From NCBI GenBank assembly GCA_014728035.1, contig WJMJ01000034.1, positions 1 through 64,000 of the forward strand: DNA of 64,000 nt, in the 5' to 3' direction. Below are positions 1 to 64,000 of the stretch, in pieces (within the stretch, counting starts at the first letter, position 1; each line of letters begins with the position of its first letter). The notes below the pieces were generated by a model that worked only from the letters and a program-made list of their open reading frames with translations, was not told the origin of the DNA and made no database searches. The position numbers and the translations under genes are program-made. Source of the stretch: Promethearchaeota archaeon. GTDB taxonomy: Archaea; Asgardarchaeota; Thorarchaeia; Thorarchaeales; Thorarchaeaceae.

Positions 1-1848
1 ACAGCAAGTATCCAAAATAAGACGCCTAAGCATCTCATGAGAGATAATAGATAGAAATGTATCGCTCAAAATGAAACAAATCTTTCCTCCATTTTTCACT
101 CGTCTAATAGCATTTGCAAGAAAGAAACCGTAAGCATCATTACTGCCAAGCTTGTATTTGTAACTCTGTGCTTCCTTTCTATACATTTTCTTATATGCAT
201 CACGTCTTATCTTGGTCGGTTTTCCGCCGTAAGGTGGATTTCCAATAAATACATCAAATTCAGCTACTTTGAAATCCCCTATTGTTTTAGTTACATGATG
301 TTGATTTAAACCAGATTCCATCTCTTCAGAAAAATCTGTTATATCCGGACTTTTTGCAAGATGACCACTAGTTTCTGATTTATCTACTGGAACCATTCCA
401 AGACTATCGAATACAAATACATTTGGAATCTTCATGTCAGCCATATTTGAATACTTGAAGAACAATCGAATCGCAGATAGTTGAACTGCAAAAGGATCTA
501 TATCATTTCCCCAAACTTGACTAAGAGATTTAGAAATCGCTTCTTCTTCCGTGTATCCTTTATCATCATAAAGTAAATTTTTCAAATACTCAACACATGA
601 CTCTAAGAAATGTCCACTTCCACATGCGGGATCAATTATTTCATAATCAGATTTGATTCCGACATTTTCTACCATATACCTAACTGTACTCTTAGGTGTA
701 TAGAAAGCTCCAAGATGTTGTTGCTGTTGGCATTTTCTCAAAAAAGTCTGATAAAGTTCACCAACACGATATTCTGAAATTGCACTAAAATCATATTTCT
801 TAAGATTGATGATAAGATTTGTAACTATCTCATTTTCTGGATAAAAATAATCATAATCCGACTTTGAATAGACTTTTGGAAAATCAACTTCTGCAAGAGA
901 GAATGCAGCTTGAGTTATTTCATACCAAGTTTTAGTATCTATGGCTTTCTCTTTTAATTCACGCACAAATTCTCTGAATACTTCCTCATTAATTTCCGAA
1001 TCATATATTTCCAGTTTCTTCTTTAGGAAAGCAGCTGAAATTCCTGCAAATGCTTTCTCTCGTTCAGACATAGATTTCGTAATATCAAACTCTCGAAGAA
1101 CACGAAAATAAGAATCCAAATCATTATCTTCAATGAATTTAAGAAATATTATTTTATTTAGATAATTAAGTGCTGAAGTAGCAGCTATCTCTTTATGTAC
1201 TCTACTGATTGATTTTGTGTCTAGACTTTTTCCTATTCTATTCTTTAAATCCTTGTAATGATCAAATATTCCTTCAGGATATCTATTTCCATCTAAATCA
1301 GTTGATTCACTTCTCTCAATTCTCTGTAGTTGACGATATATGGAGTCTTGAAATTCATCTATAAAGGGAGATATAACTTGAATTAGCTTGGTGAGTTCTA
1401 TCATCTTCGTAGAGTATTCACCAGGTTTTTGTTTCTGAACTTCTTTCCAAGACAAGACTTTTCCTATTTTCTTATAGTCGGGATTTTTTGGGTTTCTTGT
1501 CGTCGCTTCATACATTATAAACTGAATACCATCACTAACTAAGAGATAAGGTGGAGGAGAATCAAAGTCTTCTGCATATGCGTATGGGAGAAGTTGCTCA
1601 TCTAACAGTTTCTTGAGAAGATCTTCTCTTAATTTATTAGATGAATCTGAGAGTTTTCCTTCAGCTTTTAGTTCAACCAAGACAAGGGGTTTGCCTTGAT
1701 ACATATAACATCCATCAAAAAAACCAGTTTCTAAGAATCCTTGTTGATCATATCTTTCAGGCCCTGAAGATGCGGCTGAGGGAAATCCTTTCTTTTTCAT
1801 AAAAGGATGAAATAAACGATCTCGTGTTTCATCTTCATTTTGTGGCAA
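1..1848 (-). CDS. Type IIG-like restriction enzyme: PD-(D/E)XK nuclease fused to N6-adenine methyltransferase (partial)
   Basis: This frame is missing from the ORF track because it is open to the left edge; I read 616 residues with no stop. The N-terminus has D45 followed by VELK (E59, K61), a PD-(D/E)XK nuclease pattern. A helical stretch follows, then GAFYTPK, methyltransferase motif I DPACGSGHF from residue 406 (SAM binding) and motif IV NPPY at residue 537 (adenine flipping and catalysis). This order is that of single-chain Eco57I/type IIG enzymes that cut and methylate DNA. The target-recognition C-terminus lies outside the window. I chose the TTG start because GAGGGAT sits just upstream and an in-frame TAG lies six bases before it; ATG at 1800 is the alternative. 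No partner hsdR or hsdS gene is visible on this side. The family is secure; the exact type is not. Confidence 0.85.
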   Translation of the reverse strand, partial: MPQNEDETRDRLFHPFMKKKGFPSAASSGPERYDQQGFLETGFFDGCYMYQGKPLVLVELKAEGKLSDSSNKLREDLLKKLLDEQLLPYAYAEDFDSPPPYLLVSDGIQFIMYEATTRNPKNPDYKKIGKVLSWKEVQKQKPGEYSTKMIELTKLIQVISPFIDEFQDSIYRQLQRIERSESTDLDGNRYPEGIFDHYKDLKNRIGKSLDTKSISRVHKEIAATSALNYLNKIIFLKFIEDNDLDSYFRVLREFDITKSMSEREKAFAGISAAFLKKKLEIYDSEINEEVFREFVRELKEKAIDTKTWYEITQAAFSLAEVDFPKVYSKSDYDYFYPENEIVTNLIINLKKYDFSAISEYRVGELYQTFLRKCQQQQHLGAFYTPKSTVRYMVENVGIKSDYEIIDPACGSGHFLESCVEYLKNLLYDDKGYTEEEAISKSLSQVWGNDIDPFAVQLSAIRLFFKYSNMADMKIPNVFVFDSLGMVPVDKSETSGHLAKSPDITDFSEEMESGLNQHHVTKTIGDFKVAEFDVFIGNPPYGGKPTKIRRDAYKKMYRKEAQSYKYKLGSNDAYGFFLANAIRRVKNGGKICFILSDTFLSIISHEMLRRLILDTCC

Positions 1849-1949
1849 AAACTATCCCTCAATACTTAACAAAAGATGACAACTAATAAATCGACCGAAA
1901 ATATTCTCTTTTCTGACAAATGATAATTCAAGGAAAGTGGACGCGGAAA

Positions 1950-2945
1950 TCATCTTGGTTTGATTTCTCCACCCCATTGGACCAAATCTTTAACAGTTTC
2001 TTCACGATTCCATTTTGGTTCAAATCCTAATTCATCTTTAATTTTAGAACTATCAACAATATAATTGGAACCCAACATCTTAACGCGAAATGAAGTGATG
2101 AGTGGAGGATTTGGTCTGAGAAATGCTCTATAGAGACCCCCAACAATAGCTCCAAGACCAACAGCGACTTTGTAGGGAATATTCCTGAAATCCTTTTCGA
2201 CATCTAATTCGTCAGCAACCATTTCTGCAAATTCTTTCATCTCTGTAGTAAATGAAACCACATTGTATGCATTCCCATTAGCGACATCCATTTTTTCAGC
2301 AGCTAATACTAGAGCTCTTCCTACATCTTCTCCGTGTACTATACTCTGTTTATTATTTCCACCACTGAATATGGTGTATTCACCGGACCTCATCAATTTG
2401 ATGATATTTGGGCCCGTGTACATGTCGCCATATCCCAAAACGATAGGTGGTCGAATTGCTGTTGCATTGAATCCATGCTTTTCAGAGTATTCCCAGACTA
2501 ATTCCTCTGCTGCTAGTTTTGACTTCTGATAGGCGTTTGCCGGCTTGTGGGGATAATTCTCATGCATTGGTTCTTCAGTATTTGGAAATCCATAGAGAGC
2601 CGTTGAAGAAGTGTAGATAAGATTTGGAATCTCTTTCTCTACAACAAAATCCAAGATGTTTCTAGTGCCTTCAACGTTAACCGGCCAGAAATGTTGTTTT
2701 CCACCCCAATCAGACATTATAGCCGCATTATGAAACAGCCATTCAGTATCTTCAGGGATTGCACTACTCAAAGAATCTACTTCTGTTATATCACCAATAA
2801 CCGTCCGAACTTGTACATCTTCAAGCAGATATAGATCTGATGATTCACGGACAAGTATAGTAACTTCATGTCCTTTTTGTACAAGAGTTCTGACAATATG
2901 ATTACCAATGAATCCAGTACCACCAGTCACAAAGCATTTTGTCAT
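1950..2945 (-). CDS. NAD(P)-dependent epimerase/dehydratase, extended SDR family
   Basis: The 331-residue protein begins with the Rossmann motif TGGTGFIG (residues 7-14), and the catalytic YxxxK is Y139-QKS-K143 with the preceding YTSST serine region. This is the layout of extended short-chain dehydrogenases that act on nucleotide sugars or, in the 3-beta-HSD-like branch, on hydroxysteroid or flavonoid-type substrates. The sequence WLFHNAAIMSDWG fits the usual NAA motif after the third strand. It is a soluble cytoplasmic enzyme with no membrane segment. It is divergent from the beta-helix gene at 3125 and has no sugar genes beside it, so the substrate cannot be named. Length is normal for the family. 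Confidence 0.85.
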   Translation of the reverse strand: MTKCFVTGGTGFIGNHIVRTLVQKGHEVTILVRESSDLYLLEDVQVRTVIGDITEVDSLSSAIPEDTEWLFHNAAIMSDWGGKQHFWPVNVEGTRNILDFVVEKEIPNLIYTSSTALYGFPNTEEPMHENYPHKPANAYQKSKLAAEELVWEYSEKHGFNATAIRPPIVLGYGDMYTGPNIIKLMRSGEYTIFSGGNNKQSIVHGEDVGRALVLAAEKMDVANGNAYNVVSFTTEMKEFAEMVADELDVEKDFRNIPYKVAVGLGAIVGGLYRAFLRPNPPLITSFRVKMLGSNYIVDSSKIKDELGFEPKWNREETVKDLVQWGGEIKPR

Positions 2946-3031
2946 ACCAGCACCGCAAATATCTATTGGGAGGACTTTTTTCAGTCTTCCGAATTTTCAT
3001 AGAAACTGATCTTAGTAATTATCCAAGTACT

Positions 3032-3062
3032 AACACAGTACAATATTGTGTTGTGTATAAAT
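3032..3062 (+). promoter_or_regulatory. TATA-like box with inverted repeat in the divergent SDR/beta-helix promoter region
   Basis: AACACA and TGTGTT (3032-3037, 3047-3052) form an inverted repeat directly upstream of a TATA-like TGTATAAAT. The box lies about 65 bases before the TTG start of the large beta-helix gene, which would leave a short leader. An operator just upstream of the TATA box is plausible but unproven. Confidence 0.35.
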
Positions 3063-3124
3063 GTGAACAATGATATTTTTTAGGAAGAAGGGAAACATGT
3101 AACCGCAATGTGAGTTGAAAAAGC

Positions 3125-6100
3125 TTGACAAAGTACGCCATTCTAGTAATCATGTTATTCATGATTATTTTTGCAGGGTCAACCGCTACTGAAAATACAG
3201 AAGTGACTATTGCCACAGGTACTCCCAGGCAAACAATGCAAATTGGTCAGGATGAATATGTTGTTCATGAACCAATATCAATAACTTCAAAACAAGACAT
3301 GGTAGATTTAGGACTACCTGGAGCTGGAAAAGCTGACAATCCATTCATTATTGAAGAATTTATCTTTGAGGAAAATGAAGAATCCATCTATATCCAAACC
3401 ACAGATGAATATCTGATTATTAGAAACTGCTTTTTCAGAGATAATATGGTTCCATATCAATCAGGAGATATTAGTCTGGTGGGAGCAAGTAATGTAGTAG
3501 TTACTAATTGCACATTTCAAGGTTATTACAGAGGTGGCGTCTATTCTAGTTTTTCATCAGATTGCCTCATATCTGATTGTACATTCAAGGTTTACGAATC
3601 ACAAATTCAAGTATACCAATCTCAAAGATTCAATCTTGAGAATAACTATTTTGAGATGAGATCAAGAATATTATACAGTGACTCTTTTGACTCTCAGATT
3701 CAAAATAATGAGATAAATTCGCAAATGTATTCTAATATAGGAGCTCATTTTTCTAATAATGTTTCTTTCATCAACAATCAACTGATTTTGTCACAACCTG
3801 GATATATGTCAAATCAATTGATATCATGTCAGTATACAAACAATTTTGTTTTTAGAAACAACATCGTAGAAAATTATTCGTTCGGATTGAGAATATCAAA
3901 TTGCTTGAACGCAAGGATTGAAGATAATGTGTTTGTCAATAGCGGAATCGAATTGTACTCTAATTCTAATGATCCAAATCATTTTCTACATGATATCACA
4001 AACAACACGTGCTCTGGGAAACCACTTGTGTATCTGACCCAAGAATCCAATCTGGATATCTCGTCTGCAGGACAAGTGATAGCAGTAGATTGTACAAATA
4101 TCGTAGTAAGTGAAGAAAATTTTGTTAGCACTTATCAACCTATTCAATTCGCTTTTTGCAGAGATTCCAGAATTGAAAAATGTACTTTCTTGTTGGGAAG
4201 GATTGGCATTTCTATTATCAAGAGTGAAAATATAACGATCTCAACATGTAATTTTTTGGAAATATATCAAAGTAGCATCACTATACTAGATTCTCATGAT
4301 GTTCAAATTGAGTGGAATAATATATCTCAAATAGAAACAACAACTAGAGGAATGACCATATTCAATTCAATCAATTGTAGAATCACAAATAACAGTGTGA
4401 ATGTTTCTCAATATGCATTGAGTGTACTTGAATCGGCCGATATTGATATAATTGATAATAGCTTTGAAGCTCAGTATATGGGATTTCATATTGCTGATTG
4501 TTCATTCATTAATCTTCAGAATAACACCATTGATACAAACAATGATGAATTTTGGATCGAGTTATCTAAGAATATCACACTCACTGAAAATACAATTCTA
4601 GCAAACCAGAAAAAATTTGGAATCTATATTTGTCAAAATGTATCAATGGTAAATAATGAGTTATATGGAATTCTGTTATATATTGAAGGTAGTAACAAAT
4701 CCTGTTATAAGCTGAATGTAGTAGGTAATCTAATAGATAACCATGAATTGACTTTTCTGGTAGAACAACAGGATTTGAATTTGAATTGTACTTTCTCCAC
4801 TCAAGTATTTTTGATTGATTGTCAAAATGTGAGTGTCACTAGTGGATATGAAAATATCACCAAAAGCTTGCTTTTTGCATTTTGTAATGACACCATATTT
4901 TTCAATACTTCAATAAATGATATCCAATATGTTGGACTTGAATGCATCCAATCAAGTGGGATTTCACTCACAGGAATAACTGTTGAAGATGCAAAGGATG
5001 TTGTTGAAATTCGAGAATCCCAAAATTGTATCATATCAGATAGCAAGTTTACAAATTGTAGTCACACAATTCGGCTGGATAATATAGTTGGATTGACTAT
5101 TTCTGACACCATAATTGAAACTTCAACGTACGGAATTATTCTGGATAATGGAAATGATGGTATTGTTTCAAATGTCCAACTTCTCAATATTTCACATTTC
5201 GGATTTGAAATAGTAGATTTTGATAATGTATCTATAATAGATAGTCAATTTGAGGTGACTGGATTATTTTCTATAAATATATACTACTCATCTGATGTAA
5301 TTGTAAAACGGAATGATTTCAATAATGGGGGATTTGGCATCACAGGATATAATTCGGAAAGAATACAAGTTAGGAATAGCCATTTTGAAAATTGTGATGG
5401 AGCAATAAGAATCGATAAATCATCAGACAGTATAATTACCCAGAATACGATAATTGGTTCGGGATTTGAATCAGGAATTTCAATCACTGAATCATATGAC
5501 TGTACGATATCTCTTAACACGTTGAAAGGTAACTGGGTGTCTATTCATGCTTCGTTTTCAGATGGATTAGCTCTTTCTGAAAATATATTCGAAAATGGAG
5601 GAATCTACTTCCGGTCCTTTTTCAGTTTCACTATGTCAAACAATTTTGCAAATGGCAAAGAAATTGTAAGCATCAAAGGTCAGAATGATATAACCCTCAT
5701 TGATGATGACTATGGCCAACTTATTTTGTATGATTGCATGCGAGTCACATTAGAAAATATTGAAATTGAGAATGTATCCGTCCCCATTCAGCTAATTGCT
5801 TGTTATACCAGCACTATTGATTCATGTAGGATATCAGATTCTTACTACGGAATGTCTTTTGTGAATTGTATCGATTCAGACATTCAAGATACAGATATCA
5901 CTTACTGTGAAATAGGGATGGTGTTCATGAGTTGTGATGATTGTACCACAACCTCCTCGTATTTTGCCTGGAATTCTATTGGTGCTGAAGCGGTTTCGTC
6001 ATTTGGTGTTTTGAGATTCTACGAGAATGAATTCTATAAGAATGAAATTGGTCTAAGCATTCACTATAGTAGTAATGCAATAGTCGAAGATAACCTATTT

Positions 6101-7828
6101 GATAGGTGTATTCTATATGGATTGGAATGTATCCAGACGGACAGTTGCGAAATAAACAGAAATCAATTTCAGGATTCTCTTATAGCTGCAATATTTCGTT
6201 ACGGCTCAAACAATAGATTTGAGGAAAATATATTGATCAACAATGGGATAATGATAGATGGATATTCTAATGAAGTAGTTCTTGCAAATGATAACAAAGT
6301 AAACGAGAAGGAACTATTTATCGCATACAACATCGCCAATCAAGTCATCAACGCAAACGATTATGGCCAGATAATAGTGATGAATGGTTCTGGAGTCACT
6401 ATCAAAAATGCAGAGATAAGAAACGCATCAATTGGTATTGAAATCGTACGCTCAAACGATTGTGAGATTATTAGTAATGTTCTACTACAAAATTCATTTG
6501 CGTCAATTTACGTATATGAGAGCGATCAATTATCAATCCATCATAATGTGATTTCAGATAGTGATATTGGAATTAAACAAGTTAAATCGATGTACTGTAA
6601 TATAACACAAAACGAGATTGACAATTGTGTTGTAGGTATCGAATCAAAATTAGATGGAGAGGGTACAATAGTTCAAAACAGTGTTAGTGACTCTGAAACA
6701 GGAATCAAATCAAGAGGGTCATATTCTATATCTATCCTTAACAATACGGTAACCAGTTGTGATATCGGGATAGAATTAGCTCATTATCTTGATTACTACT
6801 ATCCATTTAGATCCAGCGATTGTGAAGTCAGACAAAACATGGTATTCCGAGGAAGTATAGGTATCAAATGTGGATTAGCTGTAGAGTGTAAGCTAGTAAA
6901 TAATTCAATTTATGCGAATTCTGATTTTGGAGTATTCCTAAATAGCTCAAGTATATCCAACTTGGTTTACGAAAACAATATTGGTTGGAATGCAATTGAT
7001 GCATATGATTCAGGTTTTGATAACAAGTGGAACACGAATGATGGAATAGGGAATAATTGGTATAACCAAACTCCATCATACCCTAAAAAAATCCAAGGTC
7101 TTGCGAACAGTACAGATTTCTATCCAGTCTACGAAGAGGATACAACAGCACCGACAGTTTCTGCTAAACAAGAAATTGCATTTGAGTATGGAACACCTGA
7201 AATATTGGCAATCGTTCATTGTGATGATCTATTTCTATGGACATATTCCTTGACCATCGATAGTCAAACACCAAGTGAGTATAATATTACAAGTCGAAAG
7301 ATTGAGATTGCCGTTTCTCATTTAGAGCCAGGAGTACATAACGTAATAGTGGTTGTGGGTGATTATGTTGGGTACACCAGTAGCATTTCTATTGAAGTTG
7401 TTTCAGATACCCCACAAATACCATATCTGGACCATCCAGAAGATATTCAATATGTAGAAGGAAGCACTGGAAATCGAATAGTCTGGAATGCCTCAGATAA
7501 TTATCCAGATAGCTATATTATCTTATTAGATGGTAATGAACTCAAAAATGAAGTATGGAATGGTAGTTCAATAACATTATCTGTTGATGGACTGGCAATA
7601 TCTAGATACAACTTCACAGTGATAGTTTTTGACAAAGCTGGCAACTATGCAAACGATTCCGTCTATGTTGAAGTTGTTACACCAATAGATCCAATGATGG
7701 TTGCATTAGTCGGAATTATGATTGGAGAAGGTGTACTGGCAATCCTAATAGTTCGTTATTATGTCATGAAGAAGTCCGAAATTAGTGAAGATACACCCGT
7801 ATCTCCAGATTCAATACTCGAATCCTAA
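3125..7828 (+). CDS. Giant secreted right-handed beta-helix surface protein with C-terminal membrane anchor
   Basis: The 1567-residue protein starts at TTG with a signal peptide (hydrophobic residues about 4-20, ending near AGSTATEN). Residues about 60-1330 are dozens of degenerate 20-25-residue turns rich in N, I, S and C, such as NCTFQGYYRGGVY and SDSDIGIKQ. This is the NosD/pectate-lyase-like parallel beta-helix (PbH1) pattern. Two Ig-like beta domains follow (about 1350-1530), then a single helix PMMVALVGIMIGEGVLAILIV and a short tail of about 25 residues. Unlike the 716-residue protein nearby, it has no cytoplasmic domain. The ectodomain should sit outside the cell. Ligand or carbohydrate binding is possible; I see no clear catalytic set, so enzymatic activity is not claimed. 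An in-frame ATG at 3152 is a less likely start because it shortens the signal peptide. Confidence 0.85.
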   Translation: MTKYAILVIMLFMIIFAGSTATENTEVTIATGTPRQTMQIGQDEYVVHEPISITSKQDMVDLGLPGAGKADNPFIIEEFIFEENEESIYIQTTDEYLIIRNCFFRDNMVPYQSGDISLVGASNVVVTNCTFQGYYRGGVYSSFSSDCLISDCTFKVYESQIQVYQSQRFNLENNYFEMRSRILYSDSFDSQIQNNEINSQMYSNIGAHFSNNVSFINNQLILSQPGYMSNQLISCQYTNNFVFRNNIVENYSFGLRISNCLNARIEDNVFVNSGIELYSNSNDPNHFLHDITNNTCSGKPLVYLTQESNLDISSAGQVIAVDCTNIVVSEENFVSTYQPIQFAFCRDSRIEKCTFLLGRIGISIIKSENITISTCNFLEIYQSSITILDSHDVQIEWNNISQIETTTRGMTIFNSINCRITNNSVNVSQYALSVLESADIDIIDNSFEAQYMGFHIADCSFINLQNNTIDTNNDEFWIELSKNITLTENTILANQKKFGIYICQNVSMVNNELYGILLYIEGSNKSCYKLNVVGNLIDNHELTFLVEQQDLNLNCTFSTQVFLIDCQNVSVTSGYENITKSLLFAFCNDTIFFNTSINDIQYVGLECIQSSGISLTGITVEDAKDVVEIRESQNCIISDSKFTNCSHTIRLDNIVGLTISDTIIETSTYGIILDNGNDGIVSNVQLLNISHFGFEIVDFDNVSIIDSQFEVTGLFSINIYYSSDVIVKRNDFNNGGFGITGYNSERIQVRNSHFENCDGAIRIDKSSDSIITQNTIIGSGFESGISITESYDCTISLNTLKGNWVSIHASFSDGLALSENIFENGGIYFRSFFSFTMSNNFANGKEIVSIKGQNDITLIDDDYGQLILYDCMRVTLENIEIENVSVPIQLIACYTSTIDSCRISDSYYGMSFVNCIDSDIQDTDITYCEIGMVFMSCDDCTTTSSYFAWNSIGAEAVSSFGVLRFYENEFYKNEIGLSIHYSSNAIVEDNLFDRCILYGLECIQTDSCEINRNQFQDSLIAAIFRYGSNNRFEENILINNGIMIDGYSNEVVLANDNKVNEKELFIAYNIANQVINANDYGQIIVMNGSGVTIKNAEIRNASIGIEIVRSNDCEIISNVLLQNSFASIYVYESDQLSIHHNVISDSDIGIKQVKSMYCNITQNEIDNCVVGIESKLDGEGTIVQNSVSDSETGIKSRGSYSISILNNTVTSCDIGIELAHYLDYYYPFRSSDCEVRQNMVFRGSIGIKCGLAVECKLVNNSIYANSDFGVFLNSSSISNLVYENNIGWNAIDAYDSGFDNKWNTNDGIGNNWYNQTPSYPKKIQGLANSTDFYPVYEEDTTAPTVSAKQEIAFEYGTPEILAIVHCDDLFLWTYSLTIDSQTPSEYNITSRKIEIAVSHLEPGVHNVIVVVGDYVGYTSSISIEVVSDTPQIPYLDHPEDIQYVEGSTGNRIVWNASDNYPDSYIILLDGNELKNEVWNGSSITLSVDGLAISRYNFTVIVFDKAGNYANDSVYVEVVTPIDPMMVALVGIMIGEGVLAILIVRYYVMKKSEISEDTPVSPDSILES

Positions 7829-8154
7829 ATCGATATGAATTGATGAGTCATCTAAGTAGTTTTGGATAAATAATCATAATTCCAAAATTCATGTTTAATA
7901 TCATAGAGATTATTACTCAAAAGAAGTTTTCTAAAAGCCTTAATTGTGAATATATGAGTTTATAGCAGTTAATTAGGCTCTTAGTGGTCACTTAATGCCT
8001 ATTAGTAGTGTAGAAAAAATGTAGTGATAATATCTATCCTTTTTCCCGGTTATGTACTTAATGAGTTCAACATATCGTGACGCATGGTGTTGGGCTTCCG
8101 GAGTGAATATCCCTTAGCATTTCGGCACATAAGAATTCTAGTAGGGGTAAAGAG
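7829..8154. other. 326-base intergenic region
   Basis: AT-rich spacer after the large beta-helix gene. I see no tRNA T-arm, no convincing terminator and no ORF. The last bases carry GTAGGGGTAAAGAG directly before ATG 8155, which is the ribosome-binding region of the next gene; a promoter for that gene presumably lies here. Confidence 0.5.
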
Positions 8155-8550
8155 ATGACAGAAGATACTGCAAATGAACCATTAATTAATACAGCTCATC
8201 CAAATATACGAGATGTTGAAGATATTGATCAATACTGGAGCTGGTTAGAGGATAGTCAGATTCAAGAAATTGACTCGGAAGAGATTCGTATCCTACAATG
8301 CCTGATGAAAGAATACATTGAAGATAGCAAGAAACTCCCTTTGGAACAAGCGGGATGGAGAAACAAGTATAACATATCCAAGAAAGCAAGAGTATCCCAA
8401 AAGAAAATCTATTGCGAAACAGGCCCAATCGAATCATTGGTGGATTTAGGTTTGATTGAAATTCGTGATTCACCAATTTCTTGGGGTGGTCAGAAATATA
8501 ATTACCGAATCAAAATCACAAAGCAGCTGATACATTATCTTGAGTTGTAG
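8155..8550 (+). CDS. Small soluble protein with GWRNKY winged-helix-like domain
   Basis: 131 residues with no signal peptide or membrane segment. Residues about 40-131 form a compact domain: a helix (SEEIRILQCLMKEYI), GWRNKYNISKKARVSQKKIY, LVDLGLIEIRD, then WGGQKYNYRI. The pattern of helix, Lys/Arg-rich turn helix, LVxxGLI helix and a final beta-hairpin is what a winged helix-turn-helix looks like, so DNA binding is the likely role. The same domain recurs in the product of 8622-9227 and at the C-terminus of the product of 11197-13347. The first 40 residues are acidic and probably flexible. ATG is preceded by GGGGTAAAGAG. It is followed within 75 bases by the membrane-tethered version, probably in one transcript. 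I do not recognise a named family; function is inferred from shape and context. Confidence 0.8.
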   Translation: MTEDTANEPLINTAHPNIRDVEDIDQYWSWLEDSQIQEIDSEEIRILQCLMKEYIEDSKKLPLEQAGWRNKYNISKKARVSQKKIYCETGPIESLVDLGLIEIRDSPISWGGQKYNYRIKITKQLIHYLEL

Positions 8551-8563
8551 GGGAGTTATCATG
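8547..8563 (+). promoter_or_regulatory. Strong SD and ATG in a frame that does not encode the following gene
   Basis: TAGGGGAGTTATCATG gives a near-ideal ribosome-binding site for ATG 8561. That reading frame (MVFIPISKTAIRSKL...) is shifted relative to the conserved protein starting at 8622, whose own ATG lacks a good SD. Either a one-base frameshift separates them, or 8561 opens a short upstream ORF. Confidence 0.4.
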
Positions 8564-8621
8564 GTCTTCATTCCTATCAGCAAAACTGCTATTAGGTCGA
8601 AATTGCGATATCAGACTTGGT

Positions 8622-9227
8622 ATGGAGCAAACTCGTCAATATGGTTATTTAACCAATCACATGGAGAATCTACCAAATCCAGAAGTATCAGGAAGTGTTA
8701 TACTAGCAGTTGCGATGCCAGTTATCATATTCTCGATTCTTTCACTTGGTTTCTCTATTGTAATGCTGATTTATGCAGTTCTAACAATACGAAGTCTCTC
8801 AGGTAAAAGCTCTAGAGAGGAATCGAAAGTGAGTCATGAGAAAGTCCTGATTCCAGAGTCTATAGCAAAAGAAATCACTTCAAAGAATATTATGAGTTTT
8901 CTAGAATCTCTACTCACCGAAGACGAGGTAAGAATAATCATTGCATTAGCAAAAGCAATTGTTACAGATAGAAAAAAAGAGGTTAATGATGATCAAATTG
9001 GACTAAGAAATAAGTATCAGATCAGTACAGAGTCGAATGTAGAACAGAGAGTAATTTACAGTAAAGCTGGACCAATAGACCGACTTGTCGAGGTTGGCAT
9101 CATTATGAAAATTGGTGCAGAAAAGCAAACTGGTGGACAAAAATATCTCTATGTCTTGAGTAAAGATAATTCTATCACAGCTCCTCTGATTGAAATATTT
9201 GATAGCAGAGAGGAAGTTCAAGAATAA
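8622..9227 (+). CDS. Single-pass membrane protein with cytoplasmic GWRNKY winged-helix-like domain
   Basis: 201 residues: a short N-terminal region, one strong hydrophobic helix (SVILAVAMPVIIFSILSLGFSIVMLIYAVL, about 24-54), a charged linker (SGKSSREESKVSHEK) and a C-terminal domain of about 110 residues. That domain contains GLRNKYQISTESNVEQRVIYSKAGPIDRLVEVGIIMKI and TGGQKYLYVL. It aligns position by position with the 131-residue neighbour and with the tail of the 716-residue beta-helix protein. Being membrane-tethered, it would present a putative DNA-binding domain at the inner face. The start is uncertain: ATG 8661 is an alternative, and the best SD nearby belongs to ATG 8561 in another frame. 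It precedes the 638-residue beta-helix gene by 40 bases, so co-transcription is likely. Confidence 0.75.
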   Translation: MEQTRQYGYLTNHMENLPNPEVSGSVILAVAMPVIIFSILSLGFSIVMLIYAVLTIRSLSGKSSREESKVSHEKVLIPESIAKEITSKNIMSFLESLLTEDEVRIIIALAKAIVTDRKKEVNDDQIGLRNKYQISTESNVEQRVIYSKAGPIDRLVEVGIIMKIGAEKQTGGQKYLYVLSKDNSITAPLIEIFDSREEVQE

Positions 9228-9267
9228 AAAACAGATTGTTTGCGTTTAGATAAAACGAGGAAATAAA

Positions 9268-11184
9268 ATGCAAAATTCACGTTCGTTTTTTTTGGTCACC
9301 TTCTCTATTATAGTCGTGTCTATTTCTTTCATATCTCCAATACCACTAACTCAGCAAAATACATCGATTTCAGCTGAATACACTTATTCAAATTCAGAAG
9401 CTATTTGCATTAGAAATACAACAGAACTTGAAAACATGGGATTGCCAGGGCGAGGAACAGAAAGCAATCCATTTCTCATAGAGAATTTACATATCCAAGT
9501 ATCAAATTCCACCGCTCTAAACATATCGCAAATTGATGGATATTACATCGCTGTCAAGAATTGTCTTTTCGAGTCCTTAATGGGCTCTCAGTATGTAATC
9601 AGTCTCAGAAAAGTTAGCAATCTGATAATTGATAATTGCACATTATCTTGCAATGAAGCTCCTGCAATGAATGTAACAGAATGTAATAACTTGAAGATAT
9701 TAGACAGCAAGATAGATGGCGCAGGAATGATGTTTTGGTTCAGTGATAATCTTGAGCTAATCAATAACGAAATTGGTGATGTGATATCTTCAGAGACCAA
9801 TTATGCATCGATATCCCCATTAGCCCTAGTGTTTTCGGTACACATGGAAAATTGTACATTCGTAATATTCACTGAAAACTGGATATACAATACTCCTACC
9901 CATGGCATGTTTGTTCGGTATAGTAATAATTTAACAGCTGCCAACAATAGAATAGACTCTATAGCATCTTGGTCATTCTATTTTTCACGCAGCTATAATG
10001 TGAAGATATATGATAATATGATTAGAGATACTGGTTGGGTACCAATTCGAATTTATAAATCGTATAACTGTGACGTAATGAACAATATTATCCTTAGAAG
10101 TGGTGAATGGGGAATTTACATTGTAGAATCTCTTCAGATAAGAATCACCAAAAACACTATCAAATACACAGAATTCATGGGTATTGCATTAGAAAGCTCG
10201 ACCTCATGCACAATGATCCATAACAGTATTTTTTATGCTGAGTCTAATGGTATAAGAATTCTAGATTCTAATAAAATGTCTATCAAAAATAATTCAATTA
10301 TTGATTCTGCTTCTGACGGAATAAGAATCCATAATACCAGTGAAGTTGAAATTGACGAATGTTATATTGCTAATTCATTATATAACGGAATAGTTTTTGA
10401 AAGGTCAATCTACGTTTTCATATCAGATAGTTACATAACAGGATGCAGAGGTTCTGGAGTCTATTTCTATCGAACAAATTCGAGTGAGATTAATATGACC
10501 TGGAGCGTGGATAATTTTCTTTCAGGCATTCAATCAACGCAAAGCAATAACCTATCAATAACAAATAACTCTCTTTGCAGAAATGACGAATATGGGATAT
10601 CACTATCTGAAACAGAGTCATCGAAAATATATCACAACAGAATTGGACTCAATACTCAAAGTGCATTCGATGATTTAGGAAATAACCAATGGAATTATAC
10701 ACATTTTGGAAATAGATGGCATGATTTTCTAGGTCCTAGCGATTCATCAATTTCTATTGCGGGATCCTCAGAATCTTCAGATTTCCATGCATACCGATGG
10801 TTTAGAACTATTCCCAATATCACCTCAATATCTCCAAGCCAGATAATTAAACAAAACTTGGAAACCATTGTTTTTGAATTAGAAGCACCAAATTTAGAAT
10901 GGTACAGGATATATGTGAATAATGAAAAAATCGTTTCACATTGGGGGCCAGCTAACACAATACAGACTACTTTGAATCTAAGTGTCGGGCAGCATAACAT
11001 AACTATCAAGGTTATCAATGTATTTGGAGAAACTAATTCAATGTCACGAATAATAACAATTACTTCTGTTGAAGCTAATATTAGTGAAGAAATCTTAGTT
11101 TCAATTATTTTAATTTCGAGCGGGATTATCCAACTTGTTGCTGGCTCTATTCTGGTTCGTGAAACAAGAAAACTCAAAGAATGA
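9268..11184 (+). CDS. Secreted right-handed beta-helix protein with C-terminal membrane anchor
   Basis: 638 residues, ATG preceded by CGAGGAAATAAA. It has an N-terminal signal peptide (FFLVTFSIIVVSISFISPIPL), then NosD/PbH1-like beta-helix turns over about 60-470 (for example NGIRILDSNKMSIKNNSI). An NxWxxxxxGNRWHDFLG cap of the kind that ends these helices follows, then one Ig-like domain (about 515-595). The last segment is a membrane helix (EEILVSIILISSGIIQLVAGSILV) with a basic stop-transfer end RETRKLKE. The N-terminal motif ELENMGLPGRGTESNPFLIENL matches QDMVDLGLPGAGKADNPFIIEEF in the 1567-residue protein, so the two are paralogs. It probably belongs to the same transcript as the two GWRNKY-domain genes upstream. 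Role is unknown beyond cell-surface display. Confidence 0.85.
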   Translation: MQNSRSFFLVTFSIIVVSISFISPIPLTQQNTSISAEYTYSNSEAICIRNTTELENMGLPGRGTESNPFLIENLHIQVSNSTALNISQIDGYYIAVKNCLFESLMGSQYVISLRKVSNLIIDNCTLSCNEAPAMNVTECNNLKILDSKIDGAGMMFWFSDNLELINNEIGDVISSETNYASISPLALVFSVHMENCTFVIFTENWIYNTPTHGMFVRYSNNLTAANNRIDSIASWSFYFSRSYNVKIYDNMIRDTGWVPIRIYKSYNCDVMNNIILRSGEWGIYIVESLQIRITKNTIKYTEFMGIALESSTSCTMIHNSIFYAESNGIRILDSNKMSIKNNSIIDSASDGIRIHNTSEVEIDECYIANSLYNGIVFERSIYVFISDSYITGCRGSGVYFYRTNSSEINMTWSVDNFLSGIQSTQSNNLSITNNSLCRNDEYGISLSETESSKIYHNRIGLNTQSAFDDLGNNQWNYTHFGNRWHDFLGPSDSSISIAGSSESSDFHAYRWFRTIPNITSISPSQIIKQNLETIVFELEAPNLEWYRIYVNNEKIVSHWGPANTIQTTLNLSVGQHNITIKVINVFGETNSMSRIITITSVEANISEEILVSIILISSGIIQLVAGSILVRETRKLKE

Positions 11185-11196
11185 CATTGTTGATAT

Positions 11197-13347
11197 TCAA
11201 TTCAAATCAATCATTATTTGAAAAAGCAGATATTCGGTATTTATTCTGTATTGAAATCGCTGTCTACCCCAATATAACCTAGTAGATTCCCTTTTTGAAA
11301 TTAGTGCGTTTTTCAATAGTAAATACACTACACCATTATGGCTATAGACCTGTCGTTTGGATACCTTAGCTCCCAAATGCATCTGATATTTGTTTCTCCA
11401 TCCGTATTTTTGTGGCATACGTGAATAGTCACTAATTGAATCTTGAAGGAATTCACGGAACAGGTAAGAAACAACGGAATACATCTCTCGATTTAGGATG
11501 CGTTTAAGAAAATTCCAACATTTGTCAATTGTAAGTTTTGAAATTATATGCTGTAAATTGATAATCAAGTATTGAGAGTGTGTTCGTACCAAAGTAGGTT
11601 TCCTAGTATATTCACGGAAAAGTAAAGCTGTTCCTATTGGAAATATAATAAGAATAAAAAGAATTGAAATTGGGTTTGAAATGGATAGAATTGACGTCGA
11701 AGGTTGTAATTCATAGTCAAACGTACTTGTGCTATTGATATTACCATCTTGGTCTTGGAGAATTATTTCAAATTGGATAACATTAAAACGCCCAATCATA
11801 ATATCTGATGACCAGCTACTCTCTCTTCGTGTCATCTGAATTATATTCCAGACATTGGACGCATCAACTGAATAATTCAAACTCATTATTTCAATTGAAG
11901 AATTAGTAGAGGCAGAAAAAGTGACATAAGACATATCCTGATAAATTTCCAAATCCAAAGATACCTGAGGGGGAATATAATTCATAAAGAACCTCTTACT
12001 AATTACAGTCTCAGCACTCATGATGGGGTATAAGTCTTGTAGCCCAAATGCAATTGTGTACGGTTCGTCTGCAATGAGATCTCCATCTTCATCTTCGCCC
12101 TGATGCGAGGAATAATAATTTCCGTATTTCGCATTACAGAATTTGATACTATTAAGCTCGGTCCCTTCGATAGGATCTGAGAAAGGTTGTATGAAAGCGT
12201 TCATGAAAACTCTTCCAGAACTTTCCCAAAAACCCAAAGCTGCATTCACAGATTGATTTATGACACTCCCAAAAATACAGATATCCTCTACTCTATTACA
12301 AGATATACCCCAACCCTGGGCCAATGTAATATCATTCAGAACTACGTCAATTGCTTCAGATTCATATATCTCAATTCCATTTCCAGATGAACAATATATA
12401 GAATTAGATGAAATGCTAATATCTTCAGCATATTCAATCGATATAGAATGACAAGTATCTAAGGTATTGTTTTCGATATAGCTATTTTTACACTCAAAGA
12501 AACGGATTCCCGAGATATTGGAGTGGATAATATGATTATTAACTAGAGTTGCATTTCTTGTTTTACGAACGTGGATTGCATTTTCATTAACCGAGTCAAG
12601 GATATTATGCGATATTTTGATATTGTTTGTGTTATCAACAAACACGCCATCGAAGTGTGATCCGATTACTGAATTATTTTCGATAGAAATTTCTGAACTC
12701 CGAATAACCTCAATCGCAATACCATTCGAGTTGAGTAGATTTCCAGAAAGGATAACGTCTGACCCATAGCTTAATTCAATCCCAATTTCTGAATCTGAAA
12801 TATTGTTATTATTTAGTTGTATGTTTTCAGTGTCATGGATTTTTATTGCTACTTGAGGATGATTGAAGAAAGTGCAATTTTGAATCACCGAGTCAACACC
12901 ACTAATATGAATTAGTTCCTTTGTTGTGTATCCTGCATAGAACTCACATCTGGTCAATTCGATACTAGAACCCTCCTCAGATACGAGATACCACTCGAAA
13001 TCGCCTACGGACTTGACACATGTATCTTCTAAATTTAGGAAACCACCGTTAGTTATTATGATGTTACAATAATCTTGAGTAGCAATAATTGTGCAATTAT
13101 CAAAGAGTATCCGTTCATCTTCGGAAATATACATTGATGTTTCCAGTTCGATAATTTCATCTCGGTAAATACTTGTAAAATCAGAATTTATCCGTCCAAT
13201 CATGGTAGCTTCTAAATTTGTGGAATATGGCATGGACTCTTGAAACATACTAGTAGAATTGGTAACTATTTGAATGAAAAATAGAGATATCGCTAAGATA
13301 GAAAAAGCATGTCTGAAGTTAATCACCACCCTTCTCAACTGCCACAC
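11197..13347 (-). CDS. Beta-helix surface protein joined through one membrane helix to a cytoplasmic GWRNKY winged-helix-like domain
   Basis: 716 residues, convergent with 9268-11184. A signal sequence (HAFSILAISLFFIQIVTNS) leads into beta-helix turns (about 60-400), an Asp-rich loop EDEDGDLIADEPY, one Ig-like domain (about 455-550) and a membrane helix (SISNPISILFILIIFPIGTALLF, about 555-577). The cytoplasmic part of about 140 residues ends in GWRNKYQMHLGAKVSKRQVYSHNGVVYLLLKNALISKR and YWGRQRFQYRI, homologous to the two small proteins encoded opposite. The architecture is an extracellular repeat domain plus an intracellular putative DNA-binding domain, without a kinase, which suggests a one-component surface sensor. 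The ORF-track start is GTG inside a 19-bp tandem repeat; the TTG or GTG codons a few residues in (before VVINFRHAF) are equally possible. Confidence 0.8.
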   Translation of the reverse strand: MWQLRRVVINFRHAFSILAISLFFIQIVTNSTSMFQESMPYSTNLEATMIGRINSDFTSIYRDEIIELETSMYISEDERILFDNCTIIATQDYCNIIITNGGFLNLEDTCVKSVGDFEWYLVSEEGSSIELTRCEFYAGYTTKELIHISGVDSVIQNCTFFNHPQVAIKIHDTENIQLNNNNISDSEIGIELSYGSDVILSGNLLNSNGIAIEVIRSSEISIENNSVIGSHFDGVFVDNTNNIKISHNILDSVNENAIHVRKTRNATLVNNHIIHSNISGIRFFECKNSYIENNTLDTCHSISIEYAEDISISSNSIYCSSGNGIEIYESEAIDVVLNDITLAQGWGISCNRVEDICIFGSVINQSVNAALGFWESSGRVFMNAFIQPFSDPIEGTELNSIKFCNAKYGNYYSSHQGEDEDGDLIADEPYTIAFGLQDLYPIMSAETVISKRFFMNYIPPQVSLDLEIYQDMSYVTFSASTNSSIEIMSLNYSVDASNVWNIIQMTRRESSWSSDIMIGRFNVIQFEIILQDQDGNINSTSTFDYELQPSTSILSISNPISILFILIIFPIGTALLFREYTRKPTLVRTHSQYLIINLQHIISKLTIDKCWNFLKRILNREMYSVVSYLFREFLQDSISDYSRMPQKYGWRNKYQMHLGAKVSKRQVYSHNGVVYLLLKNALISKRESTRLYWGRQRFQYRINTEYLLFQIMIDLN

Positions 13348-13379
13348 CTATCGATATTATCCACACCTATCGATATTAT
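13342..13379. repeat. Exact 19-bp tandem duplication
   Basis: CCACACCTATCGATATTAT occurs twice head to tail with no spacer, overlapping the putative start and immediate upstream region of the 716-residue sensor-like gene. It may be a paired regulatory site or a recent slippage duplication. Confidence 0.7.
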
Positions 13380-13489
13380 CCGATGGTGATTTGTATTTTA
13401 TATTAATTGTGCCGTTCTATCTTGATTCATAAGTCATGGAATGCTATTTTTACAACGTTCCTAATAATTTCCAGTCGATACCACAAGGA

Positions 13490-13496
13490 TTTATAC
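13490..13496 (+). promoter_or_regulatory. TATA-like box upstream of the TRASH-like gene
   Basis: TTTATAC about 92 bases before ATG 13588 in an otherwise gene-free stretch; an initiation point about 25 bases on would give a leader of roughly 65 bases that contains the SD. Confidence 0.3.
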
Positions 13497-13587
13497 AAGT
13501 TACACAAATATTTCTAGTTGAGGTCGCGATACAATTGAAATATGCTTTATGCTATCCTCAATTACTAGCGACTGGGAGATAATCGAA

Positions 13588-13761
13588 ATGAGCAAGAAAA
13601 TCAAAAAGTTCGTGAGTGTCATTGGCGGTAAGATGGATGTAACATGCGATGAGTGCGGCGGCAAAATGCGCCCTGGTGGTCATTATCAACTAGATCATGG
13701 CGATGATAGCTACCAATTCTGTAGCGAGAAGTGTATGGAAGCTTACGAAGGCAAGATGTAA
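13588..13761 (+). CDS. Small TRASH/zinc-ribbon-like metal-binding protein
   Basis: I start at ATG 13588 rather than the track start 13549 because GGGAGAT lies 8 bases upstream and MSKKIKKF is a natural N-terminus. The 57-residue product has two cysteine pairs, CDECGGKM and FCSEKCMEAYEGKM. The spacing and the C-x3-C-x3-Y/F ending resemble the TRASH/MYM-type treble-clef domain, used in metal sensing, trafficking and resistance. It is basic at the N-terminus and has no membrane segment. It is convergent with a dihydrolipoamide-dehydrogenase-like gene whose product ends in HEHHH. Metal binding is well supported by the cysteines; which metal, and whether it acts as a regulator or chaperone, is not visible. 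Confidence 0.8.
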   Translation: MSKKIKKFVSVIGGKMDVTCDECGGKMRPGGHYQLDHGDDSYQFCSEKCMEAYEGKM

Positions 13762-13779
13762 AGACTATAGAGAATTATT

Positions 13780-13811
13780 GGGGTCTCTCCGACCCCTATC
13801 TAAATTTTTTT
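13780..13811 (+). terminator. Hairpin plus T-run after the TRASH-like gene
   Basis: GGGGTC-TCTCC-GACCCC (13780-13796) followed within nine bases by a seven-T run. It sits between convergent genes and fits termination of the plus-strand gene. Confidence 0.6.
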
Positions 13812-15239
13812 CTAATGATGATGTTCATGTCCATCAAGTGGAGACATCGCTCCAAATGCTCTCTGTACAATTTCTGGTAAAGCAGGATGGATATGTATTG
13901 CGCGGAACATTGGCATGAAACTTCGATTCTCAGTATACATAAGGTTAACAATCTCTTGAATGAGAATTGGAGCATAAGGTCCAATTATGGTCGCTCCTAG
14001 TATCTCTCCAGATTTTCTATCAGCAATCACGCGAACAAATCCATTTGGCCGACCCATGGCCATTCCCTTGGCTGAATCCTCGTAAGCATTTTTTCCAACC
14101 AACAATTCTTTGTCTGTTTCTTTTGCTTCGCGTAATGTCATTCCGACGGTCGCTATTTGCGGATAAGAGAACACCGCTCTGGGAATTGCATGATAACTCA
14201 TACTGGCTAATTCAACCTGGTCGCTACCTTCTTCTTCTGCATTCATGACCTGAGAGATATTATGTTGAACGATTTGAGACTGGTCATTCGCAACATGACG
14301 AAACATATCATGTCCAAGTGCATCTCCAAAGGCCCAGATGTTCTTCTTGGAGGTTCTAAAAAATTCATCTACTTCAATCCAGCCCTTCTCATCAGTCTTG
14401 ACTCCTGTCTTCTCTGGTTTGAAAAGGTCTGCATTCGATTGCCGTCCCGTTGCAATTAACAGAGTTTCTGCTTTGAATTTTTTAGTCTTTCCAGATGATC
14501 TGTCTTTTGCAATGACAATTTTCATACCATTCTTTTCGTTAACCTCTATAACTTCGTGGTCAGTAAATATGTCCATCCGCTTTGATAATTCACCTTTTAA
14601 TAACTCGGACACATCCTCATCCTCTTCGGGAACCAGATACTTATTTCTTCCAAGGATAGTAACCTCAACACCCATTGCATCAAAGAAATGTGCGAACTCA
14701 GTTGCAACATAACCACCTCCAACAATAATCATCGACTGAGGTTTCTTCTTCATATCCATCAGAGTCTTGTTTGTGTGATATTCTACATTTTCTATACCCT
14801 TAATGGGAGGGATGAGTGGTCTAGCTCCAGCAGCAATTATGATATGCGGTGCAGTGATTTTCTCATCTCCAACCTTCACCGTATAGTCATCAACAAATTC
14901 ACCCGTAACCTCATACCAATCATAGTTCTCAGCTGATCTAATAGATTCAGCCATTTTACTAGAATCAGGTCTAACCTCATCTCTCATTCTATCCATGATG
15001 CCTTCAAAATCAATAGATTCTGCTTCAAACTTGACTCCTAATTTTTCAGCATGTTTTGCTTGTTCTACAAGATCAGCGACATAGGTCAGAATCTTTGTGG
15101 GAATGCACCCTCTATTCAGACAAGTACCACCCATCCTGCCATGTTCAACTAATGCTACTTCTAGTCCTCGTGAATACATAGAAGAAGCAACGTTCGTTCC
15201 TGCACCAGAACCTATTACAATTAGGTCATATTCTTTCAT
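13812..15239 (-). CDS. FAD-dependent pyridine nucleotide-disulfide oxidoreductase (dihydrolipoamide dehydrogenase/mercuric reductase-like)
   Basis: 475 residues from ATG 15239; the track start is a TTG four codons upstream. The FAD-binding GSGAG is near the N-terminus and the redox-active disulfide is in GGTCLNRGCIPTK (C40 and C45). NAD(P) binding is in IIVGGGYVATEFA, a second FAD motif is around WAFGDALG, and the dimerisation domain ends with HIHPALPE, the His-Glu pair that serves the partner active site. This set defines the Lpd/MerA/glutathione reductase family. The C-terminus is DGHEHHH, a short histidine-rich tail not usual for Lpd. No 2-oxoacid dehydrogenase genes are nearby, while a TRASH-like metal-binding gene is convergent with it, so a role with metals is as likely as one with lipoyl proteins. 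It is probably a cytoplasmic homodimer. Confidence 0.85.
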   Translation of the reverse strand: MKEYDLIVIGSGAGTNVASSMYSRGLEVALVEHGRMGGTCLNRGCIPTKILTYVADLVEQAKHAEKLGVKFEAESIDFEGIMDRMRDEVRPDSSKMAESIRSAENYDWYEVTGEFVDDYTVKVGDEKITAPHIIIAAGARPLIPPIKGIENVEYHTNKTLMDMKKKPQSMIIVGGGYVATEFAHFFDAMGVEVTILGRNKYLVPEEDEDVSELLKGELSKRMDIFTDHEVIEVNEKNGMKIVIAKDRSSGKTKKFKAETLLIATGRQSNADLFKPEKTGVKTDEKGWIEVDEFFRTSKKNIWAFGDALGHDMFRHVANDQSQIVQHNISQVMNAEEEGSDQVELASMSYHAIPRAVFSYPQIATVGMTLREAKETDKELLVGKNAYEDSAKGMAMGRPNGFVRVIADRKSGEILGATIIGPYAPILIQEIVNLMYTENRSFMPMFRAIHIHPALPEIVQRAFGAMSPLDGHEHHH

Positions 15240-15263
15240 TGTGTAACCCAACTCTTTCTAAAC

Positions 15264-15293
15264 TATTGTTTAATATTGTTCAATATTGATAAA
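15264..15293. repeat. Three tandem 10-bp direct repeats upstream of the disulfide oxidoreductase
   Basis: TATTGTTTAA, TATTGTTCAA and TATTGATAAA follow one another exactly, one helical turn each, 25-54 bases upstream of ATG 15239. The phase suits cooperative binding of a regulator on one face of the DNA; the element overlaps where the minus-strand promoter should be. Confidence 0.5.
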
Positions 15294-15336
15294 CTTGCTG
15301 TTTTATGAAGGTTGATGAAAAAATGAATTTACACTG

Positions 15337-15350
15337 TGTTGGAGCCAACA
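15337..15350. promoter_or_regulatory. 14-bp inverted repeat TGTTGG-AG-CCAACA
   Basis: Perfect 6-bp arms with a 2-base centre in the divergent region between the disulfide oxidoreductase and the small membrane protein gene. The length and spacing fit an operator for a dimeric regulator; there is no further support. Confidence 0.3.
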
Positions 15351-15431
15351 GATTAATAATTCAATTAAAGCTCGCAAGACCTGCATGAAATCAACTAAAA
15401 ATCAGTCATGCATCAGAATGGAGGAAAAACC

Positions 15432-15653
15432 ATGAAAATTACTCAGACTGCAAAAGAGTATTTGACAGACTGGAAAAATCTAGCCACACATGCCATTGTC
15501 GGAATTGTTTTGATGTTAGTGATCTTTGTAATTCCAGTTCATATACATTTTCGAATTAGCATACTGGTCTCAGTTGTATTCATCAACATGTACAGAATGA
15601 GATTAGAAAATTCAGAAGATACTGATATTAGAGAAGATATCGATTTAGAGTAA
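15432..15653 (+). CDS. Small two-helix membrane protein
   Basis: I choose ATG 15432 (73 residues) because GGAGG lies 7 bases upstream; the track start at 15408 adds MHQNGGKT, which is really the SD region. The product MKITQTAKEYLTDWKN has a basic amphipathic N-terminus, then two hydrophobic segments (HAIVGIVLMLVIFVIPV and ISILVSVVFINMYRM) separated by HIHFR, and an acidic tail EDTDIREDIDLE. No family is recognised. The next gene, a 7TM putative sensor, starts 70 bases downstream in the same direction, so the two may be co-expressed. Confidence 0.65.
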   Translation: MKITQTAKEYLTDWKNLATHAIVGIVLMLVIFVIPVHIHFRISILVSVVFINMYRMRLENSEDTDIREDIDLE

Positions 15654-15726
15654 CATTGAGGATTTTAAATCAAATAAACAGCAATAGTTCAATAAGAAAG
15701 AAAATATAGACTACTGGGAACCAGTG

Positions 15727-16803
15727 ATGCAGAGTCTTTATCCAATATATTTCATCGGATTCATATCTGCATTGTTATTATTCATAGCTTTTATTGTCAT
15801 AACTAGATTGTTCATCAGAGAGAGATTTAGTTTTGCCCTATACTTGATGGCAATGACCTTCTTTCCTCTATTGTGGGTTGTACTTTCTATGTTTGGAAAG
15901 GCATCAAACTCGTCTGATTTAGAGATACTTGCGATTGTAATTATGGTACCAATGGGATTCTTCTTTGTAATGCTGTTTGATTCATTAACTCGCGAAACAG
16001 TTGATCCTATCAAAATGTCATATGTTTCGATTATGGCTGGTATCTTTTTCCTATCAAGTATTTTACAACTATCGCATAGTAGCTTTGATTTATTCACACA
16101 GTATGGCAGGGATATCATCTTTTTTGTAAGATATATTTCATGGAATCTCTATTCTGCTCCTCTAGGCATACTCTGGATATACTACACATTGAAAATCTAT
16201 CAAATCACTCCCTCGAAACAGAAAAATTATGCTGCAATTAGCTTTTTAGGAGCTGTATTGGTGGGTATCATAAATCCGATTTTAGTAATAACACAAATTG
16301 GGTATACCATTGGTCTTCACATGCTTGCTTTTTCAACAGGTGTTTTTCTTAGTGCTATTGCATGGGCTAAAGAACCAAAACTTGCATATGTACTTCCCTT
16401 CAAAGCACTAAGGTTGGCAGTAGTTGAAACAAAAGGAGGATTACCCCTTTTCACTCATATATGGAATGACGAAGGTATATTCAAAGACACCTCAATGTTT
16501 ACTAGCATAATTCAAGCAGTAACGATTTTCATTGACGAAACAATGGAACGAGGTAGCATCAACGAGATTCATTTGGAAGAAGCGATGATTATTGTGATGC
16601 AAGATGCAAATTATGATATTGCATCAATCCTAGTTACTTCAAAAGTATCTCAGATACTGAGAAGATCCCTCGAGAAGTTTACCCGTGAATTCTTAAAGGT
16701 ATACGATAATTATCTAGAACATTCATATGACCTAGAGAAATTCAAGAGCGCTAAAAGATTAGTCAAGAAACATTTTAGATTTATTCCAGAATATAGTATC
16801 TAG
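15727..16803 (+). CDS. Seven-helix membrane protein with cytoplasmic longin/roadblock-like domain (putative sensor)
   Basis: 358 residues from ATG 15727 (GTG one codon earlier is the track start). About seven hydrophobic helices span residues 5-213, starting YPIYFIGFISALLLFIAFIVI, which is the topology of 7TM sensory modules. The soluble C-terminus (about 220-358) begins ETKGGLPLFTHIWNDEG and continues SIIQAVTIFIDETMERG to LRRSLEKFTREFLKVYDNYLE. The GLPLF opening, an exposed helix, a central strand region and a final LxxFxxxFxxxY helix resemble longin or roadblock-type domains that Asgard archaea link to small GTPases. That resemblance is inferred by eye and is not certain. No kinase or cyclase domain is present. 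ACTGG-GAA-CCAGT forms a small hairpin at the start codon. Confidence 0.7.
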   Translation: MQSLYPIYFIGFISALLLFIAFIVITRLFIRERFSFALYLMAMTFFPLLWVVLSMFGKASNSSDLEILAIVIMVPMGFFFVMLFDSLTRETVDPIKMSYVSIMAGIFFLSSILQLSHSSFDLFTQYGRDIIFFVRYISWNLYSAPLGILWIYYTLKIYQITPSKQKNYAAISFLGAVLVGIINPILVITQIGYTIGLHMLAFSTGVFLSAIAWAKEPKLAYVLPFKALRLAVVETKGGLPLFTHIWNDEGIFKDTSMFTSIIQAVTIFIDETMERGSINEIHLEEAMIIVMQDANYDIASILVTSKVSQILRRSLEKFTREFLKVYDNYLEHSYDLEKFKSAKRLVKKHFRFIPEYSI

Positions 16804-16814
16804 TCTTTAACACA

Positions 16815-17753
16815 TCAGATATCGTAAAATCGATGAGCATTATTCCAATAGATATTCTCTAAAACTTCAAGAGGTAGATCAAGGCCGTTGATGAAGGTGC
16901 CACCAGAATCTTCTGTGTCTTTATCAATAAAGGGAAGTGGTTCATCACGAACATCGGTTTCCCACAGAAGGCGTTGAGCAACATAACGACCTTCATAGTA
17001 ATCGCGTTTACCTCTATTTGTACCAACATCGGTGCCGAATAAGATTCGGTCAGAATATTCGATTATGAAACTTCTAGCTGCATCTACGTTCTTGCTCAAC
17101 TCACGAGCCATCCAACGAGATGAGGCTGTGTCAAGAACAATATTTGGAAATCGCTTCATCCAGCTGGATAGATTTTCTAATCTATGAATCTCAGGTTGAG
17201 ACCCGAAATGAGCTATCTGTAATTTCAAAGTTGGATGTCTAGTTAAAACATTCTCCAGTTGAATAAGATTCTCCTTTTTTGTTCCATAGACTGAAGCATC
17301 TGAATATACAGTCTGGAAGTAGGTATCGGGGTCTCCAACATGGATGATTAAAGGGATTTGGTCCTGTTCTATTTTGTTGAAGAATGGATCAAGTTTCATG
17401 TTATCTAATCGAAAATGATTGTTCGCATGCTCAACGTAATCCCGCCATCTTGGTCCAAACCACATCTTAACCAACGAGAATCCCTCTTGAGATAAATTCG
17501 CGATTTCATCAAGCAATTTGGAAACATTGTAACGAATGGTTTCACTAGTAGGAAGATATTTTGCAAATACAAATTTTTCAGGGTATTTTGATTTTGCCTT
17601 TTCAAGAGCTTCTGGAGTATGGATAATTCCAATCTGTTTTCTTATACCAAATTTCTCTTCGATATCAATCATATTTGAGAGCCCTTCATGTCCAATATGT
17701 GTATGAGCATCAAATATCGCGCCAGAATACTTCCATTCAATCGTCACTTTCAT
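16815..17753 (-). CDS. Metal-dependent amidohydrolase (amidohydrolase 2/TatD-like TIM barrel)
   Basis: 312 residues. FDAHTHIG (H17, H19) is the first metal-binding pair, IIHVGDP provides the mid-barrel histidine, LQIAHFGS the next one, and ILFGTDVG the catalytic aspartate. This is the metal-ligand order of the amidohydrolase 2 group of TIM-barrel hydrolases and decarboxylases. The enzyme is cytoplasmic and probably dimeric or larger. Substrate cannot be inferred: neighbours are a 7TM protein (convergent, 11 bases away) and a ferric-reductase-like membrane protein upstream in the same direction. Family is clear, reaction is not. Confidence 0.8.
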   Translation of the reverse strand: MKVTIEWKYSGAIFDAHTHIGHEGLSNMIDIEEKFGIRKQIGIIHTPEALEKAKSKYPEKFVFAKYLPTSETIRYNVSKLLDEIANLSQEGFSLVKMWFGPRWRDYVEHANNHFRLDNMKLDPFFNKIEQDQIPLIIHVGDPDTYFQTVYSDASVYGTKKENLIQLENVLTRHPTLKLQIAHFGSQPEIHRLENLSSWMKRFPNIVLDTASSRWMARELSKNVDAARSFIIEYSDRILFGTDVGTNRGKRDYYEGRYVAQRLLWETDVRDEPLPFIDKDTEDSGGTFINGLDLPLEVLENIYWNNAHRFYDI

Positions 17754-17842
17754 TCACTTTGTAAGCAGAATAGAGCTTGAAAAGGAATTCTCTATCAGCA
17801 TATTCTTTTGAAGGAAATCTGGATAGCTCAAAAGAAAAATGT

Positions 17843-17860
17843 GCTCCAAGAAAATGGAGC
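17843..17860 (-). terminator. Hairpin terminator after the ferric-reductase-like gene
   Basis: GCTCCA-AGAAAA-TGGAGC directly after the minus-strand stop codon; on that strand it is followed by ACATTTTTCTTTT, giving hairpin plus T-rich tail. Confidence 0.55.
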
Positions 17861-18463
17861 TCACTTCATTCTTTTCCAAACAACATATCGCTTGTAAACG
17901 AGGACTATAAGAGATAGAACCATCATCGAGCTGAATAAGACGAAAATACCTGGATTCTGAAAATCAGTGCCAATCAACACACCGTGAATATACGCTAAGA
18001 GAAGGGCTATGTAAATTGAACCATGGAGTATTTTCCAATATTTAGGAATCATTCTTCTAGCAAATCCAGCAAATAGAACAATATAGATGATGTATATAGC
18101 AGGTCTTCCTCCCAAAATGAGAAAATTCTCTAGAGAAGACACATCAGGAATAAACACAGCTAAGTTCATTTGAGAAATAGCGAGTGCCAACGGATGAATA
18201 GTGATAAGAATCAGACCAACTATTGCAAATAGATGATGAATCTTAACAAAAGGCTTTGAGAATATTTTGTAAATCTGTCTAGTAAAACTTGATAGTATTG
18301 ATGCAACGAATAATGAAACAAATCCAGTTAGAGCTGCAACACGAATAATCGAATCGAATACATTGGTAGAAGGATTCAATACGACAGGAAGTATTGCTGC
18401 CGCAAATAGAACGATAATGCTCAGGATAATGAGTATCTGCTTTCTTTGATTGTCAATTTCCAT
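17861..18463 (-). CDS. Ferric-reductase-like haem membrane protein
   Basis: 200 residues from ATG 18463; the track start is a TTG three codons earlier that sits too close to the GGAG site. Six hydrophobic segments are visible. Histidines lie in helix positions typical of the ferric reductase-like transmembrane domain: KIHHLFAIVGLILITIHPLALAI and KILHGSIYIALLLAYIHGVLIG. In that family (YedZ/MsrQ, FRE/NOX) paired histidines bind two b haems that carry electrons across the membrane. There is no FAD/NAD(P) domain, so like YedZ/MsrQ it would need a partner. No molybdopterin or methionine sulfoxide reductase partner is adjacent. Haem binding is inferred from the spacing of histidines. Confidence 0.75.
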   Translation of the reverse strand: MEIDNQRKQILIILSIIVLFAAAILPVVLNPSTNVFDSIIRVAALTGFVSLFVASILSSFTRQIYKIFSKPFVKIHHLFAIVGLILITIHPLALAISQMNLAVFIPDVSSLENFLILGGRPAIYIIYIVLFAGFARRMIPKYWKILHGSIYIALLLAYIHGVLIGTDFQNPGIFVLFSSMMVLSLIVLVYKRYVVWKRMK

Positions 18464-18855
18464 AGATGTCAATGCTCCTAGGTACTAAGATAATAAGATA
18501 AAAAGAATACTTGAAAGTATTGATTGGGATGAATGTAATTTTTTGCCTAAAAATTCCATCTCAGCTTTTACATAATAATTCATGGCGCCAAGTAAATCAA
18601 TGATAACATGCCTCTATTTATCCACCAATTCAATTGTCATCAGGTTATCCATAGAGAGGAGAAGCAGTAGGTATCAATTAATTGTGCGAAATACGGATGG
18701 TCAAGTATAGAAAAGTCAATATGAAGCAAAACGTTCTGGATGGTAAAGAAACAACTGAGAAAGTAGACCTTGTGAATACATATTCTATTTCTTTTTTTGA
18801 ATACTACAGCAACCTTAAGAACACCTACCTATTGATAGCAAGTGAGGTCTCAAAA
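18464..18855. other. Divergent intergenic region upstream of ThrRS
   Basis: About 390 bases if both start choices here are right. AATACTT-GA-AAGTATT (18506-18521) is a perfect inverted repeat lying just upstream, on the minus strand, of a TATA-like TTTTTATCTTAT; it is a candidate operator for the ferric-reductase-like gene. The stretch 18682-18855 is open in the ThrRS frame but its translation (YRKVNMKQNVLDGKETT...) has no resemblance to a synthetase N-terminus, so I treat it as leader. Confidence 0.45.
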
Positions 18856-20745
18856 ATGAGAATGCTACAGATACACAGTGATGGATTTTCATTTGAAGCA
18901 AAGAAAAAAGCTATCAAATCTGCAGAAAAAATAGAGCAAAAGAAATACTTGACCAAAGACTCCTGTCTGGTGAATTTTATAGCAGCCGAGACCTCCGATA
19001 CACACGACATTGATCGAGCTGCTGAATTAACCACCAAGATGATTGAAGATGCAGCAAAAGAAGTGAAAGAGAACCATATTATCATTTATCCTTGGGTGCA
19101 TCTATCAGAGAAGCCATCTCCTCCAAATGCAGCTTTGAAGCTGTTGAAGAAGATAGAGAAACTTCTCAAAGAAAAAGAATTTGATGTCTTTCGAGTGCCA
19201 TTTGGTTGGTACAAAGCATTTGCCATTCATTGTAAAGGACATCCGTTAGCTGAACGTTCAAAGGTATTAGACCTGACGGAGGTTGCTAAGAGCGACGATG
19301 ACGATACAACTGAAGGAGAAGATCTTACTGCACTGAAAGCAGAACAAGAAGCGATCTCGAAATTTTTCATAATGGAACCAGATGGAAAGATGACCGAGTT
19401 CGACAAATTCGATTACACTGGATATGAAGAATTACGACTCTATGTTAATTACGAGACCGCAAAAGATAGAACCGCACATGATCCTCCAGCACATATTGAT
19501 CTAATGAAACAACTAGAACTAGTAGATTATGAGCCAGGTTCAGATGCAGGAAACTTTCGTTGGCCTTCCAGAGGTTTAACTTTGAAGAGAGCTATTGAGA
19601 AGCGAGTCACACAAGAAATGGTAGATTATGGCGCTCATGTGCTTCAAACCCCTCTAATATATGACTATCAGCATCCGGCTCTCAAATCGTATATGCAACG
19701 ATTCCCCTCAAGACAATATGTGGTCCGGTCAGGAAACAAGGATTACTTTGCTAGATTCTCAGCCTGTTTCGGTCAATTTCTCCTGATATCTCAAGCACAG
19801 GTATCCTACAAGCAGTTACCTCTCAAATTGTTTGAGATTGCACCATCTTATCGAAGAGAGCAAAGTGGTGAATTAGCAGGAATGCGAAGACCAAGAGCAT
19901 TCACTATGCCTGATATCCACGAGATTGTTAGTGACATCGAGATGGCAAAAGAAGCTGTGCTAAATCAGCTGGTCTTTGTCGAGAAATTGATGACCGAACT
20001 AGAAATAGAATATGAGGTATCATTCAGATTCCACAAACCTTTCTTTGAGGAAAATAAAGAATTCATTGATTCAGTCATTCAAAAGATAGGTAAGCCTGTA
20101 ATGATTGAAGTTTTTGAGCAAAGGTACGCATACTTTGTTTTCAAAGGTGAATGGAATGTTGTTGATGACCAAGATAAGGCCGCATGTTTGGGAACAATTC
20201 AGATAGATGTTGAAAACGGAGAACGATTCGATATAACCTATGTTGATGAAGAAGGTGAGAAGAAGCACCCTCTAATTCTGCACACATCCCCATCAGGTTC
20301 AATCGAAAGGATTCTTTATGGTGTGCTTGAGCAGGCAGTTAAGGATATGAAGAAAGGTAAGAAACCAATGTTGCCTGTTTGGATGACGCCTGTGCAAGTT
20401 CGTCTTGTACCTGTTGATGAAAGTATGGTTGACTACTGTCAAGAAATCGGAAAGGAGCTTGATGAAGCAGGCATTCGTTACGAGATTGATGACCGGGACC
20501 AAACTGTTGGCAAGAAGATTCGAGCTGCTGAGAAATTGTGGATTCCATACACCTGTGTGATTGGTGACAGAGAAAAGGAATCTGGAAAACTCTCAGTTAG
20601 AAGAAGAGTAGAAAAAGACCAAGTGAAGATACCTTTGACAGAGCTTAAAGATATGATTCACGAGATAACTTCGTTTGCACCTAACCAACGGTTGCTTCTT
20701 CCTACTTTGATATCAAAACAAGCAATATTCTCTAGAACCGTATAG
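18856..20745 (+). CDS. thrS: Threonyl-tRNA synthetase, archaeal type
   Basis: 629 residues from ATG 18856, which follows GTGAGGT and opens with MRMLQIHSDGFSFEAKKKA, the expected start of the archaeal ThrRS editing domain; the track start adds 58 unrelated residues. Residues 1-140 form the archaea-specific D-aminoacyl-tRNA-deacylase-like domain that removes serine from tRNA-Thr. The class II catalytic core follows, with motif 2 in YRREQSGELAGMRRPRAFTMPDIHEI and motif 3 near HTSPSGSIERILYG. The C-terminal anticodon-binding domain starts at PVWMTPVQVRLVPV. Standalone, full-length and apparently intact; a strong terminator hairpin follows. Confidence 0.92.
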   Translation: MRMLQIHSDGFSFEAKKKAIKSAEKIEQKKYLTKDSCLVNFIAAETSDTHDIDRAAELTTKMIEDAAKEVKENHIIIYPWVHLSEKPSPPNAALKLLKKIEKLLKEKEFDVFRVPFGWYKAFAIHCKGHPLAERSKVLDLTEVAKSDDDDTTEGEDLTALKAEQEAISKFFIMEPDGKMTEFDKFDYTGYEELRLYVNYETAKDRTAHDPPAHIDLMKQLELVDYEPGSDAGNFRWPSRGLTLKRAIEKRVTQEMVDYGAHVLQTPLIYDYQHPALKSYMQRFPSRQYVVRSGNKDYFARFSACFGQFLLISQAQVSYKQLPLKLFEIAPSYRREQSGELAGMRRPRAFTMPDIHEIVSDIEMAKEAVLNQLVFVEKLMTELEIEYEVSFRFHKPFFEENKEFIDSVIQKIGKPVMIEVFEQRYAYFVFKGEWNVVDDQDKAACLGTIQIDVENGERFDITYVDEEGEKKHPLILHTSPSGSIERILYGVLEQAVKDMKKGKKPMLPVWMTPVQVRLVPVDESMVDYCQEIGKELDEAGIRYEIDDRDQTVGKKIRAAEKLWIPYTCVIGDREKESGKLSVRRRVEKDQVKIPLTELKDMIHEITSFAPNQRLLLPTLISKQAIFSRTV

Positions 20746-20757
20746 GATCATTTCAAA

Positions 20758-20796
20758 ATCTGCTTGCAGATAGCAATACTATCTGTTTAAGCAGAT
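20758..20796 (+). terminator. Long nested hairpin after thrS
   Basis: Outer arms ATCTGCTT/AAGCAGAT enclose inner arms CAGATAG-CAATA-CTATCTG, giving about 15 base pairs with a small bulge, followed by an AT-rich tail. It is positioned 13 bases after the ThrRS stop. Confidence 0.6.
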
Positions 20797-20883
20797 ATAT
20801 TATTATTAAAATAGATAGTTGCTTATACGGAACTATTTTTACGTGGAGTGTCAATATACTGGATATTCCGGTGGAAGAAAAGT

Positions 20884-22026
20884 ATGAAAGTACTAGTATT
20901 AGGTGCAGGTTTAATGGGGCACGGTGCCTCGTATGACTTGGTTCGTAGTGATAGTGTGGAAAAAATTATCATTGCTGATATTGACAAAGAACGAGCTGAA
21001 AAGCTAGCAGAAGAAATGGGACCAAAAGCTACAGCACAAAAAGTGGATGCAAGCAATAGAGATGAGCTTGTTAAAGTATTCTCCAAAGTTGACGTAGTGA
21101 TTAGTGCTGTTAGCTATAAGGTCAACCACTTACATACTGAGGTAGCTATTGAAACAGGAACTCATTTGTGTGACCTAGGTGGCAATTTCAAAGTAGTAGA
21201 AAAACAGCTTGAACTGCACGAAAGAGCAAAAGAAGCTGGAGTGACAATCATACCTGATTGTGGTTTAGCACCTGGTATGGTCAGTGTTCTTGCAAGAGCA
21301 GCCATTGAAGGAATGACGAAAACAGAAGAGCTGAAGATTCGAGTTGGAGGGCTTCAACAAGAACCTAGACCCCCACTTAACTATGCATTGATATTCTCTG
21401 TTGAAGGATTGATTAACGAATATGTCGAAAAATGCATGGTACTAAGAGATGGAAAGATAGCCTACGAAGACCCATTAGTTGGATTTGAACAAATTGAATT
21501 TCCAGATCCTTTTGGAAAACTCGAAGCATTCAATACTAGTGGAGGTACCTCAACACTTCCCCTCACATACGAAGGAGTCATAGATAGTCTGGATTACAAG
21601 ACCATTAGATATCCTGGTCATGGACATAAAATGTGGACTCTCATGAAATTGGGTTTAATGGATAGCACACTTCAAGATTTTGACGGTGTGAAAATCGCTC
21701 CTAGAACTGTCCTTGAACGTCTCTTAGAGAGAAATCTTCCTGAAACATCGAAAGATGCTACTCTTGTTCGTGTTTCAACTTCTGGCTGGAAAGGAACAGA
21801 ATCCCGCTGCATTGACTATGAGATAGTTGATTATTACGATGATGACTCAGGTCTTACATCAATGATGCGTACCACTTCGTTTACTGCATCGGTAGCAGCG
21901 ATAATGATGGGAGATGGTAGAATCACAGAGAGAGGTGTAGTACCACCTGAAAGATCAATCCCACCAGAACCATTCATCGATGAATTACGTGCAAGAGGAA
22001 TTGACATTAAAGAACGCATCTACTAG
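20884..22026 (+). CDS. Saccharopine dehydrogenase-like oxidoreductase
   Basis: 380 residues from ATG 20884 (the track adds 12 residues of leader; GGTGGAAGAAAAG precedes this ATG). It opens with a Rossmann motif VLVLGAGLMGHGASYDL and continues DIDKERAEKLAEEMG and DVVISAVSY. CDLGGNFKVVEKQLELHERAKEAGVTIIPDCGLAPGMVSVLA is the signature stretch of saccharopine dehydrogenase/Lys9-type enzymes. In lysine metabolism these join or split saccharopine with NAD(P). Many archaeal homologs have other or unknown amino-acid substrates. No other lysine gene is next to it; ThrRS lies upstream and threonine dehydratase downstream, which suggests general amino-acid metabolism. A terminator hairpin follows. Confidence 0.8.
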   Translation: MKVLVLGAGLMGHGASYDLVRSDSVEKIIIADIDKERAEKLAEEMGPKATAQKVDASNRDELVKVFSKVDVVISAVSYKVNHLHTEVAIETGTHLCDLGGNFKVVEKQLELHERAKEAGVTIIPDCGLAPGMVSVLARAAIEGMTKTEELKIRVGGLQQEPRPPLNYALIFSVEGLINEYVEKCMVLRDGKIAYEDPLVGFEQIEFPDPFGKLEAFNTSGGTSTLPLTYEGVIDSLDYKTIRYPGHGHKMWTLMKLGLMDSTLQDFDGVKIAPRTVLERLLERNLPETSKDATLVRVSTSGWKGTESRCIDYEIVDYYDDDSGLTSMMRTTSFTASVAAIMMGDGRITERGVVPPERSIPPEPFIDELRARGIDIKERIY

Positions 22027-22332
22027 AACCGAATGGATAACCAAGCTATCACATTTCAGGTAGCTTGGTTTCTTCTTTTGAAGAAATATTCTATGACTTT
22101 TTCTCCACATCCTAGGTATTCTGTTTGGAAGGACATTTCTTTAGAACTGTCAAAGAAAGAGATGAAACTGTCACCATTCATGAAGGTTAAGATACATATT
22201 AAAAATATTTGATAATTTGATATACTAAAACCTGGATAGATTCTCGATTCCTACTAAAAGATATCAGATGATTTTCAATCATTCTAGGAACTATTATCAG
22301 TCAATCATGTATCTCATTCTTGAGGTTTAGGA
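22027..22332. other. 306-base intergenic region before threonine dehydratase
   Basis: Contains the terminator of the upstream gene, an AT-rich stretch ACATATTAAAAATATTTGATAA that may include a promoter, and a small inverted repeat ATGATT-TTC-AATCAT (22268-22282). GAGGTTTAGGA directly before ATG 22333 is the ribosome-binding site. No RNA gene is seen. Confidence 0.5.
22039..22075 (+). terminator. Perfect 10-bp hairpin terminator
   Basis: AACCAAGCTA and TAGCTTGGTT pair perfectly around a 12-base loop and are followed by TCTTC and further T residues, 13 bases after the stop of the saccharopine-dehydrogenase-like gene. Confidence 0.7.
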
Positions 22333-23553
22333 ATGAAATATGGCCACATATATGAGAAAATACTTGATGCTCGTACCGTTCTGAAAGATATTAAACACAC
22401 AACCAGACTTGATCATTCTCGAACCTTTAGTAAGTTCGCCGGTGGAGAGGTATATCTGAAATTGGAAAACCTACAGAAGACTGGTTCATTCAAGGTACGA
22501 GGCGCAGCTTATGCAATGTCACAATTAACAGATAGCGAGAAAGAAGCAGGGGTGGTCGCTGCTTCTGCAGGAAATCACGCACAGGGCGTAGCTTATGCAG
22601 CAACTCGCCTAGGAATAAAATCTACCATAATAATGCCAATTTTTTCGCCAGTTGCCAAGATACAAGCTACAGAGAGTTATGGAGCAGAAGTAGTGCTTTA
22701 TGGAACAGCATTTGATGACGCTCTAGCCCATGCTATAGAGATTTCTGAAAAGACCAAAGCAACATTTCTACACCCTTTCAATGATGAAGATGTAATTGCA
22801 GGACAAGGAACAATTGGACTTGAGATATTAGAAGAATTACCAGATGTTGATGTTATTGCAGTACCAGTCGGAGGTGGAGGTCTAGCATCAGGCATTGCGA
22901 TTGCAGCTAAACATCAAAGACCGGAAATAGAAGTCTATGGTGTTGAAGCTAAGAGTGCTGACGCTATGAAAGAATCATTAACAGCTAACAAGTTAGTAGG
23001 TGTAGAAGGGCTAGATACTATTTGTGATGGCATAGCAGTTAAAAAACCAGGGCCAATCACATTTGAAATCGCCAAAGATCTTCTCGAGGGAGTTGTAACC
23101 GTTGATGAATTTGAAGTTACTCGGACATTATTCCATCTATTAGAACGAGCCAAGATAGTTGTTGAACCTGCAGGATGTGTTGGACTTGCAGCTATGCAGC
23201 ATGGTATCATTGATGTGAAAGGCAAGAAGGCAGTAGCTATTCTATCAGGAGGCAACATCGATATGAGTATGATGTCAAGATTGATTGAAAAAGAACTATT
23301 CCGACTTGGTCGTTCAGTCAGAGTCAAGGGCGTTATCCTAGATAGGATTGGTAGCATGAACAAAGTTCTAGAGATAGTAGCAGAATCTGGTGTAAGTGTC
23401 GTTCAAATTCAACAGGATAGAAGTGACCCAGACATTGCCCCAAATAAAGCTGAATTAGAATTGGTTCTTGAGGTTCCAGACCAATCAGCCGTTGATAGAA
23501 TGCTAAAACTCCTGAAAGACAAAGGGATGGAATTTGAAATACATGAAGATTGA
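22333..23553 (+). CDS. ilvA: Threonine ammonia-lyase (threonine dehydratase) with C-terminal ACT domain
   Basis: 406 residues. GSFKVRGA carries the PLP lysine (K54), AGNHAQGVAYAA is the substrate loop and VPVGGGGLASG holds the PLP phosphate. This is the fold-type II serine/threonine dehydratase core. From about residue 330 an ACT domain begins (RVKGVILDRIGSMNKVLEIVAESGVSVVQIQQDR), the single-ACT layout of the TdcB-like/short IlvA group, where it senses amino acids. The reaction is threonine to 2-oxobutanoate plus ammonia, feeding isoleucine synthesis or catabolism. No isoleucine genes are nearby, so biosynthetic and degradative roles cannot be separated. The start has a good SD. Confidence 0.88.
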   Translation: MKYGHIYEKILDARTVLKDIKHTTRLDHSRTFSKFAGGEVYLKLENLQKTGSFKVRGAAYAMSQLTDSEKEAGVVAASAGNHAQGVAYAATRLGIKSTIIMPIFSPVAKIQATESYGAEVVLYGTAFDDALAHAIEISEKTKATFLHPFNDEDVIAGQGTIGLEILEELPDVDVIAVPVGGGGLASGIAIAAKHQRPEIEVYGVEAKSADAMKESLTANKLVGVEGLDTICDGIAVKKPGPITFEIAKDLLEGVVTVDEFEVTRTLFHLLERAKIVVEPAGCVGLAAMQHGIIDVKGKKAVAILSGGNIDMSMMSRLIEKELFRLGRSVRVKGVILDRIGSMNKVLEIVAESGVSVVQIQQDRSDPDIAPNKAELELVLEVPDQSAVDRMLKLLKDKGMEFEIHED

Positions 23554-23745
23554 TCCAGTATAATCATTCTAGGATATCATGCATCCTACGTTCGGTATAT
23601 CACATTAACCAATGACATTTCATGTTGTTAGCTTCATTGACAGCAATTGCATAATGTCAAGGATAAAACTTCTAATAATTGTGCAGGTGATATTATCAAG
23701 AAAATACTAGGATATATATGACACGAAAGCTGGAAAAAGTGTGAA

Positions 23746-24129
23746 ATGACAGACGTAACTAGCATCATAATTGCAGATGATGAGCCTTTGCTCGTTGATC
23801 TATATTGTGATGCAATATCTAGTCAAGGCTTTCATATAACAAGGACATTTCAAAATGGCCGTGAACTAATGAATTTCCTGATGAGTACAAATGGAAGGAA
23901 GGTCATTATATTAGACCATCTTATGCCACTCTGTGACGGAATATCTATTGTTAGGAAAATCAAAAAGAATGTAAACGCAAAAGATCACTATTTCATTCTA
24001 GTTACTGGAGATGTGTCCTCAGTAGCCGAGGCTGAGAAAGCAGGTGCGGATGAAATACTCATAAAACCCTTCAGAATGCACATGCTGACGAAAGCTATCA
24101 ATAATGGCTTATCGATACTACAACAATAA
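23746..24129 (+). CDS. Stand-alone response-regulator receiver domain
   Basis: 127 residues that are only a CheY-like receiver: acidic pair D11/D12 in IIADDEP, phosphoacceptor D57 in VIILDHLMPL, switch threonine T87 in LVTGD and K107 in LIKPF. All key residues are present, so it should be phosphorylated by a histidine kinase, none of which is in the window. With no output domain it probably acts through protein contact. It is convergent with the membrane hydrolase gene, with 8 bases between stops. Its partner must be encoded elsewhere. Confidence 0.85.
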   Translation: MTDVTSIIIADDEPLLVDLYCDAISSQGFHITRTFQNGRELMNFLMSTNGRKVIILDHLMPLCDGISIVRKIKKNVNAKDHYFILVTGDVSSVAEAEKAGADEILIKPFRMHMLTKAINNGLSILQQ

Positions 24130-24137
24130 CATATTAG

Positions 24138-25835
24138 CTAGATTATTGATAATATGATAATAGTATAGATCAATGTACTCAAGACTATTGCTGGCAGGGG
24201 ATTTTTCATTTTTATTGTAGCCCAAGTAATAGTTACAGTACTTATAATCATGAGAAATGCGAAATAGATCATAAAAACTGCTACTTGAAATCCGAGGAAA
24301 ACATTAGAAATTGCAAGTAATACTACGGTATCAACGATGACTAGCATTACGAACGTTCTGGCAGCCAAAGCAAAGATGAAATTTGACATCTCGGGATATC
24401 TGTTATCCCATTCTCTTTCCGCAATGTTAAAACCGCGAATAATCAAGGATTCTACAAATACGTAGAGAAAGATAGGACCAATTATGAGGATACCTTTCAG
24501 AATAGTTGACTGACTCTGTAACACAGTGAAGAAGTCGAGAACAAAGGAAAACTCGAGAATAGTAATTAGGGGAGCTAGATACATCCAGATAATTATCCAG
24601 AAAATGCACAGTCCAGAAATAATCAGAGAAACAATCCAATCAGTAATACCTTTTTCTGAATTCCGCTGAAAGACATTCGTAGTATTGAATATCATCTTCT
24701 TTGTGTCTTTGTTATTTCCTAAAGACAATACAAAAGCTGCAAAATATAGACTGATTAAAATGCTTGCTATTAATGATATTATAGAATAAGAGAAACTCAA
24801 AAGAATTACAAGTAGAATTGATGTAAGACTAGCAAGACCGGAAGATAATCCAAATGAATTAATCATATTTGGAGCAAGTTCATTCTTCCCTAACTGTTGT
24901 GGTTGTATTCTTCTTGGAAATATCGAAATGATAATTGTGAATAGTGGAACTAATGTCCCAAAGAAAAATAGTGGAGCCAAGAACTGAGTATAGTATCCAT
25001 AATGAAATACAACAGCAGATGTTGGCAAAGTTTTGTTGAACTGTTCATTCCCTTGAACACTTCTAACTGACCATTCAACAGATGAGACCGTCGTATCAAT
25101 ATCGTTCAGTTGCATATCATATTGAGTAGGAAAAATAGTGAACTTGTAGGCAGTCTGATTTTCGAAGGACCCGTAAGTTTCTCCCAGTGAGATTTCTGAC
25201 TCTCCGGTTACATTCATTAATGATTCAGTAATCGAATCGAGCGATGTGGAGTTATATCCCATTGCAAAATACGTGTTCCCCGGTAAGGAGATTGCATCAG
25301 GAATGCTAATCATATCAGAATTTCCTATGGCAACATATGATAGAGGCTCGTTGGATGATACATTCATAGATAGAGCAATTTGAAATCCAACAGAATAACC
25401 AATTACACCATAAGTATCATTGGATAGCCGAGCATTCCTATTTGTATAATTTAGAAAAACAAAATAGATGTCCTGAGCTATAATATCGATTTGTGTCTGG
25501 TTAATTCCTGATGCAGAAACTGGCTCCTCACTGGATAAATCAAAAGACATCACAGTAAAATTTCGTCTGGCTAATTCTATATTCACTGCGTATAGAGATT
25601 CAAAAGATTGCCCCAAATCAGGGATAGTGACTATGACAGGCATTTTTTCGTAGTATGAACGGATTCTTGGAGAATAAACCTTGCATGTAAGATTATAACC
25701 AGAGATACTTTCAATCTCAACGGTCTGATACTCTATATCACCAAATCCAGTACTTGCAGAAAAACCAAGATAAAGGGAAGAAAGAGTGAGAATAGAGAGA
25801 ACAAGTAGTGTGAAATAATGATATTCTTGGTCCAT
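24138..25835 (-). CDS. Alpha/beta-hydrolase-like ectodomain fused to a polytopic membrane domain
   Basis: 565 residues from ATG 25835; the track start is GTG five codons before. An N-terminal membrane helix (YFTLLVLSILTLSSLYLGF) precedes an alpha/beta-hydrolase-like domain with VIVTIPDLGQSFESLYAVNIELARRNFTVMSFDLS and the nucleophile-elbow-like GYSVG in YGVIGYSVGFQIALSM. This part ends near residue 225 and is followed by a beta-rich stretch. The C-terminal half (about 285-565) has roughly eight hydrophobic helices with short charged loops. The ectodomain would face outside. Substrate is unknown; lipids or esters at the surface are possible. The serine in the elbow is visible, but I cannot assign the acid and histidine with confidence. 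Confidence 0.65.
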   Translation of the reverse strand: MDQEYHYFTLLVLSILTLSSLYLGFSASTGFGDIEYQTVEIESISGYNLTCKVYSPRIRSYYEKMPVIVTIPDLGQSFESLYAVNIELARRNFTVMSFDLSSEEPVSASGINQTQIDIIAQDIYFVFLNYTNRNARLSNDTYGVIGYSVGFQIALSMNVSSNEPLSYVAIGNSDMISIPDAISLPGNTYFAMGYNSTSLDSITESLMNVTGESEISLGETYGSFENQTAYKFTIFPTQYDMQLNDIDTTVSSVEWSVRSVQGNEQFNKTLPTSAVVFHYGYYTQFLAPLFFFGTLVPLFTIIISIFPRRIQPQQLGKNELAPNMINSFGLSSGLASLTSILLVILLSFSYSIISLIASILISLYFAAFVLSLGNNKDTKKMIFNTTNVFQRNSEKGITDWIVSLIISGLCIFWIIIWMYLAPLITILEFSFVLDFFTVLQSQSTILKGILIIGPIFLYVFVESLIIRGFNIAEREWDNRYPEMSNFIFALAARTFVMLVIVDTVVLLAISNVFLGFQVAVFMIYFAFLMIISTVTITWATIKMKNPLPAIVLSTLIYTIIILSII

Positions 25836-25974
25836 ATTAGTCACTCTCACACGATTCTAGTTATGTTTGATGAATAAAGGTGACGGTGCTACTCGTTTTT
25901 TTCCTCTCGGGAATGCTGAATTGACAAATAAAATAAACAAACCCGAGGAGTGTATCTAGATATTCCAATTCGCT

Positions 25975-27510
25975 GTGATAGAATTGATTCGTAAGTTAAA
26001 TGTGATAGCAATAGTTTTCATAACACTAATGATTCTCCCATTTTTTGTGAATATAGAGCATGAATCAACACAGACAGTTGACCACCAAACACACAGTGAT
26101 GCTCCAGTTCGTTCTCATAATTCAGAGGATAATTTCCTAACATGGACATCCAGAACAAATATCGAACATACTAGAGTAATGAACGATACATCAATTTCTG
26201 GAGACCATATCAAACTAGCTATCAATCACGATACAGCGTCATATTCGAATTTTTCATCTGAGATTGAAATTAGGACATCGGGGTATCTAAACAAGACGTA
26301 TACTGGAGAGCTAGTGGTTCCTGATGAGGGGTATACATTTACTAATAGCCCAGTTTATGGATATGAGGATCAATATGTATGGATTGAGATTACAGGTTTG
26401 CAGCATGGTTATCCTGTTTTTCTTACAGGCACATTTACCAATTTAGATACTGATTTTTTGGGATTTGCAGGACATATTCCAAGTAGTGAGTACAGTTATG
26501 AAAGTAATACTCTGGGGAATAGAATGGTATCCCAACAATATCCTGAAACAACCTCTGTGTATTGGAATTTCCCTTCAGACACCTTGAGGATTGCTATTTT
26601 TTCTTGGTCTCATGACGGTGGAAATTACACGCTTCATGTGGAGCAAGGACGAACTTGGGAGAAGTCTGTTGTAAATGAGTTAGTCGAGTTTGATACATAT
26701 CAACTAGCAGATAATTTCACGGTAGATATCAACGCTTCAGTGATATCGGAAACTCAAACTCTATTCTTTCATTATTCTAATATCGAGATTAGTAATTTCT
26801 TTGCTGCAACTGTCAATAACATCCAGGTAGTAAACACACAATCGCTGGCATATCTATCATGGAATATAACTGATAGGAACATAGATGAAACTCATGTTTG
26901 CGAAATTCATATATCGAGGGCAAGTTCATTTAGTAGTTCTCTATTAGGATATGCAAATAATGAGTGGGTTTTTGAATACAATTTTACCAACTTCATTCTT
27001 GCTGACGACTATTATTTCATAATTCGAGCGATAGACTCTGGTGGTGTTTTGGGAGTTGGAGAATCAGAGGAAATTAGAGTAGGTACGCGATTTGACGTTC
27101 CATCAAGAATACTAAGAGAAATAGAAATACAAGGGGCTGAATTATTCACATTCATTAATGGGACAATAGATAACATTTTACGAATGCGTTTCTCTGGAAA
27201 CGAATCATTTCAGTTCAGAATTTTACTTGATAATAGCGTTATCCAGCATGATATCTGGAAAGAAGGAATAGTAGAAATAAATTTGGACTTCTTAGAACCA
27301 GGGACATACACCTTGACAATAGAAGCCTCCTCCCTGATACGTTCAGCTTATGGGAGGAATGAAGTTACTATTGTTGTACATAAGCCAGTATTTCATAAGA
27401 ATGCATATTTGCAATATGACATCGTTCTGATCAGTATGGGATGCTTCGTGTTTTCATTTTCTGTGCTTATTGGTGAACTTCTTATTTCATGTAAGATTAG
27501 AAAAAAATAG
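25975..27510 (+). CDS. Secreted membrane-anchored beta-rich protein (paralog of 30456-31997)
   Basis: 511 residues with GTG start, a signal peptide (VIAIVFITLMILPFFVNI) and a long extracellular region of beta-sandwich character. One C-terminal membrane helix (IVLISMGCFVFSFSVLIGELLI) ends in CKIRKK. Landmarks shared with the protein on the other side of PPDK: LTWTS, a GDH motif near residue 79, TFTNLDTDFLGFAGH, GNRMVSQQYPE, WNFPSDTLRIAIFSW, FDTYQ, and a final EPGTYTLTIEA Ig-like domain. The N-terminal half resembles pre-peptidase-C-terminal/bacterial jelly-roll domains (a guess). No catalytic residues stand out. It is expected on the cell surface; function is unknown. Confidence 0.7.
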   Translation: MIELIRKLNVIAIVFITLMILPFFVNIEHESTQTVDHQTHSDAPVRSHNSEDNFLTWTSRTNIEHTRVMNDTSISGDHIKLAINHDTASYSNFSSEIEIRTSGYLNKTYTGELVVPDEGYTFTNSPVYGYEDQYVWIEITGLQHGYPVFLTGTFTNLDTDFLGFAGHIPSSEYSYESNTLGNRMVSQQYPETTSVYWNFPSDTLRIAIFSWSHDGGNYTLHVEQGRTWEKSVVNELVEFDTYQLADNFTVDINASVISETQTLFFHYSNIEISNFFAATVNNIQVVNTQSLAYLSWNITDRNIDETHVCEIHISRASSFSSSLLGYANNEWVFEYNFTNFILADDYYFIIRAIDSGGVLGVGESEEIRVGTRFDVPSRILREIEIQGAELFTFINGTIDNILRMRFSGNESFQFRILLDNSVIQHDIWKEGIVEINLDFLEPGTYTLTIEASSLIRSAYGRNEVTIVVHKPVFHKNAYLQYDIVLISMGCFVFSFSVLIGELLISCKIRKK

Positions 27511-27521
27511 AAAGAGAGGAA

Positions 27522-27537
27522 GCTCCATAACTGGAGC
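27522..27537. terminator. Hairpin between convergent secreted-protein and PPDK genes
   Basis: GCTCCA-TAAC-TGGAGC sits between the two stop codons. Neither side has a long T-run, so it may act weakly in both directions. Confidence 0.4.
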
Positions 27538-27545
27538 ATATCATC

Positions 27546-30263
27546 TCAGTTCATTGTACTAGCTTCTTTAATGGCTGCTTGAGCAGCTGCCAATCTTGCG
27601 ATAGGTAATCTATACGGAGAACAAGACACATAATCGAGACCTATCTCATAGAAGAATTCAACAGACCGGGCATCTCCACCATGTTCTCCACAAATACCTA
27701 ATTTGATGTCTGGACGTGTCTTTCTTCCTCGTTCAATAGCAATCTGCATCAGTTGGCCAATTCCTCTTTTATCAATGCTAACGAATGGATCATTACGTAG
27801 AATGTGAAAATCCAAATATTTTGGTAGAAATGAGTCGATATCATCTCGACTAAACCCAAATCCCATTTGACTGAGGTCATTAGTTCCAAATGAGAAGAAC
27901 TCTGCAGTTTGTGCCATATCTCCTGCACGCATACAAGAACGAGGAGTTTCAATCATTGTACCAAGCAGGAAGTCTATTTCATCACCAGTATCTTTCTTGA
28001 AATCTTCGTGTACTTTTTCAATACGCATCTTCATAGTTTTGAGTTCAGCAGCGCCGATAGTAACGGGAATCATGATTTCCAAAATGACTTCTTTCCCTTC
28101 CTTTTTCAGCTCGGCTGCAGCTTCAAGGATTGATTTGATCTGCATCTCGTATATCTCTGGATTTGTCAAACCTAGCCTAACACCACGGTGGCCCATCATC
28201 GGATTATTCTCTCGGAGGGCATCGCCTCTCTTTCGTACCTCCTCTAAGGGAATATCAAGAGCATGAGATAATCGCTCCTGGCCAATTTTACTCTGGGGTA
28301 CGAACTCATGCAAGGGAGGGTCTAGTAAACGGATTGTCACAGGTTTACCTTCCATTACTTCCAAAGTAGCTTTGATATCTTTCTTTACGAAGGGAGATAG
28401 TTCCTTCAAAGCCTCAGTTCTTTCCGCCTTGGTTGCACTCATAATCATCTTACGAAGCAGAAAGAGTGGCTCATCAGATCCTTCACCATAAAACATGTGT
28501 TCAGTTCGGAAAAGTCCAATACCTTCAGCACCAAACTCTAAAGCTTGTTTTGCATCCTCAGGGGTTTCAGCATTAGCACGGACACCCATCTTTCTGTATT
28601 TATCAACCAAGTCCATGAATTCTTGTAATCGAGGATTCTTAGTTGAATCGATCATAGGTAGTTCGCCCAAATACACATTTCCGATGGTCCCATTTAGTGT
28701 GATAGTAGTACCTTCTTCATAGACAGTCCCATTAATCATCAATTTTTTCTGATAGGGGTCAACTTCAATTCCAGACGCTCCAACAATACAGCATTTCCCC
28801 CATCCACGAGTTACTAATGCTGCGTGACTGGTCATTCCGCCACGAGCTGTAAGAATTCCATTTGCAGCTCGCATTCCTTCTATATCTTCAGGGCTAGTTT
28901 CTTCTCGAATGAGAATTACTTTCTTACCCTCATTATTCCATTTCACAGCATCCTCAGAAGTGAAGACAATCTGACCTACTGCACCTCCAGGGCCTGCTGG
29001 AAGACCTTGAGCTAAAGGTTTTACTTCCTTCTCCGCATCAGGGTCGAGTATTGGATAAAGCAATTGTCCAAGTTGAGTAGGTGCTAATCTGAGAACTGTT
29101 GTTGATTCATCAATGAGACCTTCATCAAGCATATCAAGAGCAATATTCAAAGCTGCTGTTGCAGTTCGTTTCCCAACTCGATGTTGTACAAGAAAGAGCT
29201 TACCCTGTTCAATAGTAAATTCAATATCCACCATATCCTTACTATACCCTTCCAATTTATCTTTGATATCACATAGCTCTTTGTAGAGTTTTGGCATTCT
29301 CTCTTCGAGAGTTGGTAAGTCTTTACTCTGCTCATTCTTAGACTCCTCGTTCATGGCATTTGGAGTCCTGATACCAGCAACGACATCTTCTCCTTGTGCA
29401 TTGAATAAACATTCTCCGTAGAATTTGTTTTCTCCAGTTGCAGGGTCTCGAGTGAAAGCAACACCAGTAGCCGATTGGTCACCCATATTTCCAAACACCA
29501 TTGACTGAACAGTACAAGCAGTTCCCCAATCATCTGGAATACTTTCTATTCGTCTATAAGCAACAGCACGATTTCCACCCCAACTCTTGAAGACTGCTCC
29601 AACTGCACCCCACAGTTGTTCATAAGGGTCATCGGGAAATTCGCGACCTAGAGTATCTTTGATTCGTTTCTTGAATTCCTGAATTATTTCCTTCAATGTT
29701 TCAACTGAAAGATCGGTGTCTAACTCAGCACCTGTTTCTCTTTTGCGCTTGTTAAGAATCCATTCTAATTGCTGTCGAATCCCCTTGCCTTCCTCAGGTT
29801 GAATGCCTTCTGCTTTTTCCATAACAACATCGCTATACATCATGATTAGTCGTCGATACGTATCATAAGCAAACCATTCATTGTTTGTAACAGCTATGAG
29901 TCCTGGGAGAGTTTCGGTTGTTAAACCAACATTAAGTACGGTTTCCATCATCCCAGGCATACTCTGACGTGCTCCAGACCGTGTTGAAACAAGTAGTGGA
30001 TTTTCAGGATCTCCAAACTTTTTATCCATGATTTCTTCTATCCATTCTAGTGCTTCTTTTGCTTGTTTCTTGACTTCTTCGGGGAGACCGTCTTTTTGGA
30101 GATAAATATTGCAAACTTCTGTACCAATCGTAAAACCAGGGGGTACAGGTAATCCCAATAAAGTGGCACTAGCAAGAGCTGCTCCTTTTCCACCCAGCTC
30201 ATTTTTCATTTTACCTGTGCCATCAGCTTTACCTGCGCCAAATTTGTAAACGTATTTTGTCAA
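27546..30263 (-). CDS. ppdK: Pyruvate, phosphate dikinase
   Basis: 905 residues if begun at TTG 30263, which gives MTKYVYKFGAGKADG, the usual PPDK N-terminus, with AGGAG ten bases upstream; the track's TTG 30314 adds 17 residues. The ATP-grasp nucleotide-binding domain spans about the first 340 residues (GGKGAALASATLLGLPVPPGF, STRSGARQSMPGMMETVLNVG). The phosphohistidine domain carries GGMTSHAALVTRGWGKCCIVG. The TIM-barrel PEP/pyruvate domain includes MMGHRGVRLGL, MIETPRSCMRAGDMAQTAEFFSFGTNDLSQMGFGFSRDD and the catalytic cysteine region GICGEHGGD. It interconverts pyruvate, ATP and phosphate with PEP, AMP and pyrophosphate, and serves glycolysis or gluconeogenesis in the cytoplasm. Complete, with all motifs present. 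Confidence 0.95.
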   Translation of the reverse strand: MTKYVYKFGAGKADGTGKMKNELGGKGAALASATLLGLPVPPGFTIGTEVCNIYLQKDGLPEEVKKQAKEALEWIEEIMDKKFGDPENPLLVSTRSGARQSMPGMMETVLNVGLTTETLPGLIAVTNNEWFAYDTYRRLIMMYSDVVMEKAEGIQPEEGKGIRQQLEWILNKRKRETGAELDTDLSVETLKEIIQEFKKRIKDTLGREFPDDPYEQLWGAVGAVFKSWGGNRAVAYRRIESIPDDWGTACTVQSMVFGNMGDQSATGVAFTRDPATGENKFYGECLFNAQGEDVVAGIRTPNAMNEESKNEQSKDLPTLEERMPKLYKELCDIKDKLEGYSKDMVDIEFTIEQGKLFLVQHRVGKRTATAALNIALDMLDEGLIDESTTVLRLAPTQLGQLLYPILDPDAEKEVKPLAQGLPAGPGGAVGQIVFTSEDAVKWNNEGKKVILIREETSPEDIEGMRAANGILTARGGMTSHAALVTRGWGKCCIVGASGIEVDPYQKKLMINGTVYEEGTTITLNGTIGNVYLGELPMIDSTKNPRLQEFMDLVDKYRKMGVRANAETPEDAKQALEFGAEGIGLFRTEHMFYGEGSDEPLFLLRKMIMSATKAERTEALKELSPFVKKDIKATLEVMEGKPVTIRLLDPPLHEFVPQSKIGQERLSHALDIPLEEVRKRGDALRENNPMMGHRGVRLGLTNPEIYEMQIKSILEAAAELKKEGKEVILEIMIPVTIGAAELKTMKMRIEKVHEDFKKDTGDEIDFLLGTMIETPRSCMRAGDMAQTAEFFSFGTNDLSQMGFGFSRDDIDSFLPKYLDFHILRNDPFVSIDKRGIGQLMQIAIERGRKTRPDIKLGICGEHGGDARSVEFFYEIGLDYVSCSPYRLPIARLAAAQAAIKEASTMN

Positions 30264-30352
30264 TCGATATGCGCTCCTATTCGCGTTTGATGGGTCTGCT
30301 TCATTCTTTTTCAAATCGGTTTGCTAACGTATGTGAAGCAGCCACTTCAAGT

Positions 30353-30368
30353 AAAAGAGTACTCTTTT
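30353..30368. promoter_or_regulatory. Perfect 16-bp palindrome in the divergent PPDK promoter region
   Basis: AAAAGAGTACTCTTTT is self-complementary over its whole length and lies between ppdK (minus) and the secreted-protein gene (plus). A second small inverted repeat TGAAG/CTTCA lies beside it (30334-30349). It is a good operator candidate for shared control of both genes. Confidence 0.45.
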
Positions 30369-30455
30369 TTCCATTAAAAGGGGTTTCATCTAGACATAGA
30401 ATTCAAAATATTTTGAAGTCTGGAAGAATCGTTTAAAACTATTCTAAGATAACAT

Positions 30456-31997
30456 ATGATTGGGAAAGTCTTGTCTTTGAAGAAACCACCGATTTTAGCT
30501 ATATCGTTATTACTAGTAATCATGTCGTTCACTATCAGCTCCACAGATGGAACAACATTAAACAATAAAGACGTAGACATTCATGGATTTGTATGTTCAA
30601 ATATGCCTGCTGGTCTACTTGAATGGACAAGCAATGAAGATTCAACACCAAAGTCGGTTTCTGAAAATAGTACTCTTGTCGGAGATCATGTCATCTTACA
30701 TTCGTCACCGGAAGTACCAGTCGGTAGAACAATTGAATCAATTCAACTAACTGTTGATAATACAACGTACCATAACTCGACACATGATTTGATAATTCCA
30801 CAACTCAACTTCGACCCATTCAATGAGGAATTTGAAATATTCAATTCGAATTTTCAGTGGGTCATTGTTCATGGAATCGAAAGTGGGTGTACGCTCGAAA
30901 TCACGGCCACATTCACAAATGAAGATACTGATGTAATGGCTTGGCACGGAGGTCAAAATCCCAATGTGTATCGGTACGATGACAACATACTAAGTGGACA
31001 AATGGCATCCCAATATAATCCCGAAGTTGGACAAATCGAATGGTTTTATCCCAATCAAACATTAATTATTGGCATTTTTGATTATTCAGAACAGGCTGGA
31101 ACTTGTAGATTAGAAATCACCAGTATCGAGGAGCAAATCGTTTCTGGGATTGATAGTGTCAGCTATGACACCTATGGCTTTCAAACTAACAGAACTGTGA
31201 ATCTTACGGTATCATATTCCCTCGATAATGGAAGTGACTATGTATACAATTTTAGAAATCTTACCTTTGATAATTTCTTTTCACCCGAGATTTATAACGT
31301 AGTAATATCACATGACCAAGCTGTTCTCACATTTGCATGGCAAATCGAGGATAGAAATTTACTGGAGAATCACACCACCGATCTTTATCTTTCTTTTGAT
31401 AACGGGCAAACATATTCAATCATCACTGCTAGACTGAATCAGACTTCCTATGAATTTGACATGACAGGTTTTTCAAATCGAGTCTACTATTTGTTGATAG
31501 TTGTATCTGATGAAATAGGATTGTCTAATAGCATTATAGAGACCTTTACCCTTACCTCATCAACCAATCCAATTTTACTTGGTGTTGAAGACCTTGGAGA
31601 CATGGTCATAGAGTATGGCTCAGAGAACTCAACGATTGTATGGCATTTGGTACAAGACGACAATCCAACTGTAAATTATAGAATTTATGTCAATGACATT
31701 GAGATGTATGAAGGAATATGTAGTGATGGAACAATAGAATTTGACTTGAGTGAGTTTCTACCAGGTGAGTATACCATAGAGTTAGAAGTATGGCAAGCTG
31801 GTCGAATCTATAATGATGCATTGGTAGTTCTAATAATTGATTCCGGATTCCCTGTTGAATTGATTGCTAGTTTTGGATTGACTCTATTGGGAGTTGCGAT
31901 TTCAATAGTTTTCTTGTATAAGATTGCTAATGCAAGAAGAAATCAAATGGGAAAATGGAAACCTGAAGAAATCCGTGTGATCGATGAAGATGAATGA
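30456..31997 (+). CDS. Secreted membrane-anchored beta-rich protein (paralog of 25975-27510)
   Basis: 513 residues with a signal peptide (PPILAISLLLVIMSFTISSTDG), a long extracellular beta-rich region and a C-terminal membrane helix (LIASFGLTLLGVAISIVFLYKI) with a charged tail of about 22 residues. It shares LEWTS, GDHVILH, TFTNEDTDVMAWHGGQ, LSGQMASQYNPE, WFYPNQTLIIGIFDY, YDTYGFQTNRTVNLTVSYS and an Ig-like EPGEYTIELEV-type end domain (here LPGEYTIELEV) with the protein at 25975. The two lie on either side of ppdK, which is read in the opposite direction. Many NxS/T sequons suggest glycosylation. No enzymatic motif is visible; role unknown. Confidence 0.7.
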   Translation: MIGKVLSLKKPPILAISLLLVIMSFTISSTDGTTLNNKDVDIHGFVCSNMPAGLLEWTSNEDSTPKSVSENSTLVGDHVILHSSPEVPVGRTIESIQLTVDNTTYHNSTHDLIIPQLNFDPFNEEFEIFNSNFQWVIVHGIESGCTLEITATFTNEDTDVMAWHGGQNPNVYRYDDNILSGQMASQYNPEVGQIEWFYPNQTLIIGIFDYSEQAGTCRLEITSIEEQIVSGIDSVSYDTYGFQTNRTVNLTVSYSLDNGSDYVYNFRNLTFDNFFSPEIYNVVISHDQAVLTFAWQIEDRNLLENHTTDLYLSFDNGQTYSIITARLNQTSYEFDMTGFSNRVYYLLIVVSDEIGLSNSIIETFTLTSSTNPILLGVEDLGDMVIEYGSENSTIVWHLVQDDNPTVNYRIYVNDIEMYEGICSDGTIEFDLSEFLPGEYTIELEVWQAGRIYNDALVVLIIDSGFPVELIASFGLTLLGVAISIVFLYKIANARRNQMGKWKPEEIRVIDEDE

Positions 31998-32060
31998 GTA
32001 ACTAGGAAATAATAGTAAACTAGTGATGGTAGGTTTAGGGATTATATTTATCGAAAACTT

Positions 32061-32196
32061 GGACATTGTAGAAGAATATCTGCTAAGAACTCGTATAACC
32101 TGATACAGAATTAAGGTCAGGGTAATATATGCCAAGTCCCTGACTTGAACCGAGCCAGTCCAGTACACTTTCTGGATGGATAATGCCCGGATGTCC
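32061..32196 (+). ncRNA. Candidate structured RNA or leader upstream of the PLP enzyme
   Basis: A gene-free stretch with several nested complementarities: GGACAT (32061) with ATGTCC (32191) as possible closing stem, AGGTCAGGG (32114) with CCCTGACTT (32138) as a 9-bp hairpin, and TCCAG (32159) with CTGGA (32172) as a 5-bp hairpin. An AT-rich TATA-like ATTATATTTA lies just upstream. No known RNA family was matched, and it could instead be a 5' leader of the gene at 32309. Confidence 0.35.
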
Positions 32197-32308
32197 AACT
32201 AAAATAAATAGACGGTTACAGCTGAATCATCAGCATTATATTTTGCTACCAAACGGTAGGTTATTAGGGAGTGGACGTTCCAGTTTCTTCTTGCTAGAGG
32301 AAGCCTCC

Positions 32309-33775
32309 ATGATAGACTTATCCCGAAATGAAGAACAATTAGAGAGAACAGTAGAGAGATGTAGAGAACGGAATATTGTCATTCCAACGTTTGACCAGCT
32401 AAAAAATCCTGAGCGCATCCCTGAAAAAATCAAAGATGATTTGAAGAGTATAGACCTCTGGGCTGTAGAACCACAGAATCTCTTTCGTATAACATGGAAG
32501 AATGCACCTCAAGATAGAGGAGGTCTCTATCGCGAGTTACCAAACTATATGGAAATTCCCAAAGAACTAACTGGAATTCAAGCAAGAGTCATCGCTCTTG
32601 TTGGTAAATGGTTCCCAACAGGCGCTCACAAAGTAGGAGCGACTTTTGGATGTCTGGTACCACCTCTAGTTACTGGACAATTCGATCCAACACGACATAA
32701 AGCAGTGTGGCCAAGTACGGGAAATTATTGTCGAGGTGGAGCATACGATGCAACTCTTCTAGCATGTGAAAGTATAGCAATTCTTCCAGAAGAGATGTCC
32801 CAAGAACGTTTTGATTGGCTCAAAACAGTAGCTGGAGAGATTATAGCTACTCCTGGTAGTGAGAGCAATGTCAAGGAGATATACGATAAAGTATGGGAAT
32901 TAAGGAGAGAACGTGATGATATTTTCGTATTCAATCAATTTAGTGAATTTGGTAATTATCTTTTTCACTATGATGTGACTGGACAAGCAATGGAAGAAGT
33001 TCTAGAGAAAGAATTAGGAAACGATAGGTATCAAGGTGTTTGTCTGACAACTGGCTCTGCGGGAACTATTGCATGTGGGGATTATATGAAGCAACTCTAT
33101 CCCACATCAAAGATAGCAGCTGGTGAAGCTCTCCAATGTCCCACTCTATTACTAAATGGATACGGTGCACACCGAATTGAAGGCATCGGAGATAAGCATG
33201 TACCATGGATTCACAACACACGCAATACAGACATGGTCATTGCTATTGATGACAACGATTCGATGGCACTGATGCGACTGTTCAATGAGCCCGAAGGAAG
33301 AAGATATCTCATTGAAGAAATTGGCATCTCTGAGAACTTCGTTTTGAATCTGGATCTACTAGGTATTTCCAGCATCGCAAATCTCCTCATGTGTATAAAA
33401 TTTGCCAAGTACTATGAATTGACATCAGATGATGTTGTACTCACAGTCTTTACAGATTCTATGGAGATGTACCAATCCAGACTAAAAGAGGCAACAACAA
33501 GAGTTGGACCATATACCCGTGAAGATGCTATTCGGGACTACCATAGACATCTCCAAGGGATGAAAATGGATGCCATGCTGGAACTTAGTTATTACGAGAG
33601 AAAGAGAATTCATCATCTCAAATATTTCACTTGGATTGAGCAGCAGATGTTTGAACTTGATGAATTGAATCGCCAGTGGTATGAATATGATGAGTATTGG
33701 TCCGAAATCCAACAAATGACTCCGAAAATCGATGAACAGATTGTGAGATTTAACGAAGCTGTCGGTCTCTTCTAA
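32309..33775 (+). CDS. PLP-dependent fold-type II enzyme (tryptophan-synthase-beta/cysteine-synthase-like)
   Basis: 488 residues from ATG 32309, preceded by AGAGGA; the track start lies 42 codons upstream in leader sequence. KWFPTGAHKVGATFG holds the PLP lysine (K108) and CLTTGSAGTIACGDYM the phosphate-binding glycine loop. PSTGNYCRGGAYDATLLA resembles the substrate loop of this superfamily. The C-terminal 130 residues (YTREDAIRDYHRHLQGMKMDAML...) are helical and charged and are not part of the standard core. The family covers beta-replacement and beta-elimination reactions on serine, cysteine or threonine derivatives; the substrate here cannot be set from sequence alone. The LRR gene follows after 17 bases and may be co-transcribed. 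Confidence 0.8.
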   Translation: MIDLSRNEEQLERTVERCRERNIVIPTFDQLKNPERIPEKIKDDLKSIDLWAVEPQNLFRITWKNAPQDRGGLYRELPNYMEIPKELTGIQARVIALVGKWFPTGAHKVGATFGCLVPPLVTGQFDPTRHKAVWPSTGNYCRGGAYDATLLACESIAILPEEMSQERFDWLKTVAGEIIATPGSESNVKEIYDKVWELRRERDDIFVFNQFSEFGNYLFHYDVTGQAMEEVLEKELGNDRYQGVCLTTGSAGTIACGDYMKQLYPTSKIAAGEALQCPTLLLNGYGAHRIEGIGDKHVPWIHNTRNTDMVIAIDDNDSMALMRLFNEPEGRRYLIEEIGISENFVLNLDLLGISSIANLLMCIKFAKYYELTSDDVVLTVFTDSMEMYQSRLKEATTRVGPYTREDAIRDYHRHLQGMKMDAMLELSYYERKRIHHLKYFTWIEQQMFELDELNRQWYEYDEYWSEIQQMTPKIDEQIVRFNEAVGLF

Positions 33776-33792
33776 ATCTACTGAGGAGGTCT

Positions 33793-34953
33793 ATGATGGA
33801 AAAAGACGAGTCTGATTCCTCTACTATTAATATACCATATTCGGGAAACTTGGGAAAACAGGTTGAAGAGGTTTCAATAGATGCCAAGAAAATCGATCTC
33901 TATCTCAGAACCATCTCAGCAATTGACCTAGCTGAAGTTTCTCGATTAAAAAACCTTGAATGTCTTGATCTCTCATTCAATCGATTGGAATCTATTGATT
34001 TATCTGGTCTCTCTACATGTAGAAAAATCAGAGATATCAGACTCCAGCATAACAATCTCTCATCTCTAAATCTTTGGCCATTGATATATTCTAATAATCC
34101 AGAGTTTGTAGACATATCCAATAATGAAATAGAATCAATAGATCTTACAGCTGTTTTCCATTGGAAAGCTGTAGCAACAGACCCTGGTTTACAAGTCCAA
34201 TTTGATCCATGTCTGCGATACTTACCTCAAGTTCTTGGAAAGACAATGATTGATGAAAGAACGAAACATAGAGATCCTCTCGCAATAGTTACATTCAACG
34301 ATTATGAATCTGCAATCAGAACCAGTGGATGGAATCATATTAGGAATAGAATAAAGGAAATCCTTCAAAAAATTACTCCAAAAGATTGGTTTGCATTTCA
34401 GAGAGGAATGCTTGAAGGATTAGGTATTAGTGAACTCGCTTGTTATGATGGTGACCCGTTTGAAATCCTGAGATTTGGCTTTGAAGAGGATGATTATGAT
34501 AGGGCAAAAATAAACATGTATACTGGAACTGTAAGTCTACTCGAAAAGCAAATAGAAAGAAATGGACCAACTACTTTTCTAGATATTCGAAAAATGTTAG
34601 AAACAGAAGCATGTACATTGGTACCAAAAATTATTGAACGTCGCAAAGAAGAGATAGAATATACCGTAATTCCACAAATTGATGATAGGGTCATTCTAAT
34701 GCCTCTGTGGATAACTGCTAATGGTCACAGTATATTATCTGCTCTGGAATTAGGTTTGCGTACTAATTCCAATGTATTGCAGATAATTAGAGAGCAATTT
34801 GCAAAGTTAGATCAGGAGCTTCATGTTTTGCGAGATGGACCGATCAAAGATTCCTATGGACTTGAATGCACTCTTTCATATCGAAGACATATCGCACAGA
34901 TAGTCCAACATAATCAGCCACCACCAAGATATATCAGCTCACGGAAATTGTAG
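33793..34953 (+). CDS. Leucine-rich-repeat protein with novel C-terminal domain
   Basis: 386 residues, ATG preceded by GAGGAGGT. Residues about 35-125 contain three or four LRR turns: LKNLECLDLSFNRLESIDLSGL, IRDIRLQHNNLSSLNLWPL and PEFVDISNNEIESIDLTAV. These are of the SDS22-like 22-residue type that builds protein-binding surfaces. The remaining 260 residues (from TKHRDPLAIVTFNDYESAIRTSGW) are mixed alpha/beta with no family I recognise; IPQIDDRVILMPLWITANGHSILSALELGLRTNS is a candidate core. No signal peptide or membrane helix. It sits between the PLP enzyme and the TPR protein, all in one direction. Confidence 0.75.
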   Translation: MMEKDESDSSTINIPYSGNLGKQVEEVSIDAKKIDLYLRTISAIDLAEVSRLKNLECLDLSFNRLESIDLSGLSTCRKIRDIRLQHNNLSSLNLWPLIYSNNPEFVDISNNEIESIDLTAVFHWKAVATDPGLQVQFDPCLRYLPQVLGKTMIDERTKHRDPLAIVTFNDYESAIRTSGWNHIRNRIKEILQKITPKDWFAFQRGMLEGLGISELACYDGDPFEILRFGFEEDDYDRAKINMYTGTVSLLEKQIERNGPTTFLDIRKMLETEACTLVPKIIERRKEEIEYTVIPQIDDRVILMPLWITANGHSILSALELGLRTNSNVLQIIREQFAKLDQELHVLRDGPIKDSYGLECTLSYRRHIAQIVQHNQPPPRYISSRKL

Positions 34954-35018
34954 AGTTTATAGAACACCCTGAATGAAACACTATCCTTTTGTATGAAAAG
35001 TGACAAGAAGGGTATGCA

Positions 35019-35966
35019 ATGATTTCTGAAACATCGATAGTCCAACCATACAAATCAGATGATGGTGATATAGACACTTTGCTAAAATTCCTAAGAACGG
35101 TTACAAAAATAATTGATAATAGTTTCAATCCACCTGACTCTAAATTTGACAAGCACTCTGACTCGGCAGATTATGATTTTGTTGAGGAGAAATACAAACT
35201 AGGGAATCAAAGTATATTTTTCTCAATTATGCATAGAATGGAATTTGAAGCAAAGTATGGAGGTCACGCTGTTGACATTGTAATAATTCAATCTCATGGT
35301 TTATCTGAAAATCAAAGTATCTCTATCGAGGTTTCAAGAAGATATAGTACTCCTCGGTTTGCAAAACTAAGTATTTCTGTTGTCGACGAGAACATTTCTA
35401 AGAAAATTATCGAGATGTTTCAAAAGGAGTTCGATGCTAGGTCTCAACTCGATGAAACAGACATCAAAAGACATGTAACAAGTGCACTGGTTGCAGTTAG
35501 AAGAGGTGCGTGGAGCGGTGCTGAATCTCATGCAAAGATTGTGCTTGATAATGACCCGAACAATGCTGAAGCATTATTGTATTTGGGTATCGCTCGAGCC
35601 GCTCAAGGCGATTTGACCAATGCTGAAAAAATATTGAAAGAAGTACTCGAAAAAGACCCTAGTAATTATGATGCATATTATAACCTAGGTCTTGTGTACA
35701 AAAATTCCGACAGACTCGAGGAATCTGTAATTCTCTATCAAAAGGGATTAGAAGTCAATCCCGATAATCACGCAATACAATTTCAACTTGCTCGAGCATA
35801 TGAAGAAATCGGAAATAAGGAGAAAGCACTATTCTATTATAGAGAAGCTCTCAGAACTAGTCCAAATCCTGATGGTGCGTTTCATTACACAGGAATGGAC
35901 TTTACAACCCATTCAAAAGACGGAATTGCAAGACTGGAAAAAGAATTGAATGGTAATGATTCTTAA
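35019..35966 (+). CDS. TPR-repeat protein with unassigned N-terminal domain
   Basis: 315 residues, ATG preceded by AGAAGGGT. The first 145 residues form an unassigned alpha/beta domain. From about 150 there are four tetratricopeptide repeats: RRGAWSGAESHAKIVLDNDPNNAEALLYLGIARAAQGDLTNAEKILKEVLEKDPSNYDAYYNLGLVYKNSDRLEESVILYQKGLEVNPDN and one more ending YYREALRTSPNPDG. TPRs bind other proteins, so an adaptor role is likely. It is cytoplasmic by composition. Its stop overlaps that of the convergent acyl-CoA synthetase gene by 4 bases. Confidence 0.8.
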   Translation: MISETSIVQPYKSDDGDIDTLLKFLRTVTKIIDNSFNPPDSKFDKHSDSADYDFVEEKYKLGNQSIFFSIMHRMEFEAKYGGHAVDIVIIQSHGLSENQSISIEVSRRYSTPRFAKLSISVVDENISKKIIEMFQKEFDARSQLDETDIKRHVTSALVAVRRGAWSGAESHAKIVLDNDPNNAEALLYLGIARAAQGDLTNAEKILKEVLEKDPSNYDAYYNLGLVYKNSDRLEESVILYQKGLEVNPDNHAIQFQLARAYEEIGNKEKALFYYREALRTSPNPDGAFHYTGMDFTTHSKDGIARLEKELNGNDS

Positions 35967-37402
35967 TCATTCTGTGATCTCCGTTTTCTAGTTTCATAAT
36001 AATCACAGGCTTTGGATAAAGCAGTTATAGCCTCTTGCATATTTCTGAAAACAGGAAGTTGCTTATCTACAAAGACGTCCCAAGCTTCTTTTCTTGCTTT
36101 CGGATAAGCAACATCAGGAACTGCAATAAGAACTGGTTTATTTTCACGAATAGAAACCTCTCTCGCAGCTTCCGCCATATCTCTCCAAAAATCAATCACA
36201 GCATCTGCTGCACCCATAATTGTAGCAACCTGATGTATATGATGTACATCAGCTTCAAAAATCAATGAATCGAATTTGGAGTCAGAACCAACAATTCGAA
36301 GAACTTCTGTAGTTGTTTGATCAGAATAATAATCTGCAGCAAGGTCTATCGGATTTTTTAGAGAAGTACCCACATCTCGAATCAACGGATCAAGCTTTTC
36401 AAGAGTTTCATTGGAAGTAGTAGGTACTTTGAGACCCGCGTCAATACACATGTCAGTATAGATTACACTTGTACCTCCACTAATTGCAATCATACCAACA
36501 TTTCTAGATGCTGGCTCCGGACAAAGAGAGAATACACTGAGTGTAGCAACAAGTTCCTCCAATGTAGAAACGGTGGGTACATTTGCTTGTTTGAACGCTG
36601 CAGACCAGAGTTCACGATTTCCAGCCAAAGCTCCCGTATGTGATGACACTGCACGGGAACCTTCAACAGACCTCCCACCTTTTAATACCACTACAGGTTT
36701 TTTATCCGCAAGAATCTTAAGCTCATGAAGAAGTTCACTTCCAGACTCTGTACCTTCAATGTATGCTCCTATAACATTGGTTTCTTCATCTCCCTGAAAA
36801 TATCTAATTAGCTCAGGAGGTTTGATATCAACTGAATTACCAAAACTAAACAACTTACTAAAACCAACACCGGACTCGGCAGCAGCAGTATAGGTACTTA
36901 TTGCAACACCACCTGACTGTGAAATGAAACCCACATCACCCACTCTTTGGATAATGGTAGGTGCAAAAGCAAATCCTAGTTTAGGATAACAAATACCCAT
37001 GCAATTAGGCCCAAACACTCTCATTGAAAGGTTACTTACCATATCTAAGAATTTCTTTTCTTCAGATCGACCCTCATCTGTTCCTAATTCTGAATAGCCG
37101 CTAGTAAATACAGTAGCTCCTTTTGCACCTTTATCAGCTACCTGTTTGATAACTTCAGGTACCACTCGTCTTGGAACAGCTATAATAGCATAGTCAATGT
37201 TCTCAGGGATATCATCCAAGCTTGAATGAATCTTATGACCAAGAACCTCACCCTCCCTGTGGGAAACCAACCAGACCTTTAGGTCATGGGGCCATTGAAG
37301 CATTGAGTGAACCCAGTAATAGCCAAGCTTCATTGAAACACCAATGATAGCCACGGATTTGATTTCCAGCATTTCTGAGATAGAGGGTTTCTTCACCGAC
37401 AT
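35963..37402 (-). CDS. Acyl-CoA synthetase (ADP-forming) alpha-subunit-like protein
   Basis: 479 residues with the three domains of the alpha chain: CoA binding (KSVAIIGVSMKLGYYW), a succinyl-CoA-ligase-like domain (VFGPNCMGICYPKLGFAFAPT, GFISQSGGVAIST) and the ligase-CoA domain. The phosphohistidine segment is SSHTGALAGN (H255). There is no ATP-grasp beta domain, so a separate beta subunit is required; none is in the window. The enzyme family makes ATP from acetyl-CoA or other acyl-CoAs, ADP and phosphate in archaeal fermentation of sugars, amino acids or fatty acids. All alpha motifs are present. Substrate specificity is not readable. Confidence 0.88.
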   Translation of the reverse strand: MSVKKPSISEMLEIKSVAIIGVSMKLGYYWVHSMLQWPHDLKVWLVSHREGEVLGHKIHSSLDDIPENIDYAIIAVPRRVVPEVIKQVADKGAKGATVFTSGYSELGTDEGRSEEKKFLDMVSNLSMRVFGPNCMGICYPKLGFAFAPTIIQRVGDVGFISQSGGVAISTYTAAAESGVGFSKLFSFGNSVDIKPPELIRYFQGDEETNVIGAYIEGTESGSELLHELKILADKKPVVVLKGGRSVEGSRAVSSHTGALAGNRELWSAAFKQANVPTVSTLEELVATLSVFSLCPEPASRNVGMIAISGGTSVIYTDMCIDAGLKVPTTSNETLEKLDPLIRDVGTSLKNPIDLAADYYSDQTTTEVLRIVGSDSKFDSLIFEADVHHIHQVATIMGAADAVIDFWRDMAEAAREVSIRENKPVLIAVPDVAYPKARKEAWDVFVDKQLPVFRNMQEAITALSKACDYYETRKRRSQND

Positions 37403-37605
37403 CTGAATGACCTTCAGTATTGCGTTTTCTACTAATGCGAGATTTAAGAGTACCTGATTGGGATAGATTTTGTGAGTTTCCTTCGTTTGATGATTTCTCT
37501 ATTTAGCCAAGTTAATTTAGTTAGAAAAAATAAACAATCTTGAACAATCAGAAAGAGTTTTCTTTGTTGGAATATCTCAAATCTCACATAACTGAGGAAG
37601 GGTAG

Positions 37606-38748
37606 ATGGAAATGCTTACTCTACGAGGAACAATCAAGAAATTCAAGAAACACTTGGTAGTTTCTATCGTCATCTGGAGCATAGTTGTTCCAATAGCTGA
37701 CGGTTTCATTGTTCAGCGAGATAGGAATCGCAATATGCTCTATGGCGAATTGTTTTGGAGTGAGGGGTTTCATGTATATGATTTGACTGATGAAGATTTG
37801 AATAACACAATCCCAAATATTCCAAATGATCATCTATTAACAGATGTATTGAATGTAACATACGAATATCCAATCATAACATTGATGTTCTATGCAGGTA
37901 TAGCTTTGATTGAACCTGGGATATATGGTCCCCATTTTCTTGCAAATTGGATTCTGGTTATGATATTTCATCTGAGTCTTTTACTTTTTGTATTTCTTAG
38001 CCAGAAATATTGGCAGCATCAGTGGTACAAAGAGGTATTTGGAGCTTACTACTGTTATGGATTTTTTCTTACAGTAGGCTTTGCTAAGATTGAACCATTT
38101 GTCGATCTTTTGTTTCTCTGTGCAATTTACTTCTTACGTAAGAAGAAATACTTCCAAGCAAACATCATGTTAGGGCTTGCTTTTCAAACAAAATTGTATC
38201 CTGCATACGCATTACCATACTTTTTCGTATCAAATCCAGTAGCATCTATTGCATTTTTCTTGACGACAATCAGTCTTTTCTTGCCACTCCTTATTACAGG
38301 TGTTTCAAACGAATCATTAATTGCACACTTGTTGAATAGCTCAAGCTATTCAGATATTATCACAAATCCATTCTATATCGGTTGGGTAGCTCAAAATCCA
38401 ATCTCAATACTTGCTCCACTGGTCTTGTTTATAGCATTTCTATACTGCACATTAGAAACAAAGAATTGGAAAGGAATCCCGATATTACAACCCAGATTTA
38501 GAATACAACAACCATTGGCAATATTGCTCTATCTCATCCCTCTTGGTCTTGTTTTTCTATCCTGGGTACTAATATGGTACTATGCTTGGTTCTTCTTTAG
38601 CATCCTTCTATTTGAACGCGAAATAAATGCAAGAAAGTATAGATATATCCTAGTCGGATTCGCTATTGCACATATAGTAGGAGTCTTAGTGAATCCAGGA
38701 TATTTCTTGGTAGGCCCACTTCAAGAGTTCCTTAATCATTTCAAATAA
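37606..38748 (+). CDS. Polytopic membrane protein, GT-C/mannosyltransferase-like
   Basis: 380 residues, ATG preceded by GAGGAAGGG. About nine hydrophobic helices are visible. The first external loop is long and contains EGFHVYDLTDEDLNN and a conserved-looking YEYPIITLMFYAG. A YEYPP-like motif with an acidic first loop is typical of GT-C fold glycosyltransferases of the GT87/DUF2029 type, which use polyprenyl-phosphate sugars. Later helices hold LAFQTKLYPAYALPYFF and LSWVLIWYYAWFFF, also common in these enzymes. Assignment to glycosyl transfer is inference. There are no direct operon partners: it is divergent from the acyl-CoA synthetase gene and 160 bases precede the PIN gene. Confidence 0.6.
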   Translation: MEMLTLRGTIKKFKKHLVVSIVIWSIVVPIADGFIVQRDRNRNMLYGELFWSEGFHVYDLTDEDLNNTIPNIPNDHLLTDVLNVTYEYPIITLMFYAGIALIEPGIYGPHFLANWILVMIFHLSLLLFVFLSQKYWQHQWYKEVFGAYYCYGFFLTVGFAKIEPFVDLLFLCAIYFLRKKKYFQANIMLGLAFQTKLYPAYALPYFFVSNPVASIAFFLTTISLFLPLLITGVSNESLIAHLLNSSSYSDIITNPFYIGWVAQNPISILAPLVLFIAFLYCTLETKNWKGIPILQPRFRIQQPLAILLYLIPLGLVFLSWVLIWYYAWFFFSILLFEREINARKYRYILVGFAIAHIVGVLVNPGYFLVGPLQEFLNHFK

Positions 38749-38910
38749 CGGCCAGATTTGGCATAATGCATAACCTTTTTGTCCATGTACGAAGTTTTCC
38801 AGATAGATTCATTGCACATATAGCAAAAGACCTTAATGTGGGAATAAAATCCGTACTAATCTCAGGGTCTCTATAAGTAAATCCCTCATATTAATAGGAG
38901 TAGAAAATGA

Positions 38911-40725
38911 ATGCGAGTATATCTAGATGCAAATTTCTTCATATCAGGTTTTTCAGATAGACCAAAGGACGTATACGTAATCCAAGAAGCAGCTGAAATG
39001 GTTGGATGGGAACTATGGATTACAAGACAGGTTTTCCACGAACTAAGATGGTATCTTCGACGTGAAGTTGAGAATATGATTCAGATAGATGAGACCCTTA
39101 AGAAAGAGATTCAAAACTTCATGAAGCAGTTTACAAAACCAGAGAGCGCACTACCACAGTTGAATGACATGTCATTAGTTCTTGGTGCACATAGAACATC
39201 TGGGGATGCAAAAATCGTTACAAGTGATCTAAAACTATTACGAACAATCGAAGATTTTGAAATGAATTTCGAAGGTATGGTTGGTTCCGCATTTGTTCTT
39301 CAACTTATGGAAATGATAGATGATGAAGGTCTGAAAAAGAAACTTAGAAAGATAAGAGACCGGATTTACACTGAAGAAGTAAGATATAGCATATCTCGAC
39401 AAGGAGCATACGACCCTGTTGCTCGGATAAGGGTGATTGAAGAACACGCAATGAGTGTTCTACGCGATGTAAAGAGACCAGCTGAAGTTGACCAAAAATT
39501 ATCAAAAGGACAACCCCTCTTTGTTCTTGACTTTCTTGAAGATATCAAAGCTGGAATACCGGATATGTTTGAAGACTTCAAAGCTGGAAAGTACGACACT
39601 CTTGCTCTGGAAATTGAAACTGTTCAGAATGAAATCGAAAGAATGCTTATTGCTTCAACTCTGACTCAGGACAAGGAAACACATGATGCTCTTGTGAATC
39701 ATGCGTCAGACCTTACATTGTTCTTGTATTTCCTTGAGATGATTTGTCATCTTTACAGAGGCACTCGTGATGGCATAGAATACGCTCTAAAAATAAGTGA
39801 AGAAGCTTTCAGACTTCTCATGTTTGCAGGAATAACTAATGATGAACTAAAGGCATCGGTTTTCTTTGTCAGAATTGTATTGTACATCGTGAGAGAGGAT
39901 TATAATGAAATTGATTACTATTATTCTCTCTATGATTCAATGCTAGAACGAGCTGGACTTAAAGAGATGAACAGGACCTCTGAAGGCCTCTATGTCACAA
40001 TGCAAATTCTGCGAGAGTTCATGGGTGGTTTTTCACTTCGCAAGACAAAGCTCAGTCATCCAGAAGTAACCATTGCCATGCTTAATGATATGGCAAAATA
40101 CGCGATTCAATTTGATAATCATGAAAATGCATGGCAATTATCAGTTAATGCCTACAAGATTGGTGTTGCATACAACAAAGAAGAAGGAGCTCTCACGTCA
40201 TTTCTCATGCTCTATAAGATATCTTCTTCTGCACATGATAAATTCGAAAATGCGCTCGAAAAAATTGCTGAGCATGCATTGAAGGTGTTTGTGAAGAAAG
40301 GATGGAATACCGCAGCGATCACTCCGATTCTCAACGAATTACAAGGTTCTCTAGTACCAGTTGAAGACTTCACTATGGACAAAGTACTCGAAATAGAGGA
40401 TTTGCCAGAAGCTTTACAAGGTTGGATGGATGTGCTTATGCTAACCAAAGTTGGTGAAAAGGAGTTCCTAATTGTACGGAATGACAACATTCATGCCCGT
40501 ATATGTATAGATGTAAGTAAGCACCCCGAATTGAAAATATTGATGACGGGGCACAAAGTAGCTTTGACTCATGGGCAATTCACATTAGCAACTCCTCCAA
40601 AGGCACTTACTAACAAATATGCAGTAGTTCTATTGATTACACCTGCGGAAGGAGCAGAGGTGTCATTTGAAGGAGAATATGGTTTCTCATATCTCAAAGT
40701 TGCAGAACCACAAAATGAAGAATAG
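38911..40725 (+). CDS. PIN-domain protein with long helical region and C-terminal beta domain
   Basis: 604 residues. The N-terminal 115 residues are a PIN ribonuclease-like domain with the full acidic set: D6 (VYLDANFF), E44 (VFHELRW), D86 (LNDMSLV), D99 (SGDAK) and D106 (TSDLKLL). Residues about 180-470 are helical, possibly TPR-like, with YALKISEEAFRLLMFAGITNDELKASVFF and WQLSVNAYKIGVAYNKEEGALTSF. The last 110 residues are beta-rich (EKEFLIVRNDNIHARICIDVS). It is far longer than toxin-type PIN proteins and has no antitoxin gene before it, so a housekeeping RNA-processing role is more likely. The small membrane protein follows after 8 bases. Confidence 0.75.
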   Translation: MRVYLDANFFISGFSDRPKDVYVIQEAAEMVGWELWITRQVFHELRWYLRREVENMIQIDETLKKEIQNFMKQFTKPESALPQLNDMSLVLGAHRTSGDAKIVTSDLKLLRTIEDFEMNFEGMVGSAFVLQLMEMIDDEGLKKKLRKIRDRIYTEEVRYSISRQGAYDPVARIRVIEEHAMSVLRDVKRPAEVDQKLSKGQPLFVLDFLEDIKAGIPDMFEDFKAGKYDTLALEIETVQNEIERMLIASTLTQDKETHDALVNHASDLTLFLYFLEMICHLYRGTRDGIEYALKISEEAFRLLMFAGITNDELKASVFFVRIVLYIVREDYNEIDYYYSLYDSMLERAGLKEMNRTSEGLYVTMQILREFMGGFSLRKTKLSHPEVTIAMLNDMAKYAIQFDNHENAWQLSVNAYKIGVAYNKEEGALTSFLMLYKISSSAHDKFENALEKIAEHALKVFVKKGWNTAAITPILNELQGSLVPVEDFTMDKVLEIEDLPEALQGWMDVLMLTKVGEKEFLIVRNDNIHARICIDVSKHPELKILMTGHKVALTHGQFTLATPPKALTNKYAVVLLITPAEGAEVSFEGEYGFSYLKVAEPQNEE

Positions 40726-40733
40726 GGAAAAAA

Positions 40734-41189
40734 ATGAACGTGTTCGTTTGGGTAATAGTAATAGTTGGCACAATGATTCTGATGTTGTTCAACTACTATC
40801 TAAACAAAGCACCAGGAGCAGATCCTGACGATTACGTAGTAGGACCGCCAGAATTAGGCATAACCTGCGATTGTTTCCTGAATGTCCTCATCTTAGGAGG
40901 AATTGCAGTTATTGCAATATCAACAAATTCCGCATTATTTGATAGCAGATTAGAGCTCTATACAGTAGGAATTGTCGCATTCTTTGCGATTACTATCGCC
41001 GGATATTTTGGGAGAAGAGAACGACATCGCGAATGGAGAGAGTTGCGTAAAACATTCCAAAGAGTTATCCCAGAATCATCTACGAGGTCTTTTGGTAGGC
41101 CTTCATTCGAAATATTTTATGATGAGGATTATTTCGATGAATATGAAGAGAATGATGATGACGAAGAAGATTGGAGATATGATCCTTAG
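40734..41189 (+). CDS. Small three-helix membrane protein with acidic tail
   Basis: 151 residues beginning 8 bases after the PIN gene, so almost certainly co-transcribed. Hydrophobic segments lie at about 3-21, 48-66 and 76-93. The cytoplasmic end is RRERHREWRELRKTF followed by a very acidic tail, YDEDYFDEYEENDDDEEDW. A CDCF pair is in the loop before the second helix. No family recognised. A link with the PIN protein, for example bringing it to the membrane, is suggested only by gene order. Confidence 0.65.
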   Translation: MNVFVWVIVIVGTMILMLFNYYLNKAPGADPDDYVVGPPELGITCDCFLNVLILGGIAVIAISTNSALFDSRLELYTVGIVAFFAITIAGYFGRRERHREWRELRKTFQRVIPESSTRSFGRPSFEIFYDEDYFDEYEENDDDEEDWRYDP

Positions 41190-41190
41190 A

Positions 41191-41547
41191 TTATATCACC
41201 TGTACTTTGTCATCTTTTAGATTGGGAATCTTAATAGCTATGATTGTTACTTGTTCATCGTATGTCAAAAAGTAATGAGATTCAGATGGATCGACAATGA
41301 CGATATCACCTTTTTCTAATTCAAATACTTGAGACCCAACACCAATTTTAGTTCGATTCAAAGTGACAAAAATCTCTTGCAATTCCGTATGTGCATGAGG
41401 AACAGTTCTAGTCTTAGAGGGTATTTGAACAAGAATGAATCCTGCAGAATCTACGTTTTTCTGAAGAGTAATGTCAGCAACATATTCAGCAATATAACCG
41501 GCTTTCCCTTTAGTTGGTGCATGAGCACGTCGAAAGATACGAACCAT
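41191..41547 (-). CDS. Cupin-domain protein
   Basis: 118 residues if begun at ATG 41547; the track start (TTG 41628) adds a Pro/Arg-rich stretch RQTSRSPPPFLHLF that is not cupin-like. The single cupin barrel shows motif 1 as VPHAHTELQEIFVTLNRTKIGVG and motif 2 as EKGDIVIVDPSESHYF, with HxH, E and a later H as metal ligands. Such small cupins are isomerases, dioxygenases or sugar-binding folds; the reaction is not predictable here. It is convergent with the small membrane protein gene, stops 1 base apart, and may share a transcript with the small acidic ORF upstream. Confidence 0.75.
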   Translation of the reverse strand: MVRIFRRAHAPTKGKAGYIAEYVADITLQKNVDSAGFILVQIPSKTRTVPHAHTELQEIFVTLNRTKIGVGSQVFELEKGDIVIVDPSESHYFLTYDEQVTIIAIKIPNLKDDKVQVI

Positions 41548-41645
41548 ACTAATCAGTGTAACATATTCTCTCTGGTAAAAAAGATGTAGGAAAGGTGGAG
41601 GGGAACGACTGGTTTGCCGTTCACCCAATATGCGACCAATTCGAT

Positions 41646-41840
41646 TCAGGTCTTTTCTTCCCTTTCCGAGTCATCCTCGACTTCGGGAATCTCGTCTGGA
41701 AAATCGTCAAGGTCAGCCGCTTTTCGTGATTCATCACCACGAAGCAAATGTTTATTGAATTTCGGCTTCATTATTTCCTTTGTCTCCATGAGGACAACTG
41801 ACTCAATGTAGAGAATAGCAGTCATTAATGTGAGGAACAC
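41646..41840 (-). CDS. Possible small acidic protein
   Basis: 64 residues from GTG 41840, or 47 residues from ATG 41789. The C-terminal half, DESRKAADLDDFPDEIPEVEDDSEREEKT, is strongly acidic and protein-like, while the opposite-strand ORF is Ser-rich and looks like its shadow. The N-terminal LTLMTAILYIESVVL is hydrophobic but short for a membrane helix. No family and no clear SD. It lies about 100 bases upstream of the cupin gene in the same direction. A real gene is somewhat uncertain. Confidence 0.4.
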   Translation of the reverse strand: MFLTLMTAILYIESVVLMETKEIMKPKFNKHLLRGDESRKAADLDDFPDEIPEVEDDSEREEKT

Positions 41841-42123
41841 CCAGACAATACTAGGATTAGTATTCCAGTATTAGCTAATCTCTGAAACTGGAGATTCTCT
41901 ATCAGATTCAATGAAACATGGTAAACAGTGATACCTGAGAAACTCCTTATTGAGCAGAGATGTCAAATCTCCAACTCTATATTATACTCGAATACTATAA
42001 ACACCTACAAGACTAGAAAAAGGTAATATTGAAACTAGTAATAATTATCAAGACGTAACCTCCTCTGAAAGAAAGACATTAGTCTGAAGCTAGGAGTTAT
42101 TAATTCAAAATTACAAGGGTATA

Positions 42124-43242
42124 ATGATGTCTTCCACTGAAACACAACCTGAATTACGTCAAATCTATAAAACGGTAATTCTGGGGCGTGATACAACTCT
42201 GCAATCGGGGTTCTTATCTGAAGCCTCAGGTGAGCAGATTTCATACCAATTGTATCATTTTTTACGCGTGGGCATAGGTGTTTGTAGAGTTCATCATGAC
42301 TCAGGTCACACCATCTTTCAGATGTGGTCACTTCCTGATGGAGACAAACTGAATGAAATAACCAAGAGTTTTCTTAATGGTCATTCTGCAGCAGTTATTG
42401 TTGTAAGACCAAGCGACATCGATTACGTTCAAGATTTAGTTTCACTCGGTATCGAAACACGTAAAGTCACAGCAGTTGTGGTTGTGGGGTCGATTCAAAA
42501 TGCAGAAATAATCGCATCGGAATTATTCGGACATCACAAACACACCTTAAATGTTGAATCAGCTAGATCGGTTAATGAGGTTATGAAAACTGTGTCAGAC
42601 ATGCTGCTTAGAAAGCAGTCGCAGTCGCACATTTTGAAGGTTCTCTCGGTGGATCCATCAGCGTGCATGCCTTTTGAACCAACTCTTCATAGTTCTCAAA
42701 CACCCTTGAATACAAGTCAAGAAATCAAACAAATAATAGAATTTTGTGATTCCTTTGCTACTAAGACAGCAGAAAAAGAATGCATCATCGATATCGATGA
42801 AGGGCTTGCATCTATCGACCTAACTACTGGTGCTGTAAGGTTTAAGCCTGAGTTATGCAAATTCTGTGAGAGAGATTGTCCTCGTTCGATACACATCTGT
42901 ATTGTTGGAATCGACTCGGGTTGGTCTTCAGAAGGATTGGGAACCAGAGCCCTATTAACAATGGCAAAAATCTATGCATTAGCTAATCGGGAATTGCCTG
43001 CACATGTCGAAAAGCAACTTCATTTTGCATCACGATGTAAAAATTTCAGTTTAAAAAGAGAATTAGAAAATGACGAGTATACAGCAGCTGTGTTGTCTGA
43101 TTTGGGATATGAACCAGTTACATCAAAAACAGACCTACTAGAAGCTGCTATGAAACGAGTTCGAGAAGGACGAATGTCAGCATCTTTATACTCATTTTTG
43201 CGAGGTACTCTACAACGAATCCGTGAAACTAGTGATTCGTAG
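42124..43242 (+). CDS. Degenerate small-GTPase-like domain fused to a cysteine-cluster domain
   Basis: 372 residues. The first 125 residues follow the Ras-like order: a strand and loop YKTVILGRDTTLQSGFLSEA where the P-loop should be (residues 15-34), FQMWSLPDGDKLNEITKSFLNGHSAAVIVVRPSD (65-98) in place of LQIWDxAGQ...GAIxVFD, then VTAVVVVGS where the NKxD strand ends. The GxxxxGK[S/T] lysine and the DxxGQ aspartate are absent, so GTP binding in the usual way is unlikely: a pseudo-GTPase. Residues about 165-372 contain CKFCERDCPRSIHIC (C245, C248, C252, C259), a likely zinc or Fe-S site, and helices with RELENDEYTAAVL. It precedes the LOG-like gene by 14 bases. The GTPase relation is inferred from strand order by eye. 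Confidence 0.65.
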   Translation: MMSSTETQPELRQIYKTVILGRDTTLQSGFLSEASGEQISYQLYHFLRVGIGVCRVHHDSGHTIFQMWSLPDGDKLNEITKSFLNGHSAAVIVVRPSDIDYVQDLVSLGIETRKVTAVVVVGSIQNAEIIASELFGHHKHTLNVESARSVNEVMKTVSDMLLRKQSQSHILKVLSVDPSACMPFEPTLHSSQTPLNTSQEIKQIIEFCDSFATKTAEKECIIDIDEGLASIDLTTGAVRFKPELCKFCERDCPRSIHICIVGIDSGWSSEGLGTRALLTMAKIYALANRELPAHVEKQLHFASRCKNFSLKRELENDEYTAAVLSDLGYEPVTSKTDLLEAAMKRVREGRMSASLYSFLRGTLQRIRETSDS

Positions 43243-43256
43243 TTCTGGCGAGTGAC

Positions 43257-43760
43257 ATGACCAAACGCACAATATCAGTTATAGGTGGTTCTGAAGTAGA
43301 CTCTGAAACTATCAAGATTGCATACGAAGTCGGAGCTGAGATAGCAAGAAGAGATATCGTTCTCATTTGTGGTGGAATGGGAGGAGTTATGGAATCTGCT
43401 TGTAAAGGAGCAAAAGAAATGGGAGGCACAACAGTGGGCATCCTGCCGACAGACACAAGAGAACATGGAAATCAGTATTTAGATATCGCAATACCTACTG
43501 GACTAGGGTATACAAGAAACTTCATTGTTGCTAAAGCAGCGGACGGAGTAATAGCTATTAACGGATCAGCGGGAACTCTTAGTGAAATGGCAATAGCTTG
43601 GTTTTCCGATATACCGATAGTAGCACTTACAATTTCCGGAGGATGGGCAGAAAAACTAGCGGGTAAAAAGATTGACCATAGAAGAGAAGATATCATATTT
43701 CCTGCAAATACTGCACATGAAGCTGTTCAAGCTATTTTTACAGCAAATAAATGGGACTAA
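43257..43760 (+). CDS. LOG/TIGR00725-like Rossmann nucleotide-binding protein
   Basis: 167 residues, ATG preceded by GGCGAGTG. ISVIGGSE, LICGGMGGVMESACKGAKEMGGTTVGILP and INGSAGTLSEMAIAW are the family motifs; the PGGxGTxxE motif of the LOG phosphoribohydrolases appears here as NGSAGTLSE. LOG enzymes cleave nucleoside 5'-monophosphates, while the TIGR00725 branch has no proven role. The glutamate of the motif is kept and the leading PGG is not. Cytoplasmic. Lies between the pseudo-GTPase and the PPP phosphatase genes with gaps of 14 and 17 bases, so the three are probably one transcript. Confidence 0.8.
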   Translation: MTKRTISVIGGSEVDSETIKIAYEVGAEIARRDIVLICGGMGGVMESACKGAKEMGGTTVGILPTDTREHGNQYLDIAIPTGLGYTRNFIVAKAADGVIAINGSAGTLSEMAIAWFSDIPIVALTISGGWAEKLAGKKIDHRREDIIFPANTAHEAVQAIFTANKWD

Positions 43761-43777
43761 GACTAATGGTGTTTTGA

Positions 43778-44614
43778 ATGGAACTGACGAGGCGAATTAT
43801 TGATGGAGAAGAGAGGCCTTCAATAGACGACGTGAAAAAAATACTTGAAAATGTCCATGAATTATACAGCGAGAAGCCAAACGTAGTAAGCACTCCAAAC
43901 ACCTCAATATATTATATCGGCGACCTTCACGGTGAATACCAATCAGCCAAGACAGTTGCAGAAAAAATCCAACACAGCAAAGCCCATTTTGTATTTCTCG
44001 GAGATTATGCTGACCGAGGCCCTGCACAGGTGGAAACTGTAATTCTACTTCTAGCTTTAGCGATAGAATATCCAAAACGAGTGACTCTTCTGAGAGGGAA
44101 TCATGAATCTGAAGAGATTGCAAAAAGTTATGGTTTCTATATGGATATTTCTAGAAAATATCGGGATTCTTTATTCTATAACTTCATCAAAACATATTCA
44201 GTCCTACCTCTTGCTGGTCTAAGTAGGAATGGAATCTTTTGTTGTCATGGAGGTATCCCAGAAGGAGTAAAATCTATAGATCAGATACAGACGATTGATA
44301 GATTCGACCCGAATTTCCCAGATGATATTGCATTTCAGATTGTATGGAACGACCCTGTAGACGCATCCGTGCGCTTTCGTAGAAACATGAGGTCATCAAG
44401 AGCTCGAGAATTTGGTGAGAAAGCATTTCAAGATTTTTGTGAAGAAATTGGTGTTAATTTATTCTTTCGTGCTCATGAAGCATATAAAGAAGGATACAAG
44501 ACATTCTTCGATAATAAGTTGGTAAGCATTTTCAGTACATCATATCGAGATAAAATATCTCCAAAAGTAGCTTTTGTCGATACAAAAATAGAATACGAGA
44601 TAGAGAGCTTGTAA
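43778..44614 (+). CDS. PPP-family serine/threonine protein phosphatase
   Basis: 278 residues with all PPP signatures: GDLHG (48-52), GDYADRG (75-81), LRGNHE (105-110), CCHGGIP and FFRAHE. These residues bind two metal ions and the phosphate, so it should be an active phosphoprotein phosphatase of the PP1/PP2A/bacteriophage-lambda type. Length matches the catalytic core alone, with a short N-terminal helix region and no membrane segment. The substrate is not known; no Hanks-type kinase is in the window. It sits 17 bases after the LOG-like gene, giving a small gene set with the pseudo-GTPase. A hairpin follows its stop codon. Confidence 0.88.
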   Translation: MELTRRIIDGEERPSIDDVKKILENVHELYSEKPNVVSTPNTSIYYIGDLHGEYQSAKTVAEKIQHSKAHFVFLGDYADRGPAQVETVILLLALAIEYPKRVTLLRGNHESEEIAKSYGFYMDISRKYRDSLFYNFIKTYSVLPLAGLSRNGIFCCHGGIPEGVKSIDQIQTIDRFDPNFPDDIAFQIVWNDPVDASVRFRRNMRSSRAREFGEKAFQDFCEEIGVNLFFRAHEAYKEGYKTFFDNKLVSIFSTSYRDKISPKVAFVDTKIEYEIESL

Positions 44615-44635
44615 TAATTACTTGTACATAATTTG

Positions 44636-44658
44636 CTCTTGAGTCAAATACTTAAGAG
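44636..44658 (+). terminator. Hairpin after the PPP phosphatase gene
   Basis: CTCTTGAGT-CAAAT-ACTTAAGAG pairs over nine positions with one G-T wobble, 22 bases after the stop codon and before the next promoter region. No T-run follows. Confidence 0.45.
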
Positions 44659-44724
44659 GGACAAATAACGCAAACACGACTGTAAACTTCATAAGCTACG
44701 AAGTCTGCTAACGAGATGATTGAA

Positions 44725-45804
44725 ATGCCCAAAGTTGCCGTTGTGAAGACAAGTCCAAAAACCATTAATGAAGACATTGCGCGTCTTCTAGACTTGGCGG
44801 AGTATGAAAAACACGTTGACAAGGATGTCGCTACTTCAATAAAGCTGAATCTTTCTTGGAGTAAATTTTATCCTGCATGTTCTACAAACCCCTATATTCT
44901 AGATGGATTATTGAAAAAGATGATAGCAGATGGATTCGACCCCAGGTCAATCCAGGCTGTTGAAAACGAAACGGTAGTCACCAATATTTGGGCAGGAGTA
45001 AAGGGAAACAATTGGTGGCCAGTTATGCGCAAACACAAGATTAGCTTCCTTCCACTGATAAATGCCACTTATGTTCCTGTTGAATTACCTCAAGAAACAC
45101 TTGTACTTGAAAAAATATTTGGCGAAGTCATAGCTCCAGAAGAAATTTTCAATACAAATATCATTCACTTGCCGACTGTCAAGACCCATGGACATACTCA
45201 AATGACTGGAGCGTTAAAAGATTCTTTTGGCCTCTATCTAACCAAGAATAGACACCTTGCGCATCTAAAAATTCACGAAGTGCTCGTTGACCTGTTATTA
45301 TTACAGCAAACAATATCTCATTCGGAATTTGTTCTGACCGATGGAACAGTGATGGGTGATGGCGCAGGCCCAAGAACAATGATACCAAAGATTGGCAATA
45401 TTCTCATCGCAACCAACGACATGGTTGCTGCAGACACGATTCAAAGTAGACTCATGGGTATTCCTTTGAATTTGGTCAAGAAAATACAAATCGCACACGA
45501 ACTTGGTCTTGGTGTTGCTGACCCTGAAGAAATAGAAATAGTGGGTGATTTTGAATCATATCAAGATCTACCCAATTTCCATATGCAGACGAGTAAAAGC
45601 CCTGTTATCACTTGGAATAGAGGATTCCTCAAATTCCCAGGAATGGAAACTCTTCTTTTCAGGTCACCTCTTATGTGGTTGCCTACTCAACTATCCGGCC
45701 TATATCACGACGGTATCTGGTTACCACTTAAAGGAAAGAAATGGGTCAACTGGTTCCTCGAAGAAACTGAATGGGGCGAACTCTGGAAAAGCTACTCAGA
45801 ATGA
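44725..45804 (+). CDS. DUF362-family protein
   Basis: 359 residues from ATG 44725 (the track's ATG 44716 adds MIE). Family landmarks are VAVVKTSPKTINEDI, SIKLNLSW, VTNIWAGVKGNN and INATYVPVELP. NIIHLPTVKTHGHTQMTGALKDSFGLYLTKNRHLAHLKIHEVLVDLLLL is the DUF362 core, followed by VLTDGTVMGDGAGPRTMIPK and MVAADTIQSRLMGIP. The family has no established reaction; some members carry ferredoxin-like clusters, which this one lacks. It is the first gene of a dense run; the prenyltransferase starts 10 bases after its stop. Confidence 0.82.
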   Translation: MPKVAVVKTSPKTINEDIARLLDLAEYEKHVDKDVATSIKLNLSWSKFYPACSTNPYILDGLLKKMIADGFDPRSIQAVENETVVTNIWAGVKGNNWWPVMRKHKISFLPLINATYVPVELPQETLVLEKIFGEVIAPEEIFNTNIIHLPTVKTHGHTQMTGALKDSFGLYLTKNRHLAHLKIHEVLVDLLLLQQTISHSEFVLTDGTVMGDGAGPRTMIPKIGNILIATNDMVAADTIQSRLMGIPLNLVKKIQIAHELGLGVADPEEIEIVGDFESYQDLPNFHMQTSKSPVITWNRGFLKFPGMETLLFRSPLMWLPTQLSGLYHDGIWLPLKGKKWVNWFLEETEWGELWKSYSE

Positions 45805-45814
45805 AGGTGAAGAA

Positions 45815-46768
45815 ATGGGATTAAAAGCATACGTGAAATTAATGCGTCCGCATCAGTGGTACAAAAATCTACTAGTATTTATTGCCTTGATATTTGCAGG
45901 AGTTAGAGCAGACCAACCGAATCGCATGTTTGACTATTTGAATATTGAGAGCCTAACCCCACTCATATTAGGTTTCTTAGCTTTCTGTGCAATCTCAAGC
46001 TTTGGATATATAATCAATGATATTGCCGATAGAAAAGAAGATGCGGTGCATCCTGAAAAGAGGAATAGACCCATTCCCTCAGGAGAGGCGAAATTTTCCA
46101 TAGCTATCATTTTAGCGATGGTACTGTTTGCTAGCGGGCTTGTTACTTCATATATACTGCATCCATTATTCTTCTTGATGGTAGTTCTCTATATCATAAA
46201 TTCTCAGTTCTATAATTTCTATTTGAGAAATTGGGCAATTGTGGATGTAGCATCTATCGCTTTTGGCTTCATCCTTCGTGCAGTATCTGGCACATTCCTA
46301 TTACACGTACCATTCACTTCTTGGTTAATTGTTGGAATCTTCTTCTTCGCATTAGTACTGGGATTTGGTAAACGCTACAATGAATTACAATTGCTGGGAG
46401 ATGATGCTGCAGATCATAAATTCGTGTTCACTCAGTACAACAGAGAAATATTGCAACAGGCAATTGGTGCATCTTCTACATGGGTTGTGATGTTCTATGC
46501 CCTCTACACATATCAGAATTTCATGGACATCATGGCTGATTTTCCTGTTATGCTTACTGTGCCCATAGCTGCCGGACTAATGCTAAGATATGTCTATCTT
46601 ATCTATAGTGGAAGTCCAGTTGGAAGAAAACCACATCTTGCATTCAAGGATAAAGGTATCATAGTTGGTACTATCCTTTTTGCTTTCGTATTCTTCTTGA
46701 CTCTGTATTATTGGGTACCTCTAAGGGATTTCATTCTCTCTCTATTTCCAAATATTGAATGGTGGTAG
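45815..46768 (+). CDS. UbiA-superfamily polyprenyltransferase, decaprenyl-phosphate phosphoribosyltransferase-like
   Basis: 317 residues from ATG 45815 (GAAGGTGAAGAA upstream); the track's extra 90 residues overlap the DUF362 gene in another frame. The first aspartate motif is NDIADRKEDAVHPEKRNRPIPSGE, the NDxxDxxxDxxHPxKxxRPI form typical of DPPR synthase-like proteins. The start MRPHQWYKNLLVFIALIFAG is also typical of that branch. KRYNELQLLGDDAADHK is in the second conserved loop region. About eight membrane helices. In bacteria this branch transfers 5-phosphoribose from PRPP to polyprenyl phosphate; in archaea the sugar-lipid product has no known use. Ends inside the PHP gene's upstream codons. 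Confidence 0.82.
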   Translation: MGLKAYVKLMRPHQWYKNLLVFIALIFAGVRADQPNRMFDYLNIESLTPLILGFLAFCAISSFGYIINDIADRKEDAVHPEKRNRPIPSGEAKFSIAIILAMVLFASGLVTSYILHPLFFLMVVLYIINSQFYNFYLRNWAIVDVASIAFGFILRAVSGTFLLHVPFTSWLIVGIFFFALVLGFGKRYNELQLLGDDAADHKFVFTQYNREILQQAIGASSTWVVMFYALYTYQNFMDIMADFPVMLTVPIAAGLMLRYVYLIYSGSPVGRKPHLAFKDKGIIVGTILFAFVFFLTLYYWVPLRDFILSLFPNIEWW

Positions 46769-46770
46769 AA

Positions 46771-47442
46771 ATGGACTCACGCCTTTCTGCATTTGACTTG
46801 CACAGTCATACATTGCATTCGAAAGATGGCCTCAACCGAGGTCGGTATCTGTTCAAATGGATGAAGAAGAAAGGTCTCAGGGGGATGGCATTAACAGAAC
46901 ACTGGAGTCCTTCGATAACAAAGCCAATTGTTCATGATGGCAGATTCCTACTGAATGGTTGTGAGTTTAAAACGACAGATTATGGAGAGCTGATTGGTCT
47001 TTTCGTTACAGATACAATCGAAAATAGATCATTCGTTGAAGTTGCAGAAGATATCCATGAGCAAAATGGCCTAACAATTCTGCCACATCCGAGAGACCCC
47101 ACACGAAAACATACTGCTGTTAGAAGAGGCCTCCCAGATGAGCTCATTTCAAAACATGTTGATCTGATAGAGGGAATCAATTCTAGATGCCTATTACCAA
47201 TTTTTAATACATGGGCACAAAAATTGGCAGAAAAATTGAAGAAACCTGTCACTGCTGGAAGTGATGCTCATTCATGGTTAGAAATAGGGCATGCAAGAAC
47301 ATATCTACAAGATATCGAGACCGTCAGTGATATATATGACAGATTGAAAAAGGGACAAACTCAGATATCCGGTTATCCATCCTTTTTCTGGGTTCACATT
47401 CCTACAATGATATGGCAAAGAATACGGAAGCTAGCAAAATGA
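46771..47442 (+). CDS. PHP-domain metal-dependent phosphoesterase
   Basis: 223 residues from ATG 46771, preceded by GGTGGTAGAA; the track's ATG 46759 lies inside the end of the prenyltransferase gene. Metal-ligand motifs are FDLHSHTLHSKDG, GMALTEHW, LTILPHPRD and VTAGSDAHSW, the four motifs of PHP phosphoesterases, which bind three metals. A small single-domain member, likely acting on a phosphorylated small molecule. In this gene run a natural guess is removal of phosphate from a phosphoribosyl or sugar-lipid intermediate, but that is inference. Its stop overlaps the next start as ATGA, a sign of coupled translation. Confidence 0.85.
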   Translation: MDSRLSAFDLHSHTLHSKDGLNRGRYLFKWMKKKGLRGMALTEHWSPSITKPIVHDGRFLLNGCEFKTTDYGELIGLFVTDTIENRSFVEVAEDIHEQNGLTILPHPRDPTRKHTAVRRGLPDELISKHVDLIEGINSRCLLPIFNTWAQKLAEKLKKPVTAGSDAHSWLEIGHARTYLQDIETVSDIYDRLKKGQTQISGYPSFFWVHIPTMIWQRIRKLAK

Positions 47443-48482
47443 CAGAAATAGAAGATTGTGCAGTTGAAACAGACGAATCATTCATCAGTATACGGAAGGT
47501 CGTATTGTTTGTTCTTATTGGGATTATTCTGTATTTGGCAATTACTTTGATTTCCAATGTTGAAGATATTGTCAATGCACTGGTAGAGATTCAATGGTGG
47601 TGGGTATTGCCAACAATGATGCTCTTGTCATTTGGAAACTATTTGTTTAGGTATGTCAAGTGGCAATATTACCTTCAGAAGATTGATGTCAATCTTTGCC
47701 ATAAGGATAGTTTCACAATATTCCTTGCAGGATTTACACTTACAACAACACCCGGAAAGATAGGAGAAGCTATCAAGGGTGTGTTCTGTAATGAAGTAGA
47801 TGGAGCTCCAGTAGCAAAAACAGTACCAGTAGTGGTATCAGAGAGAGTAACAGATCTTCTAGCAATGGTTCTGTTAGCTATGATTGGTTTTGTGATAGGA
47901 GTCAATACTGAAAATCAATTATTACAAGTTCTAATGCTTGGTGGTCTAGTCTTGGTTGGTGCAATTATTCTTGGACGCCCATCATTCTACAATAAGATTG
48001 TCAAAAAGATGACGACGATAGGTCCATTGAAACGGTTTCAGGATAGTTGTGATCTAATTGAAGATACAATGACAAAGACCTTAGCTCCAAAACCGATGAT
48101 ACTCTCCACACTTGTTAGTGTGCCAGGATGGTTCATGGAATGCCTTGAGCTTTGGTTGCTGCTTAGCTTGCTAAGTGGAGCTGGTCTACCTTCACTTACT
48201 GCTCCATCACTGATTCTATTGTTGGAAGCAACATTCATTCACTCCACTGCATCAATCATAGGCGCAATATCTTTCACTCCAGGGGGATTGGTTGGTTACG
48301 AAGCTGTTTCAATCTTCTTGATAACAACATTGCTTGGCTTTCCATTAGCAGATGCAAGTGTAGCAACTATTCTGATTCGATTCGTAACGCTTTGGTTCAG
48401 CGTCATTGTCGGATTCATCGCCTTAGGAGTTCTCACAAAGATGAATAGAAATAGGGAACAAGATGCAATCCATCAAGCTTAA
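47439..48482 (+). CDS. LPG-synthase-like/AglD-type polytopic membrane protein
   Basis: 347 residues from ATG 47439, which overlaps the PHP stop (ATGA); the track's ATG 47412 is nine codons upstream. About eight membrane helices follow a short acidic N-terminus. LFRYVKWQYYL, FLAGFTLTTTPGKIGEAIKGVF, VVSERVTDLLAM and AISFTPGGLVGYE are the conserved features of the lysylphosphatidylglycerol synthetase transmembrane family (PF03706). Members in archaea, such as AglD, act in protein glycosylation and lipid-linked sugar steps, and some are thought to move lipids across the membrane. Gene order after the prenyltransferase and PHP genes supports such a role. Confidence 0.82.
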   Translation: MTEIEDCAVETDESFISIRKVVLFVLIGIILYLAITLISNVEDIVNALVEIQWWWVLPTMMLLSFGNYLFRYVKWQYYLQKIDVNLCHKDSFTIFLAGFTLTTTPGKIGEAIKGVFCNEVDGAPVAKTVPVVVSERVTDLLAMVLLAMIGFVIGVNTENQLLQVLMLGGLVLVGAIILGRPSFYNKIVKKMTTIGPLKRFQDSCDLIEDTMTKTLAPKPMILSTLVSVPGWFMECLELWLLLSLLSGAGLPSLTAPSLILLLEATFIHSTASIIGAISFTPGGLVGYEAVSIFLITTLLGFPLADASVATILIRFVTLWFSVIVGFIALGVLTKMNRNREQDAIHQA

Positions 48483-48499
48483 AACAAATTGAAAATGTA

Positions 48500-48513
48500 C
48501 TCGCCTTGGCGAG
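48500..48513 (+). other. Small hairpin overlapping the TyrRS ribosome-binding region
   Basis: CTCGCC-TT-GGCGAG pairs perfectly and contains the GGCGAG that lies 5 bases before ATG 48518. Pairing would hide the SD, so it may tune translation, or simply end the upstream gene. Confidence 0.4.
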
Positions 48514-48517
48514 TGTA

Positions 48518-49531
48518 ATGACCAATACGCTAGAGAAGGCAATTGCTAATGCAGAGGAAGTTGTGACTACTGAAGAAGTTGAAGAGGCAATTGAAAAGCC
48601 CTCCTTCAATTTCTATTATGGTACTGCTCCAACAGGCCCTTTTCATTTTGCATATTTAATCCCACTAAACAAGCTTGTTGAATTATCAGAGTTGGGAGGA
48701 AAGGGTACGATTCTCTTGGCAGATTATCATGCACACCTTGACGACCAAAAGACATCTTTTGAACTCATGGAACTTCGCTCTAAATACTATGAGGAATGTA
48801 TTCGTGGAGTGATGGGAAAACATGCAAATAATTTTGAATTCCTGCGTGGTTCATCCTATCAACACAAAAGAGATTATGTTGAAGACCTATACAAAATTGC
48901 AGCACGGGTAACTACAAATCGAGCTAAACGTGCATCAAGTGAAGTGGTAAGACAGAGAGGAGAAGCAAAGGTTTCTGAATTGTTGTATCCCCTACTTCAG
49001 ATTCTTGATGTAAAATATCTCCGAGCGGATGTTACAGTTAGTGGAATCGACCAGAGAAACATCTACATGCTTGGCAGGGAAATCCTCGAAAGTGTCGACT
49101 ATAAGAAAGGATCCTACATATTCATGCCACTACTCCCCTCCCTCAAAGGAGATGGTGCAAAGATGTCTGCTAGCGATCCGCTCTCTCACATCCGTGTTAC
49201 TGATAGTCCAGCAAGTATTAAGAAAACTATCAAGAAAGCATATTGTCCAGCTGGAAACCTCGAACAGAATCCTATCACATCAACAATGCGATTCATTGTA
49301 TTCCCACGTTACAATGAAATATTAATTAAAAGAAAAGAGAAATTCGGTGGAGATGTTGAATTCAAAAGCATAGATGAATTCGAGAAAGCTTTTGTAGAGG
49401 GAGATATTCACCCAATGGATGCAAAGAATGCTGTAACTGAATATCTAATCGATCTCCTAGAACCTGCAAGAAAGTATTTTGAAAAGAATCAAAATATTCT
49501 TGTTGAGATAGAAAAGACCTTTGAAAAATAG
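48518..49531 (+). CDS. tyrS: Tyrosyl-tRNA synthetase, archaeal type
   Basis: 337 residues from ATG 48518 with GGCGAGTG upstream; the track's TTG 48506 is within the hairpin. Class I signatures are the HIGH-like PTGPFHFAYL and the KMSKS-like AKMSASD. YLRADVTVSGIDQRNIYMLGREIL is the tyrosine-pocket region of archaeal and eukaryotic TyrRS. Length of about 340 matches archaeal TyrRS, which lack the bacterial S4 domain. It charges tRNA-Tyr in the cytoplasm. TrpRS is the only close alternative and is less likely, given the GIDQRNIYMLGREIL region. It closes the run of genes from 44725 and is followed by a strong hairpin. Confidence 0.88.
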   Translation: MTNTLEKAIANAEEVVTTEEVEEAIEKPSFNFYYGTAPTGPFHFAYLIPLNKLVELSELGGKGTILLADYHAHLDDQKTSFELMELRSKYYEECIRGVMGKHANNFEFLRGSSYQHKRDYVEDLYKIAARVTTNRAKRASSEVVRQRGEAKVSELLYPLLQILDVKYLRADVTVSGIDQRNIYMLGREILESVDYKKGSYIFMPLLPSLKGDGAKMSASDPLSHIRVTDSPASIKKTIKKAYCPAGNLEQNPITSTMRFIVFPRYNEILIKRKEKFGGDVEFKSIDEFEKAFVEGDIHPMDAKNAVTEYLIDLLEPARKYFEKNQNILVEIEKTFEK

Positions 49532-49538
49532 AGGTAGT

Positions 49539-49560
49539 GAGCGACTGGTACGAGTCGCTC
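49539..49560. terminator. Bidirectional hairpin between tyrS and the giant surface protein gene
   Basis: GAGCGACT-GGTACG-AGTCGCTC, eight perfect base pairs, in the 40-base gap between convergent stop codons. It can serve both transcripts. Confidence 0.6.
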
Positions 49561-49571
49561 TATTCCCATGT

Positions 49572-52500
49572 TTAGCTATCAATTCCAAGACTCTTCAGGA
49601 GAGCTTCCATATCTGCTTTTGAGAGGTCATGTGCTTGCTCTAGAATGATTTCAATTTCTTCCTTCGCAATACCTTTCTGCATTAGCTTCTTTCGGAACTC
49701 TTCCAGAACTTCTGGTTGTTCACCAAGTGTCTTGGGGCCCACTGAAGGTGTGGTTTTTGATTCAGGAGTAACAGGGGTCTCTACTTCAGGTTTAGCTTCA
49801 ACCTTTTCGGGTTTAGTTGTTTCCGTAACATCAACCTCAGGCGACTCAGATATCTCAGCTTCAACAACAGGTTTAGTTTCAGCTTCTGCAATTGCTTCAG
49901 CACGACGAGCTTCTTCTTGTGTAATAACCTCTTTTAGGAAGCCAATCCGTTCACTGACTTTCATCCTTGCTAAATCAGACTTAAAGGCTTCAAGGTCTGA
50001 TTCTCCGAGACCTGTTATCTCAGTCAACCGGTCGAGTAATTCATTCAACTCGGGTACATCAATTTGAATTGGTGGAGAATGAACCTTATCTGGATCAGGC
50101 TCTATCTTTGTCGCTGCAAATTCTTCCCTAAGAATAGCAACAGTCAAATCCTTTCTAGACTGTGCAGGATATGGTTTAGGTACCTTACCCTTGCTTACAT
50201 TAGAAATCATACTGTTCAAAACTCTAATCATCTTGGGAACACTATAGATTCGTACATAGTATACAATACCGAGTGCGACGAATATGAAGCTTAGTCCACC
50301 AAGAACCTGAGCAGCTTGTATTAAGGCTTGAGTAGCAGATATGTCAGAAATAACCTCAATGTCAATCGTTTGAGTGACATAGTTTTCCTTTGCCATCGAA
50401 ATACGTATTGTGAACGTCCGACCAACATTGACCTGGAAATACAGAGTATAGACGCCGGGTTGAGTTTCACGAGTCCTATCAGGATAGTAGGTCACATTTC
50501 CTTCATTAAATGAAATATCAGGTATCACACCAGAAACTGGGACGTTATGATCAAGATCATAGTAACGAATCTCAATTGTGATAACGCTACCAGGAGTAGT
50601 TTGAATTCTTGTCTGAGAAGCAGTAAGATTAGTTCGAATCAAATCTACCGAGATGAATACAGTCTTGGTGGAAATTGCGTAGATTTCTGTTGGAAATGCA
50701 ACTTCTACCTGATAAGTACCTAGAATCAAATCGTCAGGAATTGCTAGTGCATACCCATTCGGGCTATTCTCAAGGGAGAACTGTCCAATACCAGTCCAAA
50801 CTGCAATACCATTTAGGTCATCAATAAGTTCGCCAGTTAGTGTGTTAGTGACGTTAAAGTAGATTGTATTAGTTTCATTGATTGGTGTTGAGAATGTATC
50901 AGGTCCATGTATTATTGCTTCAGTAGGCAAGATCGTAACAGCAAGGGCGATATTTGCTGTTTGATAATTCTCTTTTCCGATACTTACCGAAATATCATAG
51001 AATTGTGGTAGTGTCAGGTTGAGATAGAATTCTATGAGATAGCTGCCATTCTGTAAATCAGTTGCTACTGGATTGGGACCAACCCATGAAATTGACAGAG
51101 TTCCGTTCAAAATTGGTTGATTTGTATAAGTGTCATTGAAGTAAACAACAAATGATACATATTCGCCAGTATATCCGTCTTGCAATGAGCTTTGAGTTGT
51201 TAGTTCAGTGGAATGAGGACGGACTGTCAAAGTCAAGGTTCGCTTAGATACCGTATAGCCAGATTTTATTGCAGTGATACTAATGTAGAATGTTTTAGCA
51301 GATAGAAGAGAAGTGTTAATTGAGGCGGAGTAAGAACCATCAAGTTGCTGCTCAAGACTCCCTGATAATTCGCCTACACTGTAAGATATGGAAGCATTAT
51401 CAATGGAAACATCATAATGGGTATCATTGAAAGTAAATTCCAAAAATACCAATTCATTATAGAACACCGTAAGACCAGCTTGATCAGTTAGAAGTGTGAG
51501 TTTTGATGGAATAAGATCAACTGAAACTACTATTTCAGAAGAAAGAATGTCGTAATTAGTAGAACTTGCACTGAATGCTAGATTGTACTGTCCATAACCA
51601 AACCCAGTTACATTTACTGAGCCGAAATAGAACCCGATTGTGCCATTATTAGATAGTGTTACAATAGTATCGTTCCACTCAGCTGTCACTGATGCAGACT
51701 GAATAGGTTGGTCATTTGTAGAATCATAGAGATAGACATAGTAGTAACCAGTCGTGTTTGCAATTACAGAAAGCAAACTATTACTTGGTTCGATGTATCC
51801 AGTTGCTTTGGATATTACTAATGATAATGTAGTCTGCCGAGTCTGATAATATTCACGAGTTACTGTTATCTGCGGTGAATAGATTCCCCAATCCACAACG
51901 CTTGTATCAAGTATGAGAGAATAGCTTCCATCGTCTAAATCAGTGAAATAGTAAGTGGTACCATTCAACAAGAGGCTACCATTCATTCCTTTCACCAGAG
52001 TTCCACGATATGTGTCCTCCACATTGAATCGAATTTCTACAGACTGACCCCAATCAGCGTAGTAAGTTGTTTGGGCTAAGAGAATCACTACAGAACCTGA
52101 ACCAGGTTGTACGCTGATAGTAATGTTAACTGTTGCGTAATATTGCTTAGTAGCCTCTACTGTGAAGACATACTCTTGAGCTACAAGCCCAGTTGTGTTA
52201 AGTGATATTCTGTACTCACCATTATCAATCTCATTGATAGTCGCTGAAAGGCCTGTAATGTCAGTCCAATCAGTACTTAGAGTTGCACCAAGAATGGGAA
52301 CTGAATGATCGAAATCTATTAACGTCAGATTTACGAGAATTGGATCACCGACTGGAATTGTTCCAGCACCTGGTACTTCAGAAATTAATGAGGTTTGAAT
52401 AGCTCTGATCGAGGCAGGAATATCAGATTCTGTTCTGCTTGCGTAAAATGGGGTACCACTCTTACTTAACGTTAATTCAAGGAGAATGTTCCCGAGACCA

Positions 52501-55500
52501 CCGAATTGGTCGGATGGGATAGTTAAGACGTAGATTCCACCAGAGAAATTCTGAATATACCATACTGGTGTTGTGAGGTTGGTTATGACCAAATCCACAT
52601 TAGCATCATTTATTCCTGAGCTCGTTAAATAATCTATGAATTCAAATTCTATTGTGATGTTATCACCGTAAGGTGTTTCTTCAACAGAGGGGAATAGAAT
52701 TTGTGTAGGACGCTCAATAGTATTCGCTACAGTTGATATTGTTCTAACAGTATAGTATGGTATTCCAACGCTCTTATTGATGAGTAGTTTGATTGTGTGA
52801 GAGCTAACTAACTGAGAGGGATCTAGGATAGTAGAATTGAAGGTTATCTCATAGTAGCTTGCATAAGCCCAGAGTGTGTAATCAGATTGGTCAATGACTG
52901 TATCTAGTGGACCATGGGTTAATGTGATATGGCTCTGATTAATGTAGATATTCTCGCCCGTGAAAAAGTCTTCAAATCTGAATGTGAAAGATATATCTTC
53001 AAGAAATGAAGTGTCACCTGGTGTCTTGGTTAGAATTATCTGAGTTGTTCTCTCAATTACCCGTGCATTAACATTTTGTGACAATGGGAGATAGTAAGGT
53101 TGTCCTACATAACTTACCTGGAACTCAATAGTGTAGATATCTGGGCTCCCTAGAGCTGAAGTGTTTACATCAATTCTATACTGCCCATCTTCAATGTAAG
53201 TTATCCAATATGTTGTATTCTCAACTAGGGGTTCCACAGATTCACTACAATTTAGAATGACTATCGCATCCTCAATACCATTACCAGTTGAATCATCAAC
53301 ATAGGTAATCAATATTGTAGAGTTTCTTCCATATGGAGCTGAATCTGGACTTTCGTATCCTAATTGTGTGCTTCTTTTCAAAACATTGATTGTGAAATAA
53401 TGAATTGCATCAGCTGCATTGTTAGAACCTGTGTATAAGATGGTTGCATTGAGGGTATAGGTTCCATCTGAAGGAAAGCCGGTGGAATCTAAAACAACCC
53501 TGTATTCTCCATCTCCCAAGTATGATACATAATACCAACCACTCAAGGATATATTTAGAGATAAATCACCCGTCATTCCAGATGAGCTACCTGCTACCAA
53601 GTCAGTATAGACGAAATCAATAGTGACATTATTCCCCCATTGAGGAGAATTAAATGCTAAATTGCTAAGTTGTGTGGTTCTGAGTGTAATTGTAACAGTG
53701 AATGCAAGACTGGATACTGCCGCGTAATTCGGTAATCCAACCCAAGTCAGATTCAAATGGAGTGAATAAGATCCAACTCCACCAACAGTAGAAGTATCAA
53801 TATACAACGTGAAGGTTCTATCTACATCATTATAACTCAGAGTGAAAATTATCCCACCTTCATTTAGACCAATAGTTAACTCTGAAGAATTGGAAATCTT
53901 GGTTGTTGATAAAGAGTCCACATAGTTGAATGAGAATTCTGCGGTTTCACCATAAGGAGTACTCTGAACAGGAGTATAGTCAACATAGGTTGGACGTTGT
54001 AAAACAATGAGTGTAACAGTAAGACTCTGATTCTCATAGAGCGGAGATATACCTGCTCTCCACATGAAGTCCAACTTGAATCTGAATGTTCCAGTTGTGA
54101 TAAACAAAGAACTATCCAAATTGAATTCATATGTTCCCGGATTAGTTCCAGATTCTACTACATAGAAATCCGATTGAATAACCGGATGACCTGAAGTAAT
54201 AGGAGCAATTTGTAGTAACACATTATCAGTATCATTAGAGATACGTGTGCTTGTGTCAAATTCTTTGTAAACTACTGTAAAGGTGAAGTTTTCAAGACAG
54301 TAGGTAGCAGAAGGAGCTATTTCTAAGAATACAATCGTATCAGTCCCTTTAATCCGTACGGATGAATTTAGGTCACCTTCAACATATTTTACAGCGCCAT
54401 CCCACCAGATGGAAATAATGAGGTTTTTCGTGCCAATAGTTCCCCATTGATCACTTGGAATGGAGATATTGTAGTGCCCATCTCCATAATTGGAATTACT
54501 AACCCAGTATTGTATACTGGAGATACCAGGGGAGCTCACTGTTATTCGGACGTTACCAGAAATGTTGGTAATTGGTATACTAAGATCAGTATCTTCGTAG
54601 TAGACTAGAGCTGTTATGTTTTCACCAAATTGTGTTTGCTGAATTGGTGAATCAAACTTGAATAGAGTTTGATGCTGTCTAACTAGAACATCGATAGAAA
54701 ATGTGTGATTCTGATAGTTCGGTCGTTCAATAGTAAAATTAACTGTGTACCACTTCTGATCCGCACCTTGTGTGTCATCATCTTCTGTGAATATGGTAAT
54801 CTCATATTTACCTGCAGTAGCAGTTTCAGAAATAGTGTAGTTATCCTCACCCAGTGTATGATATGTATCCCAATCACATACTATGTATGAAGCTGCACCA
54901 GCTATTGGACTTCCACTATCCTCAGTCCATGTAAGGAAGAATGATTGATTAGAACCAACAGGAATTGATAGTTGATTTGCAGTATAACTAATAGAGTTGT
55001 ACACCTCTCGTACCTCAACTAGAAGGAACATCTGAACGGGATTAACAAAGTCAGCTGTTGCATTGATCAGGAGTTTGTAAGTTCCAAGAGGTACACCAGT
55101 TCCGTCAAGCTTGAAGTCATATGTGCCATCAAGGTTATCCGTTACAGAATAACTTGTAGACCAATTGCACCATAGAACTCCACTAGAAATCCCAGTTGGG
55201 ATAACAGCATCTCTTCTGAAATTAACCGTGAATGATTGATTGTTACCAATTCTATCTGATATCCCAGGATATTGGTCAGATGTAAGAGTAGCATCGTAAT
55301 TAGCATTGATTGTCAATACACCTGAAGTATCATCATAGAAAGTCCGAGACCAGTTCATAACCATAGAGTATTGTCCTTTATCAGGAAGGTCTTCGGTTTC
55401 AAATACCAAAGTGTATTCACCATTTCCACTGCCTGAAAATGAACCTGTTAGAATAACATCATTTGTTGAATTACGAATCTCATATGACATAGTTCCTTGG

Positions 55501-57461
55501 GCAATTGCTACTGAGCTATCAATATCATTTGCCTGAATTATGACGTATAGAAGGTCGCCATAAGTTACATTTGTAAGCCAAGTACCTATCGCATCACTTG
55601 GTCCAACTACTTCTAAATCAGTATTGTGCGTTATCGAGAAAGTTCTCAAGAAATACCCTGTAGAATTCCATGTACTGCTGTCTGCACGATTGTCTGTAAG
55701 CGCTCTAACTGTCCATTCTCCTGCTGTTGCATTTGCGCCTGCAAAATTGAGATAGTCAGAGATAGCGTAGCCACTTGCATCAACAGTCGCATTTACACTT
55801 CCCCAAAATACATTATCAGGGTCATAAATTGAGATATTTACTACAGAATTCTCATATTCAGATCCAACATTGATTCGGAATCTAGTATCGTCACCAGCTC
55901 GAATGTTTACAAACTGATTCCAAAGACTACTAATGGGATTTTCAAGTTCGATGTCTGTAATCATATTGGGTGATGTACTCAATATTCGCCAATATCTATA
56001 CCGTCCAACTTCATTTGTAATGTCATAAGTTGATACATTGAGATATCCATCACCATAATTGCCGCCTGAAACCCCTGTAGTTACATTATTTGTTGGATTG
56101 AGAAATGTCGCAACGTGAAATACATCACGATTGAGAGGGATGCTAATGTTGTAGAAATACCGATTAACATAACCATCGGGAATATCTGCATAGAAATATG
56201 TGGTGAAATTGGCCTGAGTTGCATTTTGAATCTGTACGAATTCACCATAAGAAGTCTGATCTATTTGATATACGGTCGGAACATCATATCTCCTACTGAA
56301 GAGGTTTGTATCAACATCGAAATCAATGATAATAGTTTCATTTGGGTCCGGATTTGTTGGTATCGGAGTCCATGAAAAGACAAGGTCTACTGGATCTGTT
56401 GACCATGGAGTAGAAGGCATTTGCGAGATAGAACCAAGTCCGCGAACAGCTCCATCGAGTACATCCAGACCGTTCATCTGAAGATTGATTTCACTGGGTG
56501 AAACCTTGGTCTTTAGATATAGATGAATATTGTCCATTCTTGCGTTAGGTCCAATCTCAGGGTCATACCCAACAGTATCTGTACACCAAAGACCAACTTG
56601 TAGAGTAATAGTATTATCAGTGAATATTGATGTGGGTACGCTAACTAGACCAGAGCTGAACCATTGTGCCTCTGCAGCTATATCACCAAATGCAAGAGCC
56701 CAAATCGAATTTGCAGGATTAGTGTCCTCAATCATTGCATAGATTGAGAAACTTCCACTTAGGTCATAAGAAACGTCATCATAAGTGTCGGCGAAGTAAT
56801 CTAAGGATAGACCAGCCCAAACAACATCTCCACGGTCAATCGTGACGGATTGCTCAGCGTATGCACGGTCTCCTGAATCATAGAAATAGGGTGCTGAACC
56901 TGATGTGGAATTCAATTCGAATTTTACACAATCATCTCCAGCTCCATGTCCATTGTCCATCCAATTGGTATAGGGAATGCTATACCCACCCCCAGCACCA
57001 TTAGTGCCTAAAGTCCAACTTGATGCATCTCCAGTAAATCCTGGATTCAAGTACCAAGTTCGATTTTCAGTAAGGTCAGATATTTCTGTTTGAACATTGT
57101 ATGACTCCCAGCCAGTTCCTGAAGGGATTTGGATGGTATCAGAAGTTGTTGTATTGTCAGGATAATAGAACATGGTTCGATCATCCCATATATCAGACCG
57201 ATTACCATATTCAGATCCTAGTAGTGGAGAAGATGTATCATTAACCTCGACCCATCCATCTTCTGTTAGCATGAATTTGTGCAGCTGCTCATCAGGCGCA
57301 ACTTCGATTGTTTCACCATTTCCGATGTCTACTAATCTAGATCCATCTGGTAAAGCTACTCCTGAATCAGAGTACAAGTCAAACGGAGTGACTGAAGACA
57401 TTTGGAATATTAGCAATATAGCAAACACCGCAACTATAATTTTCCCATGTACTTGCTTCAT
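49572..57461 (-). CDS. Giant Ig-like-repeat surface protein with membrane anchor and cytoplasmic domain
   Basis: 2629 residues. A signal peptide (KIIVAVFAILLIFQMSSVTPF) leads to an N-terminal region with a lectin-like beta-sandwich (NPGFTGDASSWTLGTNG... to about 330). About 17 tandem Ig-like repeats of 90-110 residues follow, with a recurring pattern of YGxNxTIxFxYxDxxxxxxI, DGxYxIxLDTS and PxxTQL boundaries. One membrane helix (VLGGLSFIFVALGIVYYVRIYSVPK) is followed by about 240 cytoplasmic residues: a globular helical part (PELNELLDRLTEITGLGESDLEAFKSDLARMKVSERIGFLKEVI), a Pro/Glu-rich linker and a C-terminal helix pair (KGIAKEEIEIILEQAHDLSKADMEALLKSLGI). ATG overlaps the upstream stop as TAATG, with GGAGGG as SD. 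Likely an S-layer-spanning adhesin or stalk; not a recognised family. Confidence 0.85.
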   Translation of the reverse strand: MKQVHGKIIVAVFAILLIFQMSSVTPFDLYSDSGVALPDGSRLVDIGNGETIEVAPDEQLHKFMLTEDGWVEVNDTSSPLLGSEYGNRSDIWDDRTMFYYPDNTTTSDTIQIPSGTGWESYNVQTEISDLTENRTWYLNPGFTGDASSWTLGTNGAGGGYSIPYTNWMDNGHGAGDDCVKFELNSTSGSAPYFYDSGDRAYAEQSVTIDRGDVVWAGLSLDYFADTYDDVSYDLSGSFSIYAMIEDTNPANSIWALAFGDIAAEAQWFSSGLVSVPTSIFTDNTITLQVGLWCTDTVGYDPEIGPNARMDNIHLYLKTKVSPSEINLQMNGLDVLDGAVRGLGSISQMPSTPWSTDPVDLVFSWTPIPTNPDPNETIIIDFDVDTNLFSRRYDVPTVYQIDQTSYGEFVQIQNATQANFTTYFYADIPDGYVNRYFYNISIPLNRDVFHVATFLNPTNNVTTGVSGGNYGDGYLNVSTYDITNEVGRYRYWRILSTSPNMITDIELENPISSLWNQFVNIRAGDDTRFRINVGSEYENSVVNISIYDPDNVFWGSVNATVDASGYAISDYLNFAGANATAGEWTVRALTDNRADSSTWNSTGYFLRTFSITHNTDLEVVGPSDAIGTWLTNVTYGDLLYVIIQANDIDSSVAIAQGTMSYEIRNSTNDVILTGSFSGSGNGEYTLVFETEDLPDKGQYSMVMNWSRTFYDDTSGVLTINANYDATLTSDQYPGISDRIGNNQSFTVNFRRDAVIPTGISSGVLWCNWSTSYSVTDNLDGTYDFKLDGTGVPLGTYKLLINATADFVNPVQMFLLVEVREVYNSISYTANQLSIPVGSNQSFFLTWTEDSGSPIAGAASYIVCDWDTYHTLGEDNYTISETATAGKYEITIFTEDDDTQGADQKWYTVNFTIERPNYQNHTFSIDVLVRQHQTLFKFDSPIQQTQFGENITALVYYEDTDLSIPITNISGNVRITVSSPGISSIQYWVSNSNYGDGHYNISIPSDQWGTIGTKNLIISIWWDGAVKYVEGDLNSSVRIKGTDTIVFLEIAPSATYCLENFTFTVVYKEFDTSTRISNDTDNVLLQIAPITSGHPVIQSDFYVVESGTNPGTYEFNLDSSLFITTGTFRFKLDFMWRAGISPLYENQSLTVTLIVLQRPTYVDYTPVQSTPYGETAEFSFNYVDSLSTTKISNSSELTIGLNEGGIIFTLSYNDVDRTFTLYIDTSTVGGVGSYSLHLNLTWVGLPNYAAVSSLAFTVTITLRTTQLSNLAFNSPQWGNNVTIDFVYTDLVAGSSSGMTGDLSLNISLSGWYYVSYLGDGEYRVVLDSTGFPSDGTYTLNATILYTGSNNAADAIHYFTINVLKRSTQLGYESPDSAPYGRNSTILITYVDDSTGNGIEDAIVILNCSESVEPLVENTTYWITYIEDGQYRIDVNTSALGSPDIYTIEFQVSYVGQPYYLPLSQNVNARVIERTTQIILTKTPGDTSFLEDISFTFRFEDFFTGENIYINQSHITLTHGPLDTVIDQSDYTLWAYASYYEITFNSTILDPSQLVSSHTIKLLINKSVGIPYYTVRTISTVANTIERPTQILFPSVEETPYGDNITIEFEFIDYLTSSGINDANVDLVITNLTTPVWYIQNFSGGIYVLTIPSDQFGGLGNILLELTLSKSGTPFYASRTESDIPASIRAIQTSLISEVPGAGTIPVGDPILVNLTLIDFDHSVPILGATLSTDWTDITGLSATINEIDNGEYRISLNTTGLVAQEYVFTVEATKQYYATVNITISVQPGSGSVVILLAQTTYYADWGQSVEIRFNVEDTYRGTLVKGMNGSLLLNGTTYYFTDLDDGSYSLILDTSVVDWGIYSPQITVTREYYQTRQTTLSLVISKATGYIEPSNSLLSVIANTTGYYYVYLYDSTNDQPIQSASVTAEWNDTIVTLSNNGTIGFYFGSVNVTGFGYGQYNLAFSASSTNYDILSSEIVVSVDLIPSKLTLLTDQAGLTVFYNELVFLEFTFNDTHYDVSIDNASISYSVGELSGSLEQQLDGSYSASINTSLLSAKTFYISITAIKSGYTVSKRTLTLTVRPHSTELTTQSSLQDGYTGEYVSFVVYFNDTYTNQPILNGTLSISWVGPNPVATDLQNGSYLIEFYLNLTLPQFYDISVSIGKENYQTANIALAVTILPTEAIIHGPDTFSTPINETNTIYFNVTNTLTGELIDDLNGIAVWTGIGQFSLENSPNGYALAIPDDLILGTYQVEVAFPTEIYAISTKTVFISVDLIRTNLTASQTRIQTTPGSVITIEIRYYDLDHNVPVSGVIPDISFNEGNVTYYPDRTRETQPGVYTLYFQVNVGRTFTIRISMAKENYVTQTIDIEVISDISATQALIQAAQVLGGLSFIFVALGIVYYVRIYSVPKMIRVLNSMISNVSKGKVPKPYPAQSRKDLTVAILREEFAATKIEPDPDKVHSPPIQIDVPELNELLDRLTEITGLGESDLEAFKSDLARMKVSERIGFLKEVITQEEARRAEAIAEAETKPVVEAEISESPEVDVTETTKPEKVEAKPEVETPVTPESKTTPSVGPKTLGEQPEVLEEFRKKLMQKGIAKEEIEIILEQAHDLSKADMEALLKSLGIDS

Positions 57462-60400
57462 TAGTCCATCCCTCCAATTTGGTCAATTAGAGCTTCGACC
57501 TCAGCCTTTGATAGCTCTTTGGCTTGTTCAATCATAATTTCAACCTCTGATTCACTAATTCCCATTTTTCGTAGTTTTTCTCGAAGATCATCTAGTTCAG
57601 CATCAGTAAGTTTCTGTTCAACATCTTCATCAGCAGATTCAGCAGCTGTTTCCTCAGCTAACTCCTTTGCACGACGAGAACGTTCTTGTCGAATAACCTC
57701 AGAGATGAAGCCAGCCCGTTCACTTGGTCGCATTGCTTCCAAATTTATTCTCAACGTTTGGATATCATCCTCAGTTAGACCAACAACTGTAGCTAGTTCA
57801 TGAAGAAGCTCCTCAACATCAAGAATCTCTACTTGGATTGTTGAACGCGATATATCATCAGATGTTTTTATGATACCAACCGGCACCAGATCTTGATTCA
57901 TCATAGACAGAAGCATTTCCCTTCTATCTGAGGTGTCGTAGGGTTCTGGTATACCACCCTTTGAGATTGTGTTGATCATTTTCTGAATCTTTCTAACTTG
58001 TTTTGGAACAGATAGAACCCGGATATACACAGCAGCTAGAATCGCAAATCCAATAACTGCGATGGCAATATTTCTGAATCCAGTTACAAGAGCCTGTTGT
58101 TCTGGAGGAATTTCAGAAAATATCACAATATTGACAGTTTGAGATTCGTAATCATTCAAACTCATTGTGACTGTGAGTTCATAAGTTGCTACACCAGGTG
58201 GAATGAAGGCAAATACATACGTACCATTACCATAATCAATCTCTCGGTCTAGTATTCGTGTAAGCCCTGGATTTGTTGTTGCATTATTTGCATTAGGAAT
58301 TGCAGTAGCATGATCGAGGTCGTAATAGGTAACTCGAACAAATAGGATGTTTCCAGCAAATACAGATGGAGGTAGCGGCTCATAGGTCAACTCTGTTGCT
58401 ATTTCTCTGATTACAAGATTCAGAATTATCTCTGTTTGACTATAATTCAATTTGCTGATAGAAATCCTCACGCGATATGGCTCATCTTTTATTTCTAGTC
58501 TGTCAATACCTGTTGCACTAGGACTGAAAACATAAGTTCCATTTCCAAGGTCTTCTAGGATAGCATTACCAAACTCCCAGATTGCTGATGCAGTTGCCCC
58601 AGAGATCAACTCATCATGAAGACTGTCAAGATAATCAAATGAAACTGAGTAATCATCACCAACAGGATAGGTTATCTCTTCTGGTCCATCGATAGTTGTA
58701 CTGATTGGCTTCACGATTAATTTGACATTTGTAAAGGCATAGGCATGATTATCTTTCCTCATGGTAATCGATATTCTTCTTGCGCTACTACCTGCGATTA
58801 CAATCGATGAGTTTAAGGTTAGTGAATAATTTCCACCACCTTCATTTACCAATAATCCCGAAAATCCTTCAAATACAAAATTCGTAGTAGCATTATCTAT
58901 CCCAATGTTCGAATGAGTATTATTGTAATAAAGTGTGAATGTTGCATTTTCACCATGAAATACAGTAAGCAATGCTGGCCCAATAATTTCAATTTTCGTT
59001 GGTATTGGTGTGACATCCAAAGTCACTTCAATAGAAGCTGGTTGGTAACCTGACTGACTGCTAGAGACTGTCAATATCCATTCACTAATAGCAATTGAAC
59101 TGGTTGGAACCATTGCAGAATACCAACCATTTCCTAATTCAGTCATATTGCCAACAATCGTTCCAACGCTGTATGTGAGTGTTGAATTAAGGACTGGAAG
59201 GTTAAGGTCAGTATTATTAAGGTATACAGTCACATTGACCTCATCACCATAGACTGCAGGGAGGACGGAGATGTCATTAAGAACAGATAATTCCGTCGAT
59301 GCTTCACTAACTTCAATAGTTAATTGAGTTGTGACAGTTTTGTAATTTGTAGATGATGCGGAAACCTGGACTTGGTGAGATCCAACAGTTACACCTGAAA
59401 TAGTAAATTGCCCAACATATTTTGATTCGATTGCATTCCAAAAGATTTGTCCAGCCCCTCCAGTCCAGGTATATGTTACAATGCCAGAAGAAATTGGAGA
59501 TGAATCGGACTGAATCACATACTCAACTTCTACAGTTACTGTTTGACCATTGACAGTAACATATGAATCTAGGTCTGCATTAATTGATGTACTGACTTTT
59601 GCAATTTTTATCTGGAAATCTCTTTGTCTGCTCTCATGATTCAGTAAGGAGGATGAGAAAGTAATCGAATACTCTCCCGCATTGAATGAGGAAGAGAGAA
59701 GTGTTCTATTATAGATACCAGGTGCAACTTCGATTAAATCATAGTACTGGCCACTTATGGTCATGTTCACACTAGCATTGATAATCGCTGAACCGTCACG
59801 AGCATCGGTCAGATTGACCGAGAACTCCATTGATTCGCCCCATATCGGTTCCGTAGGAGTAGCATCTATATCCATTAAAACAGGTACTGGTGCTAAAATA
59901 ATATCAGCTAGTATTGTTCTGTTAACATGCAAGTATTTCTCAGCAGTAAGTGAGAAGCTGTAGATTTCTGCATCGAGCCCAGTCGTTTCAATAGTTATAT
60001 TGTAAATTCCATCACCTAACTCAATAATGGTTATTGAGGTGCCATACAAAGAGTTCCAGTTTGATTGAATATCAGCAGCCTCAATCCCATCACCAGAGAT
60101 TTGATTGATAAAAGTTAGATTTCCAATAATAATATCACCAAGATAGTTGGTAGACTCGTCAGATACTGCAAATGATAAAGTGGTTGACACCGGATTTACA
60201 ATGATTGTAAACCGTAATAATGTCTTATTTTGATAATACGGAGTACCTGTCCAAGAGAAGTTTGCATAGAAGATAAATCGACCCAGAGTAAGTAATTTCG
60301 TGGTATTGATCTTCACACCATATGTACCATCGAAATTGTTGATAATCCAATATTGAATTGGAGTTATATTGCTACAAGAAATACTAACAGACGCATTTTC

Positions 60401-63400
60401 TATACCTATGCCATCAATATAATCACTGTAAGAAACAGTGGCAGTCGCATTCAAAGTGAAATATGCAGGAGGTGTCGAAAGCACCGCAACTTGAGTAGGT
60501 CTTGAAGTAATGGTTACTTCCGTACTGACTGTGGCGTTGGCATAGAAAGGTTCGATGTCGCTCCAATAAAACCTCACAGATATCTCATGACCAGACTCAA
60601 GTGTTGAAGTTAGAATTGTTGATAGAATTGAGATTGTATAGGTACCAGATGATCCGGTGAATGAGTACTGACTAGGTAAGATTTCCACACTGCCAATATG
60701 AGTCAGAATCAAACTGGACTTATTGATATCTATTGGAGAGTTCAATAGGGAATCAGTTATGGTAATCTGGAAACTTACATTCTCTCCAAATGGCGTATTT
60801 AGAGGTGACTTTGACACTATAAGAGATACGATTCTTCTTGAGACCTCAATGTTCACATCACGACTTCGGGATTGATAGAATGGACTTCCGGTATAGTCCG
60901 CGGTTACTGAAATTGTATAGGTACCGAAATTACCAAGAGCTTCAGTGTCAATACTAATCACGTAATACCCATCACCCTGGTCAACATACCAATAATTATC
61001 GTTTAGAACCAGCGTAGCTTCGGAACAGGTTGCTGAAATTGTAGTTCCAATAATGCCAGTTCCAGTGTTATCATCGGTATAATAAATGGTGATATTCGCA
61101 AGACTCAGGTATGGTGTGAGGTCAGGCAGCTCGCTTGTCAATTGCGCTCGCCGGTTTGTGATAGTTATGTAAAACAAGTCAGAAGCATCAGTAGCATATC
61201 GAGCCCCACCATAGATTGCATCCACAGATACGACGTAAGTACCTATGTTCCCAAATCCAGTAGTGTTGAGATGTAATGTGTATGTCCCATCACCATTATC
61301 AACGAAATAGTAGTATCCAGATAATGAGCTATTCAATGTTAGAATAGCATTATTCATTCCTAAAGATGTTCCATCATCTGTATCGGTATAAGTGAATAGA
61401 AGAGTCAGATTGTTCTGATATTGTATAGGTGAAAAGGTTCCATGAGTCAGTTCTGTATATCTTTCTCGAACATTTATCTGAACAGCAATAGAACTCTTAT
61501 TCTGATAGAATGGAGAGCCCACCCACGTTATATCAATGTGGAAAGTATAAGTTCCAGGAGTCCAAGAAGAAGTGTCCAATTCTATCTTGAATACTCCCGT
61601 AATATCGCCTTCATAGAATATCTGGTAAGTTATTGCTTCTTGAATTGAGATTATAAGCTTGGTACTATTTCTAATAGAATCATCAGACAGGACATCTTTG
61701 TAGACCAAGGTCAGATTCACCAATTCATCATAGGGAGTAACTGGTAAAGGATTCCATTCTGCAGTTGTCTGTCTATAGGTAGAGTAGACAGTAATGACAA
61801 TTGATTGATTCTCATACAGAGGTAACTCACCATTTGTCCAATTGAACATGATTCGGAGTTGACAACCAACTAATCCACTCAGTAGCGAGGTATTAAACTC
61901 AAAACGATATTCACCAGAATTGTTGAATGGATCTATTTCTGTGATTGTGAAATCAGACTGGGTTAGAGTTTCACCTGCAGTGAGAACAGTGATATAGATG
62001 TGAACATTTCCAGCGTAAGCTCCGGTTGAATTGACAATTCCAGTTGCGTTTGCAGTGTCATAATATATTATTGAGAATGAAAGGTCTTCTAGATATGGAG
62101 TCATGATAGGACTATCACCGATGAAGATATCTGTAGGAGTACTGGTGATAGTTACAGAGGTCTCAATAACCAAATCTTCATACTTTTCAGTGATTCCAGT
62201 CCAGAATATTTCAATTGTAAGATTTCGTTCTCCAATTGCACCCCATTGATCTGCAGGAACGAGAATGATATATTCGCCTGGATTTGACCCGTTAACAACT
62301 GAAAATGTGATTGGACTTCCATCACTAGTCACATTTATCAAGACTGCAAAATCATTCAATGTTCCATTTGTAATTCCAGCATCCACATCTGAATCATAAT
62401 ACAGCACGGTTGCTTCAACATTTGCGGTATATGGCGTTGGATCGATTGGATTGACAAGTTCAAAGGAAGTAAGATGCGTCCGTAATTCAACTGTAATACT
62501 GAAGGTATGATTTTGTGAACCGTATCGTTCTATATCGAATATAACAGTAAAGCTGCCAAGTGGGTCATCATTAAACGAAATTAGCTCGATAGTATATTCT
62601 CCTGGGGAGGTTTCAGTTACAGTGTAGTTCGTATCTCCCAAACTATGAAATTCAGTCCAATTGCAGGATATCTCACTCTCAGCAAATTGAATTGGTTCAT
62701 TTGCATCTGTATCGGTATAAGTCACCGTAAGAGTTCCAGTGTAACCTACAGGAATAGAAACGAAACTAGTTGACCTAATTACTGAAGTATGAACATCCCT
62801 GACTTGCACGGAAAGAAATATTGTTCGCGATTCACAGTAATCATTTGATGCAGTTATGTTCAAATCATATAATCCAAGAGATACTCCACTTGTGTTGAAA
62901 CTAATTTTGTAATACCCTGGTTGTCCAATGACAGGATCAACGTTATAGCTGCTGTATGTCCAGTTTGTGACAATGGAAGCACCAGTAATTGGCTGTCCAA
63001 GCTGGTCTTCATAGTAAACCTCCATTTCAGCAACATATCCACTTGGAATATTGATACCAGGTGCATCGTTCGAGAAGAACTCAGTCGTATAGATTACATT
63101 TAAGATGAATACCTCATTTACTGAATCGTAGTTATCCTTAGACCAATCTAGCTGAATTGGATATTGTCCATTTCCAGAGAGAAGAGTTGTGTCAAGTGAA
63201 ACACTGTATTCTCCAGTTCCCATATTACTAACAATTCCCGTACCTGCAGCCCAATCATAAGTCATGAATCCATCAGCGACTAACGTATCTGCATCTGTAT
63301 CATTTATCTGCAACTGCAATAACACAACATCACCATAAGTGACGTCCTTGCTCCAAGATGTTTCTGAACCAATTGGATATTTAACAAGCATCTCTGTACT

Positions 63401-64000
63401 ATGGTCGATTTCAAAAGACCGTCTGAAGAATCCTATATTATGAATTTCATTAGAGCTACTGATACCATCATTGACAACTGCTTGAACCTCCCAATTTCCA
63501 ACTGACGCATTATTCGCTTCGAGATAGACATAATCAGTTATAGCATAACCAGATGATACTGTAGCTGATAGAGAGTACCACAAACTATCTGAGGAGTCAT
63601 ACACATCAAATGTTACTAAATCACCCTCGTAAGTACTAGGAACAGATGCTCTGAAACGTGTTGGTTCGTTTGCTCGAAATGTTCTCGTAGTAGTCCACTG
63701 GGACTGAGTAGAATCCCAGACTTCCAAATTTGTTATCATATTTGGCGAATTACCTTTCAGTAACCAGAAACCATTCTGATATGTTGTAGTTATATCAAAA
63801 ACTGAAACATTTACTACTCCATCACCTGGTTGTCCTTGATTCCATCCACTGCTGAGATTGGTAGCTCTATCAAATGGCTCTGCGACAAAGGTAATGTCTC
63901 TGTTCAGAGGTGTTGATATATTGAAGGAATATTCAGGTTCATACCCATCTGGAACTGCAGCATAGTAGTTTGTAGTCCACTTTACGTTAGAAGCATTAGT
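57461..64000 (-). CDS. Second giant Ig-like-repeat surface protein, 5' end beyond the window (partial)
   Basis: The track start at 63739 is an internal methionine: the frame stays open to 64000, and the added 87 residues (NYYAAVPDGYEPEYSFNISTPLNRDITFVAEPFD) align with DIPDGYVNRYFYNISIPLNRDVFHVATFLN in the paralog downstream. So 2179 residues are visible, missing the signal peptide and N-terminal domain. About 17 Ig-like repeats match those of the downstream protein in order. After the membrane helix (IAIAVIGFAILAAVYIRVLSVPK) come DVEELLHELATVVGLTEDDIQTLRINLEAMRPSERAGFISEVIRQE and GISESEVEIMIEQAKELSKAEVEALIDQIGG, homologous to the other tail, but with a shorter linker. The two genes are a tandem duplication and are translationally coupled. 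Confidence 0.85.
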   Translation of the reverse strand, partial: TNASNVKWTTNYYAAVPDGYEPEYSFNISTPLNRDITFVAEPFDRATNLSSGWNQGQPGDGVVNVSVFDITTTYQNGFWLLKGNSPNMITNLEVWDSTQSQWTTTRTFRANEPTRFRASVPSTYEGDLVTFDVYDSSDSLWYSLSATVSSGYAITDYVYLEANNASVGNWEVQAVVNDGISSSNEIHNIGFFRRSFEIDHSTEMLVKYPIGSETSWSKDVTYGDVVLLQLQINDTDADTLVADGFMTYDWAAGTGIVSNMGTGEYSVSLDTTLLSGNGQYPIQLDWSKDNYDSVNEVFILNVIYTTEFFSNDAPGINIPSGYVAEMEVYYEDQLGQPITGASIVTNWTYSSYNVDPVIGQPGYYKISFNTSGVSLGLYDLNITASNDYCESRTIFLSVQVRDVHTSVIRSTSFVSIPVGYTGTLTVTYTDTDANEPIQFAESEISCNWTEFHSLGDTNYTVTETSPGEYTIELISFNDDPLGSFTVIFDIERYGSQNHTFSITVELRTHLTSFELVNPIDPTPYTANVEATVLYYDSDVDAGITNGTLNDFAVLINVTSDGSPITFSVVNGSNPGEYIILVPADQWGAIGERNLTIEIFWTGITEKYEDLVIETSVTITSTPTDIFIGDSPIMTPYLEDLSFSIIYYDTANATGIVNSTGAYAGNVHIYITVLTAGETLTQSDFTITEIDPFNNSGEYRFEFNTSLLSGLVGCQLRIMFNWTNGELPLYENQSIVITVYSTYRQTTAEWNPLPVTPYDELVNLTLVYKDVLSDDSIRNSTKLIISIQEAITYQIFYEGDITGVFKIELDTSSWTPGTYTFHIDITWVGSPFYQNKSSIAVQINVRERYTELTHGTFSPIQYQNNLTLLFTYTDTDDGTSLGMNNAILTLNSSLSGYYYFVDNGDGTYTLHLNTTGFGNIGTYVVSVDAIYGGARYATDASDLFYITITNRRAQLTSELPDLTPYLSLANITIYYTDDNTGTGIIGTTISATCSEATLVLNDNYWYVDQGDGYYVISIDTEALGNFGTYTISVTADYTGSPFYQSRSRDVNIEVSRRIVSLIVSKSPLNTPFGENVSFQITITDSLLNSPIDINKSSLILTHIGSVEILPSQYSFTGSSGTYTISILSTILTSTLESGHEISVRFYWSDIEPFYANATVSTEVTITSRPTQVAVLSTPPAYFTLNATATVSYSDYIDGIGIENASVSISCSNITPIQYWIINNFDGTYGVKINTTKLLTLGRFIFYANFSWTGTPYYQNKTLLRFTIIVNPVSTTLSFAVSDESTNYLGDIIIGNLTFINQISGDGIEAADIQSNWNSLYGTSITIIELGDGIYNITIETTGLDAEIYSFSLTAEKYLHVNRTILADIILAPVPVLMDIDATPTEPIWGESMEFSVNLTDARDGSAIINASVNMTISGQYYDLIEVAPGIYNRTLLSSSFNAGEYSITFSSSLLNHESRQRDFQIKIAKVSTSINADLDSYVTVNGQTVTVEVEYVIQSDSSPISSGIVTYTWTGGAGQIFWNAIESKYVGQFTISGVTVGSHQVQVSASSTNYKTVTTQLTIEVSEASTELSVLNDISVLPAVYGDEVNVTVYLNNTDLNLPVLNSTLTYSVGTIVGNMTELGNGWYSAMVPTSSIAISEWILTVSSSQSGYQPASIEVTLDVTPIPTKIEIIGPALLTVFHGENATFTLYYNNTHSNIGIDNATTNFVFEGFSGLLVNEGGGNYSLTLNSSIVIAGSSARRISITMRKDNHAYAFTNVKLIVKPISTTIDGPEEITYPVGDDYSVSFDYLDSLHDELISGATASAIWEFGNAILEDLGNGTYVFSPSATGIDRLEIKDEPYRVRISISKLNYSQTEIILNLVIREIATELTYEPLPPSVFAGNILFVRVTYYDLDHATAIPNANNATTNPGLTRILDREIDYGNGTYVFAFIPPGVATYELTVTMSLNDYESQTVNIVIFSEIPPEQQALVTGFRNIAIAVIGFAILAAVYIRVLSVPKQVRKIQKMINTISKGGIPEPYDTSDRREMLLSMMNQDLVPVGIIKTSDDISRSTIQVEILDVEELLHELATVVGLTEDDIQTLRINLEAMRPSERAGFISEVIRQERSRRAKELAEETAAESADEDVEQKLTDAELDDLREKLRKMGISESEVEIMIEQAKELSKAEVEALIDQIGGMD

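Follow-up and report, generated by a model that had tools for sequence, protein, structure and literature searches.

Within a 64,000-nucleotide stretch of a Thorarchaeal genome (positions 1 to 64,000 of contig WJMJ01000034.1; hereafter the window), we describe a gene that joins an exported beta-helix ectodomain, via an Ig-like domain and one membrane helix, to a C-terminal winged-helix (wHTH) domain. Its product is probably a one-component transcription regulator that spans the membrane in type I topology, for which we infer DNA binding, ligand sensing, signal transfer and targets. At the level of sequence, the gene itself, its orthologue, the selection acting on it, its gene module and the homology of both its halves are established, and its fold and topology are well supported by prediction.

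Architecture, topology and integrity of the fusion gene

The open reading frame, which lies where a first, sequence-only reading of this DNA had placed it, comprises 716 codons (Table 1). At its 5' end, GGTGTGRCARTTGAGAAGGG is common to the fusion genes of both species that encode one, the species analysed here and a sister species (G001). This shared context favours TTG at 13338 over GTG at 13347 and suggests a predicted protein of 713 aa. A tandem 19-bp repeat, GATAATATCGATAGGTGTG, which is absent in such form from the sister species, lies directly upstream of the fusion start (13342-13380, minus strand).

The orthologue of the sister species is a colinear, full-length fusion of 712 aa with 64% identity (L032, 11070-13208). 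Nei-Gojobori comparison of the two genes gave an overall dN of 0.23 and dS of 0.92 (dN/dS of about 0.25), with values of 0.18 and 1.79 for the wHTH part and of 0.21 and 0.76 for the beta-helix part. All segments are under purifying selection, which is strong in the wHTH, a part that has diverged less than the linker and membrane helix. Given the colinear orthologue and the dN/dS ratio, a frameshift, a misassembly or decay of the gene is unlikely, and the fusion is neither a chance reading frame nor a chimera.

Pfam models for Beta_helix (PF13229; 3.4e-21, 76 bits vs a gathering threshold of 25.9) and NosD (PF05048; 1.1e-20, 74.4 bits vs 23.6) match the protein above their thresholds. Hydropathy indicates two segments only, the core of the signal peptide and residues 559-577, the KD value of the membrane helix being 2.85 in the orthologue. 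In the full-length AlphaFold2 model, pLDDT is mostly >90 in the beta-helix block up to about residue 380 and lower thereafter; the seven-strand sandwich is modelled with low confidence and is followed by a membrane-spanning helix, the linker helices and a confident wHTH (residues 605-716). The best Foldseek matches of this model are AlgG (an alginate epimerase), tailspikes, polysaccharide lyases and NosD (7osf). Residues 31-556 contain 23 K/R vs 73 D/E, and residues 579-716 contain 23 K/R vs 9 D/E. This charge pattern assigns the beta-helix to the outside and the winged helix to the cytoplasm, a predicted topology with good support. N-glycosylation sequons were rejected as topology evidence: the window protein has 11 vs 9.0 in shuffles, and their excess in the orthologue is mild.

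Thus, Pfam, hydropathy, charge and AlphaFold2 bear out the order given in the sequence-only reading, i.e. signal peptide, beta-helix, Ig-like domain, one membrane helix and cytoplasmic C-terminal domain, and the Pfam scan found no kinase, receiver or protease domain in the fusion, in agreement with that reading. The model and the topology check that it had called for place helix 559-580 at the predicted membrane segment and, by charge, the C-terminal domain inside.

Table 1. Positions in the window of the fusion gene, its segments and the neighbouring genes of the module
Feature	Position	Strand	Size or residues	Basis and remarks
Fusion gene for the type I membrane protein, from beta-helix to wHTH	11197..13347	-	716 aa	TTG at 13338 as probable start; ORF, Pfam, hydropathy, charge, AlphaFold2, orthologue
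N-terminal signal peptide region	13249..13347	-	residues 1-33	hydrophobic core 7-25, KD 1.89, basic n-region
Right-handed beta-helix ectodomain, NosD/Beta_helix type	12133..13176	-	residues about 58-405	PF13229, PF05048, AlphaFold2, Foldseek
Ig-like beta-sandwich adjoining membrane	11704..11982	-	residues about 456-548	seven strands 462-546, low pLDDT; alignment
Single transmembrane helix	11608..11673	-	residues 559-580	KD 2.49; helix in model
Cytoplasmic linker helices	11497..11589	-	residues 587-617	AlphaFold2
C-terminal winged helix, 'GWRNKY' family	11200..11490	-	residues 620-716	pLDDT 93.8; PDB wHTH matches
S-type soluble wHTH protein, GWRNKY family	8155..8550	+	131 aa	domain search
M-type membrane-tethered wHTH protein	8622..9227	+	201 aa	TM at N-terminus, wHTH at C-terminus
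Second beta-helix type I membrane protein	9268..11184	+	638 aa	convergent with fusion; conserved in G001

The GWRNKY winged helix and its gene module

When modelled alone with AlphaFold, the C-terminal 126 residues of the fusion form a helix-helix-helix-strand-strand fold (pLDDT 93.8, pTM 0.85). Its Foldseek matches in the PDB are mostly wHTH proteins, the majority of which regulate transcription (MarR, ArsR/SmtB, AbfR2 and TFE-alpha); the probability is near 1 for many of them, yet their E-values are above 0.01. The confident model and these structural neighbours support the earlier assignment of the GWRNKY domain as a wHTH. The fused domain itself is matched by none of the wHTH models of Pfam and NCBIfam; the closest hits, all weak, were obtained with its relatives (Sta1 for 9, Lrs14 for 6 and TrmB for 4 of 19 GWRNKY family members). 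The wHTH domain profile alone retrieved no significant PDB relative. The core of the fused domain is basic (net +10 over 64 residues, pI 10.6), and it keeps all five invariant columns of the family (G, N, Y, G and Y). Both features favour DNA binding as its putative function, although wHTH folds can also bind proteins.

The domain was detected at E<=0.001 in 18 of 228 genomes of the phylum, 16 of which belong to the same family. Public genomes with a close match are labelled Thorarchaeota, apart from a single one labelled as an archaeon only. In the genomes searched, GWRNKY domains occur mainly in Thorarchaeia, in a soluble form (S) and a form with a single membrane helix (M) that are usually encoded as a gene pair; the maps of relatives' loci indicate that the two genes are often adjacent and commonly convergent. 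The genome of the fusion harbours three further copies, two of them, S and M, at most 5 kb from it. A viral origin of the domain was rejected, as no relative was found in viral contigs. Solitary M-type genes devoid of a beta-helix partner (L045 6232-6891, L046 6296-6988, L049 6104-6709 and L051 8057-8770) are probably separate regulator lineages. Distant versions of the wHTH are also found at the C-termini of larger, soluble-looking proteins in other families of the phylum (L068 1426-2460, minus strand; L069 1-1827, plus strand), including a protein of 344 aa in G142 and one with TPR-like repeats in G073.

In the window, the S, M and second beta-helix genes and the fusion lie together, and this block is conserved in the sister species. 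Eight loci of three other genera (L037-L044; genera g6, g8 and g11) have S/M genes beside a gene for a beta-helix-class type I membrane protein. These unfused beta-helix proteins have a short basic cytoplasmic tail, and alignment indicates that the Ig-like part is absent from them; in the alignment of the full-length fusion with beta-helix proteins (A6), about six residues are misplaced per beta-helix row. The beta-helix protein and M are separate neighbours in the relatives, and what M proteins expose on the outside is limited to short N-terminal segments. This gene module, split in some species and fused in others, was absent from the sequence-only reading.

We searched the fusion ectodomain against 46 genomes (E<=1e-10). 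Outside the genus, six genomes gave a match; for five (G006, G008, G011, G021 and G026) it is the beta-helix gene beside S/M, the exception being G007. Beta_helix genes are abundant (the genome of the window alone has 107 matches); hence, chance would not be expected to place the ectodomain match beside S/M in five of six cases. As its two parts are neighbours elsewhere and form one chain here, the fusion is a Rosetta-stone protein linking the beta-helix protein and the wHTH. In a phylogenetic tree, the fused wHTH groups with the S-type proteins of its own genus with moderate, not decisive, support (87/85), and joining it to M instead was not rejected (p-AU 0.11).

In two other genomes, wHTH genes lie beside an exported, membrane-anchored protein that is not a beta-helix (L035 2688-5042 and L047 6837-9182, both minus strand), with matches to GlcNAc 2-epimerase and to glycoside hydrolase 76/88-like proteins. 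These loci suggest that the extracellular partners of the wHTH genes are exchangeable.

Comparison with known membrane regulators

ToxR and CadC have an N-terminal DNA-binding domain and a C-terminal ectodomain. They are membrane regulators like the fusion, but with the reverse order, as the sequence-only reading had noted, and the fusion does not share their layout. That reading went on to propose a distinct design for the fusion. This proposal is not supported, since the same layout is found in DUF7343 proteins, and CoxC also has a C-terminal DNA-binding domain (PMC11347149). DUF7343 (PF24034) has matches in 21 of 59 genomes of the phylum. One such protein in the fusion's own genome (L093, 685-1710) and five inspected elsewhere in the phylum, each from a different genome, are built like the fusion, with a signal peptide, an ectodomain, a single membrane helix and a C-terminal cytoplasmic wHTH. 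In contrast to the fusion, their ectodomain is of about 200 aa and not a beta-helix, and their wHTH belongs to another family; PF24034 has no match in the fusion at E<=1, and its matches in the genome scan lie elsewhere.

The sequence-only reading had also suggested a search for the same domain order in other Asgard genomes. Among 228 genomes of the phylum, the exact fusion was found in two only, those of the window (G000) and of the sister species, which belong to one genus. The layout recurs with other domains in the DUF7343 proteins. Thus, the succession of ectodomain, one membrane helix and C-terminal wHTH is not new, being common in archaea as DUF7343; the unusual traits of the fusion are its beta-helix ectodomain, an unnamed wHTH family and the split-vs-fused gene module.

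A 2023 census of 404 archaeal species listed 1,384 membrane regulators, and the commonest form of these transmembrane transcription regulators is single-pass (Demey et al. 2023, PMC10269533). The fusion has their features, namely a DNA-binding-type domain, cytoplasmic in both, and a membrane anchor in one chain with no two-component domains such as a kinase or receiver, but it differs in that its wHTH is devoid of a Pfam model. We therefore infer that the GWRNKY family would go unnoticed in a census that detects membrane regulators by their domains. CoxC of Afipia carboxidovorans (MHYT-LytTR), an experimentally shown membrane one-component regulator, has an N-terminal sensor and a C-terminal DNA-binding domain (PMC11347149). 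Its order is that of the fusion, but it is bacterial, its sensor has seven helices and its DNA-binding domain is a LytTR rather than a wHTH. In contrast, the archaeal membrane-bound one-component regulators ArnR/ArnR1 of Sulfolobus, with an N-terminal HTH followed by two C-terminal membrane helices (PMC6396743), have the opposite order and no large ectodomain; the fusion does not have this layout. The co-component system VtrA/VtrC (PMC9214523), in which the partner is encoded alongside, is comparable with the split beta-helix and M proteins of the relatives, but unlike in the fusion its DNA-binding domain is N-terminal and its ectodomain C-terminal. In co-component pairs, sensor and membrane regulator are two chains whose ectodomains form a heterodimer.

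With NosD (PF05048), the fusion shares the beta-helix repeats and the terminal GNY..D...D.D.D.I.D.PY motif; it differs by its membrane anchor and intracellular wHTH, and scores 55.9 bits against the NosD model TIGR04247, below the cut-off of 300. Lrs14, Sta1 and AbfR2 are soluble archaeal wHTH regulators. GWRNKY members match Lrs14 and Sta1 weakly and far below the cut-offs (14.2 and 18.5 bits for the M-type gene against the Lrs14/Sta1 NCBIfam models, with cut-offs of 90 and 80 bits, and no match for the fused domain); AbfR2 is also a structural match. In the open-licence literature, we found no description of a wHTH joined to a beta-helix receptor of the NosD type.

Proposed mechanism, operator search and alternative explanations

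We propose that the exported beta-helix and Ig-like part binds a partner at the cell surface, most likely a glycan or a further protein located there. The single membrane helix and the short helical linker may relay the state of the ectodomain to the winged helix, which would bind DNA at the membrane. The ancestral system would have been a three-gene module made up of a beta-helix protein, a soluble S wHTH and a membrane M wHTH, which the relatives have kept separate. In one Thorarchaeal genus, a copy of the GWRNKY wHTH, probably the neighbouring S-type, would have been joined to the tail of the beta-helix protein. In the relatives, the beta-helix protein, M and S may divide the same function among them. 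More tentatively, Thorarchaeia might use one wHTH family in a hitherto undescribed system for sensing at the cell surface. The family would act as S, M and, in one genus, fused forms, all on the same operators, and the signal from the beta-helix protein (or, in two genomes, the epimerase/glycosidase-like exoprotein) would set which form occupies the promoter.

Little is known of how Asgard archaea sense their surroundings, and the fusion offers a concrete, testable link between surface beta-helix proteins and gene regulation. The beta-helix proteins that would thereby be tied to regulation form a large, uncharacterised surface class, and the fusion predicts that the unfused ones beside S/M genes are receptors.

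Our search for operators established none in the window. In genera g6 and g8, the divergent intergenic regions between the S and beta-helix genes contain the palindrome GGTTC-N4-GAACC, with exact copies at L038 7774-7787, L040 7422-7435 and L044 6073-6086 and copies with one mismatch at L037 1166 and 1352 and L042 7481. Its arms are conserved, its spacer is variable, and it is accompanied by a promoter-like palindrome, GAGAAAAAGGATAGGTCTTTTTTCTC. GGTTC-N4-GAACC is missing at the modules of the window and the sister species and shows no genome-wide excess over the reversed control. It was rejected as a general operator for these reasons, and we regard it at most as a candidate local autoregulatory site in the relatives. 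Another element, GATAATATC, is found upstream of S (8026) and twice upstream of the fusion. We do not claim it as an operator, as its excess in the window is weak (5 vs 1.55 expected, with 3 of 100 shuffles as high).

That no operator was found in the window would also fit a rather unlikely alternative in which the fused wHTH does not read DNA itself. By wHTH-wHTH contact, it would hold S and/or M at the membrane and release them on signal, as an anti-regulator. The adjoining S, M, beta-helix and fusion genes, conserved as a block in the sister species, agree with this, and, with the fused domain paralogous to S, a heterodimer is conceivable. However, its core has retained the invariant positions and the strongly basic character expected for DNA binding, and the short, basic tails of the unfused beta-helix proteins would require another surface for contact with S/M.

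Two further explanations appear quite improbable. The receptor might be cut at or near the membrane, freeing a 13-kDa wHTH as an S-like soluble regulator. A linker of about 40 residues separates the membrane helix from the wHTH, and the relatives encode the same domain as soluble S, so that a freed domain would work alone; against regulated proteolysis, neither a protease domain in the fusion (Pfam) nor a protease gene in the module was recognised, and a non-systematic look revealed no cleavage motif. Alternatively, the protein could work at the surface as an adhesin or enzyme, its intracellular domain being merely a nucleoid anchor or a passive leftover of gene fusion. Polysaccharide enzymes and tailspikes are the structural matches of its beta-helix, and Thorarchaeal genomes encode many beta-helix surface proteins. 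A passive role is difficult to reconcile with the strong purifying selection on the wHTH and its conservation beyond that of the linker and membrane helix, and the neighbours in the module are wHTH proteins. We thus regard a membrane-bound regulator that reads DNA itself as the probable function of the fusion.

Other genes of the window were also recorded. Two adjacent giant ORFs of 2629 and 2092 aa (49572-57461 and 57461-63739, both minus strand) have no Pfam match at E<=1e-5. A giant beta-helix type I membrane protein of 1567 aa is encoded upstream of the S gene, at 3125-7828 (plus strand). The fusion is flanked by genes for a 70-aa zf-FCS zinc-finger protein (13549-13761, plus strand) and a pyridine nucleotide-disulphide oxidoreductase (13812-15251, minus strand); a similar oxidoreductase gene adjoins an S gene in another genus (L034, 671-2104).
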